From Sipunculus nudus (lineage: Eukaryota > Annelida > Sipuncula > Golfingiida > Sipunculidae), in the NCBI GenBank assembly GCA_026874595.1, contig CM049322.1, positions 47,959,840-48,023,839 of the forward strand: a DNA stretch of 64,000 nucleotides. Direction: 5' to 3'. Positions within the stretch are counted from its first letter, which is position 1, and each line of letters starts with the position of its first letter. Under the pieces are notes generated by a model that had not been told where the DNA came from, made no database searches, and was given only the letters and a program-made list of their open reading frames with translations. Positions 1-64,000 of the stretch are shown piece by piece. The position numbers and the translations under genes were made by a program.

Positions 1-234
1 TTTAGAAGCATTGGATAATAATGATAATATTAATTATAATAGTAAATGCTGAAAAAGCACTCGGAGAGCGCAGACCTCCGCAAAACCAACTCATTAACAC
101 CATATGGAATTGTCAGAAATGAAGCATTTTCCTTCAAAGATTAGTCTGGGCCCAGATGGTGATCCGAATCACCCACACTATTTTTTTGGCGGAAGTTATT
201 ATAAAATGGAATATAAGGGATGGGAGATAGTGGG

Positions 235-414
235 TGTTGTATCATCATGCGTCATGCACCCCTATATAATGGATTAACCTAACATCCCTTTCTGTGCGCA
301 TGTAGGACTTTCGGTTTTGGCGTTCGAGCAAGATACGTCAGGCCACCATTAAACTGTAATTTCAACCATTATTTAAGTGATTTATTGAGAATGACAGCAC
401 CGGAGAACAAAACA
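235..414 (+). repeat. Candidate 5' LTR (3' part)
   Basis: A TATATAA box lies at 263-269. The stretch ends in AACA at 411-414, directly followed by a primer-binding-like sequence. A TGT start at 235 is one possible 5' boundary. Without a second copy neither end is proven. Confidence 0.3.
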
Positions 415-430
415 TGGTGGCAGCGGTGTC
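415..430 (+). other. Candidate primer-binding site
   Basis: TGGTGGCAGCGGTGTC directly follows the LTR-like ACA end. TGG-initial sites at this place prime reverse transcription of LTR elements. I cannot assign the tRNA with certainty. Confidence 0.3.
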
Positions 431-1073
431 TGAAGCTATCGTTCGGGACTAATTTACTCAACGTGGATAATTATTTCGGTGATTCCTATTTGATTTTCGT
501 CAACACAGCGGGATAGCAGCGCATCACGATCGACATAGCGCATGAAGCGCGTTTCGTCTTGCGGTAAGAACTTCTAGTCAAGAAGCAATTCTTTGAGGAA
601 AGGCAAACCTTATGAATATTAATACTATCAGTAAAAAATCACATCAGTTCCATAGTATCTAGTACCTTTATTATGATTTGCTGGAGCGCAAACTTGCTTG
701 GTTTCCTATAAAAAAAAATGGACAATTAAAAGTGGTAGACTTCTGTGAGAGACTTCGTCCAATCAAAATCAAGGTACTATAAATGATTCACTAAGAGCCA
801 AGGAGGGCAAGTCTTATTCATAACTGTGACTGATATATTGATAACAATGTAACATGGCAAATGTAAACACAAGTTCCTTGAACACGTACGTTATCGCCCA
901 TGCCATTTTTACAGCATCAATATATAATTGCTGCCCATTTACAAAGTTCAAGCGCCGATGTGAACATTTGTTTTAAAGTTAATAGACAACCGTTGACCTA
1001 AAGGACAGAGTTACATACATCCTGATAAGGGAGATGAAGGTGATTACATATACAGACTTTCACCTAGGATAAT

Positions 1074-1541
1074 ATGGAACAATCTAAAGACTCGAATGCT
1101 GTATTGGATAAATTCCAGAAACATTTCGAGCCAGTTACTACACATAGACTTTTCAGATATCAGTTGATAAACATGAAACAAGGAGAGTTGTCAGTTGATA
1201 TATTTGTTAAAGAGCTAAGAAATAGCTGTTCCATGTAATTTTGTGATCGGACAGAAGTGGAAGATCGTATGCTTGATCAGCTAATATGGGGATGTAGCAC
1301 CAGTGAGGTCCAGAAAGTATTGATAGGACGTGACGAACAACTCAGATTTGAGGAAGCAATTACTATTATCCATGCTCATGAAGCTACACGCCATCAAATG
1401 CAAAGTCTGCAAAATACTTTAAATACTGGCACTACTGCTAATACATCCAGTATGAATCAAGTGTCCAGAAGCAGAGATGGAGGTCGCCACCGTCACATGT
1501 CACCTCACATGAGATCACGTGAGAGACTGTCAGTACAGTGA
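1074..1541 (+). pseudogene. gag fragment of Ty3/gypsy relic
   Basis: The frame opening at ATG 1074 reads as the conserved C-terminal part of a gypsy Gag capsid: a DKFQKHFEPV stretch, then FRYQLINMKQGE, then DRMLDQLIWG. An in-frame TAA at 1236-1238 breaks it, and the frame resumes to 1541. Family members read DRxVxGxxD at the same place and continue with an FEEAI-type helix, seen here as RFEEAITIIHAHEA. The CCHC zinc knuckle expected next is absent. Weaker Gag-like matches may begin near 940. The single clean stop suggests moderate age. Confidence 0.7.
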
Positions 1542-1639
1542 ACACAACGAAAGAAATGAACATACAAGACAAAATAGAGTTTCTCCCGAGACCGAAACAG
1601 TGAACATAAGAGACATGTCAGGTATAATTAAAATAAAAG

Positions 1640-2145
1640 TACCCAGAACAGACTATCTTTTTTGTGCGGAAATTTTCAAACCTAACTGCAATGTGTGTAA
1701 CTGAAGCTTTCAAATCAATTCTATCAGAACATGAGATTCCAGTGAAGTTGATATGTTAACAATTTGCCCCCAATTTGCCCCCATGGGTTCAGACCATTTG
1801 CAGCAAATTACAGATTTGAAGTGATTACATCATCACCATAATATCCGTGAGGTCATTGGATGATCGAAAGATGTACAGACAGTCAAATTAGCCATGACGA
1901 AATGCCATTCAGATGGATATGAGGCATACTCAGCTTTATTATCACTCAGAGCTACACCACTTAATCATAAAACTCCATCATTGGCTTTTAAAGACAACTG
2001 TGTGTTTAAGACAGCTGTACCTGTCAAGATTTCACCACCACTAGGACATGAGAGTTATTATGATCAGCTTAAGAGAAATCAACAGTGCAGTGCTGATTAT
2101 TACAACCAAAATACTCACCACGGGTACAACTACAAGTGGAGAGAG
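1640..2145 (+). pseudogene. integrase fragment of Ty3/gypsy relic
   Basis: Short conserved integrase blocks appear in order with frame changes: FSNLTA, then EAFKSILSEHEIP, then FEVITSSP, then MIER, then LSLRATPLNHKTPS. The block from 1894 is open to 2379, but similarity fades after about 2145. The second catalytic Asp of the DDE core, expected just after KLIC near 1750, is replaced by a stop, while the Glu of MIER is kept. It lies immediately after gag, so the pol middle was deleted. An inactive relic. Confidence 0.72.
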
Positions 2146-2399
2146 GGGAACGTGCACGGAATCAGACACCTGTCTGAGGCGATAACGCGGGACCCGTGTG
2201 CCAACTTGCTGTCACTGTCAGACCTGGTTCCAAAGATTTACAATGAAGATAATTTTGACTTTAGTTCTGGATTTTCTCAACAGCTGGTTTATTTAAATTT
2301 GTGTTTCGATGATTCGACCATTAGCACAACCCTCGTACCTTTTTCCACTAAGTGGCATCAGTTATATGTATTTTATTAGCCATGAGCAACTCCCCCCCC

Positions 2400-5300
2400 C
2401 CCATACAATAAATTGTTAAACAAGTGTGCTCGATGCAATTATTTTTTATTTAATGATATTTTAACTCAACTTATTCTGAGTACTCAAAATAAAGTTATCT
2501 GTTGTGTTGTCAAAAAGCTGTGTAACCACGGTTTCCTGGAATATTAATTTGTTAATGGAATTTAATATATGTCTGTCATGACCTTACATTTTCAGTAGAG
2601 GCCATGCTATTTTTTTAACTTCAGGGCTTGTTACCTGTATAATACATGATCGGGTTAATTATTATTCAATGTTATTACCGTGGGCATTTATACGCATTTA
2701 TATATTCCATCATATATTCTAGCATATCTTAATAATGATTTCATAGGTGAATATCACCAGTATTTCAGCAATAAATTAGTAATTAATAAGTTCATTGTGT
2801 ACATATACTAATAACTTTCACTCACTTTGTTGTTAAAAAATCTTAAAATAATTAAGCCAGTAACAATAAAATAAGAGGATCCCATAGGAAAATGATCTGC
2901 AGTTTTTAGGCCCATAGGTAATAATACAGGGATAACCGTATGTGCCTAGAATGTTAAGGCAATATTTCAGCTTGTGCAACCTGTTAATCACAGGACATAA
3001 AGATACCAGATGTACACACACACCCTCACACACACACACACATATATATATAATGTTTATTTGAATACATATACAAATATATGAAATGCCTTATTATGAG
3101 TTGTGTAGTATAGGTAACATGTGTACAGCAAAGGTTAAGCCTGTTATGTTTGCAGTTCATGGTCTTCAAAATTAATTTAGGTGATTCCAGGGCAAAGCTG
3201 GTCAAATAAATGTACATTGTCAGCCTAAATTTTGGTTTAAAGCCATTTCAGATCAATATAGTAGACACCACATTTTATGACATTTACCTGGTTACTAATC
3301 ATACACCCACACAGGCAATAGGAAGATTGTGCAACACTTATGATTAAAAGACAGTTCAACATGAGATTAAACAAAATAATTGTAATTCTATTGTACATAT
3401 TCAGGAAAATAAAGTTAATTATAATACAAGACCATAATAAATTCTAGAGAACAAGTTCTATAGTATGGTATGGACACATACACATATAAACATTCAAGTT
3501 GTTTTAATAAATATATTCATATCACTAAATGAAATATATATTACACTAAAATACATTAGGGAATGCTGAGGGATTACTGGTCATATTAACATTTAGACAG
3601 TGGATAACATCACTGAAAAAGGAGAATTTTCTTTGTAACAATGATCCTGGGGCACTCCTAGGCAAACCCATTTCTTATGTATGAGGTTTTTAATTTCTGC
3701 AGATCAGTTAAAAATTTACATTAGCCATAATTGGCATTTATGTATACACCATGTATCGAAAGATTTCTCTTTGACTATTTTCATACATGATATGCAACAC
3801 TTTCTAGTTTAGTATATAGCACTATAGTCTAAAGATTGAAATGATATGCCATTAGCAAATTTATATTGCCCCTGACATCATTGTTCAATGTCACCGAAAA
3901 AATGAACATTAATTAAAGGGATTAACAGTCAGTACTCAGTAATGTCATCAGTTCAAACATCTCCCTAAACAAAGGTGATTTATGCTGAAATGTTTGCTGC
4001 CAGCCCCACATTGTAGATTCTGTTTTCAGGAAAATCCATATCCAAACAGGACTTTTTTTCTAAAAAAGAAAGTAACAAACACATTGTGTATTCATTGAAC
4101 AAAAAAATCATTAATTACATGAACAGTCTTAAAATGAATAACAACAATCTTTAATATCTGATGACTTTAAAAAAATATATTCAGTTTTAAAAAATCAAAG
4201 CAAAAAAGTGTGACGATAACATAAAATTAAATTAAAAAATATACCTTAACAATTTTTCTTTCAGTCAACAATATAGGTAAAACATAAATAATATTAATAT
4301 GTGAAAAGAAGTGATTTTCTAGATAACTCAGTAATGGGCCTTTCCTCATGAATAATTTTGTTTAATAATTTTAACTTTAACTATTAACTGAAAATACAAG
4401 TATTCATAAAGACTTACCGCTGAAATGGCCCTGTCAACAGACGGTGTATCTTGATTATATGAGCAGTCATTCACGCTAATTGCCGATTAAAACCGGGGTC
4501 TTTTCCTCAATTGTGACCAGTTTGGACATCCCTGCAGTGTTATGTTGTTTATCTGATCTCCGAGTCGTGTCAGCAGTGACTGCCCACGCTGTTATCACAC
4601 GTGACTGCCACAAATCAAGTGAACAGCTGATGAAGCGGTCGCCTGGAGTAATACCACGTGAAGCCGCCAGGGGTCGGGGTTATCCGTAACTAGGCCTCAT
4701 TATGCAATTGGATTTGTTCTAAGGGAATTCGTATGTGTAACGTTATCATAAAAAAACGTATTGTATGTTCCTTGGCAATCAAAGGTAGACGTTACAAATA
4801 AATTGATGCCACTGCATTGAAACAAGGACACATTAAGACAGGGAGGACATGTCACTGACTGGTTGACCACAATAACAGATCACTGAACTATCTTTCCCAA
4901 GCTTAATAATCCATCAGTTAATAAATGTTAAGAGGACTTCAATCATTTGTTTGAAGTCATCCTATTCATTCTGAAAACAGAAAATACTCAAGTCATCTGC
5001 ATAAAAAATAATCTTGTTCCTGATTAAATGCAACAACAAAGTAATTTAAAATGTAAATAAATCGATGAAACGTGCATTGCTGCATGAATGATGCATATGT
5101 GATCCAAATCTCAAGTTCCTAAGAATCGCTCACATTTTTCTCGTGCTCAAACAAATTGACCCGCTTATAAATGTAGAATGTATGTTTGTACAAATTGTAT
5201 AGTCTGTGGAGAAGAGCAGTTGCAGCATGACCTCCGCTTCAGAGATAAATATAACTTGACATCTTGAACTGTAATACGACAGTCGAGGATCTACATTAAT

Positions 5301-6590
5301 ATCTGATCCAAGACTGGTTGAGCAATGTGAAATAACTGCTTAGGTGACATCTGCGTATGCGTCCTTGAATACTTTTGTGTCTCTGATATCAGAAAATTGT
5401 AGGGTTGTCACCTATAATCACTGATTCCATATCCCTGGATTCATCGGATACACGTAGTAGTTTGCTGACTGTCCTATATTGATACACTTTCATATACAAC
5501 ACGCAGGTAATGGACAAACACCCCTACAGAGTTCTTGCTCAAAAGTAAAAAACAAAAAAATCCATTCATTTAAAAGAGATTCTGCATTTATAGCACTGCG
5601 CACACAAACACACACATGAAAAAGTAAAAACTGGTGAAAGCTGACAAGGAAGATTGGACTGCCATCCCTTGCTCTTTTTCTTTGTATACATATTTATATA
5701 TTAACAAATAGTATTCCACTATTTTGTTTGTTATGTTATATGAGAACATAGTAATTTTAAAGAACATCTTATATTTTTTTTTGTTTTAGGGGAACATCTT
5801 ATAACTACAAACCCTCACACTTCACGCTTTCGGCTCTAGATTCCAAGCTTGCACTTTCGCATGGGACGTTTCCAAAATTTTCACAAAACACGTTCTCTAA
5901 TTTTTCCCAGGTTAATGTTCATTTTTGCAGCATACCACACTAAGAAAACTACTTTTATCAGACATTATCCACTATCTGGGTACTAGAAAGCCTCCCTGAC
6001 ATTTCCCTAGCGACACCTAACGGAGATATCTGACATGTTTGACTTGGGCTTAGTAGCAAACACGTGCACGGTAATCCACGAATGTGTTTTTGGCCATGTT
6101 GCAGTGACATAACTTGTAGAGTCCTTGACAACCGAGAGTACCTGATCGACACAGGCATCTTCTTGGAAACGTTTTTTGTTTTGAACGCATCTATATTTGA
6201 CAATCCATATAATGCAGGTTAACAAAATGATGATGTTAATTCCTTTTTTGTCATAATACAAACATATGTAGCTATCTAATTATAATGAAGTTGCATTCCA
6301 CCTGGTATTTTTTAATATTAAACACCTGAATACTTGATTTCATCGTCTCGCCTTTTTGTTTGCATGAGGTCAGATGACTCAAACCCTGCAGCCCTGAACT
6401 TTGCTCAAACACGCGCAGTGCGCATGCTCGTGGAACAGGTCTATTACCATGATACTTTCCCTGATTGGAAATAACAGCCTCCTCTCAAAGTGTTCAGGGG
6501 TTGCTTAAAACCATACGAATTATACAAAATTATTTTTTAAAGACCTCATTGATTAATTGATTATCAGCGCAATCTGGTTAAATAGGTAAA
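2400..6590. other. Gene-poor AT-rich stretch
   Basis: No convincing coding frame was found. It holds AT-rich DNA, a CA/TA microsatellite near 3.0 kb and scattered short open frames without domain signatures. On the minus strand a GTAAGT donor ends at about 4413 after some 70 coding-compatible bases (4413-4485), but a stop lies just upstream and no neighbouring exon was found, so it is not called as a gene. Confidence 0.6.
3012..3052. repeat. (CA)n(TA)n microsatellite
   Basis: Alternating CA units interrupted by CCCT run into TA units. Similar CA/TA tracts occur at 19.1, 30.4 and 44.8 kb and may belong to a shared dispersed repeat. Confidence 0.8.
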
Positions 6591-6599
6591 TATTCTAAG

Positions 6600-7240
6600 A
6601 TTATTTGATTCGTTATAAATGACGTTTGGCGTCAGATGTTAAAAATGAATATCAGTGCCAACCAGTGTCACAGGTAAGTTTTCAAGTTTTTGGTCATCAT
6701 TGTCATCTGGGACCAAATATAAAGACAGTTTTTTTGGTTATCTGAGCAATTTGGTGATAGATGATAACATTTATTGTTTTTCCTGTTTAGGTGACTACAT
6801 TACTTGACTTGCTTTTTAGAGCCATCTACCATTAAATGTAAGAATTCATTTACATTTTATCATCGTCAACTGGTGTCAGTTGTTTAAATTCATTATTAGG
6901 TTTGCAGCGCCACCTGATGTCGGATGTTTACTTTTATTGGCTGGTTATCAGCTACGTGCGGTTGCTGATTTAGGACACAGAAAAAAAAATATTTATCTCG
7001 AGTTAAGAATTTTTTATGGGTCCTAAATATCCACCGTAGCTTCGTTTAGCAGCATAAGTTAAGATATAGGGATTGGTCACCAGTGTCACCTTGTGTCAGA
7101 TGTTTACATTCATTCTTTTTTATTAGTGCCATCTAGTGTCAGATATATACATTACTTGACTGGTCATCAGTGCCACCTGATGCCAATGGTTGACTTACAT
7201 TGATTGTTCTGGCAGCGTTCTGGCTTGAGATGATACCATT
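6600..7240 (+). repeat. Degenerate field of satellite-core motifs
   Basis: Variants of the satellite core (for example GTGCCATCTAGTGTCAG near 7125 and GCGCCACCTGATGTC near 6906) recur at irregular spacings of roughly 50-75 bases with dissimilar sequence between them. The same field reappears at 20.85-21.44 kb inside the second array. It may be an ancestral, longer-spaced form of the 44-bp satellite, or a decayed edge of it. Confidence 0.6.
6958..7060. repeat. Degenerate foldback element
   Basis: The left arm has TTTAGGACACAG followed by TTTATCTCGAG. The right arm has GGGTCCTAAAT followed by CCACCGTAG. The arms are an imperfect inverted repeat and match the better preserved foldback at 21.0-21.1 kb. 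Confidence 0.5.
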
Positions 7241-7800
7241 TTATTGGTTATCAGCGACACCTGGCGTCAGATCTTAGCATTCACTGACTGCCCATCAACG
7301 CCATCTGTTGTGAGATATATACATCCATTCATTGATTATCAGCGCTAACTTTTTGCAAAATTTTAACAATCATTGATTAGTTATCAGCGCCATCTGGTGT
7401 CAAAATTTTAACAATCATTGATAAGTTTTCAGCGCCATCTGGTGTAAGATTTTAGCAATCATTGATTAGTTATCAGCGCCATCTAGTGTAAGATTTTAAC
7501 AATCATTGAATAGTTATCTGCGCTATCTGGAATAAAATGTTAACTATCATTGATTAGTTATCAGCGCCAGCTGGTGTAAGATTTTAGCAATCATTGATTA
7601 GTTATCAGCGCCATCTGGAATAACATGTTAACAATCATTGATTAGTTTTTAGCGCCATCTGGTGCAATATTTTAACAATCATTGATTAGTTATCAGCGCC
7701 ATCTGCTGTAAGAAATTAGCAAATATTGATTAGGTATCAGCGCCATCTAGTGTAATATTTTAACGATCATTCGTTAGTTATCAGTGCCATCTTGTAATGT
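7240..7800 (+). repeat. 44-bp satellite array A, first block
   Basis: About 13 head-to-tail monomers of 44 bases. Each contains CATTGATTAGTTATCAG, then GCGCCATCTGGTGT with minor variants, then a TTTTAACAAT link. All monomers have the same orientation. Divergence between neighbours is high enough to call it old or unhomogenised. Confidence 0.9.
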
Positions 7801-8261
7801 ACTAACAGCCGGTCTATTACTACAATTCTCACCCTCTGTATTTCATCATGATTATATAATATGTAAGTTGCAGGTGTTTAAGTTAATTGGGACTTTGTGT
7901 ATTAAAATGTCAGAGCTGAGTTGCCAGGTATTTACATAAGGACTGTAATTGCTTAGCCTTGATTACATGGCAACTCTATTCAGTCTAATTGCACTTTTAT
8001 TCAGCTCCTGTGCACACCTTTCTTTAATTGCATCTGTTGTGACACGTCAGGGAAATCTATCATCGGTTTACTAATGGTTTATGAATCTTGCTTGAAGATA
8101 TGCTGTGGGGATAGAGGCAGTTAGAAAATGGGGGCCAAGCCCACAGCATGGGTTTGGCATTCCCTCTCCTCTATAGTTACAATACAGAACATTTTACATC
8201 AACTCAGAGACTTGCCAGTTTGTCGCCTGTGCATCTTTGACCAGGTTACAATCCCTAAAAT
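7801..8261. other. Non-satellite insertion splitting array A
   Basis: About 460 bases without satellite monomers interrupt array A. It contains a short inverted pair, TGAGTTGCCAG near 7920 and ATGGCAACTCT near 7968. No coding frame or recognised transposon end was seen. Confidence 0.55.
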
Positions 8262-8672
8262 CTGCTGTAAGATTTTAACAATCTTTGATAAGTTATCAGT
8301 GTAATCTGGTGTAAGATTTCAACAATTATTGTTTAGTTATCAGCGCCATCTGGTGTTAGATATTTGCAATCATTGATAAGTTATCAGAGCCATCTGGTGT
8401 AAGATATTTACAATCATCTATCAGTTATCAGCGCCATCTGGTGTAATATTTTAACAATCATTGATTAGCTATCAGCGCCATTTGGTGTAAGATGTTAACA
8501 ATCATTGATTAGTTATCAACGTCGTCTGGTGTAAGATTTCAACAATAATTGATTAGGTATCAGCGCCATGTGTTGTACGATGTTATCATTCACTTAATGT
8601 TTGTCAGGGCCATCTGGTGTAAGATGTAAACAATCTTTGAAATGTTGTCAGCGCTAGCTGGTAAATTTCATG
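8262..8672 (+). repeat. 44-bp satellite array A, second block
   Basis: About nine further monomers of the same family and orientation as at 7.2-7.8 kb. The last one decays into the start of duplication module 1. Confidence 0.88.
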
Positions 8673-9579
8673 AAGTTATTATTAGACAACAATAAAACAT
8701 TTAATACGGAAATGTATAACACATTTCCGACACTTGTCCTGCTATAATTTTCGACACACGCCCAGTCAGGTTGAAAACCTGGCAAAGCTACACGAGAGCC
8801 CAGACAGATGGTCTCACCGACCAACCGTGCGGAGAAGTAATAGGTTTTGAGCGAATTGTACAGAAAGAAAGCATTTCCCGTTACGATTGAAGAAACATTT
8901 GTTTTGTTCGAATAGGAGTATTGTCAATAATTTTTATATATACAAAAAAGTTATGGTTTGTTTCTAAGATACGAGCTGATAAGTGCAACCTTGGTCTCTT
9001 TGATTAAATAGGCGTTACTACACTCGTATGCTTGAAACGTTTGCCGACAAATAAACTTGCTTTATGGCAAAGGCTTAAAGTATCCACGAAGGTAGCACGT
9101 CACTCCAGTTCCTTTGCCTGTTGTTTGCTTATTCAACGCCGATGACAACCTTGGTTGATATATGAATGCCTATATTTAGTCACCCGCTGGTACTCAACCT
9201 GTTTACCAAGTCAATGCCTTGCTTTTATTTCAGATAAGTGTACCGTTACGCCTGTTTATCTGGGTCAAATATAAACGGTCAATGCACTAATTCTTTTGAC
9301 TTTAGAATCTTACTTATGTTGATCGAAGGATCGCTGAGTATCAGGACGTCAATGTTCTTATCTCAAGTGTTTCTTTGCTACGGACGCATATAGGTTGATT
9401 CATGTGAGACGAAAAAAATATCAGAACCTGGTCGCAGTCAAAGTCCCCCACAATAACATCACAGCCTAACCTATTTTCTAGCTCAGATGACAGTTAGTCT
9501 TTGGAGCTATAGCGACCACTCTTTGTTCTTCGTCCGGCCATCTGTTCGTAAAAAAGGCACATATTGTATCCATAGACCT

Positions 9580-10760
9580 GTAATCTTCTATTCATCCAGA
9601 GAGGCCCATAAAAAATCTTCTTCAAAATCTGGAATTAGGTCTCTGCTGCCAATTTTCTTAGTGCTATTTGTCTCCGAAGTACCTCCAGAATAATGGAAAA
9701 TTTTATGATGAGACCCACTGTTAACAGGTCACCAATCGTAAGGACTTGACTTAGAATCTTCAATCTCAACATGCAGGGAGGCATTTGAAAATATCCTTGC
9801 AAACCTAAAATTTGTTCCCTGTTACCCCGTAGAATAATGGAAAATTTGATACACAAATTCAAGAATCTGATCAACAGATGCATTGATCACCATGATCCTT
9901 TATGTGGATATTGGTCACTGAGTGTTTCATCAGTTTCTACAGACTGGTGATGCCACCTGTATATTTTTACGATTTTTTTCTGTGATTGAGACCTTTAAAG
10001 ATGAGGTCATCTGTTAAACAGCATGAACCGTACCACTGGACGCGTAATCTTCTAATTTGACAATCTTCTAATTTTGCATGCATATTGAACAAGAAGTGTT
10101 TCGTCAGTCCATGCAGACTGCTGGTGCCACCAATATGTTTTCCCTATTTTTGAGACCTTTAAAGATTTCGTATGTTAACAAGCCTCAAATCGTAACTGTT
10201 TGTCCTAGAATCTTCTAACTTGTTATCCAGGGAGGTCCGTGAAAAATGTCTTAGGAAACCTGAAATTAGGTTTCTGTCACCCACATTGTCTGAGCTTTGG
10301 GGCTTGAAAATACCCGCAGCATAATTGAAATTTGATACCAAAGCAATGCACAAATCATAACTATTGGACCTAGAATCATCTTACTTTAAATTTAGGGAGG
10401 TCCAGGAATAGGCTACTTGGAAACTTGAAATTTGGTCTCTGTTACTCATATTCTCTGAGCTATGGGGCTAAGAAGCACCCCCCCCCCTCCAGAATAATTG
10501 AAAATTTGATACTAAAGTAAGGCACAAATCATTACCATTGAACCAAGAATCTTCTAACTTGACATCCTGAGAGTTCCTCAAAAGTTCTCCCCAGAAACCT
10601 GAAAAATAGGTCATTGTGACCTGTATTATCAGAGTTTTTTTGGTATGTATTAGCACCCATGAAATAATGCAAAATACACATTAATAGCCAGATTCCTCGG
10701 GGAAGGCTGGTTGGATTGTCATCAAATTTGATGATCATAACTGATGATGCCACCTACACT
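9580..10760 (-). repeat. Diverged tandem repeat, about 165-175 bp period
   Basis: An AGAATCTTCTAAC-type anchor recurs near 9583, 9752, 10045, 10208, 10371 and 10546, each followed by a GGGAGGTCC and AAACCTGAAATTAGG pattern. The reverse complement matches the array at 13.4-14.4 kb. The unit length is close to that of bivalve 160-170 bp satellites and pearl-type elements, but I cannot confirm that identity. Confidence 0.7.
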
Positions 10761-10804
10761 ATCTTGATTAGCTGCCAGTGCAAGGACCTATTGTCAACAT
10801 GTCA

Positions 10805-10818
10805 TGACCCATGGGTCA
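10805..10818. repeat. Perfect 14-bp palindrome at array edge
   Basis: TGACCCATGGGTCA reads the same on both strands. With flanking bases it is inverted relative to 13175-13198, so the two copies face each other across 2.36 kb. Confidence 0.75.
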
Positions 10819-13180
10819 CTTGTTTTTTTTTCATATAAATAAATGCATTCAGAAAAATTGTCATAAATATAGAAATTTAGGAGAACTTACTTTAGAGAGC
10901 AGTGTTAGAAATTTGTTGGTGGGAGTTCCAAGTCAGCTTACCTAAATTAAATGAATACTTTTGTGCAAATATCCAAAGCTACTGAGAGATGCATGTATTA
11001 AGATTTTATTACCGTATCCTCTTTTCCCTTTTTTAAATTTGCTGGGTTACAACGCACAAATATTATAGATACACACAGTCTCATAAATATGAGGTTAGTC
11101 ACTTTATTAATATTAAATATGTATGTTGGTCAACTCTGTCGGAAGAATTTTAGCAATATATGATACTGAATATCATGAATTTTTTTTCTTACCTTCAACC
11201 CTAATCAGCAACTGTGATATTGAAAGGACTTTCAGTATAATCATTTCACAGAAAGATAGTGATTCTTATTGTACCAAGATGTTGTCTCACATTTCTGTTA
11301 TACATTGAAGGAAAATTGTCAGAAATATAGACATTTTGAAGTATTTACTGGCAAGAACAATGTTGGTATTTTGTCTGAAAGGGTGACCAGTCATCTTACT
11401 TAAAATAAAGGACTATTTTTCTATAATATAAACTGACATATATTTACGGGTCTTAATTAAATATTATAAGCATTGAATCAGGAATTTTCTTTTTATTAAT
11501 TCTGTATGACTTTTAAGTTGAAACTGTTATAGGTATTTAAATTCAAACTTTTTTAAAAATATTTTTAACACAGAAAGACATTGATATTAATAGGGTCATT
11601 GAGGCATTTATTGATCAATATTAGCAGGCATATATTTTACATTAATTGTAAGGCCATAAAAAACTGGACTACGGCAGTTTATATACTGTTCGTTCACTTA
11701 TGTATGATATTTATGTTTTGCATGTTCAGGCAGTTAGTTTTCCCAAGTTATAACTCGTACCAAGTGAGTATTTATTTTATTTTATGTATCCTTTTTAAAT
11801 CAAATTTATTCCGGAGCAACTTTTTTTTTTAAACATCACAAGGATGTATGACAATGGATAATATTCTGATAAAATGTAATATATTGTGATATCATGTGAC
11901 TTTTTTTAGACTCACAGTAAAGGCAGAAAGCACTCATGACAATGCAGACAAATATAAGCAGTTCCCAGTCGCCATCACCAAATTTTGAGTGTCTGGGTAA
12001 AGCGGAGGTTATATTGTCTTACAGCCTGACCTGGAAGCGCATACAGACGTCGATGGATTTATATAGTCTGTGAATGATCTTTAGTTCTGTCTAGTTATTT
12101 ATGCAGTATTTTTTGTTTTCCAGGCATCTTATCCTTTTGTCTGTCATTCCCCCATTTGTGGTGCAGCATTTGTAACACAGTGACCTAATGTTGGGTTTGT
12201 AAGCAGACGTAACAAACCCCTACAAGGATATAAAGCAAGACGTTTCTAGGTCCAATGGTTAAGATATTAAAAATGTTAGTATTATTACAATGTACACTTC
12301 ATATTCACAGTGGCAAAATATTTCAGTGAGTCCTTTTAATTACATAAAATATATGTCAAAAGAGAGGTCTCATAAATTCACCTGGCAGTTTCAATTTCCT
12401 TTTGCAGGATGACAAATCTGTAACATTACAATCGGTTTCACAGTAACTAGGATCAGGGACGGATAAAGGAATTTAGAACATTGGTTTTGAGGTTAAAGGG
12501 GAAGGGGCGGTCCAATGGTAAAGAAATATCTTAAATATTTAGGCTGTAATGGTGCAATCTGAAACGGTTTAGTCATTATGCTTGTGCTATTCTAATTCCA
12601 AAATTGTTTAGGTCGAAAAATGGGAAGGGGATAAAGAGGGGAGGTTGCAATCCCCTTGCTCATGGATGGCCAGTGCTCTTAAACCGATTTGTCTTCCTTG
12701 TCCTTGTCCAACCTCTTACAATCAGTAATTAATCCTTTATCCAGCAATCTGCATAGCCAGCTTTGTTCGTGATAAGTCGTGTGATTCATGTTTTCTTGTG
12801 GTTAGGGTTTATGTGTGCACACCGAGTCGGCAGACGAGCTAGGTCGTTCTTGGCTGGACTTTACATAGATGGAACAGAAAGTGCAACCAGTAATCGTGTT
12901 ATGTCCGAACTCCCTGCTTTTGATTAATCTTGCAGTATTCTACCAAGAATCTGGAGAACCATTTTATGAATTCATGCTTATCCTGAATAAAATATAACTG
13001 CAGCTACAAATCTAATTAAGTAAGAATTAAACTCGTTTTGCAAAACTCGCTAAGCAAATAAACCAAAGAATTTGCTCAAGTATGAATTCCACAGTACGAT
13101 GGGAATCTCAGAAAAGGTTACACATTGAAACGTTGCCCGTGAATAATACAAAGTCAATAGATAACATGAACAAAAACAAG

Positions 13181-13194
13181 TGACCCACGGGTCA
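13181..13194. repeat. Near-palindrome, inverted partner
   Basis: TGACCCACGGGTCA, preceded by AAAAACAAG and followed by TGAC, is the inverted counterpart of the site at 10805. The module 2 counterpart is at 26058-26070. Confidence 0.7.
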
Positions 13195-13379
13195 TGACGC
13201 TCAGTTGAATTGACATAGAAGTGCTGGATGTATTAATTATTCGTGTTATGATATGGTGAAAATCATTTACTTAAGGAGCCATGAACAATGAGGCAGAGTG
13301 ATAAAAATTGTGTTTTTGACCAACATCCTTAAAATTTAGGAACAGCGACCTTTCTTCGGGTTGCCCGAGAATATTTTGC

Positions 13380-14460
13380 CAGTCGCTTGCATATTATAGA
13401 TCACCATGCCCTAGTCTTAGGTTTCCTAGGAGATTTCACCAGAACCTCCTTGGATGTTGTGTCAGACGAATCCAGGTATATTGGTTACAATTTGTACCCT
13501 GACGATTTGATATGGTTAAAATCTAGTTTTTAAAAATGTAGTTCGCATGATAGTATTACCATGGGTAATTTCACGTTTCCCAGGAGATTTTAACAAGACT
13601 TTCCTGGATATTATGTAAGAAGTTTCTTGGTATAACAAATACAGTTTGTAAATGTGCCTTGTCTGACTGCTAAAAATCATGTTTTTTTAGAATATATTAT
13701 ATATAAAGAATATAGGTCATCGTTATCTAGTTTCAGGTTTCCACGAAATATGCCCAGAACCTCTCTGGATATTACAAATGATGATTCCAGGCATAACGGA
13801 TACAGTTTGGGCCTGACTTTTAGGGTGCTTAATACATTTTTGCCCGTAAACCTTGCAGAATATAAGTCATGGTAACATAATTTCAGGTTTTCGAGGATAT
13901 TTTCTAGGACCTCTCTGAATGAGCAATTTCTAGGCCAAATGGTTACAATTTGTGGACTTTCTGACTCTCTGGTTGCTCAAAAACATGTTAATTGGACAGT
14001 AGCTCGCAGAATATAGATTACTGTGACCTAATTCCAAGTTTCCATTGAAATTGGCCTGGGACTGCCCTGGCTGTACAGTTAGCAGTTTCTAGTTGTAACG
14101 GTTACAGTTTGTTCCCTGTTAACGTTCGGGCTTTGTCATTTGAAGTCTAAAAGTTGAGAATAGCTGCGTAAACATTCGAAAGTGGTGCCACTAGCCTTCA
14201 GAAACTGATAAAATTTTCTATAATCAATATTCTTGGAAAGAATCATGGCAATCAGTACATTAGTTATTTAAATATTATTGCATGCTGTCAATATTTTTAT
14301 TATTCTGCGGGGTACTTTTGAGCCCCATAGCTTAAAAATATAGGCCGCAGTGCCAAAATGTTGGGTTTCTAAGGTGATTTTTTTATTGTCCTCCATAGGT
14401 GTTCAGTAAGAAGTTTCTAGGTCCTGTGATTACGATTTGCGTCTTGTTAACGGACGTCTG
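13380..14460 (+). repeat. Diverged tandem repeat, inverted partner array
   Basis: Units of about 140-165 bases carry a TTTCAGGTTTCC block, then AGGACCTC, then a GATTCCAGG or TTTCTAGG anchor (near 13464, 13618, 13780, 13920, 14079, 14407), then TACAATTTG. It is the reverse complement family of the 9.6-10.8 kb array and is retained in module 2 at 26.3-27.3 kb. Module 3 lacks it. Confidence 0.7.
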
Positions 14461-15061
14461 AAAGGACGTCGGACAAAAGTGATCGCTGAAAGTCATCTAA
14501 GCTAGAACTGTTACCAATCATTTTGCTTTATCAACTGGCAAACAGGCTGAAAGCGACCGGAAACTAGTTTCCGTGACAAAGGATGAGATGTCATTTTCCG
14601 TTTAGCCATAGTGTTATTTTCGTCACAATACTGTGTTGATTTTCTTATAACACTCAATGTAACAAAATTGATCTATATGTAAAAATTTATATCCTACGTT
14701 TGTACTTAAATTAGCACACATATACATACTTAGCATTAACACAATTATTTAAAGAATAAAGACAGGTGCACGAATTGCTAATGTGTGACGTTTTCAATTC
14801 AGCGATCAACCGGTTATCATAGATGTAATTATATAGAGCAGAGCAGCATCTGCTCTCACTAAGCTGAGAGTCACAATTATCCGATGACGATGCTTACTTT
14901 TATTCTTATAATCAATCAAGAAACATTTCTGTGTGATACATCATCAGCCAATCCGTGCGTAAATAAACGATGACGAAGTTTGGAGGTCCTCATCGCTGTT
15001 AAGTTATCACATTACGCCAAATAAATCGTATCGGCAAACACACACACATACGCACGCATAG

Positions 15062-15064
<3 letters not shown>

Positions 15065-15140
<76 letters not shown>
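15065..15140. repeat. Compound microsatellite (TA)n(GA)n
   Basis: A pure TA run passes directly into a pure GA run. At the matching place module 2 has GGGAA-type repeats (27836-27868) and module 3 only a short GGGGAAGGGAGG. Confidence 0.95.
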
Positions 15141-15145
<5 letters not shown>

Positions 15146-15824
15146 GAAGGGAGGTCCAAACAATCGACACTCAGTGCTAGCATTCTTGGCATCAGGATCG
15201 TTTATAATCCAAAACATGTTTAACATTTAGAACATGAACGGCCCAGGAGTCTTATAAATTTAGACACTGTATACACACTGGATTAATGTAAAACTTGCTG
15301 ATAAGCCCGGTATACCGGGCCTTTTACCAGGGCTGGGGATATGAATTAACTGATATGAGGAATATGGGACAGTTTTTTTTTTATTTTAAAGGCTAAATGA
15401 AAATATAGATGTTCAGTTGAAATCTTCCTTAATAGGATATATGCTTTTATTTTTTTGCATTTATTTATGTGGCGCTGCGCTCATGGCAAGAAATTCCTAT
15501 ACCTATGGGTTTACCTTGAACACATGGTGAAAGATGGTGTTTAAATTTGCAAAATTCACCCATAATGATGTGCACATTAACAATTATTTATTCTCATATC
15601 GGCAAGGACACTGCGGTAACCTTTAAAAGGTATCTCACAGTATCGACGCAACGCGGTTTCAGAGAATATTGCGGACAGATATGGGCCAAGTTCCTTTTAC
15701 AAGTATTAAATGTATTTGTGCATCACTACTTTTGTGATCTAAAATCAGGTCAAGGCTGATGAACGGTTTTAAACTAACGTATATATTTTTGTGAGCCTTT
15801 TTCAACGCACCTATAAGACCAAAG

Positions 15825-15830
15825 TATAAA
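15825..15830 (+). promoter_or_regulatory. TATA box of module 1 gene
   Basis: TATAAA in the context ACCAAAGTATAAAACA lies 136 nt before the ATG of the signal-peptide exon. The motif and the 136-nt spacing are identical in modules 2 and 3, which supports a real core promoter. Confidence 0.6.
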
Positions 15831-15960
15831 ACATTTTGTAGTACGTCATTGATAACCTATTGACCTAATAAGGTAACGCTTAGTACCTTGGACAGGTTCG
15901 AGTAGTAAGGCATATACGTTAGGAAGTGTGACCTGCATTTGCTGGCAGAATTTATCCAAC

Positions 15961-16024
15961 ATGGCGGCAATGACAGCCACTATCTTGTTTTTCTTTATCC
16001 TGTGCAACCTGGCCTCAGGCAGCG
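15961..16024 (+). CDS. Signal-peptide first exon, module 1
   Basis: ATG 15961 opens a 21-codon exon ending at a GTAAGT donor in phase 1. The peptide MAAMTATILFFFILCNLASG is a textbook signal peptide: short N-region, hydrophobic core ILFFFILCNLA and a small-residue cleavage region. A second ATG at codon 4 matches the start used in module 2. The start lies in AACATGGCGGC, which is both a fair translation context and a match to the YY1 consensus. The next recognisable exon piece is near 16226, but its splice acceptor AG has become TG and it is truncated, so this copy probably no longer makes its original protein. The family is not recognised. Confidence 0.6.
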
Positions 16025-16225
16025 GTAAGTCTAATTCACGTGCCAGGTTAATATGTTCCGCACTATATTGTCATTTATATGGCTTTTTAACGTTCATTTT
16101 TTTTAATATTCGCTTATATTCCTCAGAGTAAGGAAATCTACGCCCGGTACGCAAACCTATACATTTGACCATGTATGCCAGCATTTTTTGTGATGTATCA
16201 TGTTATCATTGTTGCTGCTGTTCCG

Positions 16226-16318
16226 TTCACTGAAGTGGATTGTGTAATCAAACACACTGGCCCCGTCCATATAATATCAGGCACGTGGTCACCAAGCCAA
16301 CAGTGCAGCAAAATAAAG
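16226..16318 (+). pseudogene. Truncated exon 2 relic, module 1
   Basis: It matches the first half of the complete module 3 exon (42827-43006): VPFTEV..CVIK, then ISGTWSPSQQCSK. It stops at a TAAAG that in module 3 sits 998 bases before another TAAAG. The expected acceptor AG is mutated to TG and one base is missing before the junction. Not functional as an exon. Confidence 0.6.
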
Positions 16319-16576
16319 CTGACGACATGCTGTCATAGGCAGTAACTAAACTTGGAAAAAATCAGTTCTCTTTTATGATACACCATAACGACTCATCGTT
16401 CTAATTACTACTAATATTTCTTCTTTGAAAAGCCATTATGTGCTAAATCTCTTGCGTTTACACCAACTGTTTACTATAGCTATCTCTGAGGCCTTTGTGT
16501 CTAACCATAACGAAATTTGTAAGATACTTAATTCAATTGGAAGACACAGAAAGGCACATGGCTTTGTTTAGAAAGC

Positions 16577-16578
<2 letters not shown>

Positions 16579-16612
<34 letters not shown>
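16579..16612. repeat. (TA)n microsatellite, module 1
   Basis: A dinucleotide tract at the same relative place as the tracts at 29312 and 44133 in the other two modules. It is intermediate in length. Confidence 0.95.
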
Positions 16613-16617
<5 letters not shown>

Positions 16618-17692
16618 TCCTCTTTCATCACTAAATAATTGTTTATTGATCTGTTGCAAATATTTAAATTCTTTCTTATTTAATTTGGTGTTAATGTACA
16701 AGATTCTACTGCTAAAGAGGCTGGTAAACTGGTCAGGATCATTCCGGTAATTATGTTCACATAATTGAATGCCGTTGACAGAATAAGCTACAATTTTATT
16801 TTAAAAATTCCCTAGATAGATGACGAAAATCACACGGACAAACGTGCGGTAAATTTCGACCTTTTTGAAATCTTTAAAAGAACATGATTTATTAAGAAAT
16901 AGCAGGAAAAGGGAACTCTTTCTATCTCTTAATTCGTCTCACCAAATATCTGACTGAAGGTTTTTTTTAAATGCAGTATAAACTCTTGTGCACATATCTG
17001 CATAACAATGGGTATGAAAAGGCTCAAATGTTGAAAACACACATTTTTAATAGGCACGCGCTCAATCCAGCTTTCCACCAGGAGGACAATTAATTGATGG
17101 GTCTCTAGAGGCTGGGATGATTAGTGAAACCGCACTATTTGTTATCTGACCACCCCGGTGCTGTCCAGCACTGGCAAGCGCAGGATTTTGCATACAGGTG
17201 CATGTGTATTCTATGTCCCAGTGCGTCTGGGCCGGGCTCTGCAACTGCCTGTGGGTATGCAGTACTCTTTAGTGATATAGCTGGCCAGCCAAACTGTGTG
17301 TGCATAGTGGCTTACAGGCCAATGGTACATCCCTGACCAACTGATGTTACAGACACTAGGTAGGGTATTATGCGGCTTTTGACTTTAAGTATATCCCATG
17401 CACTCACTCACTCTGTCGAGTATGTCTGTCTGTCCTTTATTTTTCTGAGCCCTTTGTAAAAATACAGGGACCGGCATCCTAAGAATATGATTATTGAAGA
17501 CAAGAGATAAAATATAGATCCTTTTAGTGAATTCCAAAGATGTGGTAAGTCATCATATTGGTGTCGTCATGATTTTATTGGTTCGTTTACAATGAATGAA
17601 AACTACATCAAATACGGATCAGCTCACTTCGTCTACTGATTTATTGTTGAGGGCGGGGTTGGGAATTTTTTAAATGACAAACTGAAATCAAT

Positions 17693-19805
17693 TTACACCC
17701 ACCAAGGTGATCCGCATTTATAGGCCAGATGTTTATGACATATGTTGAAAAGCTTGAAATTCTTGGTGTCCTGGTAAATTTGCGCTCTTTATTTTTTTAT
17801 TCCTGCTTATAAATATTTTTCTTTTTATTAATTTATACCACTATTTGCTTTAGGATATGTGAATTGTGATTGTTGAGCTTCCTCAAGCCGGGTCAATTAC
17901 AAACACCCACACTTTTTATCTCTTCGACGTAAAGCATATCAATTATGTTAAGCAATTTTAAACTTTTTGGCACAAAATGATTGTCCAGTACGTGTATGCC
18001 AATAACAAAACAGGCTTTTCAAGCTGTATAACTGCAGCTTGCCATGTTGTTATATAAGTAAATAGCGGTATAGTATAGATTATGAAAGATGAGTAGTTGT
18101 TATATGACTGAAAGGGATCGGGTTACTTTATATACATGATAACAAAGGACTCATGGCTCACGGCACTCAGCTAAGTCTTGTAAAATTTAAGAAAATGCAA
18201 AAATGTACTATTTCTATATTTTGGTCAAAGGGAATGCCTTGTTATTTAGTGAAAATCATATCCGAAATATATGAATGAAAGAGAAATGTGCACTTGTATG
18301 GACAACATCAGCATAAACTAAATCTAAGAAGTATGTATTGTATTCTGTAATACATTGAAATTGTTGCCTGAAACCATTTATCATGAAATAAGCAGAAGAT
18401 GTTATGAGTTATGCTAAAGGATTTATTTTTAAACAAAAAAATGTGTAAATTTAATTTAAAATAAAAAACAAAAACAGTTTAAAGATATGGCTAAATGAGC
18501 AACGATTAAATTCCAGGAACGTTTACCAAAATTCTTGATTGGGTGTACGTTGGTATGCAGCCATGACAAGACATATTAATGGAATGGTACACACTTTTAT
18601 GGCAATACATAACTCTCTATGTACAATTAAATATAAAATTTAATAATTTGAATCCCTTTTTATTCAATACAAAATCCAGTATTTAGAAAAGGTAAAGAAT
18701 ACAATTGAATTAAAGACAGAAAAAAATATTTTATTCATCTGTTTTATGCAACCTGTCGGGGGGGGGGGGGGTAGCAGAGGGGACGCAAAGCTATATAAGC
18801 TAGATCAAGGGAAAGCCCACCAAAGCTAAGCTCCCTGGAGTATGGAGTGATTACAAAACACAGGCGAGGGCTCAATCACCCACTACACACCAATGATAAA
18901 CTGGGTTGGCCTGATGTAAATAATACTTTAGAAGTCTAAAAACTTGAATAAGAGGTACACTTTTCAATCAATTCCTTTGAAATTTCATATCCTAAAAGAT
19001 TAAATCCTTATGTATGGATGCTGCATGCGAAAACGTCCAGAGTCATTGATCCCCCGCCAAATGGGAATGTAAGATATGTGTACACACACGGTCTCACATA
19101 CATACACACACACCCTCACAGTCACAGAAATGCCCAAAAACAATACCGGTCTACTTTATCCATGTTCAATCAGAGAGCTCATCTGCTGCCAATACCAAAA
19201 GTGTATATTTGAGGAATGTGTACATTGCCTTGCATTTGAATCTGAAACATGGCAAACATCACATGTGGAAAAAAAAAATTACAAAATAAACCAAAAATGT
19301 ACTTAAACCTAGTCAAGTGAGGAAAACATTAAAATATACCTGCCTTGTGAATTAGAAATATATTATAGTAAGATACTGCATTACATATAAATATTTGACA
19401 TTAATTATAAATATTTATAAATAAAATCCACAATTCCATCAACCTGTGACCTTAACCTGGTCAGGTTAAGAGATCGTTGAAATATGCCCATCATTCCAGG
19501 AAGATGGCTTTGAGAGATAGTTTGAATTGGTAAAGACTTCAAAATTCATAGTTTCGGTATGGTAAGATATGTTTGGGACATCTGACTGTATGCTTAATTT
19601 ATGATTCCAACGGCTCCAATACGTGTTCTGTTAACAGACGGCCTCCGCACGCCCGGACGGCACGAAAGATGGACTAATAGCCATGCATGACTAGAGCTTA
19701 GGCGACTTATAGTTTGCTTAAACTTTCTACTTTGGTTAACTTACAATGCATTTGTTACAATATACGAAATCAATTTATAGATAAATTTGTGTGTATTATC
19801 TTTGT
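17693..19805. other. Spacer between module 1 and satellite array B
   Basis: No gene or transposon recognised. It contains a run of 14 G at 18758-18771 and a short CA-rich stretch near 19078-19120. Module 2 has no counterpart: there the duplication ends directly in satellite. Confidence 0.6.
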
Positions 19806-19809
19806 TGCA

Positions 19810-20850
19810 ATTTTGCAATCATTAATTAGATATCAGCGCTATCTTGAGTAAGGTCTTAAAAATCATCAATTAGTCATCAGCGCCATCTGGTGTCAATATG
19901 TTAACAATCATCGATTAGTTATCAGCGTCATCTGTTAAAGGATTTTAACAATCATTGATTAGTTATCAGCGTCATCTGTTGTAACATTTTAACACTCCTT
20001 GATCAGATTTCAGCGCCATCTGCTGGTAGATGTTAACAATCATTGATTAGATATTAGCGCAATCTGGTGTAAAATCTTTACAATCATTAATTATGTTATT
20101 AGCGCCATCTGTTTTCAGATTGTTACAAACATTGAATTGTTGAATCAGCACCATCTCGTGTAAGATTTTAAAAATCACTGATTAGTTATCAGCCCCATAT
20201 AGTGTAAGATGTTAACAATCACTGAAAGGTTTTCAGCGCCATGTGATGTGAGAGGTAAACAATCATTGATTAGATATCAGCGCTATCTGGTGTAAGATGT
20301 TAACTATCATTGATTAAATATTAGCGATATCTGGTGTAAAATCAGGTGAAAGATATTTACAACCATTAATACTTATCCTCACCATCTGTTGGTAGGTGTT
20401 TACAATCATTAGTTAGTTAACAGCGACATATGTAAGATATTTATAATTATTGATTAGCTGAATCAGTGCTATCCGGTGTAAGGTATTTACAATCATTGAT
20501 TAGTTATCAGCCCCATATGGTGTAAGTTATTTACAATCACAAATTAATTATCATCGCCATCTGTTGGTAGATGTTTACAATCATTGGTTAGTTATCAGCG
20601 CCATCTGGTGTAAGATGTTAAAAATCATCAATTATGAAACAGCGCCGTCTGCTGTTATATTTTAACAATTATTCATTAGTTATCACGCCTTCTGGTGTAA
20701 GATTTTAACAGTCATTGCTCAGATATCAGCGCCATCTGGTGTAAGATTTTTAAATTCATTGAGTAGCTTAATCAACGCCATCCGGTGTAAGCTATTTACA
20801 ATCACAAATTAATTATTATCGCCATCTGTTGGTAGATGTTGAATTGGTCA
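19810..20850 (+). repeat. 44-bp satellite array B, first block
   Basis: About 23 monomers in the same orientation as array A. They include the variant pair that recurs in array C: a monomer with GTTGAATCAGCGCCATCCGG followed by one with CATCTGTTGGTAGATG. Confidence 0.9.
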
Positions 20851-21440
20851 GGTGAATACATTATTTGACTGGCCATTTAGAGCACTCTATCATTAAATGT
20901 CAGAATTCAGTTACAAATTATCATCGTCAACTGGTGTCAGTTGTTTAAATTCAATATTAGGTTTGCAGCGCCACCTGATGTCGGAAGTTTACTGTTATTG
21001 GCTGGTTATCAGCTTCGTACGGTGGCTGATATAGGACACAGAAAAGAATATTTATCTCGAGATCTCTAGATGTTATGTCGAGATATCGAGATAAGTATTT
21101 TTTTTCTGTGTCCTAACTTAGCCACCGTAGTTTCGTTTAGCATCAGAAGTTAAGATTTAGGGATTGGTTACCGGTGTCACCTTGTGTCAGATGTTTACAT
21201 TCATTAATTTTTTATAAGTGCCATTTGGTGTTAGATATATACATTACTTGACTGGTAATCAGTGCCACCTGATGCCATTGATTGACTTACATTGATTGGT
21301 TCTGGCCACGTTCTGGCTTTAGATAACACCATTTTATGGTAATCAGCGACACCTGGTGTCAGATCTTAGCACTCACTGACTGCGCATCTACGCCATCTGT
21401 TGTGAGAAATAAACATCCATTCATTGATTATCAGCGCTAA
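20850..21440 (+). repeat. Copy of the pre-array field (6.78-7.34 kb)
   Basis: It matches 6.78-7.34 kb almost base for base in blocks such as ATCATCGTCAACTGGTGTCA, GCAGCGCCACCTGATGTCGG and GTGCCACCTGATGCCA. Array B is therefore a composite of satellite, duplicated field and satellite. Confidence 0.85.
21018..21129. repeat. Foldback palindrome with arms of about 40-45 bp
   Basis: The left arm runs TACGGTGGCTGATATAGGAC, then ACAG, an A-rich stretch and TTATCTCGAGAT. The right arm is its near reverse complement, ending TCCTAACTTAGCCACCGTA. The centre is about 25 bases. This could be a small foldback transposon or MITE; the 6.96-7.06 kb copy is more decayed. Confidence 0.75.
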
Positions 21441-22505
21441 CTTTTGCAAGATTTTACCAATCATCGAGTACTTATCAACGCCATCTGGTGTAAAATTTTA
21501 ACAATAATAGATAAGTTATCAGCGCCATCTGGTGTAATATATTTACAATCATTGATTAGTTATCAGCGCCATTTGGTGTAAGATTTTAACAATCATTGAT
21601 TAGTTATCAGCGCCATCTCGAATAACCTGTTAACAATCATTGATTAGTTATCAGCGACATCAAGTGTAAGATTTTAACAATCACTGATTAGTTATCAACC
21701 CCATCTGGTGTTACATGTTGACATTCATTGATTAGTTATCAGCGCCATCTGATGAAAGATTTTACCAATCACTGATTGGGTATCAGCGCCATCTGGTGCA
21801 AGATATTTACAATCATTGATTAGTTATCAGAGCCATCTGGTGTAATATTTTAACAATCATTAATTAGTTGTCAGCGCCATCACGTGTAAGATTTTAACAA
21901 TCATTAGTTAGTTATCAGCGCCATCTGGTTTAAAATGTTAACAATCATTGATTCTTTATCTGCGCCCTCAAGTGTAAGATTTTAACAATCATTGATTAGT
22001 TATCAGCGCCATCTGGTGCAAGATATAAACAATCAGTGATTAGTCATCAGCGCCATCTGGTGTAAGATTTTAACAATCATTGATTAGTTATCAGTGTCAT
22101 CTGCTCTAAGATTTGAACAATCATTGATTAGTTATCAGCGCTATCTGGTGTAAGATATTAAGAATCATTGATTAGTTATCAGCGCCATCTGGTGTAATAT
22201 TTTAACAATCATTGATTAGTTATTAGCCCATCTGGTGAAAGATTTTAATAATCATTGATTATTTTTCAGCGCCATCAGGTGTAAGATTTTAACAATTGTT
22301 GTTTAGTTATCAGCGGTATCTGGTGTAAGATTTCAACAATCATTGATCAGTTGTTAGCGCCATTTTGTGTAAGATGTTAAACTTCATTGGTGTGATTTCA
22401 GCGCCATCTGTTTAAAGATGTTAAAATTCATTGATTAGTTACCAGCGCCATCTGGTGAAGATTTTAACGATCATTGATTATCTTTCAGCGCTATCTGATG
22501 AAATT
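21440..22505 (+). repeat. 44-bp satellite array B, second block
   Basis: About 24 monomers, among the most regular in the window, with the AACAATCA anchor recurring every 44 bases (for example 22028 and 22072). The GCGCCATCTGGTGT core is perfect at 22050-22063. The array ends exactly where module 2 begins. Confidence 0.92.
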
Positions 22506-25500
22506 CCTGAAGTTTTAATTAGACGACAATAAAACATATTAATTCAGAAATATATAAAACGTATCGCACAGTTGTCCTGCTGTAATTATCAACACCCTCC
22601 AGTCATGTTGAAAACCCTCTCACCGACTGTCCTATTTATACAACCCTCCATGCGGAGAAATAATAGGTTTTATGCGTTTTGTACAGATGAAAGAATTTCC
22701 CGTTACGATTGAAGAATCATTTGTTTTGTTCAAATAGGAGTATTGTCCATTATTTATATATGTACAAAAAATTTATGGTTTGTTAATTTTTATAAAAACG
22801 TGCTGATAAGTGCAACCTTGGTCTCTTTGATTAAACTCGTATGCGTGAAGTGTGTGCCGACAAACAAACTTGCTTGAATGGCAAAGGCTTGAAGTGTCCA
22901 CGAAGGTAGCACGTGTCACTCAAGTTTCATTTGCCTGTTGTTTGCTTATTCAACGCCGATGACAACCTTGATTGATATATAAATGCCTATATTTAGTCAA
23001 CCGCTGGTACTCAACCTGTTTACCAAGTCAATGCCCTGCTTTTATTTCAGATAAGTGTACCGTTACAACTGTTTATCTGGGTCAAATATATACGGCCAAT
23101 GTAATGATTCGTTTAACTTTAGAATCTTACTTATGTAGATCGAAGGATCGCTGAGTATCAGGACGTCAATGTTCTTATCTCAAGTGTTTCGTTGCTACGG
23201 ACGCATATAGGCTGATTCATTCGTGACCAAAAACATATCAGACCGCAGGCACCTGGTCGCAGTCAAAGTCCTCCACTTGAAATACCATTGACGTGGCATT
23301 TTCAATAAGTATTGTGTGAAAATTGTGTGGCCAGCACATGTAATGCACATTTATGTTTCTTAATTGTGTAAACTGGGGAACGGATCTGTAAGAAATGTTA
23401 TGTTCAATAGGCTATAGTATTCATTCTGGGTTGACAAATGTTACTTGTTAATTTGAAATTATTCTTTTTGTATGTTTCTGTTCAAATCCAAGGTTCATTT
23501 ATAGGTAGACTAATTTATTGGCGGTGAAAATTATCGGAATTATCGAGTGAGTAATCTGTAAATATATGACCAGACTCAATTCCTAATCGTTATTCCAACA
23601 TAGGCTGGCTATGTGTTAGTGTGAGGCCATATAAACTGGACTTGTGCAGTTTATATACTGTTCGTTCACTTATGTATGATATTTATGTTTTGCATGTTCA
23701 GGCATTTAGTTTTCCCAAGTTATTACTCGTACCAAGTGAGTATTTATTTTATTTTATGTATCCTTTTGATCAAATTTATTCCGGAGCAATTTTTTTTTAA
23801 TATTCACAAGGATGTATGATAATAGGTAATGTTCTGATAAAATGTGATATATTGTGATATCATGTGACATATTTGGGACTCACAGTAAAGGCAGAAGGCA
23901 CTCATGACAATGCAGACAAACATAAGCAGTTCCCAGTTGCCATCAGCCCATTTTGTGTATCTGAGTAAAGCGGAGGTTATAGTGTGTTACAGCCCTTTCT
24001 TGTGACATACACATGCAAAAGGTATTAGGTCCCTATAGAACCAGGCACAGAGACTGGCTCATTTGTGTCACATATGGCTCTATTATCAATACCATTCCCA
24101 TGATCCCGGTTACGTCAAGAGCATGCAAATTTCCTGGTTATGTGTAGCAGCGTCACCTTAAAAAATAAATATAAAAAGGTAATCGTGTCTAACAGTTACA
24201 ATGCAATTTATATTTTTAAAGTAATAACTGGATTATTGGCTAATAATTTAACACCTGTATAGAGGTTATTTTACAATCAATTTCTTCAATGTATATGCTG
24301 TCTGGCTTTTTCTATGCACGTACCATCACAGGATTTCAATGGACGTGTTTTACAAGTGTATATAAATTTGTGTTAGTATAAATGTTGCACCACTAATCGC
24401 GGCAAATGCTAGTTCGTGAGCAGGTGTAAGTCAATGTTTCAGAACGAAATATTTGTAGATACTATGAATTTCAAAGGATAAACTACTATAATGTGTGTAA
24501 ATTTAACATACCTGGTGTTTGATGAGGCCAATTAAATTTGTAATATGGATTTATTTTATAGCTTTTCAAAACACGTAGCAGTAAGACAATCTCACGATTC
24601 ATTGAAACTTCAAGTGAAAATTTGACATAAAATATACCGCCGTCTAATTCGATCCTTTACTTGCCAATTTTCGGTTTAGTATATATACACTCTAAACATT
24701 TTAAATTTTTTTACATTTCTAGGGCAAGATGTACGGGTCCAGGAATTCTGCGTCTCTCTGTGAAAAGGGTAATCATAACTGATCATTACAATGTCTGTCA
24801 TGACGTAGTATTTCCATTTGGTCTTGCTTAGCGCATAAGGGCATGTCTGTATTATTTTTTTTTTCTGTTACTTGTTCTAAATGATTTGTGAATAAATAAG
24901 TAAATTAATTTTGAATGGTGGAAGGTTGGTGTCATGGGCGAATTAATACTGGGCTGACCTGGACGCGCATACAGACGTCGATGGATTTATGTAGTCTGTG
25001 AATGATCTTTAGGTATGTCCAGCTAATTATGCAGTATTTTTTTGTTTCGAGGCATCATATCCTTGTGTCTGTCATTCCCCCATATGTGGTGCAGCATTTG
25101 TAACACAGTGACCTAATGTTGGGTTTGTAAGCAGACGTAAAAGACCCTCCAAGTATATAAAGCAAAACGTTTCTAGGTCCAATGGTTAAGATATTAAAAA
25201 TGTTAGTATATTACAATTTATCATTCATATTCACAGTGGGAAAATATTTTAGCGAGTCCTTTTAATTACATAAATTATCTTTCAAAAGAGAGGTCACAGA
25301 AAGTAACCTTTTGCAGGATGACAAATCTGTAACATTACAATCGGTTCCACAGTAACTACGATCAGGGACGGATAAAGGAATTTAGAACATCGGGGTTGAG
25401 TTTACAGGGTAAGGTGGTCCAATGGTAAAGGAATATTTGCAAAATTTAGACTATAATGGTGCAATCTGAAATGGTTTAGTCATTATGCTTGTGCTATTCT

Positions 25501-26289
25501 AATTCCAAAATTGTTTAGGTCGAAAAATGGGAAGGAGATAAAGAGGGGAGGTTGCAATCCCCTTGCTCATGGATGGCCAGTGCTCTTAAACCGATTTGTC
25601 TTCCTTGTCCTTGTCCAGCCTCTTAAAATCAGTAGTTAATCTGTTCGTGATAAGTCGGGTGATTCATGCTTTCTTGCGGTTATGGTTTTTTTGTAACACC
25701 GAGTCAGCAAACGAGCTAGGTCGTTCTTTGCTAGCCTTTACATAGAGGAACAGTATCTGCAACCAGTAATCGTGTTATGTCCGAACTCCCTGCTTTTGAT
25801 TAATCTTGCAGTATACTACCAAGAATCCAGAGAACCATATTATGAATTTATGCTAATCCTGAATAAAATAAAACTGCAGCTACAAATCTAATTAAATAAG
25901 AATTAAACTCGTTTTGCATTTGCCGTCTAAGCAAATAAACCAAATAGTTTGCTTAAGTATGAATTTCACAGTACGATAGGAATCTCAGAAAAGGTTACAC
26001 ACTCAAACGTTGCCCGTGAATATTAAAAAGTCAACAGATAACATGAACAAAAACAAGTGACCCACGGGTCCTGACGCTCAGTTGAATTTACATAGAAGTG
26101 CTGGATGTATTAATTATTCGTGTTATAATATGGTGAAATCATTTACTTAAGGGGCCATGAACAATGAGGCAGAGTGATAAACATTGTGTTTTTGACCAAC
26201 GTCCTTAAAAATAGGTAACAGCGACCTTTCTTCTGGTTGCCCGAGAATATTTTGCCAGTCGCTTGCATATTATAGATCACCTTGCTCTA

Positions 26290-27340
26290 GTCTTAGGTTT
26301 CCAAGGAGATTTCACCAGAACCTCCTTGGATGTTGTGTCAGACGAATCCAGGTATATTGGTTACAATTTGTACCCTGACTATCTGATGTGGTTAAAATGT
26401 AGTTTTTGAATAGTAGTTCGCATGATAGTATTACCATGGGTAATTTCACGTTTCCCAGGAGATTTTAACAAGACTTTCCTGGATATTATGTAAAAAGTTT
26501 CTTGGTATTACAGATACAGTTTGTAATTGTGCCTTGTCTGACTGCTTAAAATCATGTTTGTAGCCAGTCGCTCAAAGAATATAGATCATCGTTATCTAGT
26601 TTCAGGTTTCCACGAAATATGCCCAGAACCTTTCTGGATATAACACAAGATGATTCAAGGCCTAACGGATACAGTTTGGGCCTGACTTTCAGGGTGCTTA
26701 ATACATTTTTCCCGTAAACCTTGCAGAATATAAGTCATGGTAACATAATTTCAGGTTTTCGAGGATATTTGTCTAGGACCTCCCTGAATGAGCAATTTCT
26801 AGGCCAAATGGATACAATTTGTGGACCTTCTGACTCTCTGGTTGCTCAAAAACATGTTTATTGGACAGTAGCTCGCAGAATATAGGTTACCGTGACCTAA
26901 TTCCGAGTTTCCATTGAAATTGGCCTGGGACCACCCTGGCTGCACAGTTAGCAGTTTCTAGTTCTAACGAATACAATTTGTTCCCTGTTAACGTCCGGGC
27001 TTTCTCATTTGTATGTTTAAAAATTGAGAATATATGCGTAAACATTCGAAAATATACAGGTGGTGCCACTAGCCTTTAGAAACTGATAAAATACTCTATA
27101 ATCAATACTCTTGGAAAGAATCATGGCAATCAGTACAATAGTTATTTAGATACTAGTGCATTGGTGTCAATATGTTTATTATTCTGCGGGGTACTTGTGA
27201 GCCCCATAGCTAAAAAAATATAGGCCGCAGAACCAAAATTTTGGGTTTCTAAGGTGATTTTTATTATCCTCCATGGGTGTTCAGTAAGAAATTTGTAGGT
27301 CCTGTGATTACGATTTGCGTCATGTTAACGGACGCCTGAA
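26290..27340 (+). repeat. Diverged 140-165 bp tandem repeat, module 2
   Basis: Collinear counterpart of 13.38-14.46 kb with the same anchors (GAATCCAGG, TTTCTTGG, TTTCTAGG). Its inverted partner array, present in module 1 at 9.6-10.8 kb, is absent from this module. Confidence 0.7.
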
Positions 27341-27835
27341 CGGGGCGTCGGACAAAAGTGATCGCTGAAAGTCATCTAAGCTAAAACTGTTACCAATCAT
27401 TTTGCTTTATCAACTGGCAAACAGGCTGAAAGCGACCGGACACTAGTTTCCATGACAAAAGATAAAATGTCATTTTCCATTCAGCCATAGTGTTTGTATT
27501 TTTCGTCACAAGTGTTGATTTTCATAAAAAACTCTATATAATAAAAAGTGTACTATATGTAAACATTTATATCCTACGTTTGTACTAAAATTATCACACA
27601 TATACATACTCAGCATTAACATAATTATTTAAAGACAGGTGCACGAATTGCTAATGTGTGACGTTGTTAATTCATCGATCAACCGGTTATCATAGATGTA
27701 ATTATATAGACCAGAGCAGCATCTGCTCTCACTAAGCTGAGAGTCACAATTATCCCATGACGATGCTTACTTTTATTCTTATGATCATTCAAGAAACATT
27801 CCTGTGTCATGCATCATCAGCCAATCCGTGCGTAA

Positions 27836-27868
27836 ATAGGAAGGGAAAGGAAGGGAAGGGAAGGGAAG
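27836..27868. repeat. GGGAA-type microsatellite
   Basis: A purine-only run of AGGAAGGGAA units at the locus where module 1 has (TA)n(GA)n. Confidence 0.85.
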
Positions 27869-28547
27869 TCCAAACAATCGCCACTCAGTGCTAGCATTCT
27901 TGGCATCAGGATCGTTTATAATCCAAAACATGTTAAGCATTCAGAACATGAACGGCCCAGGAGTCTTATAAATTTAGACACTGTATACACACTGGATTAA
28001 TGTAAAACTTGCTGATAAGCCCGGTATACCGGGCCTTTTACCAGGGCTTGGGAGATGAATTAACGGATATGAGAAATGTTGGCACAGTTTTTTTTTAAAT
28101 AAGCTAAATGAAAATATAGATTTTCAGTTGAATACTGTCCTAATTAGATATATACAAATATTTGTGTTTGCATTTACTTGTGTGGCGCTGCGCTCATGGC
28201 AAGAAGTTCATATACCTGTGTGTTTACCTTGAACACATGGTGAAAGATGGTGTTAACATTTGCAACATTCACCCATAATCATGTGTACATTAACAATTAT
28301 TTATTCTCATATCGGCAAGGACACTGCGGGAACAATAACCTTTAAAATGAGGTATCTCACAGTATCGACGCAACGCGGTTTCAGAGAATATTGCGGACAG
28401 ATATGGGCCAAGTTCCTTTTACAAGTATTAAATGTATTTGTGCATCACTACTTTTGTGATCTAAAATCAGGTCAAGGCTGATGAACGGTATCAAACTAAC
28501 GTGTATATTTTTTGTGAGCCTTTGTCAACGCACCTATAAGACCAAAG

Positions 28548-28554
28548 TATAAAA
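28548..28554 (+). promoter_or_regulatory. TATA box of module 2 gene
   Basis: TATAAAA, 136 nt before the ATG at 28684 and in the same context as in the other modules. Confidence 0.6.
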
Positions 28555-28683
28555 CATTTTGTAGTACGTCATTGATAATCTATTGACTTAAAAAAGAACG
28601 CTTAGTACCTTGGACAGGTTCGAGTAGTCAAGCATATATGTAAGGAAGTGCGACCTGCATTTGCTGGCAGATTTCTTTCCAAC

Positions 28684-28738
28684 ATGACAGCCACTATCTT
28701 GTTTTTCTTAATCCTGTGCAATCTGGCCTCAGGCAGCG
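28684..28738 (+). CDS. Signal-peptide first exon, module 2
   Basis: ATG 28684 gives MTATILFFLILCNLASGS and then a GTAAGT donor in phase 1. Relative to module 1 the upstream ATG and the GGCGGC stretch are lost, so translation must start at what is the second Met in the other copies. The hydrophobic core and cleavage region are intact. Exon 2 follows at 28925 behind a good acceptor (GCTGCAG), the only module in which that AG survives, but exon 2 is truncated by the shared 998-bp deletion. Without its original donor the reading continues into former intron. Protein family unknown. Confidence 0.6.
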
Positions 28739-28924
28739 GTAAGTCTAATTCACGTGTCAGGTTTACATCTACTATATTGTCATTTATATGGCGTTTTAAT
28801 GTTCATTTTATTTTTAGAATATTCGCTTATATTCCTCAGAGTAAGGAAATCGACGCCCTGTACGCAAACCTATACATTTGACCATGTATGCCAACTTTTT
28901 TTGTGATGTATCATGTTGCTGCAG

Positions 28925-29023
28925 TTCCGTTCACTGAAGTGCATTGTGTAATCAAACCCACTGGCCCCGTCTATATAATATCAGGCACGTGGTCACCAAG
29001 CCAACAGTGCAGCAAAATTAAAG
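28925..29023 (+). pseudogene. Truncated exon 2, module 2
   Basis: Phase-compatible with the signal-peptide exon (G|TT gives Val). It reads VPFTEVHCVIKPTGPV, then ISGTWSPSQQCSKIK, and then crosses the deletion junction at the TAAAG. It keeps a Cys (HCV) that is Tyr in module 3. The second half of the exon and its donor are gone. Confidence 0.6.
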
Positions 29024-29308
29024 CTGACGATATGCTGTCATAGGCAGTAACTACACTTGAAAAAGTCAGTTCTATTTTGGGATACACCATAACGACTCAT
29101 CGTTCTAATTGCTACTAATATTTCTACTTTGAAAAGCCATAATGTGCTAAATCTGTTGCATTTACACCAACTATTTACTATAGCTATTCCTAAGGCCTTT
29201 GTGTCTAACCATTACGAAATTTGTAAGATACTTAATTCAATCGGAAGACACAGAAAGGCACACAGCTTTGTTCAGAAAGCTAAATATTCACGTATTCTTC
29301 ATACATTC

Positions 29309-29311
<3 letters not shown>

Positions 29312-29365
<54 letters not shown>
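29312..29365. repeat. (TA)n microsatellite, module 2
   Basis: The longest of the three orthologous TA tracts; it abuts a small transposon-end-like insertion. Confidence 0.95.
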
Positions 29366-29368
<3 letters not shown>

Positions 29369-29440
29369 GGATCGTGTAGTCGGGACCAAGAAAAGTGGTC
29401 GTAATTGCGGGGGTGGTCGTAAGGCGAGGTTCCACTGTAT
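29366..29440 (-). mobile_element. Possible pogo/Tigger-like transposon end
   Basis: About 75 bases absent from modules 1 and 3, inserted in the TA tract. Read on the minus strand it begins CAGTGGAACCTCGCCTTACG, which resembles pogo/Tigger-type terminal repeats (CAGT..ACCTCG) and abuts TA. The other end does not form the matching inverted repeat, so at most one end is present. Confidence 0.35.
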
Positions 29441-30183
29441 ATATTCCTGATATATCACCAAATATTTTTTTATTGATCTGTTGCAAATATTTAAATTCTT
29501 TCTTATTTAATTTGGTGTTAATGTACAAGATTCTACTGCTAAATCGGCTGGTAAACTGGTCAGGATCATTCGGTTAATGATGTTCACATATTTAAATGCC
29601 GTTTAAAGAATGAACTACATTTTATTTTTAAAAATCCCTAGATAGATGCCGAAAATCACACGGACAAACATGCGTTGAATTTCGACCTGTAGAAGTTTAA
29701 CCCTTTAGAAGAACATGATTTATTAAGAAATAGAAGGATATGGGAACTCTTCCCATCTCTTAATTCGTCTAACCAAAATATCTGACTGAAGGTTTTTAAA
29801 ATGCAGTATAAACACATATGCACATACATGTATCTGCATAACAATGGGTATGAAAGGCTCAAATGTTGAAAACACATTTTTAATAGGCACGCGCTCAATC
29901 CAGCTTTCAACCAGGAGGACATGGGTCTCTAGAGGCTGGGATGATTAGTGATACGGCACTATTTTTTTTATCTGACCACCCCGGTGCTTTTTATTTTGCT
30001 TTTTGTTTGTTTTTCTGGGCTCTTTGTAAAAATACAGGGAACGGCATCCTAATAATATGATTATTGAAGACAGGAGATAAAATATAGATCCTTTGAGTGA
30101 ATTCCAAAGATTTGCTAAGTCATCAGACTAGTGTCTTCCTGATTGTATGGTTCGTTTACAATGAATGAAAACTACATCAAATA

Positions 30184-30307
30184 AGGGGGAAGTTAAATAA
30201 AACCTAGCAAAAAAGTTAACTCATATATGACACATTATTTGAATAATAAAATTATGCATGTTCTATGATATACACACATCATAAATGACTACATAGAGAC
30301 AAAATTG

Positions 30308-30359
<52 letters not shown>

Positions 30360-30756
30360 GAATTCAGAGACAGAAGCTTTGCATATCTTTATATATATAT
30401 GTGAGTGTGTGTGTGTGAAAGGGTGTGTATTTGTGTGTGTGTGTGTTACCTGCAAACTGTGTAACCATGCATTACATATGATGACTGAACATTTCAGGTA
30501 AATGAAATGACTGATTCTCTCAGGAATTAGGTGTAGTAACTAAAATTTCCAGGCATTAGTAGTAATCACTATAATTCGGTCATAAATATAACACAATAGG
30601 CGGGTGTCTTAGGCAATTTTTTAACAACCTAATCTCAATTCCATATCCTCTATTTTGCTAAGTAGACAGCTTAACCTATGTATGTTTAGATTTTGCAGAA
30701 CACCAATTTTCTCATACACATTTTACCTAATAATGATTCAAATAATGACTTTTATA
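30184..30756. mobile_element. Insertion unique to module 2 (about 573 bp)
   Basis: Module 1 reads CATCAAATA directly into CGGATCAG at the same place, so the insertion edges are visible. It holds (TA)n at 30312-30356 and (TG)n near 30405-30450. A part (30450-30530) is homologous, inverted, to 44.63-44.80 kb, marking it as a dispersed repeat. No clear terminal inverted repeat; the target duplication is at most TA or ATA. Confidence 0.55.
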
Positions 30757-30827
30757 CGGATCAGCTCTCTTCGTCTACTGATTTATTGTTGAGGGCGGCG
30801 TTGGAAAATTTTTAAACTACACACTGA

Positions 30828-33800
30828 AATCAATCATTGGTTAGTTATCAGCGCCGTCTGGGGTAAGATGTTAATAATCATCAATTAGTTATCAGCCGCA
30901 TCTGGTGTAAGATGTTAACAATCATCGATTAGTTTTCAGCACCATCTGGTGTAAGATGTTAACAATCATTGATCAGATATCAGGGCCATTTGGGGAAAGA
31001 TGTTAAAAATCATTGATTAGACATCAACGCCATCTGTTGTAAGATGGTAACAAGCATTGAACAGAAATTAGAGCAATCTGGTGTGAAATGTTAACAATCA
31101 TTGATTAGGTATCAGCGCCATCTTGTGTAAGGTGTTTATAATTGTTTTAAGTTATCATCGCCATCTGGTGATAGATTTTAACAATCATTGATTCGTTATG
31201 AGCGCCATCTGGTGTAAAATGTTCCCAATCATTGATTGTCATCAGTGCCATCTGGTTTTAGATTTTAACAATCATTCATTAGTTCTTACCACCATCAGGT
31301 GTAAGATTTTAACAATCATTGCTCAGACATCAGCGCCATTTGGTGTAAGATGTTTGCAATCATTGATTATTTATCATCGCTATATGGTGTATGATTCTTA
31401 GAGTCAATGCTCAGATATCAGCGCCATCTGGTGTAAGATTTTTAGATTCATTGAGTAGCTGAATCAACGCCAACCGGTTTAAGCTATTTACAATCACAAA
31501 TAAATTATCATCGCCATATTTTGGTAGATGTTTACAATGAATGGTTAGTTATCAACACCGTCTGGGGTAAGATGTTAATAATCATCAATTAGTTATCAGC
31601 CGCATCTGGTGTAAGATGTTAACAATCATCGATTAGTTTTCAGCACCATCTAGTGTAAGATGTTCACAATCATTGGTAAGTTATCAGCGCCATGTGGTGT
31701 CAGATTTTAACAATCATTGATTCGTTATGAGCGCCATCTGGTGTAAGATGTTCACAATCATTAATTTGTCATCAGCGCCATCTGGTGTAAGAATTTAACA
31801 GTCAATGCTCACATATCAGCGCCATCTGGTGTGAGATTTTTATATCCATTGAGTAGCTGAATCAACGCCATCCGGTTTAAGCTATTTACAATCACAAATA
31901 AATTATTTTCGACATCTTTTGGTAGATGTTTACAATCATTGGTTAGTTTTCAGCGCCGTCTGGGGTAAGATGTTAATAATCATCAATTAGTTTTCAGCCG
32001 ATTAGTTTTCAGCACCATCTGGTGTAAGATGTTAACAATCATTGATCAGATATCAGGGCCTTTTGGAGAAAGATGCTAAAAATCATTGATTAGACATCAA
32101 CGCCATCTGTTGTAAGATGGTAACAATCATTGGACAGTTGAATCAGCGCCATCCGGTGTAAGATATCTAAAATCATTGTTAAGTTATCATCGCCATCTAG
32201 TGATAGATGTTTATAATCATTCATTAGTTCTTACAACCATCAGGTGTAAGATTTTAACAATCATTGCTCAGACATCAGCGCCATTTGGTGTAGGATGTTT
32301 GCAATCATTGATTATTTATCAGCACAATCTTGAGTAAAATGTTAACAATCATTGATTAGTGATCAGGGTCATCTGGTGTAAGATGTTTATGATCATTGAT
32401 TAGGTGAATCAGCGCAAACTGGTGTATGGTTGTTACAATCACTGATAAGTTTTCAGCGCCATCTGGTGTAAGATGTTAAGAATCATCGATTAGTTATCAG
32501 CGTCATTTGGTGTAAGATTTTAACAATCATTGATTAGTTAACAGCGCCATCTGGTGTAAGATGTAAACAATCATTCATCAGATATCAGCCCAATCTGGTT
32601 TAAGATCTTTACAATCAATAATTAGTTATCAGCGCCATCTGACGTCAGATTTTCAAAATAACTGATTATTTATCAAGGCCAAGTGGCGTACGATGTTTAT
32701 AATCAAGGACTAGTTGTATCAGCGCCATCTGGTATAAGATTTTAATAATCATTGATTACTTATCAGCCTATCTGGTGTAAGATGTTAAAAATCATTGATT
32801 TGTTTCTAGCGCCATTTCGTGTAAAATGTTAAGAATCACTGAACAGCTATCAGGGCCTTTTGATGTGAGATGTCAACAATCATTGATTAGTTAACAGCGC
32901 TCCCTAATGTAAGATATTAACAATGATTGATCAGATATTATAGCGCCATCTGACGTGAGATTTTAACAATCATTCATTAGGTATCAGCCCCATCTGGGGA
33001 AAGATGTTAACAATCATTGATTAAATATCCGAGCCATCTGGTGTAAAATGTTTATAATCGTGGATATGTTAATTCAGCGCCATCCGGTGTAAGATATTAA
33101 CCATCATTAATTGGTTATTATCTATATCTGGAGGTAAATGTTTACAATCTGGTGTTTTCAATCATTTACCAGATATTAAGGCCTTTTGGTGTTAGAAGTT
33201 ATCAGCGCCATCTGTTGTAAGATGTTATCAATCATTGATTGTTTTAGCGCCATCTGGTGTGAGATGTTAAAAATCATTGTTAGATATAAGCGTCATCTGG
33301 TGTGAGTTGTTAACAATCATAAATTAGATATCATCGCCATCTAGATGTTTCCAATCATTGTATAGTTATTAGCGCCATGTTGTGTAAGGTTTTTACATCA
33401 TTGATTTGTTATCAGCGCCATCTTGTGTAAGGTGTTAAAATTGATCAATTAGTTATTCCCGCCATCTGGCGTAAGATTCTTAAAATCATTGCTCAGTTAT
33501 CAATGCCATCTGGTGTAATATGTTTACAATCATGGACTAATTATCAGCGCCATCTGGTGTAAAATATTTACTATCTCCGATTTGTTATCAGCGTCAACTG
33601 GTATAACATCTTAACACTCCTGGATCAGATTTAAGCGCCATTTGATTGTAGATGTTAACAACCATTTATCAGTTATCAGCGCCATCTGGTGTCAGATTTT
33701 TACAACTATTGATTAGGTGAATCAGCGCCATCTGGTGTCACATTTTAAAAAATCATTGATTAGTTTTCAGCCCTATATTGTGTAAGTTGTAAAGAATCAT

Positions 33801-36800
33801 TGATTAGTTTTCAGCGTCATCTGGTGTAAGGTGTTAAGAATCACTGATCAAATATTAGGGCTTTTTGGTGAAAGATGTCGACAATCATTGATCAGGTATC
33901 AGCGCCATCTAGTGTGACATGTTAACAATCATTGATCAGATATTAGCACCATCTGGTGTGAGATGTTTATAATTATTTATTCGCTGAATCAGCGCCATCC
34001 GTTGTAAGATATTTACAATCATTAATTAATTATCATCACCGTCTGTTTTAAGATTTTAACACTCCTTGATCAGATTTCAGCGCACTCGGGTGTAAGATCT
34101 TTAGAGTCAATGATTAGTTATCAGTGCCATCTGGTGTCAGATTTTAAAAATCATTGATTAGTTATCAGCGCCATATGGTATACAATTTTTTATAATCATT
34201 GATTATTTGAATCAGTCCTACCTGGTGTAAGATTTTGACAATCATTAATTAGTTATCAACCCCATATGTTGTAAGATGTTAACAATCACTGATCAGATAT
34301 TAGGGCCTTTTGGTGTAAAATGTCTGCAATTATTGATCAGATATTAGTGCCTTTTGGTGTAAGATGTCAACAGGCAGTTATCAGAAATCAGCGCTATCTC
34401 TTGTAAGATGTTAACAATCATTGATCGATATTAGCGCTATCTCTTGTAAGATGTAACAATCATTGATTAGATATGAGCGCCATCTGTTGTAAAATTTTAA
34501 CAATTGTTGACTAGTTATCAGCCAATCTGGTGTTTTTGATGCTAACAATCATTCATTTGTTATCAGGGCTATCTGGTGTAAGATTTTAACAATCAAAGCT
34601 CAGATATCACCGCCAACTGGGGTAAGATGTTCACAATCAATGTTTAATTATCAGCGCCATCTGGAGTAAGATGTTAACAATCATTGATAAGATATCAGCG
34701 CCATCTGGTGTGATATGTTTATATTCATTGATTAGTTGAATCAGCGCCATCCGGTGTGAGTTATTTACAGTCATTAATAAGTTATCCTCGCCATCTGTTT
34801 GTAGATGTTTACAATCATTGGTTAGTTATCAGCGCCATACAGTGTAAGATTTTTCCAACCATTGATTAGTTATCAGCGCCATCCGGTGTGAAATCTTAAT
34901 ACTCATTGATTAGATATCAGCGCTTTCTGATGTAACATGTTAACAATCATTGATTAAATATCAGCGCCATCTGGTCTAACATCTCTATAATCATTGATTA
35001 GTTGAATCGGCGGCATCCGGTGTAAGATATTTACAATAATTAATTAGTTATCAACGCTATCTGATGGTAGGTGTTTGCAATTATTGAGTAGTTTTCATCC
35101 GGCTGATGTAAGAAGTTTACAGTCTTTTATCATATATTAGGGCCTTTTGGTATAGGAAGTTAAAATTCATTGATCATTTATTAGCGGCATCTGTTTTAAG
35201 ATGTTAACAATCATCAATTAGATATAAGGGCTATCTGGTGTAAGAATTTAACAACCATTGATTAGTTCTTACCACCATCAGGTGTAGGATTGCTCATCAT
35301 TGCTCAGACATCAGCGCCATTTGGTGTAAGATGTTTGCAATCATTGATTATTTATCAGCACCATTTTGAGTAAAATGTTTACCAAGATCGATTAGTTATC
35401 AGCGTCATCTGGTGTAAGATATTTATAATCATTGATTAGTTGAATAAGCGCAATCTGGTGTATCGTTGTTACAATAATTGATTAGTTTTCAGCGCCATCT
35501 GGTGTAAGATGTTTAGAATCATCGATTAGTTATCAGCGCAATCTGGTGTAACATCTTTACAATCATTTAATCATAATTAGTTATCAGCGCCATTTGGAGT
35601 CAGATTTTCACAATAATTGATTATTAATCAAGGCCAATTGATGTACGATGTTTATAATCATTGAATACTTGTATCAGCGCCATCTGGTGTAAGATTTTAA
35701 CAATCACTGATTACTTATCAGCGCTATTTGGTGTAAGATGTTAACAATCATTGATTGGTTTCCAGCGCAGTTTCGTGTAAAATGTTAAAAATTACTGAAC
35801 AGCTATCAGGGCCTTTTGATGTAAGATTTAAACAAGCATTGATTACTTATCAGCGCCCCCTCATGTAAGATGCTATCAATTATTGATCGTTTAAGCGCCA
35901 TCTGGTGTGAGATGTTAACAATCATAGATTATATATCATCGCCGTCTAATGATAGATGTTTACAATCATTGTATAGTTATTAGCGCCATGTGGTGTAAGG
36001 TTTTTATATCATTGATTTGTTATCAGCGCCATCTTGTGTAAGGTGTTAACATTGATTAATTAGTTATCAGCTCCGTCCGGTGTTATATGTGAAAATTTAT
36101 TCATTAGTTAATTACCGCCATCTGGCGTAAGATTTTTAAAATCATTGCTCAGATATCAACAATCATTCATTAGTTATCACCGTTATCAGGGCTATCTGGT
36201 GTACGATTTTAACAATCAAAGCTCAGATATTAGCGCCAACTGGGGTAAGATGTTTACAATCAATGATTAGTTATCAGCGCCATCTGGTGTAAGATGGTAA
36301 CAAAAATTGATTAGTTATCAGCGTCATCTAGTGAAATTATAACACCCCTTGATCTGATTTCAGCGCCATCTGGTGTAAGATGTTAATAACAATTGACTAG
36401 TAATCAGTGCAATCTGGAGTAAGATGTTAACAATCATAGATAAGATATTATCGCCATCTAATGATAGATGTTTACAATCATTGTATAGTTATTAACGCCA
36501 TGTTGTGTAAGGTTTTTACATCAATGATTTGTTATCAGCGCCATCTTGTGCAAGGTGTTTACATTGATCAATTAGTTATCAGCGCCATCTGGTGTTATAT
36601 GTTTGCAATCATTGAGTAGTTTTCAGCGCCATCTGGTGTAAGAAGTTTACAGTCTTTGATCAGATATTAGGGCCTATTGGTGCAAGATGTTAACATTCAT
36701 TGATCAGTTATCAGTGGCATCTGTTGTAAGATGTTAACAGTCATCAATTAGTTATCAGGGCTATCTGGTGTAAGAATTAAATAACCATTGATTAGTTATC

Positions 36801-39790
36801 AGCGCCATGTGGTGTAAGATTTTTACAACCATCGATTAGTTATCAGCGCCATCTGGTGTTAGATGTTAACAATTATCAATTAGTTATCAGCCCATCTGGT
36901 TTTAGATTTTAACAATCATTCATTTTTTTTACCACCATCAAGAGTAGGATATTAACAATCATTGCTCAGAAATAAGCGGCATTTGGTGTAAGATGTTTGC
37001 AATCATTGATTGTTTATCGGCACCATCTTGAGTAAAATATTTATAATCATTGATTAGTTGAATCAACGCAATCTGGTGTATCGTTGTTACAATAATAGAT
37101 TAGTTTTCAGCTCAATCGGGTGTAAGATGTTAAGAATCATCGATTAGTTATCAGCGTCATCTGGTGTAAGATTTTAACAATCATTGATTAGTTAACAGCG
37201 CCATCTGGTGTAAGATGTAAACAAATATTCATCATATATCAGTGCAATCTGGTGTAACATCTTTACAATCATTAATTAGTTATCAGAGCCATCTGGAGTC
37301 AGATTTTCACAATTATTGATTATTAATCAAATTGATGGCGATGTTTATAATCATTGAATACTTGTATCAGCGCCACCTGGTGTAAGATTTTAACAATCAC
37401 TGATTACTTATCAGCGCTATCTGGTGTAAGATTTTAACAATCACTGAACAGCTATCAGGTCCTTTTGATGTAAGATGTCAACAATCATTTATTACTTATC
37501 AGCGCCCCCTCATGTAAGATGTTATCAGTTATTGATCGTTTTAGCACCATCTGGTGTGAGATGTTAACAATCATTGTCAGATATAAGCGCCATCTGGTGT
37601 GAGATGTTAACAATCATAGATTAGATATCATCGCAATCTAATGATAGATGTTCACAATCATTGGTTAGTTATCAGAGCCATGTGGTGTAAGGTTTATACA
37701 TCATTGATTTGTTATCAGCGCCATCTTGTGTAAGGTGTTAACATTGATCAATTAGTTATCAGCGCCATCTGGCGTTATATGTTAAACTTTATTCATTAGT
37801 TATTTCCGCCATCTGGCGTAAGATTTTTAAAACCATTGCTCTGATATCAACAATCATTCATTAGTTATCACCGTTATCAGGGCTATCTGGGGTACGATTT
37901 TAACTATCAAAGCTCAGATATCAGCGCCAACTGGGGTAAGATGTTCACAATCAATGATTAGTTATCAGCGCCATCTGGTGTTATATGTTAACATTTATTC
38001 ATTAGTCATTACCGCCATCTGGCGTAAGATTTTAAAAATCATTCCTCGGATATCAAAGCCATCTGGTGTAATATGTTTACAATCATTGATTAATTATCAG
38101 CGCCATCTGGTGTAAAATGTTAACAATCATCGATTTGTTATCAGCGTCATCTGAGGTAACATTTTAACACTCCTGGATCAGATTTAAGCGCCATCTGATT
38201 GTAGATGTTAACAGTAATTGATTAGTTACCACCGCCATCTGACGTACGATTTTAATAATCATTAATTAGATATCGGCGCAACCCATTGTAACATCTTTAC
38301 AACCATTCATCAGTTATCAGTGCCATCTGGTGTCAGATTTTGACAACTATTGATTAGGTGAATCAGCGCCATCTGGTGTCACATTTTAAAAATCATTGAT
38401 TAGTTATCAGCTTTATATTGTGTAAGTTGTAAACAATCATTGATTAGTTTTCAGCGTCATCTGGCGTAAGGTGTTAAGAATCATTGATCTGATATTAAGG
38501 CGTTTTGGTGAAAGATGTCGACAATCATTGATCAGATATCAACGCCATCTAATGTGAGATGTTAACAATCTTTCATCAGATATTAGCACAATCTGGTGTG
38601 AAATATTTATAATTATTGATTCGCCTAATCAGCGCCATCCGGTGTAAGATATTTACAATCATTAATTAATTATCATCACCATCTGCTGGTAGATGTTTAC
38701 AATCATTGGTTTGTTATCAGCGGCATGTGGTGTAAGATTTTTGCAACCATTGATTAGTTATCAGCGCCATCCGGTGAAATATGTTAACATTCATTGATTA
38801 TATATCAGTGCCATCTGCTGTAAGATTTAAACAATCATTCATCAGTTATCTCCGCCATCTGGTGTAAAATTTTAACAGTTATTGCTCAGATATCAGCGCC
38901 ATCTGGCGTGAGATTTTAAAAACCATTGATTTGTTATCAGCGTCATCTGGGGTAAGGTTTTAACACTCCTTGATCAGATTTCAGTGCACTTGGGTGTAAG
39001 ATCTTTACAATCACTGATCAGTTATCAGTGCCATCAGGTGTCAGATTTTAAAAATCATTGATTAGTTATCAGCGCCATATGGTATACAATTTTTATAATC
39101 ATTGATTATTTGAATCAGTCCCACCTGGTGTAAGATTTTGACAATCATTAATTAATTATCAGCCCCATATGTTGTAAGATGTTAACAATCACTGATCAGA
39201 TATTAGGGCCTTTTGGTGTAAGATGTCCACAATCAGTGATCAGATATCAGCGCTATCCCTTGTAAGATGTAGCAATCATTAATCGATATTAGCGCTATCT
39301 CTTGTAAGATGTTAACAATCATTGATCAGATATAAGCGCCATCTGTTGTAAAATTTTAACAATCTTTGATTAGTTATCAGCCAATCTGGTGTTTTTGATG
39401 ATAACAATCAAAGCTCAGATATCAGCGCCCTCTGGGGTAAGATGTTCACAATCAATGATTAGTTATCAGCGCCATCTGGTGTAAGATGGTAACAATCATT
39501 GATTAGTTATCAGCGTCATCTGGTGTAATTATAACACTCCTTGATCTGATTTCACGTCATCTGGTGTAAGATGTCAATAATAATTGACTAGTTGTCAGCG
39601 CCATCTGGAGTTAGATCATTGATTTAGGTATCAGCGTCTTCTGGTGTAAGAAATTTTAACAATCATTGCTTAGTTTTCGGCGCCATCATAATGTGTTGTA
39701 AAATGTGACCAATCACTAAATATTTATCAGCGCCTGGTGTAAGATGTCAACAATCGTGGGGGTGTTATCAGCGCTATCTCGTGAAATTCC
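30828..39790 (+). repeat. 44-bp satellite array C (about 200 monomers)
   Basis: Nearly 9 kb of head-to-tail 44-bp monomers, all in one orientation. Consensus core TCAGCGCCATCTGGTGTAA lies in an AT-rich linker with CATTGATTAG. Several monomer classes occur in ordered strings: a GTTGAATCAGCGCCATCC class, a CATCTGTTGGTAGATG class, an AGGGCCTTTTGG class and a CATCTTGAGTAAAATG class. Ordered strings repeat at distances of about 1.65, 3.0 and 4.6-4.9 kb, so a higher-order structure overlies the basic unit. No coding frame is conserved. The end at about 39790 is the start of module 3. Confidence 0.93.
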
Positions 39791-42427
39791 TGAAGTTTCA
39801 ATTAAAAGACAATTAAACATTATCATAAGGCAATTTAGAAAACGTATCAGACACGTGTCCTGCTATATTTATCGACACACATGCAGCCATATTGTGAAAA
39901 CCCCCTGGCAAAGACACACGGGTGCCCGGACATATAGTCCTAACATATATCCAAACCTAAGTGCGGAGAAATAATAGGTTTTGTGCAAATTGTACGAATA
40001 AAGGCAATTCCCGTAACGATTGAATATACATATTTATATAGGAGTATTGTTAATAAGTTTATATATACAAAAAGGTTATGGCTTATTTCTAAGATACGAG
40101 CTGAGAAGTGCAATCTCGGCCTCTTTGATTGAATAGGCGATCGTACTGTTGCATGCTTGAAGTGTTTACCGACAATCTTGCCTGAATGTCAAAGGCTTGA
40201 AGAGTCCACGGAGTAGCATGTGTCGCTCCAGTTACTTTGCCTGTTATTAGCTTATTCAACGCCAATGACAAACCGTGGTTGGTATATGAATTCCTATACT
40301 TAGTTACCCGCTGGTACTCAACCTGTTTACCAGTCAATGCCTTTATTCATATCATGTGAAAGTTTGAGATAAAATATACCGTCCTCCAATTCGATCCGGC
40401 ACCTGCCAATTTTTTTTTAGTATATATACACACCAAAAATCTTTTTACACTTACTGGGTAATATGTACGGGTTCATGAATTCTGAGATAAGGGTAATCAT
40501 AACTGATTATAACAATGTCTGTCATGACGTAGTATTCCCATTAGGTCTTGCTTAGTGCATAACGGCATGCCTCAAGTATTTTTTTTTGTTACTTGCTCTT
40601 AAAGATTTTTTTATTTAATGATAGGAGGTGGCTGCCGTGGGCGATTAATATTGGGCTGAACTAGACGCGCAAACAAACGTCGATGGATTTATGTATTTTG
40701 TGAATGATCTTTAGTTCTAATTAATTAATTATGCTAACATCAGTATTTTATGTTTTCTAGGCATCTTATTCTTGTGTCTGTCATTCCCCTATATGTGGTG
40801 CAGCATACAGAACACAGTGACCTAATGTTGGGTTTGTAAGCAGACGTAACAACCCCCCCCCCCAAGGATATAAAGGAAGCCGTTTCTAGGTCCAATGGTT
40901 AAGATATTAAAAATGTTAGTATTATCACAATATACCATTCATATTCCAAAATATATCAGCAAGCCCTCTTAAATACATAATTATCTTTTATAAGAGAGGA
41001 CATGTAAAGTCTACGGGCAGTTTCAATTTCCTTTTGTAGGGTGAAATCTTTAACATTACAATCGGTTTCACAGCAACTACGATCAGGGACGGGTAAAGAG
41101 TTTCGGAACATTGGGGTTGGGGTTAAAGGAGAAGGGCGCGGTCCAATGGTAAAAGAATATTTTGAAAATTTAGGCTGCAATGTTACAATCTTGGTTAGTT
41201 AATTCATTGTGCTTGTATTATTCTTATTCAAGATTGTTTAGGTCAAAAAATGGGGTTGGAGGTAAAGAGGGGAGAGTGCACTCCCCTTGTTCATGGTGTG
41301 CCAGTGCTTTAAAACCGATTCGTCTTCCTTGTCCAACCCCTTACAATCCTTAATTCATCCTTGACCCAGCAGTCTGTATTTCATGATTGGTTTAAACTTT
41401 CTTGTGGTTAAGGTTTCGTGTGCACACCGAGTCTGCAGACGAGGTAGGTCGTTTTTGGCTAGACTTTACATAGTGGAACAGTATGTGCAGCCAGTAATCC
41501 TGTTTTTTCCGAACTCCCTGCTTTTGATTAATCTTGCAGTATTCTACCAAGAATCTGGAGAACCATATTATAAATTCATGCTTTTTATGAATACAATAAG
41601 TTATAATTAAACTCGTTTTGAATTCGCTATCTAACAAATAGACCAAATAATTTGCTTAAGTATGACTTTCACAGTACGATTAGAATTTCACAAACAATGC
41701 CGGGGAATATCACAAAGTCAGCTGATTGCGCGAACCAAAATAAGTGACGGGGAAGGGAGGTCTAAAAAACACCACTTAGTACTGGCATACTTGACATCTG
41801 ATCGTTTTTAATCCAAAACATGTTTAACATTCAGAACATGATTGGTCTGGGAGTCTCATAAACGTAAACACTGTATACACACTGGATTGCTGATAAACCC
41901 GGTATACCGGGCTTGTTACCAGGCATGGGTGATGCATTAACTGATTTGAGGAACGTTGGTTCATTTTTTTTATTTTAAAAGCTAAAAGAAAATATAGATT
42001 TTCAGTTAGATCCTGTCTCAATAAGATATGTACTAACATTTCTATTTGCATTTATTGAGGTGGCCCCGCGCTCGTGGCAATAAATTTATATACCTATGTG
42101 TTTACCTTGAAGACATGGTGAAAGATTGGGTTTACATTTGCATAAATCACTTATAATGATGTGTACATCATTTCTTTTTCTCATATCGACATAGAGACTG
42201 CGGGAACAATAACCTTTAAAATGAGGTATCGCACAGTATTGTACGCAACGCGGTTTCAGAGAACATTGCTTACAAATATGGCCCAAATTCCTTTTATAAG
42301 TATTAAATTTATTTGCATATCACTACCATGTGATCCTAAATCCTGTCAAGGCTGATGAACGGTTTCAAACTAACATGCATACAAAGGCTTTTTGTAAGCC
42401 TTTGTCAACACGTCTATAAGACCAAAG

Positions 42428-42434
42428 TATAAAA
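42428..42434 (+). promoter_or_regulatory. TATA box of module 3 gene
   Basis: TATAAAA, again exactly 136 nt upstream of the first ATG of the signal-peptide exon. Confidence 0.55.
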
Positions 42435-42563
42435 AATTTTGTAGCACGTCATGGATAATCTATTGACCTTCTAAGGTGAAACTTAATACCTTGGACAGAT
42501 TCGAGTAGTTAAGCATATACATAAGGAGGTGCGTCCTGAATTTGCTGGCAGAGTTTTCCCAAC

Positions 42564-42627
42564 ATGGCGGCCATGAAAACCACTATCTTATTTTTCTTTA
42601 TCCTGTGCAACCTGGCCTAATGCAGCG
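42564..42627 (+). pseudogene. Signal-peptide exon with premature stop, module 3
   Basis: ATG 42564 is the same start as in module 1 and the exon has the same 64-nt length and GTAAGT donor. The peptide reads MAAMKTTILFFFILCNLA and then TAA at 42618-42620, where the sister copies have TCA (Ser). The nonsense change falls just before the expected cleavage site, so no mature protein could be made from this start. Either the copy is a pseudogene or another promoter or first exon is used. Confidence 0.7.
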
Positions 42628-42826
42628 GTAAGTCTAATCTACGTGTCAGGTTAATATGTTCCGCATTAAATTGTCTTTTATACGGCTTTTTAATGTTCAT
42701 TTATTTTCAGAATATTCTCTTATATTCCTCAGAGTAGGGGATCTAAGCCCGGTACACAATCCTATACTTTTGACCATATATGCCAACGATTTGTTGTGTA
42801 TCATGTTAAAATATTGTTGCTGCTTG

Positions 42827-43006
42827 TTCCGTTCACTGAAGTGCCTTATGTAATCAAACACACTGGTGACGTCCATTTAATATCAGGCACGTGGTCAGCA
42901 AGCCAAGAGTGCAGCACAATTAAAGGTCAGGTTTCTGAACCCGGTGGTTCACTTTGGAATTCCCATTGTACAACAATAAGACATGTGACGGTGACTGACA
43001 GCCAAG
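42827..43006 (+). CDS. Complete exon 2 of module gene (60 codons)
   Basis: A 180-nt stretch open in the frame set by the signal-peptide exon, starting at phase 1 and ending at GACAGCCAAG|GTAC, also phase 1. It encodes VPFTEVPYVIKHTG, then ISGTWSASQECSTIK, a Gly/Ser-rich turn, WNSHCTT and VTVTDSQ. Alternating hydrophobic strands with Cys suggest a small extracellular beta-rich module; I do not recognise the family. The acceptor AG just before it has become TG, and a Cys found in the sisters is Tyr here. Its 1-1 phase fits the lectin-domain exons downstream, so it could have been part of one receptor gene. Confidence 0.45.
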
Positions 43007-44128
43007 GTACAGCTTTTCACACAGCATTACTGTATGGCATTTTGTGTATTCTTTGTATAGACTAAGTCAGTAAGTTTGTATGTGTGTGAATATTTTTTTA
43101 AGCATATTTCATTTCAAATGTGTTTAAACTTTATTCCGTTTTTCTGTGACGAGAACAAATAAAAATACTAGTTTCATTTTAATATGACTCAGTCAATTAT
43201 ATAAAAAATGTGTGGGTTAGTTGTCAAAAGTGAGAAATTCCTGATAGTATTTAAGCACCATATATTTATATGTCCAGTCCTGTAATGGCCTGACACTGCA
43301 CTGACCCAAGCATTTTTTTATTCCGCCATGCAGCACAGTTTCACACTGTTGAAAACTGGTGTAGGAGATACCTGTGTGCTGTGTATTATGCATGTACTCT
43401 CATTTTGAGTCCTGTAGGTGTTATTTCTGACAAAAGTTGGATGTAAACTGCTTGATCAAATTAGTTATATCAGAACAAATATATAATAAGATTAATATAT
43501 GCACAATGAACAGAGTTTAAGCAGAGGTATGTTTTTGAGATTACCAGCATTTTATACAGACTAATGACACATCATGCCCTGCCTGTACAGGAGGCCTCGA
43601 GTTGTTTTTTATATATATATGTATATAAATCCTGGCTATTATCGGTGACTTTGCACCTCCCACGCTAAATTAGAACTGGGACTTGCATAGGCACATATAA
43701 TTCATTTTCCTGAAGAAAACACATCAATCATACATAAAAACATTATTTATTTCAGTTATTTGCAGTTTTAGGAACATGTCTGCAAGAATTCAGCTCAGAT
43801 AACCACTTCTTTTCCAGCTAATAATGCAGTTAGAGCCCAAGTGAACAGTTGCAGGGATAATGTGAAACTCCATGTTGCCCAGTAACGCCCCCTGGTATTT
43901 ATACTGGAACCCCGTCTCTAAAGCTGACGATATGCTGTCATAGGCAGTTACTTCGCTTGAAAAAGTCAGTTCTCTTTTAGGATACACCATAACGACTCAC
44001 CGTTCTAATTACTACTATTATTTCTACTTTGAAAAGCCATAATGTGCTAAATCTGTTGCATTTACAGCTACTGTTTACTATAGCTATCCCTAATGCTGAA
44101 TATTCACGTATTCTTCATACATTCATTA

Positions 44129-44132
<4 letters not shown>

Positions 44133-44159
<27 letters not shown>

Positions 44160-44160
44160 T
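44133..44160. repeat. (TA)n microsatellite, module 3
   Basis: The shortest of the three orthologous TA tracts. Confidence 0.95.
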
Positions 44161-44619
44161 TCTTGCTACATCACACAATACTTTTTTTATTCATCTGTTG
44201 CAAATATTTATTTTCTTTTCTTATTTAATATGGTGCTACTGTACAAGATTCTACTGCTAAAGCGGCTCGTAAACTGGTCAGGATCATTCGGGTAATAATA
44301 TTCACATAATTGAATGCCGTTTACAGAATATTATACAATTTTATATAAAAAAATCTCTTTACAGATGCCTAAAATCACACGCACAAACATTCGGTGAAGT
44401 TCGACCTAAAGAAATTGAACCCTTTAAAAGAAAATTATTTATTAAGAAATAGCAGAATATGGGAACTCTTCCCATCTCTTAGAACTTGACATGCGATTCT
44501 TATAGGTGTCCCTGCATTAAAGCTATACTGAAGTACATTAACATTGTTACAGCAGCAAAAGTCAAATCAACTGATTGTCACTCGACAATGTATGTTGTCA
44601 TTCAGCAGTAACATAGACA

Positions 44620-44850
44620 CCAACTTCAAATAGGCATTTCGTGTAATGAATGAGCCATAAAGGCAGACATAACACGTAATGCCTGAAATATTAGTCATTT
44701 CATGAAATGCCTGAGTGAATCAGTCATTTCGTTTAATGCCTGAAATTTTCAGTCACTTCACGTAACTCCTGATTACACAGTTTGACTGTAACTGACACAC
44801 ACACACAAACGCACATATATATATGATGTTTATAATACAAGGGTCTCTGT
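44620..44850 (-). repeat. Dispersed repeat, inverted relative to 30.4-30.6 kb
   Basis: Blocks TGAATCAGTCATTTCGTTTA, TGCCTGAAAT and TTACACAGTTTG followed by ACACACAC match the reverse complement of 30450-30530. Internally it holds two or three short direct repeats of the form CATTTCRTGTAATGCCTGA. Element type unknown. Confidence 0.55.
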
Positions 44851-44959
44851 AATCTCAGGCATGGTCTACTTGGTCTAGCCTATCACTCAGCATGTGGAAT
44901 TGTGCTGGTTGGTTTGCCTTTCACTTTTCCTTCAGGTATATAGTTGGTACTGGTATGTA

Positions 44960-45850
44960 ATGTTAGTAAATCCAGGTGGCATCATATACGTCTGCTGATC
45001 CTACACGTATGGACTTCATGGCGACAGCCATTGTTACGACTTCCTTTGTAATCGTAGAGTAGAATCCTGCTGGCAAGATAGCTGTATATTTTATCATTTG
45101 GGCCTTTCCAATTGCCACTGCATTATGAAAGTTTATAATGATAAGCTGGGTCAAATGGATCAATGCATGTTTCCAGCTTCTTCCTGAAGTTTTCACGACA
45201 TTTTGCATCTGATTGAATCCTCGATTGTTTCTCCTCCTTGCGGCTATAGTCACCTTATCTTCACGGTTTTCGTCAGTCTTATGTTAGAAAGATCTTGCAA
45301 TATACGGCTGCAAAGGTGCCTGCTGAAAGCCCACTTTTTAACTGTGTCTGGCGTCATTGGCACTCCTCTGATGGCATGGGATCCCTTGCTTTATCGCATA
45401 AACGTCGTTTCAATGTACATATCGTACCATATACCGTTACTCAAACCCTCCTTGAGGCGCACTACGTGTTCTCCTTTCATGAATTTCTCAAGTACACTGC
45501 CAATGCCAAGTAGTTTATCCATTGGTCTCAGGTAATACATCCCGTCTCTGGCATAATTGTGATGCCAAGAAACAAAAAAGTATGGGAACATCTCTTTTAC
45601 TGCCCACAGGATGAAGAGGCCATTCGCCTTCATGTTCCGCTCGTACATAGAGCATCATTATAAAGGCTGATTTTACTATATTCTCAAACTATAGTTATGA
45701 CGCTGGGCTACATGATGCCTCGTTTTCTAGAGCCACCATTACCTCTTCCATTGATTCCACCTGTAAAAGGTCTGTTTAAATCATAGAGCCTTATCAGCAG
45801 ATGCATTTTAACGCTGGCATTCGTCGTACGAACCCGATTTTCATAGAGGT
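44960..45850 (-). pseudogene. Pseudogene of an uncharacterised multicopy protein family
   Basis: Read on the minus strand, the frame 45648-45391 gives WAVKEMFPYFFVSWHHNYAR, then KFMKGEHVVR, then GIWYDMYIETTFMR, then a stop, then a recognisable continuation (RGVPMTPDTVKKWAFSRHLC). A second frame (45253-44963) gives AVAIGKAQM, LPAGFYSTITKEVVTMA and VYDATWIY. I know these blocks from large uncharacterised proteins repeated many times in mollusc and cnidarian genomes, probably mobile-element associated, but no function is established. A stop, a frameshift and missing flanks show it is broken. Upstream minus-strand frames at 45.7-46.7 kb may be further decayed parts. Confidence 0.55.
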
Positions 45851-46829
45851 CTTCTATAAGGATTTTCTGGCTTAACAAAGACTAAGGGCTATCTGCATTG
45901 ATGTGTATTAATTGGAGACGACATTGGGAACAATGTTTCCTATTACGGAACGGGCGCCAGTGTTGTCATGTTTACTTGCTGTATTCTGTAGAAGAAATAA
46001 CAATGTTGAACTGACTGATTGCAGTGCAATGTCTATATTTATTCTAGTTTCCTACTCACTGCCTTTTGTCGCGAGATGTTTGGATTCTGTGGTGGTTTTG
46101 TGGCCATCCGATCAAGTGTAAATTCGTCATAATCTTCTGTTTTTGTTGAAACCAAGTGAAGCAGTGCTGCTGCTTTGTTGCGGAAAAGCACTAGACTAGC
46201 TACCCCATTACCTTTCAATACAAGGAGATCTGGGCCGTCCATCTCCAAACGTTTGGAGAGAAGCGACCGTCACGCCAGAGATTACCCACCGTTTTTTATA
46301 TAAATGTCGTAAATCTCACGCGAGAGACATATCTGCCTCCATGATAGCAATGGTTGCATCTATCGCTGGATCACCTCTTCACTTTGAAATGGAAGTAAAT
46401 GCTAAACAATCAACGGAATGTGCACACATAAAAGTCTTCCTGCACGCATCATGATATCTGCCGTCAGCTGCATGGAGCGACAGAGAAAGCCTGGCCTCCA
46501 ACGGCTTGGATTAACAGAATCATTTTCTGAAATACAATTGTCTCCACAAAATAGGCAATGTTTACTGAAGTTACATATGGGAGCATCAGATCGGCGACGC
46601 TGTTTAATAGAAGTGGCTTCTTCGACCTTTCCGTGGAGTCGTTCGAATATTTGTCTTCGATGTGTAGGACGAAAGACAGTCCTTGTGGCATTTGATGACG
46701 AGGTGTTCGTTGGTGTTCAAACGTGTCTTTATTCTTGCTGCTCTGGCCTCCTGTCTTCCTTTGCTGGATTTATAATCGTAAGGATCCGATCTGATCTCGC
46801 ATTTATCTGCGGTTTATTCGACTAACATG

Positions 46830-49800
46830 GTTGGAAATAACACTTATCCTCCTTCTAGCAATCTAAATGAGCAAATATTTAAACGGTTTGTTGCTTTTTT
46901 TTGTATTTGGTCGTATTTTTAACAAACCGCACGTCTCGCTACGAAATTTAAACAAGAGGGTTGTAATTATGAAGTTACTATATTTAATCAAGTGCAAAGA
47001 GAAATGAACTTCTAACAACTTTTATAATTACCTCTTCCGTAAAAAAAACTATTTAAAACGTTTTGGATAATTTGAATAAATAAAATGTATTTCAAAAGGT
47101 TCATTCAGGCCTTTGTCGCCAAAACAGAAATTATTTGTTTTGTATGTGAAACGTTGTAGCCATTCTGACACATGAAACAACTAATAATTCCCGGACCAAG
47201 CCGTAGAGACTTGACGTTTACATTATGAACTTCTACTTTTTATATGACTTAATTAGTTATCGCCACAAATACTTTCACGCAATCCCTGAAGAACTGAAAT
47301 GAACTGAAAGTTTTCATATTATTATAAACCTTAAAAAAACATCAACATTTTTAAGTACAAATACTAAGACAAGAAGACCAATATATCGCAGACAAATATA
47401 GACATCTTTTGTGTGCAAAGCATTTTCAAACAGAGACACATAAATGTTGAAATTCTAAACTGAACGTTCTAATTAACCATGAAAACGTGTTCTCATTTTT
47501 ATCGAATAATCTTATTTAGAGGTAATCTATGTGGAGGTATTGAGAATGTAATCAAACTTTTAAGATTCCGAGGGAAGCATAATCTTCTCTTCTGGCTGTC
47601 CACAATTAAACAATTATTCATTACACCTAAACCGAAGTGCCCAATAATATTATTGCATATTGCAAAATAAACTGCCCACAAGTGTCTTCATTAATGTGCC
47701 CTGTTTTTATCAGTTGCTTGATTAGTCAGACAAATAAGTTTAAAGCGCTTTGTTTTACAATGTATTCGTCATTATTGGTACACATTTGAACAATAGCAGT
47801 CAAAATAACATTTTGTGTTGTATTTTTACTTAATATGTATAGAAATTATTGAAGGTTAGCTCAAAACACATTTTAAACGTATACATCATAATCATTTAAA
47901 AAAATAGAGATGCTTTGATCTCTAGGATTAGACAAAAATTGAGAGAGGTATGATCAACGCTAGAAGTTTTAATAATAGAGACGCGCTTTTTATGTAAAAT
48001 GCTCAAGGGTGTTAGGACGAAATCCTCCCTAATATTGTTCAGTGGGGTCTAAATGTCAATAAAAGCAAATATATTTTATGCGGACTAGAATGCACGCTTC
48101 ACGAAATATCGGGGGTTTGACTGCCGGACTATTAATGGTAACTAATGAAATGATTAAATGTCAGTTTGTTATAATAAGCCCTATACATTAAGTAGACATC
48201 AAATAAAGCAATTTACACTGTATATGTACTGTACGATGGGTGATGGACTGCTAAAAGAAAAACCCGTACGCCACGTTTACGTACAGACTGTGCTGAACAG
48301 CTGTTTACACTTTGATTGTTATATGCATTTGTTTACAGGTATGGGTAAAATACGAGTTCGTTCAATAACGCATGGCTATATTTTGTACAAGGGTTTACGT
48401 GATTCTTAATAACACTGTCGATACACTATTAGTCCTTAATTTGACTCGATAACACTGTTTAAATGAATGCTTCAAAATTAGTGTTAGAAGATATATTATA
48501 AGATCATGTATTCATATTAGAGGTACGGTTAGATTTTTTTTCAGCTACCTGTAATTATTTTATTATTGCCCATTTATAATTAGCAAAAAGTTCGGCAAAT
48601 GGACAATCTATGCATCCAATCGACAAATATATTCACATATGTAAATTCCAAAGCTATTATTTGGTCGACTATATTTTCTTCATTTTTTTAAAGACATGTA
48701 TGTTCTAAATACGTGTTAGTAAAATGCTTTATATTAAAACCTAACAATCATGATATATTACATAATTTATATTTTGTATATGATTGTGTTTGAGCTTTCA
48801 AGGGTTTCTTTATCAAACTTTTTTTTCATTTTATGAAAACAGTACTTATGTTTTCAAAACTGAATCTCCGCTGCCCTTTCTTTGCATTTTACCTCCTTGA
48901 ATTCATTGGGAGATATTAGACTCATAAAAATACTATAGTTGCATGATAGGATTTTAATGTTCTTGTCTAGAAAAGTATTTTGAATGCAAATGGATTCGTC
49001 GATTATGTATTGCTCTGAGTCAAGGGTTCCATCATAAGAACATGAAAAAGCTGAATAAAAACCCACCATATGAATATAATTAAATGTTATTGTTTTATAT
49101 CCATTCAACAGAGTAGCATTGGATTTAATAACTGCTTATCAGATTCTTTTGTTTTAATAATGCGGTAAACACTTCATCATTCTAATCATTATTTAAAACC
49201 GATACCCATGTTGCTCCTCTTAAATTACAGTCTGCCAAAGTAGGCCTTGTCTTTCTAGTATAAATACCGCATTCATTGTTACTTTAAAACTGTAATTATT
49301 TGAGGTTACAATTGTAAGTTCCTGTTTCCTGGCTTGACATTATCATTTTCGTAGTATTCGGTCAAAACTTGTATCATTAAAAATAAAAAAATGGCCTAAC
49401 CAACAGCAAACAAAGGAACGAAATAAACCTCAGCGATACCTCATGGATAGGTCATTGATATTATGCCAATGTTGAACATTTTCCTGCTCGGATCTAGACC
49501 TGTTAAGGGCTAACGCTTAACAAGATCTTTCTTTCGCCAATTCGGAAATTTAATTCATTAATTATCCTGACTACATCCATTTAACAGGGGTTATGTTTCA
49601 ATTGTACGGGCATGTTCCTCCACCTTTTAGGACGGTTAGGGACAAAGGTGATAGAAAAAGGAATGTTTAACTCTTAGGTACAAAATGTCGAAGACATTAT
49701 GAAGGGATATCTATGCATAATTAGATTACATTTTCATTGATATCCAGCTCCTTTGATATCGGATGTTTAGATGTCAGACTTAAAGCCTTAAAAGCCTTCA

Positions 49801-49910
49801 CACTTGACTAGTCGGTATTGATTTCCTATTAAAATGTGCGCAGATCTTGCATTTCATGTTGGTTGTGAGCTGTTGTTATATAATTTGATAGAACATTAAA
49901 TGACTGGATT
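46830..49910. other. AT-rich spacer before lectin exons
   Basis: No supported gene. Several 60-85 codon open frames (for example 48158-48409) have no domain signature or splice context. It may be an intron or 5' flank of the lectin-domain gene. Confidence 0.6.
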
Positions 49911-49913
49911 AAT

Positions 49914-50217
49914 ATGTATGCATTTGATATGACTTCTGTCAAGAGAGCAGTCAGCTATAAACTCATATATATTTACATAATCATGTTATTTATGTTAGGT
50001 GATGCGCCTATAGGACAGAGCTGCGCTGGAGAAGTTACTTGGGCCCAAGCTGAAAACTGTTGCAGGGAAATAAAAGGAAATTTAGGGTCAGTTGGAAATA
50101 AAACCGAAATGAGTCGACTTTTGGAGTATATGAACCGATACAATATGACGTCATCGTGGGTGAACTTGAGGAGAAGAGAGATGAAGAAATGGAGGTGGAT
50201 TGACGGAGAAAGCGGAG
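49914..50217 (+). CDS. C-type-lectin-like receptor exon A (CTLD1, N-terminal half)
   Basis: The firm exon is 49999-50217, between an AG acceptor (TTATGTTAG) and a GTAAAC donor, 219 nt, phase 1-1. It encodes the first part of a C-type-lectin-like fold: SCAGEVTWAQAENCC (helix 1 with its Cys), GNLGSVGNKTEM, then SSWVNLRR and KKWRWIDG (the W.W.DG strand). Two N-glycosylation sequons, NKT and NMT. The frame is also open upstream to ATG 49914 or 49929, giving MTSVKRAVSYKLIYIYIIML, a possible signal peptide, so this might be a first exon; alternatively it splices from upstream phase-1 exons. The domain is completed by exon B beyond the LINE-filled intron. Confidence 0.72.
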
Positions 50218-50465
50218 GTAAACGATGGTTCGGTTATTCTGTATGTATATATTTAATAACACAAATGTCGAGTTCTGTCATATATAAAGAAGTAAGGCAA
50301 CGTTTGCGATTCAAACGAACCTGTTTACAACTCCATACGTGACAATGATAATCAAGTGATGTCATATATTCATATGGTCATTTTTTTAATTCCCCTGCTT
50401 CCCAGCATCTCAAAGGAAATGCAAAGAACAATAAGCTACTTGCCATCTAAATAATGAACATGATG

Positions 50466-51800
50466 TTATTTTTTATTATTACCAGAACAAATATAAAGAC
50501 ATAAATTGGCATCAGGAATGCCACTGATGAGACCTTGATAGCTTATAAAATCAATTTGGCATACCTCTTCACGAGTCAGCCACTTCATTCTGGAATCTTC
50601 TAATTTTATAATATCAGTAATATATTTTATACCCTTTAAGTATAAGTTTTTAAAGTAAATAACCTTCTTATCTCTTCTTATATATGAGTTAAGCCACAAC
50701 ATTTGATTTAATATATTTACCCTCGTAATTGGAGTATGATAGTTGAAATTACACCAAGATTTTAAAACATCTTCCAAGAATACAGATGGCAAACAAAATA
50801 TAATTTTATAATCTTCATTTGATAAATTACAAAGAAAGGATTCCTAACCAATTTTAAGTATACTAAATACCTTGTCTCTAAAATAATCATTCCTTGGGTT
50901 TAGCAGAAGGCGTTTAATCCAAGAGATTTTAAAGTTAATATGTGGGCCGTACTTAATCCACCTCTGTTTATTAGTGCAATCATAATGTTCCTTTTATTAA
51001 GTTCTCTTCCGGGGGTTTCGGGGGTGAAGGGAGTACAGAGAACAAAACTGAGCTGTGAAATTAATTAGCTTTTAACCAATGTTATTTTGCCAATAATTGT
51101 AATTTTACTCCATAACCATGAAAATATAATATTTCTAATATTTTTAGTCTTAGGTTTATAATTTAATTCTATTATATTTCTCAGTGAAGGTGTCACAGTG
51201 ATCCTTAACACATTAATTTGATGATCACACCATTTAAAGCCAAAGTTAATTATTTCACTCTTTTCCTAATATATTTCATCTGTCATAGGCATGACCACGC
51301 ACTTTTCTCAAATTATTTTTAAACCCGATATGTTTTTAAAATCGTTAAAGATTTGTAAAATTTATTTTATGATTTTATGTTTCTGGTGAAGAGGAGAGTG
51401 ACATTTGCATACTGTGAAAATGTTAATACATTTTTGATGTTGATACCATTTATATTCTCATTTGACCGAATTAAATTGGCCAACAATTCTATACCTAGTA
51501 TGAACAGATATGAAGATAATGGACAGCCTTAACAGGCAACAGGCTTATTATTCCTTGTTTTTAAGTTAAAGATATAGATCCCATCTAAAACTAAAATTTA
51601 TACTTTCTAGGAAATATTTTGGTAGGTCTGACCAAAGGAATTTGTAAAATTCTACTTGAAATCCGTCACTTTCTGGAGACCTTCCATTTGTAATTGATTT
51701 TAGGCTATTTAATACTTCTAATTCTGATAATGTTGCTGACCATGTGTGTATTTCAGTATGTCTGATATTAATGTTATGTTTAAATGTCAATTTTTCAAAA
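50466..51800 (-). pseudogene. LINE ORF2 reverse transcriptase and C-terminus, decayed
   Basis: The RT N-terminal block is seen at 51790-51566 as LSELEVLNSLKSITNGRSPE, then DGFQVEFYKFLW, typical of L1-type RT. The catalytic YADD box reads YANV at about 51395-51406, losing both Asp. Further blocks are LRITVTPSLRNII, then FSWLWSKITIIGKI, and the C-terminal piece at 50792-50466 with WCNFNY..PITRVNILNQ, LWLNSYIR and FKNLYLKGIKYI. Many frameshifts. Confidence 0.7.
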
Positions 51801-52344
51801 TTTCTAATGTAATGATTTTGGTCACAACTATATAATTCAAAAAAAAAAGTTCTTCTTTTAATATATATGAAGGCTTATTTATTATCTTTCCATTTATATT
51901 TAATTTTGTAAGAACTTTCATGTTTTAGTTTCTTCTTTCTAAATTAAAAAAATGCATATATATTTGGTTGATTTCTCCTCTCCTCATACCACCTGGCCTT
52001 ACTTCTAATGATTGCACCTTTATTTTTCTCTTCAACCAATTTGTGTCAATTTTCTTCCAGTTCTTTAATTTGCTTATTTTTTATTCATCATTTTTGTAAT
52101 TTCAACTTTTCACTTTTTTTATTTTTGCTTCTATCTCTGATATATCACATTTAGTCATGTTTGTTTAATATAACTGGGTTCTATGCAAGTTCTCCGTATT
52201 GCCATTTTAATAGTGTCCCAGAGTAATGTTGATGTGGCTTTATAATTTTCCTTCACAGTATTCTTAATGCGCAATTTAATCTTTTCCACAAATTACATAT
52301 CTCTTAATAGAGACAAATTACATTTCCAAAAATTTTTTCCTCTT

Positions 52345-53067
52345 TTAATTTTGTTGAAAACAAATATCTACTGCCATATGACCACTTTTATATCCTGGTA
52401 AAATCTGGGCATATTTTATTGAAGACAGCAAACCTTTTCTAATTGGAAAATAAACTAATCTACTCCCCACATATTTCGGATTCTGTTTTGACCAAGTGTA
52501 TTGCTTTTTGATTTTGTTAAAGTGACGCCATATATCCACTAAATCGAATTCTGAAATAAATTATTTTTCTAATATATTTGCTTTGCAGCTTTCAGAGTGT
52601 ATATCTTTTGTTTTATCTATTTAAGGATATAAAATCTTGTTCCAATCACCACTTATTATATTATTTTCATTGCTATTATTATTACATTTTTTAAAAAGGA
52701 CTGCTGAAAATATTGGTATGGAACCAACTTGGGCCATAGACATTTGTAAGGTTTAGCGTTAATTCTCCGATAGTAATGTCCAAGTCAATTATTCGACCTT
52801 CTAGATCTTTGTAGACACTTTGGATTTATGAGACACTTTATTTTTTATCAGTATAGCTACCCCTCTGGAGTTAAATGAGCCATGATTAGATATAATAGTA
52901 TGGCTCCATTCAGCTCTCCATTTTTGTCCAGTTTTTGAGGTGCTGTGAGTTTCTTGAAGTAATATGATTTCATGTTTTTTTATTTTGTAACCAATAAAAA
53001 GTTGACGCCCTTTGGAATAAGTGTTAAGACCTCTTACATTCAAAGACAAAATGTAAATTTCACTCAT
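52345..53067 (-). pseudogene. LINE ORF2 apurinic-type endonuclease, decayed
   Basis: It starts at Met 53067 with LSLNVRGLNTYSKGRQLF, then IILLQETHS (catalytic Glu in QETH), NSRGVAIL, then after frameshifts DIWRHFNKIKKQYTWSK and SRLVYFPI, ending KSGHMAV. In active enzymes the last motif is SDH; here Asp is Gly. The domain order matches L1/Tx1-type EN. Confidence 0.72.
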
Positions 53068-53833
53068 ACCTGATGAAGATCAAAATATTCTGTTGAGAAA
53101 ATGTTTGTGTATGACCCTCAGCAACAGGTGGTGGAATTACTCTCCTGAACCTTTTTTTTTTGTCTGCAAATGGTCTAAACAGTTCATCTCCTGGAAATAG
53201 AATATTAATAGATATATTAGTATTTTTTTCTTATTATATATGTTTAAATCGCATCTATGTACCATTACTAAAAGATCCTTGAGGTTACATATCACATTAC
53301 TGTTGGTATAATTCAATTTAAAAAATGTCTATTCTTGTCGAATAACTCGAGCTGGATTACCTTCGGTTCCACACTCTTCCTTTACCCAATTTATATTTAA
53401 CTTTTGATTTACAAATAGACACACAACAATCAACATGAAATAACATGTAAACATAATGACAGAGTCTATATAAAACACAAATACCAGAGTCCCGGTAGCT
53501 GTAAGGTTGACGCTCACTCCGGATGCTCAGCTGGACTCGCTGCTCATCGCGTTGTTTTTAATCTTTGAGTGTGGTCTCGGTTGATTTCTCGATTACCCGG
53601 AGATTCTCGTTTCTAACACAATCACCAGGTGTCGTTACCAGAGGCACTGCTTTCTTAATTGAAATACCCTTGTTGCGCATGCTTAAAGTCAAGTGGCGGG
53701 AGTACTGACGATCTCGTTGCCAGGCAAACATGCAAACAAAACACAGAAACGCCATCAGCCAAGTTATAATCTGTCACGTGTGTTATGATGCTTATAATAG
53801 ACGACCTTTCTTAGGAAAATAGTGAGTGAATGT

Positions 53834-54600
53834 TCACTTAGAGCCATTATTGATAAGGACTGGCTTTTCGTCAACAAATAACCGGCCATGCCAGAAGCGA
53901 ACCTTCTGGCCCGAATGGTATGCAGCGAGCTTTTGTGGCTTGGTCTGTTGCTTAAGTGCATAATCCTATGCGGTCAGGTCCTCAACGAACCTGAACCCTT
54001 TGTTTTGAATGATTTTCTTGGTTGTGAGTAGAATGTCATTTCCATCTGTTCTGCTGTAAAGCCTAAATGGTATTTGTCTGGGTCCTGAACCTTTTCTCCC
54101 CACTCCATGTGCCATTTTTATATTTTTTTGCAATATTTGGTCCTCTGATAGGTCTCCCATAAGTTTATGTTCTGTGATAATTTTGGCCAGTAAATCCCTG
54201 CTGTTTTCTTTCTAGGTGTTTTCTTTCATTCCAATTAATCTTAATATTCCACTCTAACGTTCTTGCTTATTAAGTTCGTCATCTAATTTTGTGTGTAGCT
54301 CTGATATCATCTTATCTTTTTCTCTGCTTGCTTGTTCTAAGTCCTCTAATTGTTTGTTTTATGATTCTGTGGTTTCACAACTTTGTATATGTTTGGCCGT
54401 GTTCTCGTCAACAGTGGTACTCATATTTTGAACACTGTTTGCAAGTTCTGTGACTCTTTGTTTTCATTTTCTGTTTCTTATGAAAGAGATAATTTTAGTC
54501 AAGGTCACTTTTCTGTTTTGAGAGCTCCTGTTGGACTCCTTTCATCAGTAACTTCATACTATCCGTGGCCTGTTTCCCAATATCCTTCATCTCTTTGGGG
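53834..54600 (-). pseudogene. LINE ORF1 protein, decayed
   Basis: A coiled-coil-like stretch (QLEDLEQASREKDKMISELH) is followed by AHGVGRKGSGPRQIPFRL and GFRVEDLTA-type C-terminal blocks of L1-like ORF1 (here RFVEDLTA). One TAG at 53966-53968 interrupts the end, which continues with DYALKQQTKPQKLAAYHSG and RLFVDEKPV before a natural stop at 53834. Several frameshifts lie upstream. The family binds LINE RNA. Confidence 0.65.
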
Positions 54601-54908
54601 TTCTAGGGCGTGACGGACTGTCTAATTCCAAGGTTTCTGAAGGGTTTTTTTTGTTGTAAATACTGGTTCATACTTGGTTCCGTGGTTTTATCCTTTGTCT
54701 TCCTGTCCCTAGTGTTTCTAGGCACATTTCACTCATTTAAGTCCACAAAACTTGAATTCGTTACGCTGCCAGCTGTGACCACGTCTACTCTATTCGGCCA
54801 TGTTACCGGACGCCGGAAAATAATATTCATAGTGTGCATTGCTCATCTGTTTTTTTTTTTTTTGTTTTTGTTTATGTATTGAAATATTTTTTTTCATGAC
54901 TTTCCCAG

Positions 54909-55049
54909 AATCCACACAAACAACTTTAGATTTCCTTCTCGAGGAAAGCAAGACCAATGAAAGTTGTGTGTGGTTCAACCAGAAAACACGACGATTGGAA
55001 CCAGGGCGGAGTTCAGATACGACTGTTGGAAGCATGTGCCAGATTAATG
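54909..55049 (+). CDS. Receptor exon B (CTLD1, C-terminal half)
   Basis: 141 nt, phase 1-1, between ATGACTTTCCCAG and a weak GTTGGC donor. In the frame set by exon A (G|AA gives Glu) it reads ESTQTTLDFLLEESKTNESC, then VWFNQK, and ends GSMCQIN. The final CQ and an earlier Cys suit the conserved disulfide of lectin-like domains, but the WND calcium/sugar motif is absent. One sequon, NES. The weak donor leaves some doubt over the exact 3' edge. Confidence 0.6.
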
Positions 55050-55265
55050 GTTGGCCATTACATATCCGGTTATTTCATTTAATTATGTTCCGATTATTAT
55101 GATGAAAATTGATTATTATAAGAAAGCTTGATTTTAAAATCTGTCGTTCAAGAGAAGAAAGTTAATAATGTCATTTGTTTTATAAAAGTAGAAATTTTGT
55201 CGTGTATAAGTTTGTTTATATGGAGAAAGCTTTGTAACTTAAATTTGGAAATTCCTATTTCTCAG

Positions 55266-55517
55266 ATCCAATTTGCAAAGAATTCCATCGAAGATGGATT
55301 GGAAGAGAACACAATGGTATCTGCTACCTGCATTTCTGTGAGCGGCTGACTTGGCATGAGGCCCGGGCGTACTGTCACACCTGGGACTTGGGGTATACCA
55401 TGGCTTTGGTCAAACACAGGGACACAATGAACGCATTAGCAAGACATAAATGGGCCTGTGACAGATTTTGGGTAGGATTACGGAAAGAGGAATGGCTGGA
55501 AAATAACGATGCACCAG
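55266..55517 (+). CDS. Receptor exon C (CTLD2, N-terminal two thirds)
   Basis: 252 nt, phase 1-1, acceptor TATTTCTCAG, donor GTCTGT. It encodes a clear second C-type-lectin-like domain: DPICKEF, GICYLHFCERLTWHEARAYC (helix 1 motif), then DRFWVGLRKEEW, the WIGL-type core strand. Four regularly placed Cys occur before the WVGL strand. The exon frame runs without stops although the other frames are closed, which is strong evidence for coding. It continues into the exon at 55838. Confidence 0.82.
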
Positions 55518-55837
55518 GTCTGTTTCAAAGCTGAATATCCTGTTTTATGCTGATTTTTTTCTTTTGTTGAGAACACATAAATTCCAGTATAAGCCATTAT
55601 ATGATTAATGTTCATATTTGATCTCAATTAAAATATACATGTTTTGAGCTTATGCTTTGAAATGAGATGACTATGGTTGACATCAGTACAATCCCTTTGA
55701 AATCAAACACAGACGACATGCATCAATTATGCGTCGAGTGTCACTGCTAGAAAAAAGAGTAACACTTAAACTTCATTTCAATGAAAACTGACTGTTCTGA
55801 TTAAATCTAGATTTTAAAGGTTTACAGTTAATTGCAG

Positions 55838-55988
55838 TTGAGGTGCTTTACAAGAAGTGGAATCCCGATGAAACTAAGGACATTGGGCGGTGCGGACAAG
55901 TAAGGTTACAACAATCATCACTGATATTTGAACCGAAATTTTGTCATACAGCGGCCAGTTATGTGTGTCTGAGCTTGCAAAATGGAAA
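55838..55988 (+). CDS. Receptor exon D (CTLD2, C-terminal third)
   Basis: The acceptor TTAATTGCAG gives phase 1. It encodes VEVLYKKWNPDETKDIGRCG, then QVRL and KFCHTAASYVC, ending the lectin-like fold. WNPDET stands where sugar-binding domains have EPN or QPD, and the later WND is missing, so calcium-dependent carbohydrate binding is unlikely. The 3' edge is uncertain: the nearest GT (55989, GTATGG) leaves phase 2, but the next exon needs phase 1, so another donor, an extra small exon or a sequence error must be invoked. Confidence 0.7.
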
Positions 55989-56241
55989 GTATGGCTTGCA
56001 CATTTATTATTATAAACTTTACTTCAATTTACTCTTTAATTCCGTGAAACATATTCTATTTAATTTATCTGTCTGGACTATACCTATTATCCATAGATTT
56101 ACAAATAATTCAGAAAATATGGTAATGTCCTTAGTAAAACGTAAACTGACAAGGTTTTTTTTAGAAAAGACATAAACATGGTATAACAACTGATGTTTAT
56201 GCCTGCTTAAATAGTAAACCATTGGGAATAATATATCGTAG

Positions 56242-56366
56242 GTACGATTGTGAAACCACAACATATGACAACACATTATACAGCATTATTTGTGGGATGC
56301 TCGATGGGAAGTTTTGCAGCCGTATTTGTATTCCTAGTCTGCATGTTTTTCTGGCGACGGAAGAGG
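56242..56366 (+). CDS. Receptor exon E (transmembrane segment)
   Basis: 125 nt, acceptor phase 1 (ATCGTAG), donor GTATGT phase 0. It encodes GTIVKPQHMTTHY, then a hydrophobic helix of about 20 residues (LFVGCSMGSFAAVFVFLVCM), then FFWRRKR, the positively charged cytoplasmic stop-transfer. With the lectin-like domains upstream this makes a type I membrane receptor. The longer open frame here (56222-56500) is a shadow in another frame. Confidence 0.72.
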
Positions 56367-56508
56367 GTATGTTATTTAATTACATTGTATTATTAAATCA
56401 AAAAGAACAAGTTATAGAAAGTTTAATATATAAATTCATGTGTGACTTGTGTGCGCGCTTAATCGTATATGGACATGCCACTAACGAGTGTATATTTTAA
56501 TGATACAG

Positions 56509-56581
56509 AACGAATTCGGGCGAACAGGAAGACATAGTAAAAAAAAGGAAAATCCTGAGAAAATTCCTTTGCAGAATGCAG
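56509..56581 (+). CDS. Receptor exon F (cytoplasmic tail, start)
   Basis: 73 nt between TTAATGATACAG and a strong GTAAGT donor, phase 0 in and 1 out. It encodes NEFGRTGRHSKKKENPEK, then IPLQNA, a basic juxtamembrane segment. No tyrosine signalling motif lies in this exon. The tail should continue in later exons that I could not place; they may lie beyond the transposon cluster or outside the window. Confidence 0.65.
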
Positions 56582-58010
56582 GTAAGTTTTTCTTTTATGT
56601 TATATAATATATTTCTTGTTAAGGCTAGTAGTCCTTGGGCCAATACTGGAATTTACGTTTTGCTGCACCCCCGGCATTATTAGCTTTGATGCCATTTTTT
56701 TGTAAAAGTAATTATAGAGATTATATTTCAAAACATTACCCCTCTGGATAAAGAAACATAAAGGCTTGAAATCGCCAATTTTATAAACTTACTTCGGAAC
56801 ATATAATTAAAAAAACATATGGGTTAATGTCCAGGGAGTCATGGAAATTCTTATGTAGGGAAATGTGCACTCCTAAATTCAATCAAAGCTAACACGTTTC
56901 CTAGTTTTTATGTGCTGAATCCATTTCTATTAAATTTGATTTCAAAACTCTATTTAAGATTTTTGGATATCCAAATTTACAAATCAAAATATTCAAATAT
57001 GAAAAGGCTTGTAATTTTAAAACCTTACTTTTTATATAAAGAGGCAAGATTAGACCTTATCATCCATTTGATGAGCAAAATGTAATAAAAATGTTATTTT
57101 AGTCATTCAGCTTATTTTAAACCTTCAAGTATACAATTGTAAGCAACTTAAAGTAATTAAATAAGTTATTATTTGTTTGTAATTAGGGTGTACAGAGTAA
57201 AACTTTGATCTATACATTCCATATAAACGGCATTTTTCTTTACTTCGATTGAAATGAAGTTACAAATGTGAATCAGGTTCAGTTAAAAATATAAAATTTA
57301 TCACCAAATCCAATAATATAAATACATTCATCACGTTTCTGCTTTGCATCCTTATACTTTTAGCATTTAGAACTACGCATAGGTTTAGGATGTATATGTG
57401 TTTGGTATTGTTTGCATCAGGTTTGTGACCCTTCCATTACATAGCACTAACGTCAATAATATGAATTTTCGCCTCAAATGTTATCTGCTAAACAATGCGC
57501 CCCCTTCTTGACCATTGATCCCACCATGGTAAAAGAATACTGAGCATTCACGTCAAAACATGCGAATGATCTATCTGTCCTTGTACTTTTTGCATACGTA
57601 GAATTTCACTTATGCCTTTCTCATTTTTATCATATAGGCAGCAATGTACATAACACATGCGTATGCATCTATGATGTACTGTATGTCAACGTTTTCCTGC
57701 CAGGCTATCAGTATCACCGGGTTATATCAATTGATAAGACTCTCTGCAGTTGAACTGTTTAACACTATTGTTGTGCCTCTGTGTGATATCATTACCTTTT
57801 GAACGTACTCTTGCAGCGAAATACACGCTTTATCTCATATGTATTATATTGTGGCTCCTTCGGTGTTTCATCATAAGACGTTAGTTCTTTCAATTTTTTT
57901 TGAGTGCACAGGATGCACGACATTTGTTCAATTTTAGCGTTTCATCATTTGTTTTTTTTTCTCTGCGATGCTTGTTAACGGACCAGCTGCTCTAGGAAAT
58001 TTGAATCTAC
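56582..58010. other. Intron-like AT-rich stretch
   Basis: It follows the strong donor at 56582. No exon with both good splice sites and a recognisable domain was found. It presumably lies within the receptor gene. Confidence 0.5.
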
Positions 58011-58014
58011 ACGG

Positions 58015-58580
58015 TCCTTTCTTCTTGCAGTAACTTGAGTGTGTTAGTTTGCAATATCTTTGTCTTCTTCACCAGGTACAGCACAGGTAATATATTGGTA
58101 AGCATATGTTGCAAACTACTTCATCTGTATCAGAATCATTTTGGGTGCATCTTTCACTCGTTATAGTGCACTCGCATGAGGAGAACCTTGACCCTGAAAT
58201 TTTATTTGAAAAATTTAGTCCGACATATTTTTCTCCCGATGGTTGCGTAATTGATTTAAGAACATATCGGAATAAGAGTTCTAATATGTACTGAAACTGT
58301 CGTGCCGAAGTAACTGGGATCCTTCTCAGCCACTGTGACCTCTCGGCGAAAGATAATTGTTTCACATAATCATCACTTAATATAGACCCATACTGTCTCC
58401 CTGTTGTTTGAGTCACATCAGGGAATTGCCTGTCAGTGGCAGATACTGTGAAAAACCAAGTTGGTATCCCAAGTTGTCAAACCAGAACATCATAAAACAC
58501 ACTCTGGAAATATGGAGGGGTTATCAGGACGTTTGCCAGCATTCTGTAGGCTTGATCATATTTTTCTACATTCTTCTACA
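58015..58580 (-). pseudogene. Helitron Rep-domain relic
   Basis: On the minus strand: QAYRMLANVLITPPYFQSVF, then QLGIPTWFFTVSATDRQFPD, then QYGSIL, PVTSARQFQYILELLF and QPSGE, then after a frameshift GSPHASAL, VKDAPK and YITCAVPGEEDKDIA. This is the N-terminal Rep region of a Helitron helicase. The HUH nickase motif, normally SPHxH, is SPHAS at about 58165-58184, so the second His is lost. Stops and the frameshift show it is dead. It abuts the truncated 3' end of the gypsy element on the same strand. Confidence 0.78.
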
Positions 58581-58687
58581 ACTTTTCTCGGAAAACTTTC
58601 TTTTTGCGATCACAATCACTAAATTTTTACAACATCTAAAAAATCATTTTATTTACAACATTACATAAACATCTTGGTTACAACAAT

Positions 58688-59330
58688 TCAATAACATCTC
58701 GATAAGAAATCAGCACGTACATTATCTTTCCCTTTAATGTGTCTGATTTCAAGAGTGTAATCCTAAAAACAAACTCCAGCTCAACAATCGTTGATTTTTA
58801 CACTTCAACTTCTCCATGAACGTAAGGGGATTGTGATTACTGAAGACAATGATCGGCTTGACTGATGAAGTAACAAAAACTTTAAAATGTTGCAATGCCA
58901 AAATCAAAGCCAAACATTCTTTTTCAATAGTGGAGTAGTTTTTCTGGTTTGCAATAAACTTTCTTTAAAAATAACAAATTGAATGATCTATCCCATCATT
59001 GCCTTCTTGTAACAACACCGCACCAGCAGCAGTATCACTAACATCTACATCCAACTTAAAAGGTACAGAAAAGTCTAGAGCTAACAAAACTGGTGAACTT
59101 TGCAGAACTGCTTTCAAATTCTGAAATGCATTTTCACACTGAACATTCCATACAAACTTTTGTTTCTTTTTTGACAAATTAGTCAAAGGTTCAGCTACAG
59201 CAGAAAAATTCGGAAAAAACTTCCTGTAGTATCAAACCATACCGAGAAAATGCATTATTTGGTTTTTGATTGCTGGTCTAGGAATTGCAGAAATAGCACT
59301 TATTTTAGCATCAACAGATTTTACTTGACC
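58688..59330 (-). pseudogene. gypsy RNase H domain
   Basis: It contains FVWNVQCENAFQNLK, LDVDVSDTAAGAVLLQEGND, then PIIVFSNHNPLTF and finally LEIRHIKGKDNVRADFLSR, the standard end of gypsy pol. A stop at about 58964 and frameshifts separate the blocks. Confidence 0.8.
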
Positions 59331-60105
59331 CTGCCCTACAATATGACCCAAAAATGTTACTTGTGCATGACAATCTCAGATTTTACTAAGTTGACTGTCA
59401 GACCTGCTTCACTGAGTCTTTCGAAGAGGTCGCGAAGAATTCGCAGGTGTTTCTCCCAGGTGTCGCTGTACACGATGAGGTTATCAATATATGCGTCGCA
59501 GCCCTGAATATCTTTACAACCATATTGATGAGGCGCTGGAACGTGGCTGGCGAGTTCTCTATACATAACTTTATACTGGTACAGTACTTGCGGTGTCACA
59601 AATGCGGACACTTCTTTCGCTCGTTCTGTCAGCGGAACTTGCCAGAATCATTTCAACAGGTCAAACTTGGAGACATATCTGGAGCTACCGACTTTATCAA
59701 TACAATCCTCGATCCTCGGAATCGGGAACGTGTCAGTCCTGGTGACAGAGTTCAGCTTTTGATAATCTGTGCACATACGGTAACTTCCATCGGGTCTTGG
59801 CACAAGAATACATGGTGAACTCCAGTTACCGTTACTAGGTTCAATAAAAACATTGTCCAGCAAACATTGAATCTCATCCTGTAGATACTTTTGTTTTTTT
59901 TATGGAATCATTCTATATGGATGCTGCTTGACTGCGCTTGACGTCATGGCACAACATGTAAGTTCGCGTTGGAATGTCACTAAACGAATGTTCATAATTC
60001 CGCAGCAGGTTCTTGAGGAATCGTTGTTGTTGTGAAGTAAGGTGTGATAGTTTGGCATCCAGGTTTTAAGCATATCTAAGTTTTTAGTGATAATGTTCCG
60101 CACTG
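59330..60105 (-). pseudogene. gypsy reverse transcriptase, active site mutated
   Basis: Blocks in order: KQHPYRMIP, YLQDEIQCLLDNVFIEPSNG, NWSSPCILVPRPDGSYRMCT, DYQKLNSVTRTDTFPIPR, SKFDLLK, SAFVTP, YQYKVM, then AYIDNLIVYSD and LTVNLVKSE. The catalytic YxDD box reads YIDN (59480-59491), losing the second Asp needed for metal binding. Frameshifts lie between the blocks. Confidence 0.85.
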
Positions 60106-60149
60106 AATGTCTACATCACACTTACAATCTGTATCTACTTTAACTGGGT

Positions 60150-61478
60150 CAGGGTCAGTTTTTACACAATTAACAGCATTAAGATTTTGTACATTATCTG
60201 ATGTGCTATTTCTGTCATAATATGGTTTCAACGTGTTAACATGGCACAGTTGTTTCTTCTTGCGCCTATCTGGTGTTAACAGTATGTAATTTAAATCACT
60301 GACTTTCTTGTCAACAATGTAAGGACTAAAATACCTAGCTTGCAGAGCTCTACCAGGGATGAGAAGTAAGGCAAGGACCTTTTCACCATGGCCAAACGTC
60401 CTACTTACACTGATACTTTGTTTTCACTTTACTTTGTGCAGATTTTGTAGTGTGAAGTTTTGTGTAGTGTAGTGCGAAAGTCTGAGACATACTGCAGTGA
60501 ACTAAGAGAATCAGAATTTTCACACGAGTTTTTCTTTAAGCAATTTCAATGGAAGTTCAGTTCGCGGTCCATTTCCGAAAACTATTTCAAAGGGACTGAG
60601 ACCCAAGGACTCTTGAAAGGACTCTCTGACAGCAATGAGCAATAAGTGGATTCCCTCATCCCAGTCCTTCTGTGTGTCATAGCAATAGATCCTAATCATG
60701 TTTTTAATGTCAGGTGAAAACGCTCGAGCGCGCCCTGACTTTCAGGATGATATGGCAAAGAGCTGTACTGTGCTATACCTAGCTCAGGCATAACTTGTTG
60801 GAATAAGCCAGACATAAAATTAGACCCTTGATCAGACTGGACGGATTTTGGTAATCCAAACGTTGTAAAAAACTTGGTCGGAGCCTTGACAACACGTTTG
60901 GCATTAATTTTGCGCATTGGTATTGCCTCAGGGAATCTGGTAGATGCGCACATGATTGTCAGCAAGCATTCATACCCAGATTTTGTTTTGGGCAGTTGTC
61001 AAACACAGTCAACAATAATCCTACTGAATGGTTCCTCGAAAGCAGGAATAGACCTAAGTGGGGCCTTAGGAGGATTCTGATTGGGCTTGCCTTTCATCTA
61101 GCATGTATGGCATGATTTACAATATTGTACAACATCTTTCCTGAGGTTAAGCCAATAAAAGTGTGTACTAACTGTCTGATAAGTTTTATGGCCAGATAGA
61201 GAAGCCTCATGTGCCATGCTAAGAATTTCATTGCAAAAGCTTTTGGGCATTACTATTTGATGTTTGATAGCCCAATCATCATCGGCACATACATCAGGTG
61301 GTGACCATTTACGCATAAGTATTTTTAACATAGAGACAAACTGAATTTTGTGACAGTTCATCTTTAGAAACTGCCCTGGGAAACAAACATGAAATATCAG
61401 GGTCCTCATGCTGTTCCGCGATAAGTTCTGACCTTGAGAATGCTGCATCCTGTACGGGCGAGTCATTAGACGAGTCAC
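60150..61478 (-). pseudogene. gypsy integrase, upstream of RT
   Basis: The N-terminal zinc-binding HHCC segment is seen as HEASLSGH and CKSCHTC. It is followed, through two stops, by APLRSIPAFEEPF, RIIVDCV (first Asp), LLTIMCASTRFPEAIP, VQSDQGSNFMSG (second Asp) and ESQGALERFH (Glu). Then, after a frameshift, come YCYDTQKDWDEGIHLLLIAV and LGLSPFEIVFG, and a C-terminal GRALQARYFSPYIVDKKVSD segment. The three acidic catalytic residues are kept; the stops are what disable it. Confidence 0.85.
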
Positions 61479-61487
61479 TAGTGACTC

Positions 61488-61971
61488 CTAGAGTGTTATT
61501 ATCTGGACCATTATCCTCATGTGTTTTTTCTTGGCCATAGATCTAGTAACCGCACATGAAGGATACAAACCAGAAATTTTCTGACTTTCAGGATCAGTGT
61601 CCTGATCAAGTGACAGCTTTTCTGTCACTATTGGTACAGGCTGTACTATGATACCTGCAACATCATTGCCTAGTAGCAACTGAATTCCCTTAAAGGGTAA
61701 AGTAGTTCTTATACTCACGATAATATTCCCAGAAATCAAATCTGACTTTATATGTACTGTGAAGCGGAACTGAAGTGTGCTTGTCTGAAAACACACCATT
61801 AACAAGTTCATATGCACCAGTAAAGGACCTATTAGAAAATGGCAAAGTGTTTGCTAACATGAGAGTCTGGCCTGAACCAGTGTCCCTCAAAATTCTAATA
61901 GGGGTAGAATCTGAAAAATCACTTGAAAGTGATACAAAACCATCATGTATGAATGGCTCAAATGCCTCCAT
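61488..61971 (-). pseudogene. gypsy aspartic protease
   Basis: An IRILRDTGSGQTLM block carries the DTG catalytic triad (about 61875-61898). A frameshift is followed by KSDLISGNIIVSIRTTLPF, then GIQLLLGNDVAG and PSCAVTRSMAKK, typical of the segment between protease and integrase in this clade. Confidence 0.75.
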
Positions 61972-61989
61972 TTTCAGAGTCAGGAGAGG

Positions 61990-62528
61990 AATCTACTGCC
62001 TCAGTTCCATCAAACAAAGAACTGACATTGACAATGTCAGTGATAAACTCTCTTTCAGAGTCCTTAAAGGAATCTACATCCTTTTGATCACCAAACTCCT
62101 CATGGGAGTCAACAGAGGAATTTTCCTCAGCAGAAACAAACTTCTGTTTGTCATAAGGACCTGGACCTGGCCTCATTTGAAATACTCTCGCAAGAGTCAT
62201 AAAAGCACTTAGCCTTATTTAAAGGATACTCCTCGCACGAGTCTTGAAAGGACGTAGCCTTATTTAATTCCTCGCAGGAATCAACTGAGGTTTTTTAGCT
62301 AGCAAGCTACGGATTCTTCTTTGGATTCAGACGGCACTTGGGCCTCCGTAGCATAAAACTCTTTATTGAAGTCAATAAAGGAGTTGTACCCCTTATTTAC
62401 ATGAAAAGAGCCTGTGACTGGTCTTTGTTAGACTCAGACACAGTGGACGTGGGCAATGGACATTGTAGAACTATCAGGACTACTTGTACTGGGTGACTGC
62501 GCTTTAAACTTCTTATGACCATACTGAT
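61990..62528 (-). other. gag-protease linker with repeated acidic Cys motif
   Basis: The minus-strand frame near 62160-62300 encodes three spaced copies of a DSCEE-type motif with NKA linkers (VDSCEELNKA, QDSCEEYPLNKA, YDSCES). No domain recognised. Confidence 0.5.
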
Positions 62529-63565
62529 TTACATTCTTGTTTGCGAATAACTGGTTTGATTTGCTATAAAATACATTTTGTGTGTCAATGAATAATCATC
62601 AGCTAATTGAGCAGCAATGTCAATTGTTTCAGGACTTTCCTTATCAGGAAAAGTTTTAACATCTGCGTTATTGCAGCGCTTAAATTCTTCAAGGAAAATC
62701 AACTGGCGCAAATTGTCATAATCTTTTATTACATTTTTAGAACTACACCAGCGATCAAACAACTGCTTTTTTGTCCTAGCAAATTCGATGTAGGTCTGTT
62801 TTTTTTTTTTTTTTTTGCCCTTTTACAATTTTTGAATTTCTGGTGGTAAGCCTCTGGAACTAACTTATAACCTTTTAGGATTAACCGTTTTACCAGGTCA
62901 TAGTCAGCAGCAGCTTCTACTGAAAGCTCTGTATGAATTTCTCTGGCCTTGCCAGTCAATACACTTTGTAACAGCATAGTCCAAGTTTCCTTAGGCCATT
63001 TTAAATTTTCAGCTACTTTCTCAAAGTGTTAGAAATATTTATCAACATCTTTGTCTTGAAAAGGTGGGACAAGTCTAATGTGTTTACCAACATCAAATCA
63101 TGTGAGTTGGGGCAGCACGTAGACTTCTAGTTTAATTCTTTCTAACTCCAGTCGTTTTAACTCAATTTCTTTTTCTTTTTCTACTCTTTTTCTTTCTATT
63201 TATTTTTGTTTTTCTAATCCCCTCTCATTTCTTTTTTTTTCTAATTTTCTCTCTTTTCTCTGTTCTTTTTTCTTATTCTAACTGTTTTAATGCTTGCTCA
63301 TTTTGCATTTCCAACTTTTTTTATTCTAATTGCATGTCAAGGCTGTCATTTCCTGATGTTTCCACTTCACTCTCTTCAATCAAACCTTTTCTAACTAGAT
63401 CCTGCATGATTCTAGCAATGATATCAGGCTTTCTCAAAGCTTTTTTTCACACCTAGTCCTAAATGTTGTCCCAAACGCGACAACTGTTCTTTTGTCAAGT
63501 GTTCAAGTTGATCAGGGTCGGTATCGTCAACAAATGTTTCAGGTTTAAAACCTTCTATGTTAAAA
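62529..63565 (-). pseudogene. gypsy gag
   Basis: The N-terminal part (63560-63100) reads DDTDPDQLEHLTKEQLSRLG, followed by a charged helix rich in ELKRLELERIKLE. The capsid part (62977-62529) reads LLQSVLTGKAREIHTELSVE, LVPEAYHQKFKN, then DRWCSSKNV, LRQLIFLEEFKRC and AAQLADDYSLTHK. A run of 18 T (complement of A18) at 62799-62816 breaks the frame inside the capsid. No CCHC knuckle was found. Confidence 0.75.
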
Positions 63566-63691
63566 CAATAACAAAAAACACTGAGATAAATCCTGTAAAC
63601 TATGTACTGTAAACAATATGTATTCTTGTAAACAATGTATGATAAAACAATCTGTCCAGGTCAAGGCCTAATAAATATTCAAAATTATTAA

Positions 63692-63711
63692 GCCTCCTGG
63701 ACAAGCCCCCA
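63692..63711 (-). other. Primer-binding site, tRNA-Pro-like
   Basis: The minus strand reads TGGGGGCTTGTCCAGGAG, close to the tRNA-Pro primer site TGGGGGCTCGTCCGGGAT. It lies six bases after the LTR end. This fixes the element's orientation and 5' side. Confidence 0.7.
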
Positions 63712-63717
63712 TATTTA

Positions 63718-64000
63718 TGTTACGGAACCTAATATCAACAGATCACGTATGCGTGATGAACATACATTTTGTAATGGAGAAAAATATCAGATTCTGTAAC
63801 ACTAGGCAGCGTGAAATGTTTAGGGGAATGAATAAAGAAGTCAGTGTTTTTTGTTAACAAATAACTATAATTTATTCTTAAAACAACTCTTACATTGCAA
63901 TACACTAAATCAATACAATAACACAGTATAACAGCAGTATAACAGCAAATCAATACAATCAACAGTAAAAAATAACAAAGTGCACAGTACCTGGCTACCA
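63718..64000 (-). repeat. 5' LTR, partial at window edge
   Basis: On the minus strand the LTR ends GGTTCCGTAACA at 63718. The upper boundary is outside the window or unrecognised, and no second copy is present for comparison. Confidence 0.55.

What the first reader, a model, noticed from the sequence alone, without database searches (positions are those of the whole stretch)
30828..39790. Each 44-bp satellite monomer carries a near-perfect CTCF-type site, all in one orientation
Seen: the monomer core GCGCCATCTGGTGT recurs every 44 bases (for example 22050-22063) and about 200 times, with variants, in this array. Known: a widely used CTCF consensus is CCASYAGRKGGCRC; its reverse complement is GYGCCMYCTRSTGG. 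The monomer core matches 13 of 14 positions. Inference: the arrays could bind CTCF or a related zinc-finger protein at very high density, with all sites pointing the same way, making a directional boundary or compaction element next to a duplicated receptor locus, in the spirit of mammalian DXZ4. Forty-four bases is also close to four helical turns, which would place sites on one face of the helix.
Basis: partly seen in the sequence, partly recalled or inferred. Interest (0 to 1): 0.85.

Follow-up and report, generated by a model that had tools for sequence, protein, structure and literature searches.

The report
Private repeat array of CTCF-core sites
One spot in this animal genome carries about 300 short repeats, each built around the core word that the genome-folding protein CTCF recognises; CTCF probably binds many of them, but whether they act as a chromosome boundary is unproven.

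Summary
Three arrays of a 44-bp repeat (A1 6557-8662, A2 19816-22503, A3 30831-39790; about 306 units, 205 in A3) lie in three tandem duplicates of a segment. The unit consensus matches 13 of 14 CTCF positions; 0 of 20,000 shuffled units score as well. One orientation is automatic in a tandem repeat.

The genome encodes an 11-finger CTCF whose fingers 3-5 match human at 12 of 12 contact positions. The CTCF consensus occurs 3379 times against 45 for the reversed word. The unit's exact word occurs 131 times outside the window; sampled sites share an upstream element with canonical sites.

Limits: 51 of 294 units keep 13 or more positions; 1 of 213 array sites has the upstream element in register; the core is only slightly more conserved than the spacer. 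The helical-face claim fails.

The 132-bp trimer search matched nowhere else in the 1.43-Gb genome. Best reading: a private minisatellite of core-only CTCF sites, comparable to mouse DXPas34. Binding is likely; boundary function is unproven.

The parts
6557..7797 (+). array A1, left part: about 29 units, the outer ones degenerate; CTCF-type cores on the minus strand
   Evidence: nhmmer and wrap-around alignment
7800..8255 (.). insertion without unit matches that splits array A1
8260..8662 (+). array A1, right part: 10 units
8663..17692 (+). duplicated segment, copy 1 (homology in blocks, not continuous)
   Evidence: most blocks 87-91% identical to copy 2, e.g. 12026-14965 vs 24954-27838 at 89.7%; the first block, partly array, 81.7%
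19816..22503 (+). array A2: 62 units, with an inverted-repeat-like patch near 21022-21125
22504..30834 (+). duplicated segment, copy 2, ending where array A3 begins
30831..39790 (+). array A3: 205 units; 126 vertebrate-matrix CTCF hits on the minus strand at p<1e-4 (14.1 per kb) against 2 on plus
39791..44481 (+). duplicated segment, copy 3 (more diverged: about 74-82% identical to copies 1 and 2 in blocks over 500 bp)

Best explanation
A locus-private minisatellite whose 44-bp unit is a CTCF core site. Shown: the arrays, their orientation, their place in three duplicates, the core match above chance, the host CTCF gene, the genome-wide use of the same core, and the absence of an in-register upstream element from nearly all array sites. 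Inferred: the array predates the duplications, because A1 and A2 edges still align colinearly, and A3 grew by internal block duplication. Inferred: host CTCF binds many units through zinc fingers 3-7 only. Neighbouring 44-bp sites are probably too close for all to be filled at once (footprint size recalled), so occupancy would be partial and shifting. The result would be a nucleosome-poor, CTCF-rich stretch that slows cohesin arriving from lower coordinates, the side that minus-strand cores face, as a graded rather than sharp boundary.
For: Core match: consensus 13/14, 0 of 20,000 shuffled units as good; 76/72 matrix hits in A3 at p<1e-5 against shuffle means of 0.10/0.15. Genome vocabulary: CCASYAGRKGGCRC 3379 vs 45 reversed (some are copies within repeats); exact unit word 167 vs 0 reversed, 36 of them in the window. 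100 of the 131 other sites were fetched and fall into 65 flank clusters; 48 canonical sites fall into 36. An upstream profile trained on canonical sites recognises unit-word sites (18 of 65 at >=1.5 vs 6.2% at control shifts, p 1e-10), and the reverse holds (11 of 36 vs 7.6%, p 8e-5), so both look like one bipartite site type. CTCF gene: C11:67037578-67038510, E 3.4e-109, 56% identity; 11 of 11 fingers matched by the C2H2/C2HC pattern, contacts of fingers 3-5 identical at 12 of 12; best PDB match is CTCF. Slight core constraint: observed/expected change 0.84, one-sided p 0.018 and 0.022 in two non-independent tests. The core CpG does not decay faster than other C and G columns, which fits an unmethylated germ-line state but also unmethylated intergenic DNA in general. 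YY1 matrix: 7 hits at p<1e-5 in A3 against 72-76 for CTCF.
Against: No occupancy, accessibility or Hi-C data. Unadjusted core conservation does not differ from spacer (0.845 vs 0.829, p 0.87), and after adjustment the core ranks only 4th and 2nd among 44 rotations of a 14-bp window. In-register upstream element in 1 of 213 array sites (related copies, not independent) against 29 of 101 dispersed sites (self-trained figure) and 3.7% of background positions; 67 of 213 array sites carry TNGTT two bases too close, a spacing seen in 0 of 101 dispersed sites. Fingers 6 and 7 keep 1 of 4 and 2 of 4 contact residues. Orientation is automatic in a tandem repeat. CTCF motif direction showed no association with TAD-like domains in echinoderms (passages) and no clear directional arrangement in an annelid (passages).
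Confidence: 0.6

Rival explanations
1. Neutral minisatellite. It started from DNA that happened to contain a CTCF core and expanded by slippage and unequal exchange; CTCF binding, if any, is incidental and does nothing for the locus.
For: Unadjusted core conservation equals spacer; adjusted constraint is only about 16%; 243 of 294 units miss at least two of the 14 positions, where the consensus itself misses one; the upstream element is absent in register; the edges look like ordinary decay.
Against: Base-class-adjusted tests both lean to core constraint (p about 0.02), and in five paralogous comparisons the core changed less than the spacer in all five (pooled 116 of 852 vs 290 of 1777; the pairs share sequence). 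The older edge-unit consensus keeps the same 14-base core while 3 of 30 spacer positions differ, too few to be decisive.
Confidence: 0.27
2. Another protein reads the core, such as one of the genome's many C2H2 zinc-finger proteins or a bHLH factor at the CATCTG E-box inside it.
For: The genome holds many C2H2 arrays (320 matches). CAGATG is an E-box (recalled).
Against: The genome-wide enrichment and the shared upstream element fit CTCF. The YY1 matrix scores the consensus poorly. No other matrix was tried.
Confidence: 0.09
3. A dispersed satellite or transposon-borne repeat that happens to be sampled here.
For: Some satellites derive from mobile elements (titles seen in the listing).
Against: All 115 matches of a 132-bp trimer lie in this window (the tool calls such counts lower bounds). 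No unit at E<1e-3 in 80 kb of flanks. Among 100 listed exact words elsewhere the closest two are 2.3 kb apart.
Confidence: 0.04

Closest known systems
DXPas34 minisatellite, mouse X-inactivation centre
   Same: Short-unit minisatellite (34 bp) described as carrying a CTCF site in each unit; local, and variable between rodent species (PMC3149622, passages).
   Different: Mammalian, CpG-rich, beside the Tsix major promoter, with a reported regulatory role. Here the unit is 44 bp, the arrays are AT-rich and triplicated in an unnamed animal, and no binding data exist.
DXZ4 macrosatellite
   Same: Tandem repeat with a conserved CTCF-bound sequence per unit (PMC3491370, passages).
   Different: Human units are about 3 kb and the array is X-linked; here units are 44 bp.
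Clustered and tandem CTCF sites at TAD boundaries and in the Pcdh and Igh clusters
   Same: Several sites in series, each contributing (PMC10497529 abstract and section 7; PMC7087399 abstract and outline).
   Different: Those are separate elements or a few motifs per peak with measured binding; here about 200 cores lie in 9 kb with a mostly fixed 44-bp step.
Vertebrate bipartite CTCF site with upstream motif
   Same: Dispersed sites of this genome favour TNGTT at -15, resembling the vertebrate CTGCAGTTTC element (PMC12885311, passages).
   Different: Array sites lack it in register. In that paper mutating the upstream motif abolished enhancer blocking, and sites without it are said to bind less rigidly; but it also states that only 13-15% of CTCF sites carry it.

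Membership tests
CTCF binding site | 14-bp core consensus above chance | tested here: met
   13/14 consensus; 0 of 20,000 shuffles as good; matrix hits in A3 far above shuffles
CTCF binding site | host encodes CTCF with core-reading fingers | tested here: met
   11 fingers; contacts of fingers 3-5 identical at 12 of 12, fingers 6 and 7 at 1 and 2 of 4
CTCF binding site | upstream motif read by fingers 9-11 (an optional feature, present in a subset of sites) | tested here: not met
   1 of 213 array sites in register
CTCF binding site | occupancy in cells | not testable with these tools
   no functional data held
CTCF minisatellite of the DXPas34 kind | short tandem unit with a CTCF core in most units at one locus | tested here: met
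   213 cores at >=11/14 in arrays of 306 units; no match elsewhere in the genome at the sensitivity
CTCF minisatellite of the DXPas34 kind | regulates a neighbouring promoter | not testable with these tools
   no expression data
DXZ4-type macrosatellite | kilobase-scale unit | tested here: not met
   44-bp unit
Genome-wide satellite family | arrays at many loci | tested here: not met
   all 115 trimer matches lie in this window
YY1/Pho site array | YY1 matrix match above chance | tested here: inconclusive
   7 hits at p<1e-5 in A3 against a shuffle mean of 0.2, but the consensus itself reaches only 0.18 of the maximum score

The most novel reading that the evidence does not exclude
The arrays form a natural CTCF landing strip in what is probably an invertebrate: some 200 core-only, same-facing sites in 9 kb that bind CTCF dynamically through fingers 3-7, slow cohesin by number rather than by affinity, and were copied with their segment so that they separate duplicated units. 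That would make it a natural test of whether site number can replace the upstream motif in making a directional boundary.
Probability: 0.25. Interest if true: 0.8.

Novelty: new variant of a known kind. Interest (0 to 1): 0.56.

Why it matters
CTCF-bearing tandem repeats such as DXPas34 and DXZ4 are described in mammals, and whether CTCF direction matters outside vertebrates is open (passages). A private array of about 200 same-facing core-only CTCF sites would be a natural experiment: does number without the upstream motif make a boundary, and does direction matter? The genome-wide part also matters: the canonical CTCF vocabulary, with an upstream element like the vertebrate one, is visible in this animal from sequence alone.

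Tried and rejected
Helical phasing of the sites: rejected. Dispersed satellite or transposon origin: not supported. Rfam (gathering threshold) and tRNA scans of the window: nothing. Pfam on 10 hand-picked frames of the duplicated segments, out of 286 frames of 50 aa or more outside the arrays: no hits. Diverged copy of the segment about 0.5 Mb to the left on the same contig (C17:47445731): best unit-profile hit in the 8 kb beside it is E 0.37, but homology stops about 3.6 kb short of where the array would lie, so the absence dates nothing. The unit's shifted TTGTT as a usable upstream element: best shifted score not better than shuffles (p 0.125). Literature: a search for the exact unit word and close variants gave two papers, neither opened, with titles on mosquito odorant-binding proteins and on IFITMs; searches on CTCF with satellites, 44-bp repeats, minisatellites or molluscs showed no title or abstract start describing such an array in an invertebrate. 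That is a statement about those listings only.

Not done: a genome search for paired cores 15-45 bp apart, a one-mismatch search and a count of GCGCCATCTGGTGG did not complete. In their place I used nearest-neighbour distances among the 100 places listed, and a look for second cores in 148 fetched sites (15 of 148 have one, several of them copies of one another). Taxonomic identity was not tested.

On the required re-check I corrected the profile-hit tally, added the 11.0-bp phase value, the rotation ranks, the hand-picking of canonical sites and the 13-15% figure, and softened the weight put on the missing upstream element.
Full report
What is there. The window is C17:47959840-48023839 of an unnamed 1.43-Gb assembly. 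TRF reports a 44-bp repeat at 7243-7792, 8260-8662, 19816-22497 and 30831-39783. A profile of the unit gives 298 hits in the window at E<=10: 290 in the arrays (288 on plus), five more on plus at 6557-6776 that extend the first array leftward (4.8-17.5 bits), and three stray ones of 3.0-3.1 bits. Segmentation gives 306 units, 294 nearly full; it forces degenerate stretches into units, so edge counts are approximate. The arrays sit at matching places in three tandem copies of a segment whose homology comes in blocks. Copies 1 and 2 are 87-91% identical in most blocks (81.7% in the first, which is partly array); copy 3 is about 74-82% identical to them in blocks over 500 bp. A1 and A2 edges still align colinearly at 85.5% over 1037 bp, so the array probably predates that duplication and homogenisation is slow. 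A3 contains longer internal periods (125 and 185 bp) and repeated blocks near its left end.

Is the CTCF match real? The consensus matches 13 of 14 positions, the miss being the first C of CCASYAGRKGGCRC. No shuffled unit of 20,000 reaches the consensus score. Individual units vary: of 294, one has 14/14 and 50 have 13/14. Spacing is exactly 44 in 210 of 298 steps. Phase coherence of A3 cores is 0.04 at 10.5 bp and at most 0.20 (at 11.0 bp) among six periods, and 44 bp is 4.19 turns at 10.5.

Does this genome use such sites? CCASYAGRKGGCRC occurs 1629 + 1750 times against 20 + 25 for the reversed word. The unit's exact 14-mer occurs 167 times against 0, 36 of them in the window. I fetched all 100 listed places of the 14-mer (of 131 outside the window) and 48 hand-picked of the 100 listed canonical sites, all on C1. 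They collapse into 65 and 36 clusters by flank similarity, so part of the genome-wide count is copies. Outside the searched word both sets favour T at -15, T at -12 and T at +14; G at -13 and T at -11 are clear in the 14-mer set (0.42, 0.55) and weak in the canonical set (0.31, 0.42). Profiles trained on one set recognise the other: 18 of 65 and 11 of 36 at >=1.5, controls 6.2% and 7.6%. T.GTT stands at -15 in 12 of 101 (9 of 65 and 3 of 36) and in 0 to 3 at 19 other offsets. This resembles the vertebrate upstream element CTGCAGTTTC with its roughly 8-bp linker (PMC12885311, passages). In a first batch of 68 sites, 58 cluster representatives match the unit's flanks at 8.7 of 30 positions on average, maximum 17, so most are not stray units.

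Is there a CTCF? The human finger region finds C11:67037578-67038510 at E 3.4e-109 and 56% identity, in an open frame of 887 aa from its ATG. All 11 fingers fit the zinc-ligand pattern; contact residues of fingers 3-5 are identical to human at 12 of 12, finger 7 keeps R and D, finger 6 keeps Q only, and fingers 9, 10 and 11 keep 2, 5 and 1 of 7 helix residues. Its best solved match is CTCF. Only 125 of 1731 candidates were scored, so a second CTCF with split exons is not excluded.

What the array lacks. Of 213 array cores with 11 or more matches, 1 has the upstream element in register at score >=2, against 29 of 101 dispersed sites (a self-trained figure) and 3.7% of background positions; 67 of 213 carry T.GTT two bases closer, a spacing seen in 0 of 101 dispersed sites. 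Array sites are copies of one another, so 213 is not 213 independent cases. The unit consensus's best shifted score is no better than shuffles (p 0.125). In the cited vertebrate paper, mutating the upstream motif abolished enhancer blocking and sites without it are said to bind less rigidly, but only 13-15% of sites carry it. So core-only sites are common and can bind; the point argues for dynamic binding, not against binding.

Constraint. Raw core conservation is not higher than spacer (0.845 vs 0.829, p 0.87). Adjusted for base class, the core changes at 0.84 of expectation, one-sided p 0.018 in paralogous pairs and 0.022 in consensus departures; another 14-bp window scores lower still in the pair test (rank 2 of 44), and the core ranks 4 of 44 in the other. 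These tests share data. The core C of the CpG turns to T in 9.2% of units and other C columns in 9.3-14.1%; its G turns to A in 6.9%, other G columns in 4.1-11.9%. The consensus of 32 edge units keeps the same 14-base core while 3 of 30 spacer positions differ, which is suggestive only.

Locality. All 115 matches of a 132-bp trimer lie in this window (the tool warns that counts of repeats are lower bounds). No unit at E<1e-3 lies in 40 kb on either side. The closest pair among 100 listed words elsewhere is 2.3 kb apart. A 1-kb piece of the duplicated segment finds its three copies, a diverged relative about 0.5 Mb to the left, and short dispersed repeats.

Mechanism. I commit to partial, shifting CTCF occupancy through fingers 3-7, giving a graded brake on cohesin from the low-coordinate side. 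The binding step is likely (about 0.65); the boundary step is a guess (about 0.3). Clustering of motifs strengthens boundaries in mouse cells (PMC10497529, abstract and section 7). Against a directional reading, motif orientation was not associated with TAD-like domains in echinoderms (PMC13317027, passages) and no directional arrangement was seen in an annelid (PMC7854359, passages). [quoted passage not shown]

Place among known things. DXPas34 is the nearest: 34-bp units, described as each holding a CTCF site (PMC3149622, passages). DXZ4 shares the idea but has kilobase units (PMC3491370, passages). I file this as a new variant of the CTCF-minisatellite kind by sequence, with function untested. 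That the animal is an invertebrate, perhaps a mollusc, is a guess from contig sizes and gene kinds; no call tested it.

Noticed in passing
L001-L008, L037-L176 (148 dispersed sites): The genome's CTCF-like sites favour an upstream element (T at -15, T at -12, often G at -13 and T at -11) like the vertebrate finger 9-11 motif, although fingers 9 and 11 of the host CTCF have diverged from human.
   Followed up: partly
L177:58-2721: The CTCF gene found is a single long open frame (887 aa) with no intron across the 11 fingers.
   Followed up: partly
L033:1586-3538: NACHT-domain frame (PF05729, E 1.8e-19) starting 1.6 kb past the window's right end; a lectin exon at 49884-50339 and a weak one at 55238-55531 lie between it and the arrays.
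   Followed up: no
window 21022-21125: An inverted-repeat, MITE-like patch sits inside array A2, with a decayed counterpart near 6960-7040 in A1.
   Followed up: no
window 58968-62220, minus strand: Broken gypsy-type retroelement pieces (RNase H-like and integrase zinc-binding domains).
   Followed up: no
C17:47445731-47446053 (L184, L187): A more diverged copy of the duplicated segment about 0.5 Mb to the left, with no clear array unit in the 8 kb fetched beside it.
   Followed up: partly
left flank, L030 and L032, 2.5 to 28.5 kb left of the window start: Single CTCF-like sites on the minus strand, the same direction as the arrays, at -2.5, -4.9, -7.1, -21.8 (fly matrix only), -23.5 and -28.5 kb; one on plus at -30.9 kb (L029). 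The right flank is mixed.
   Followed up: no
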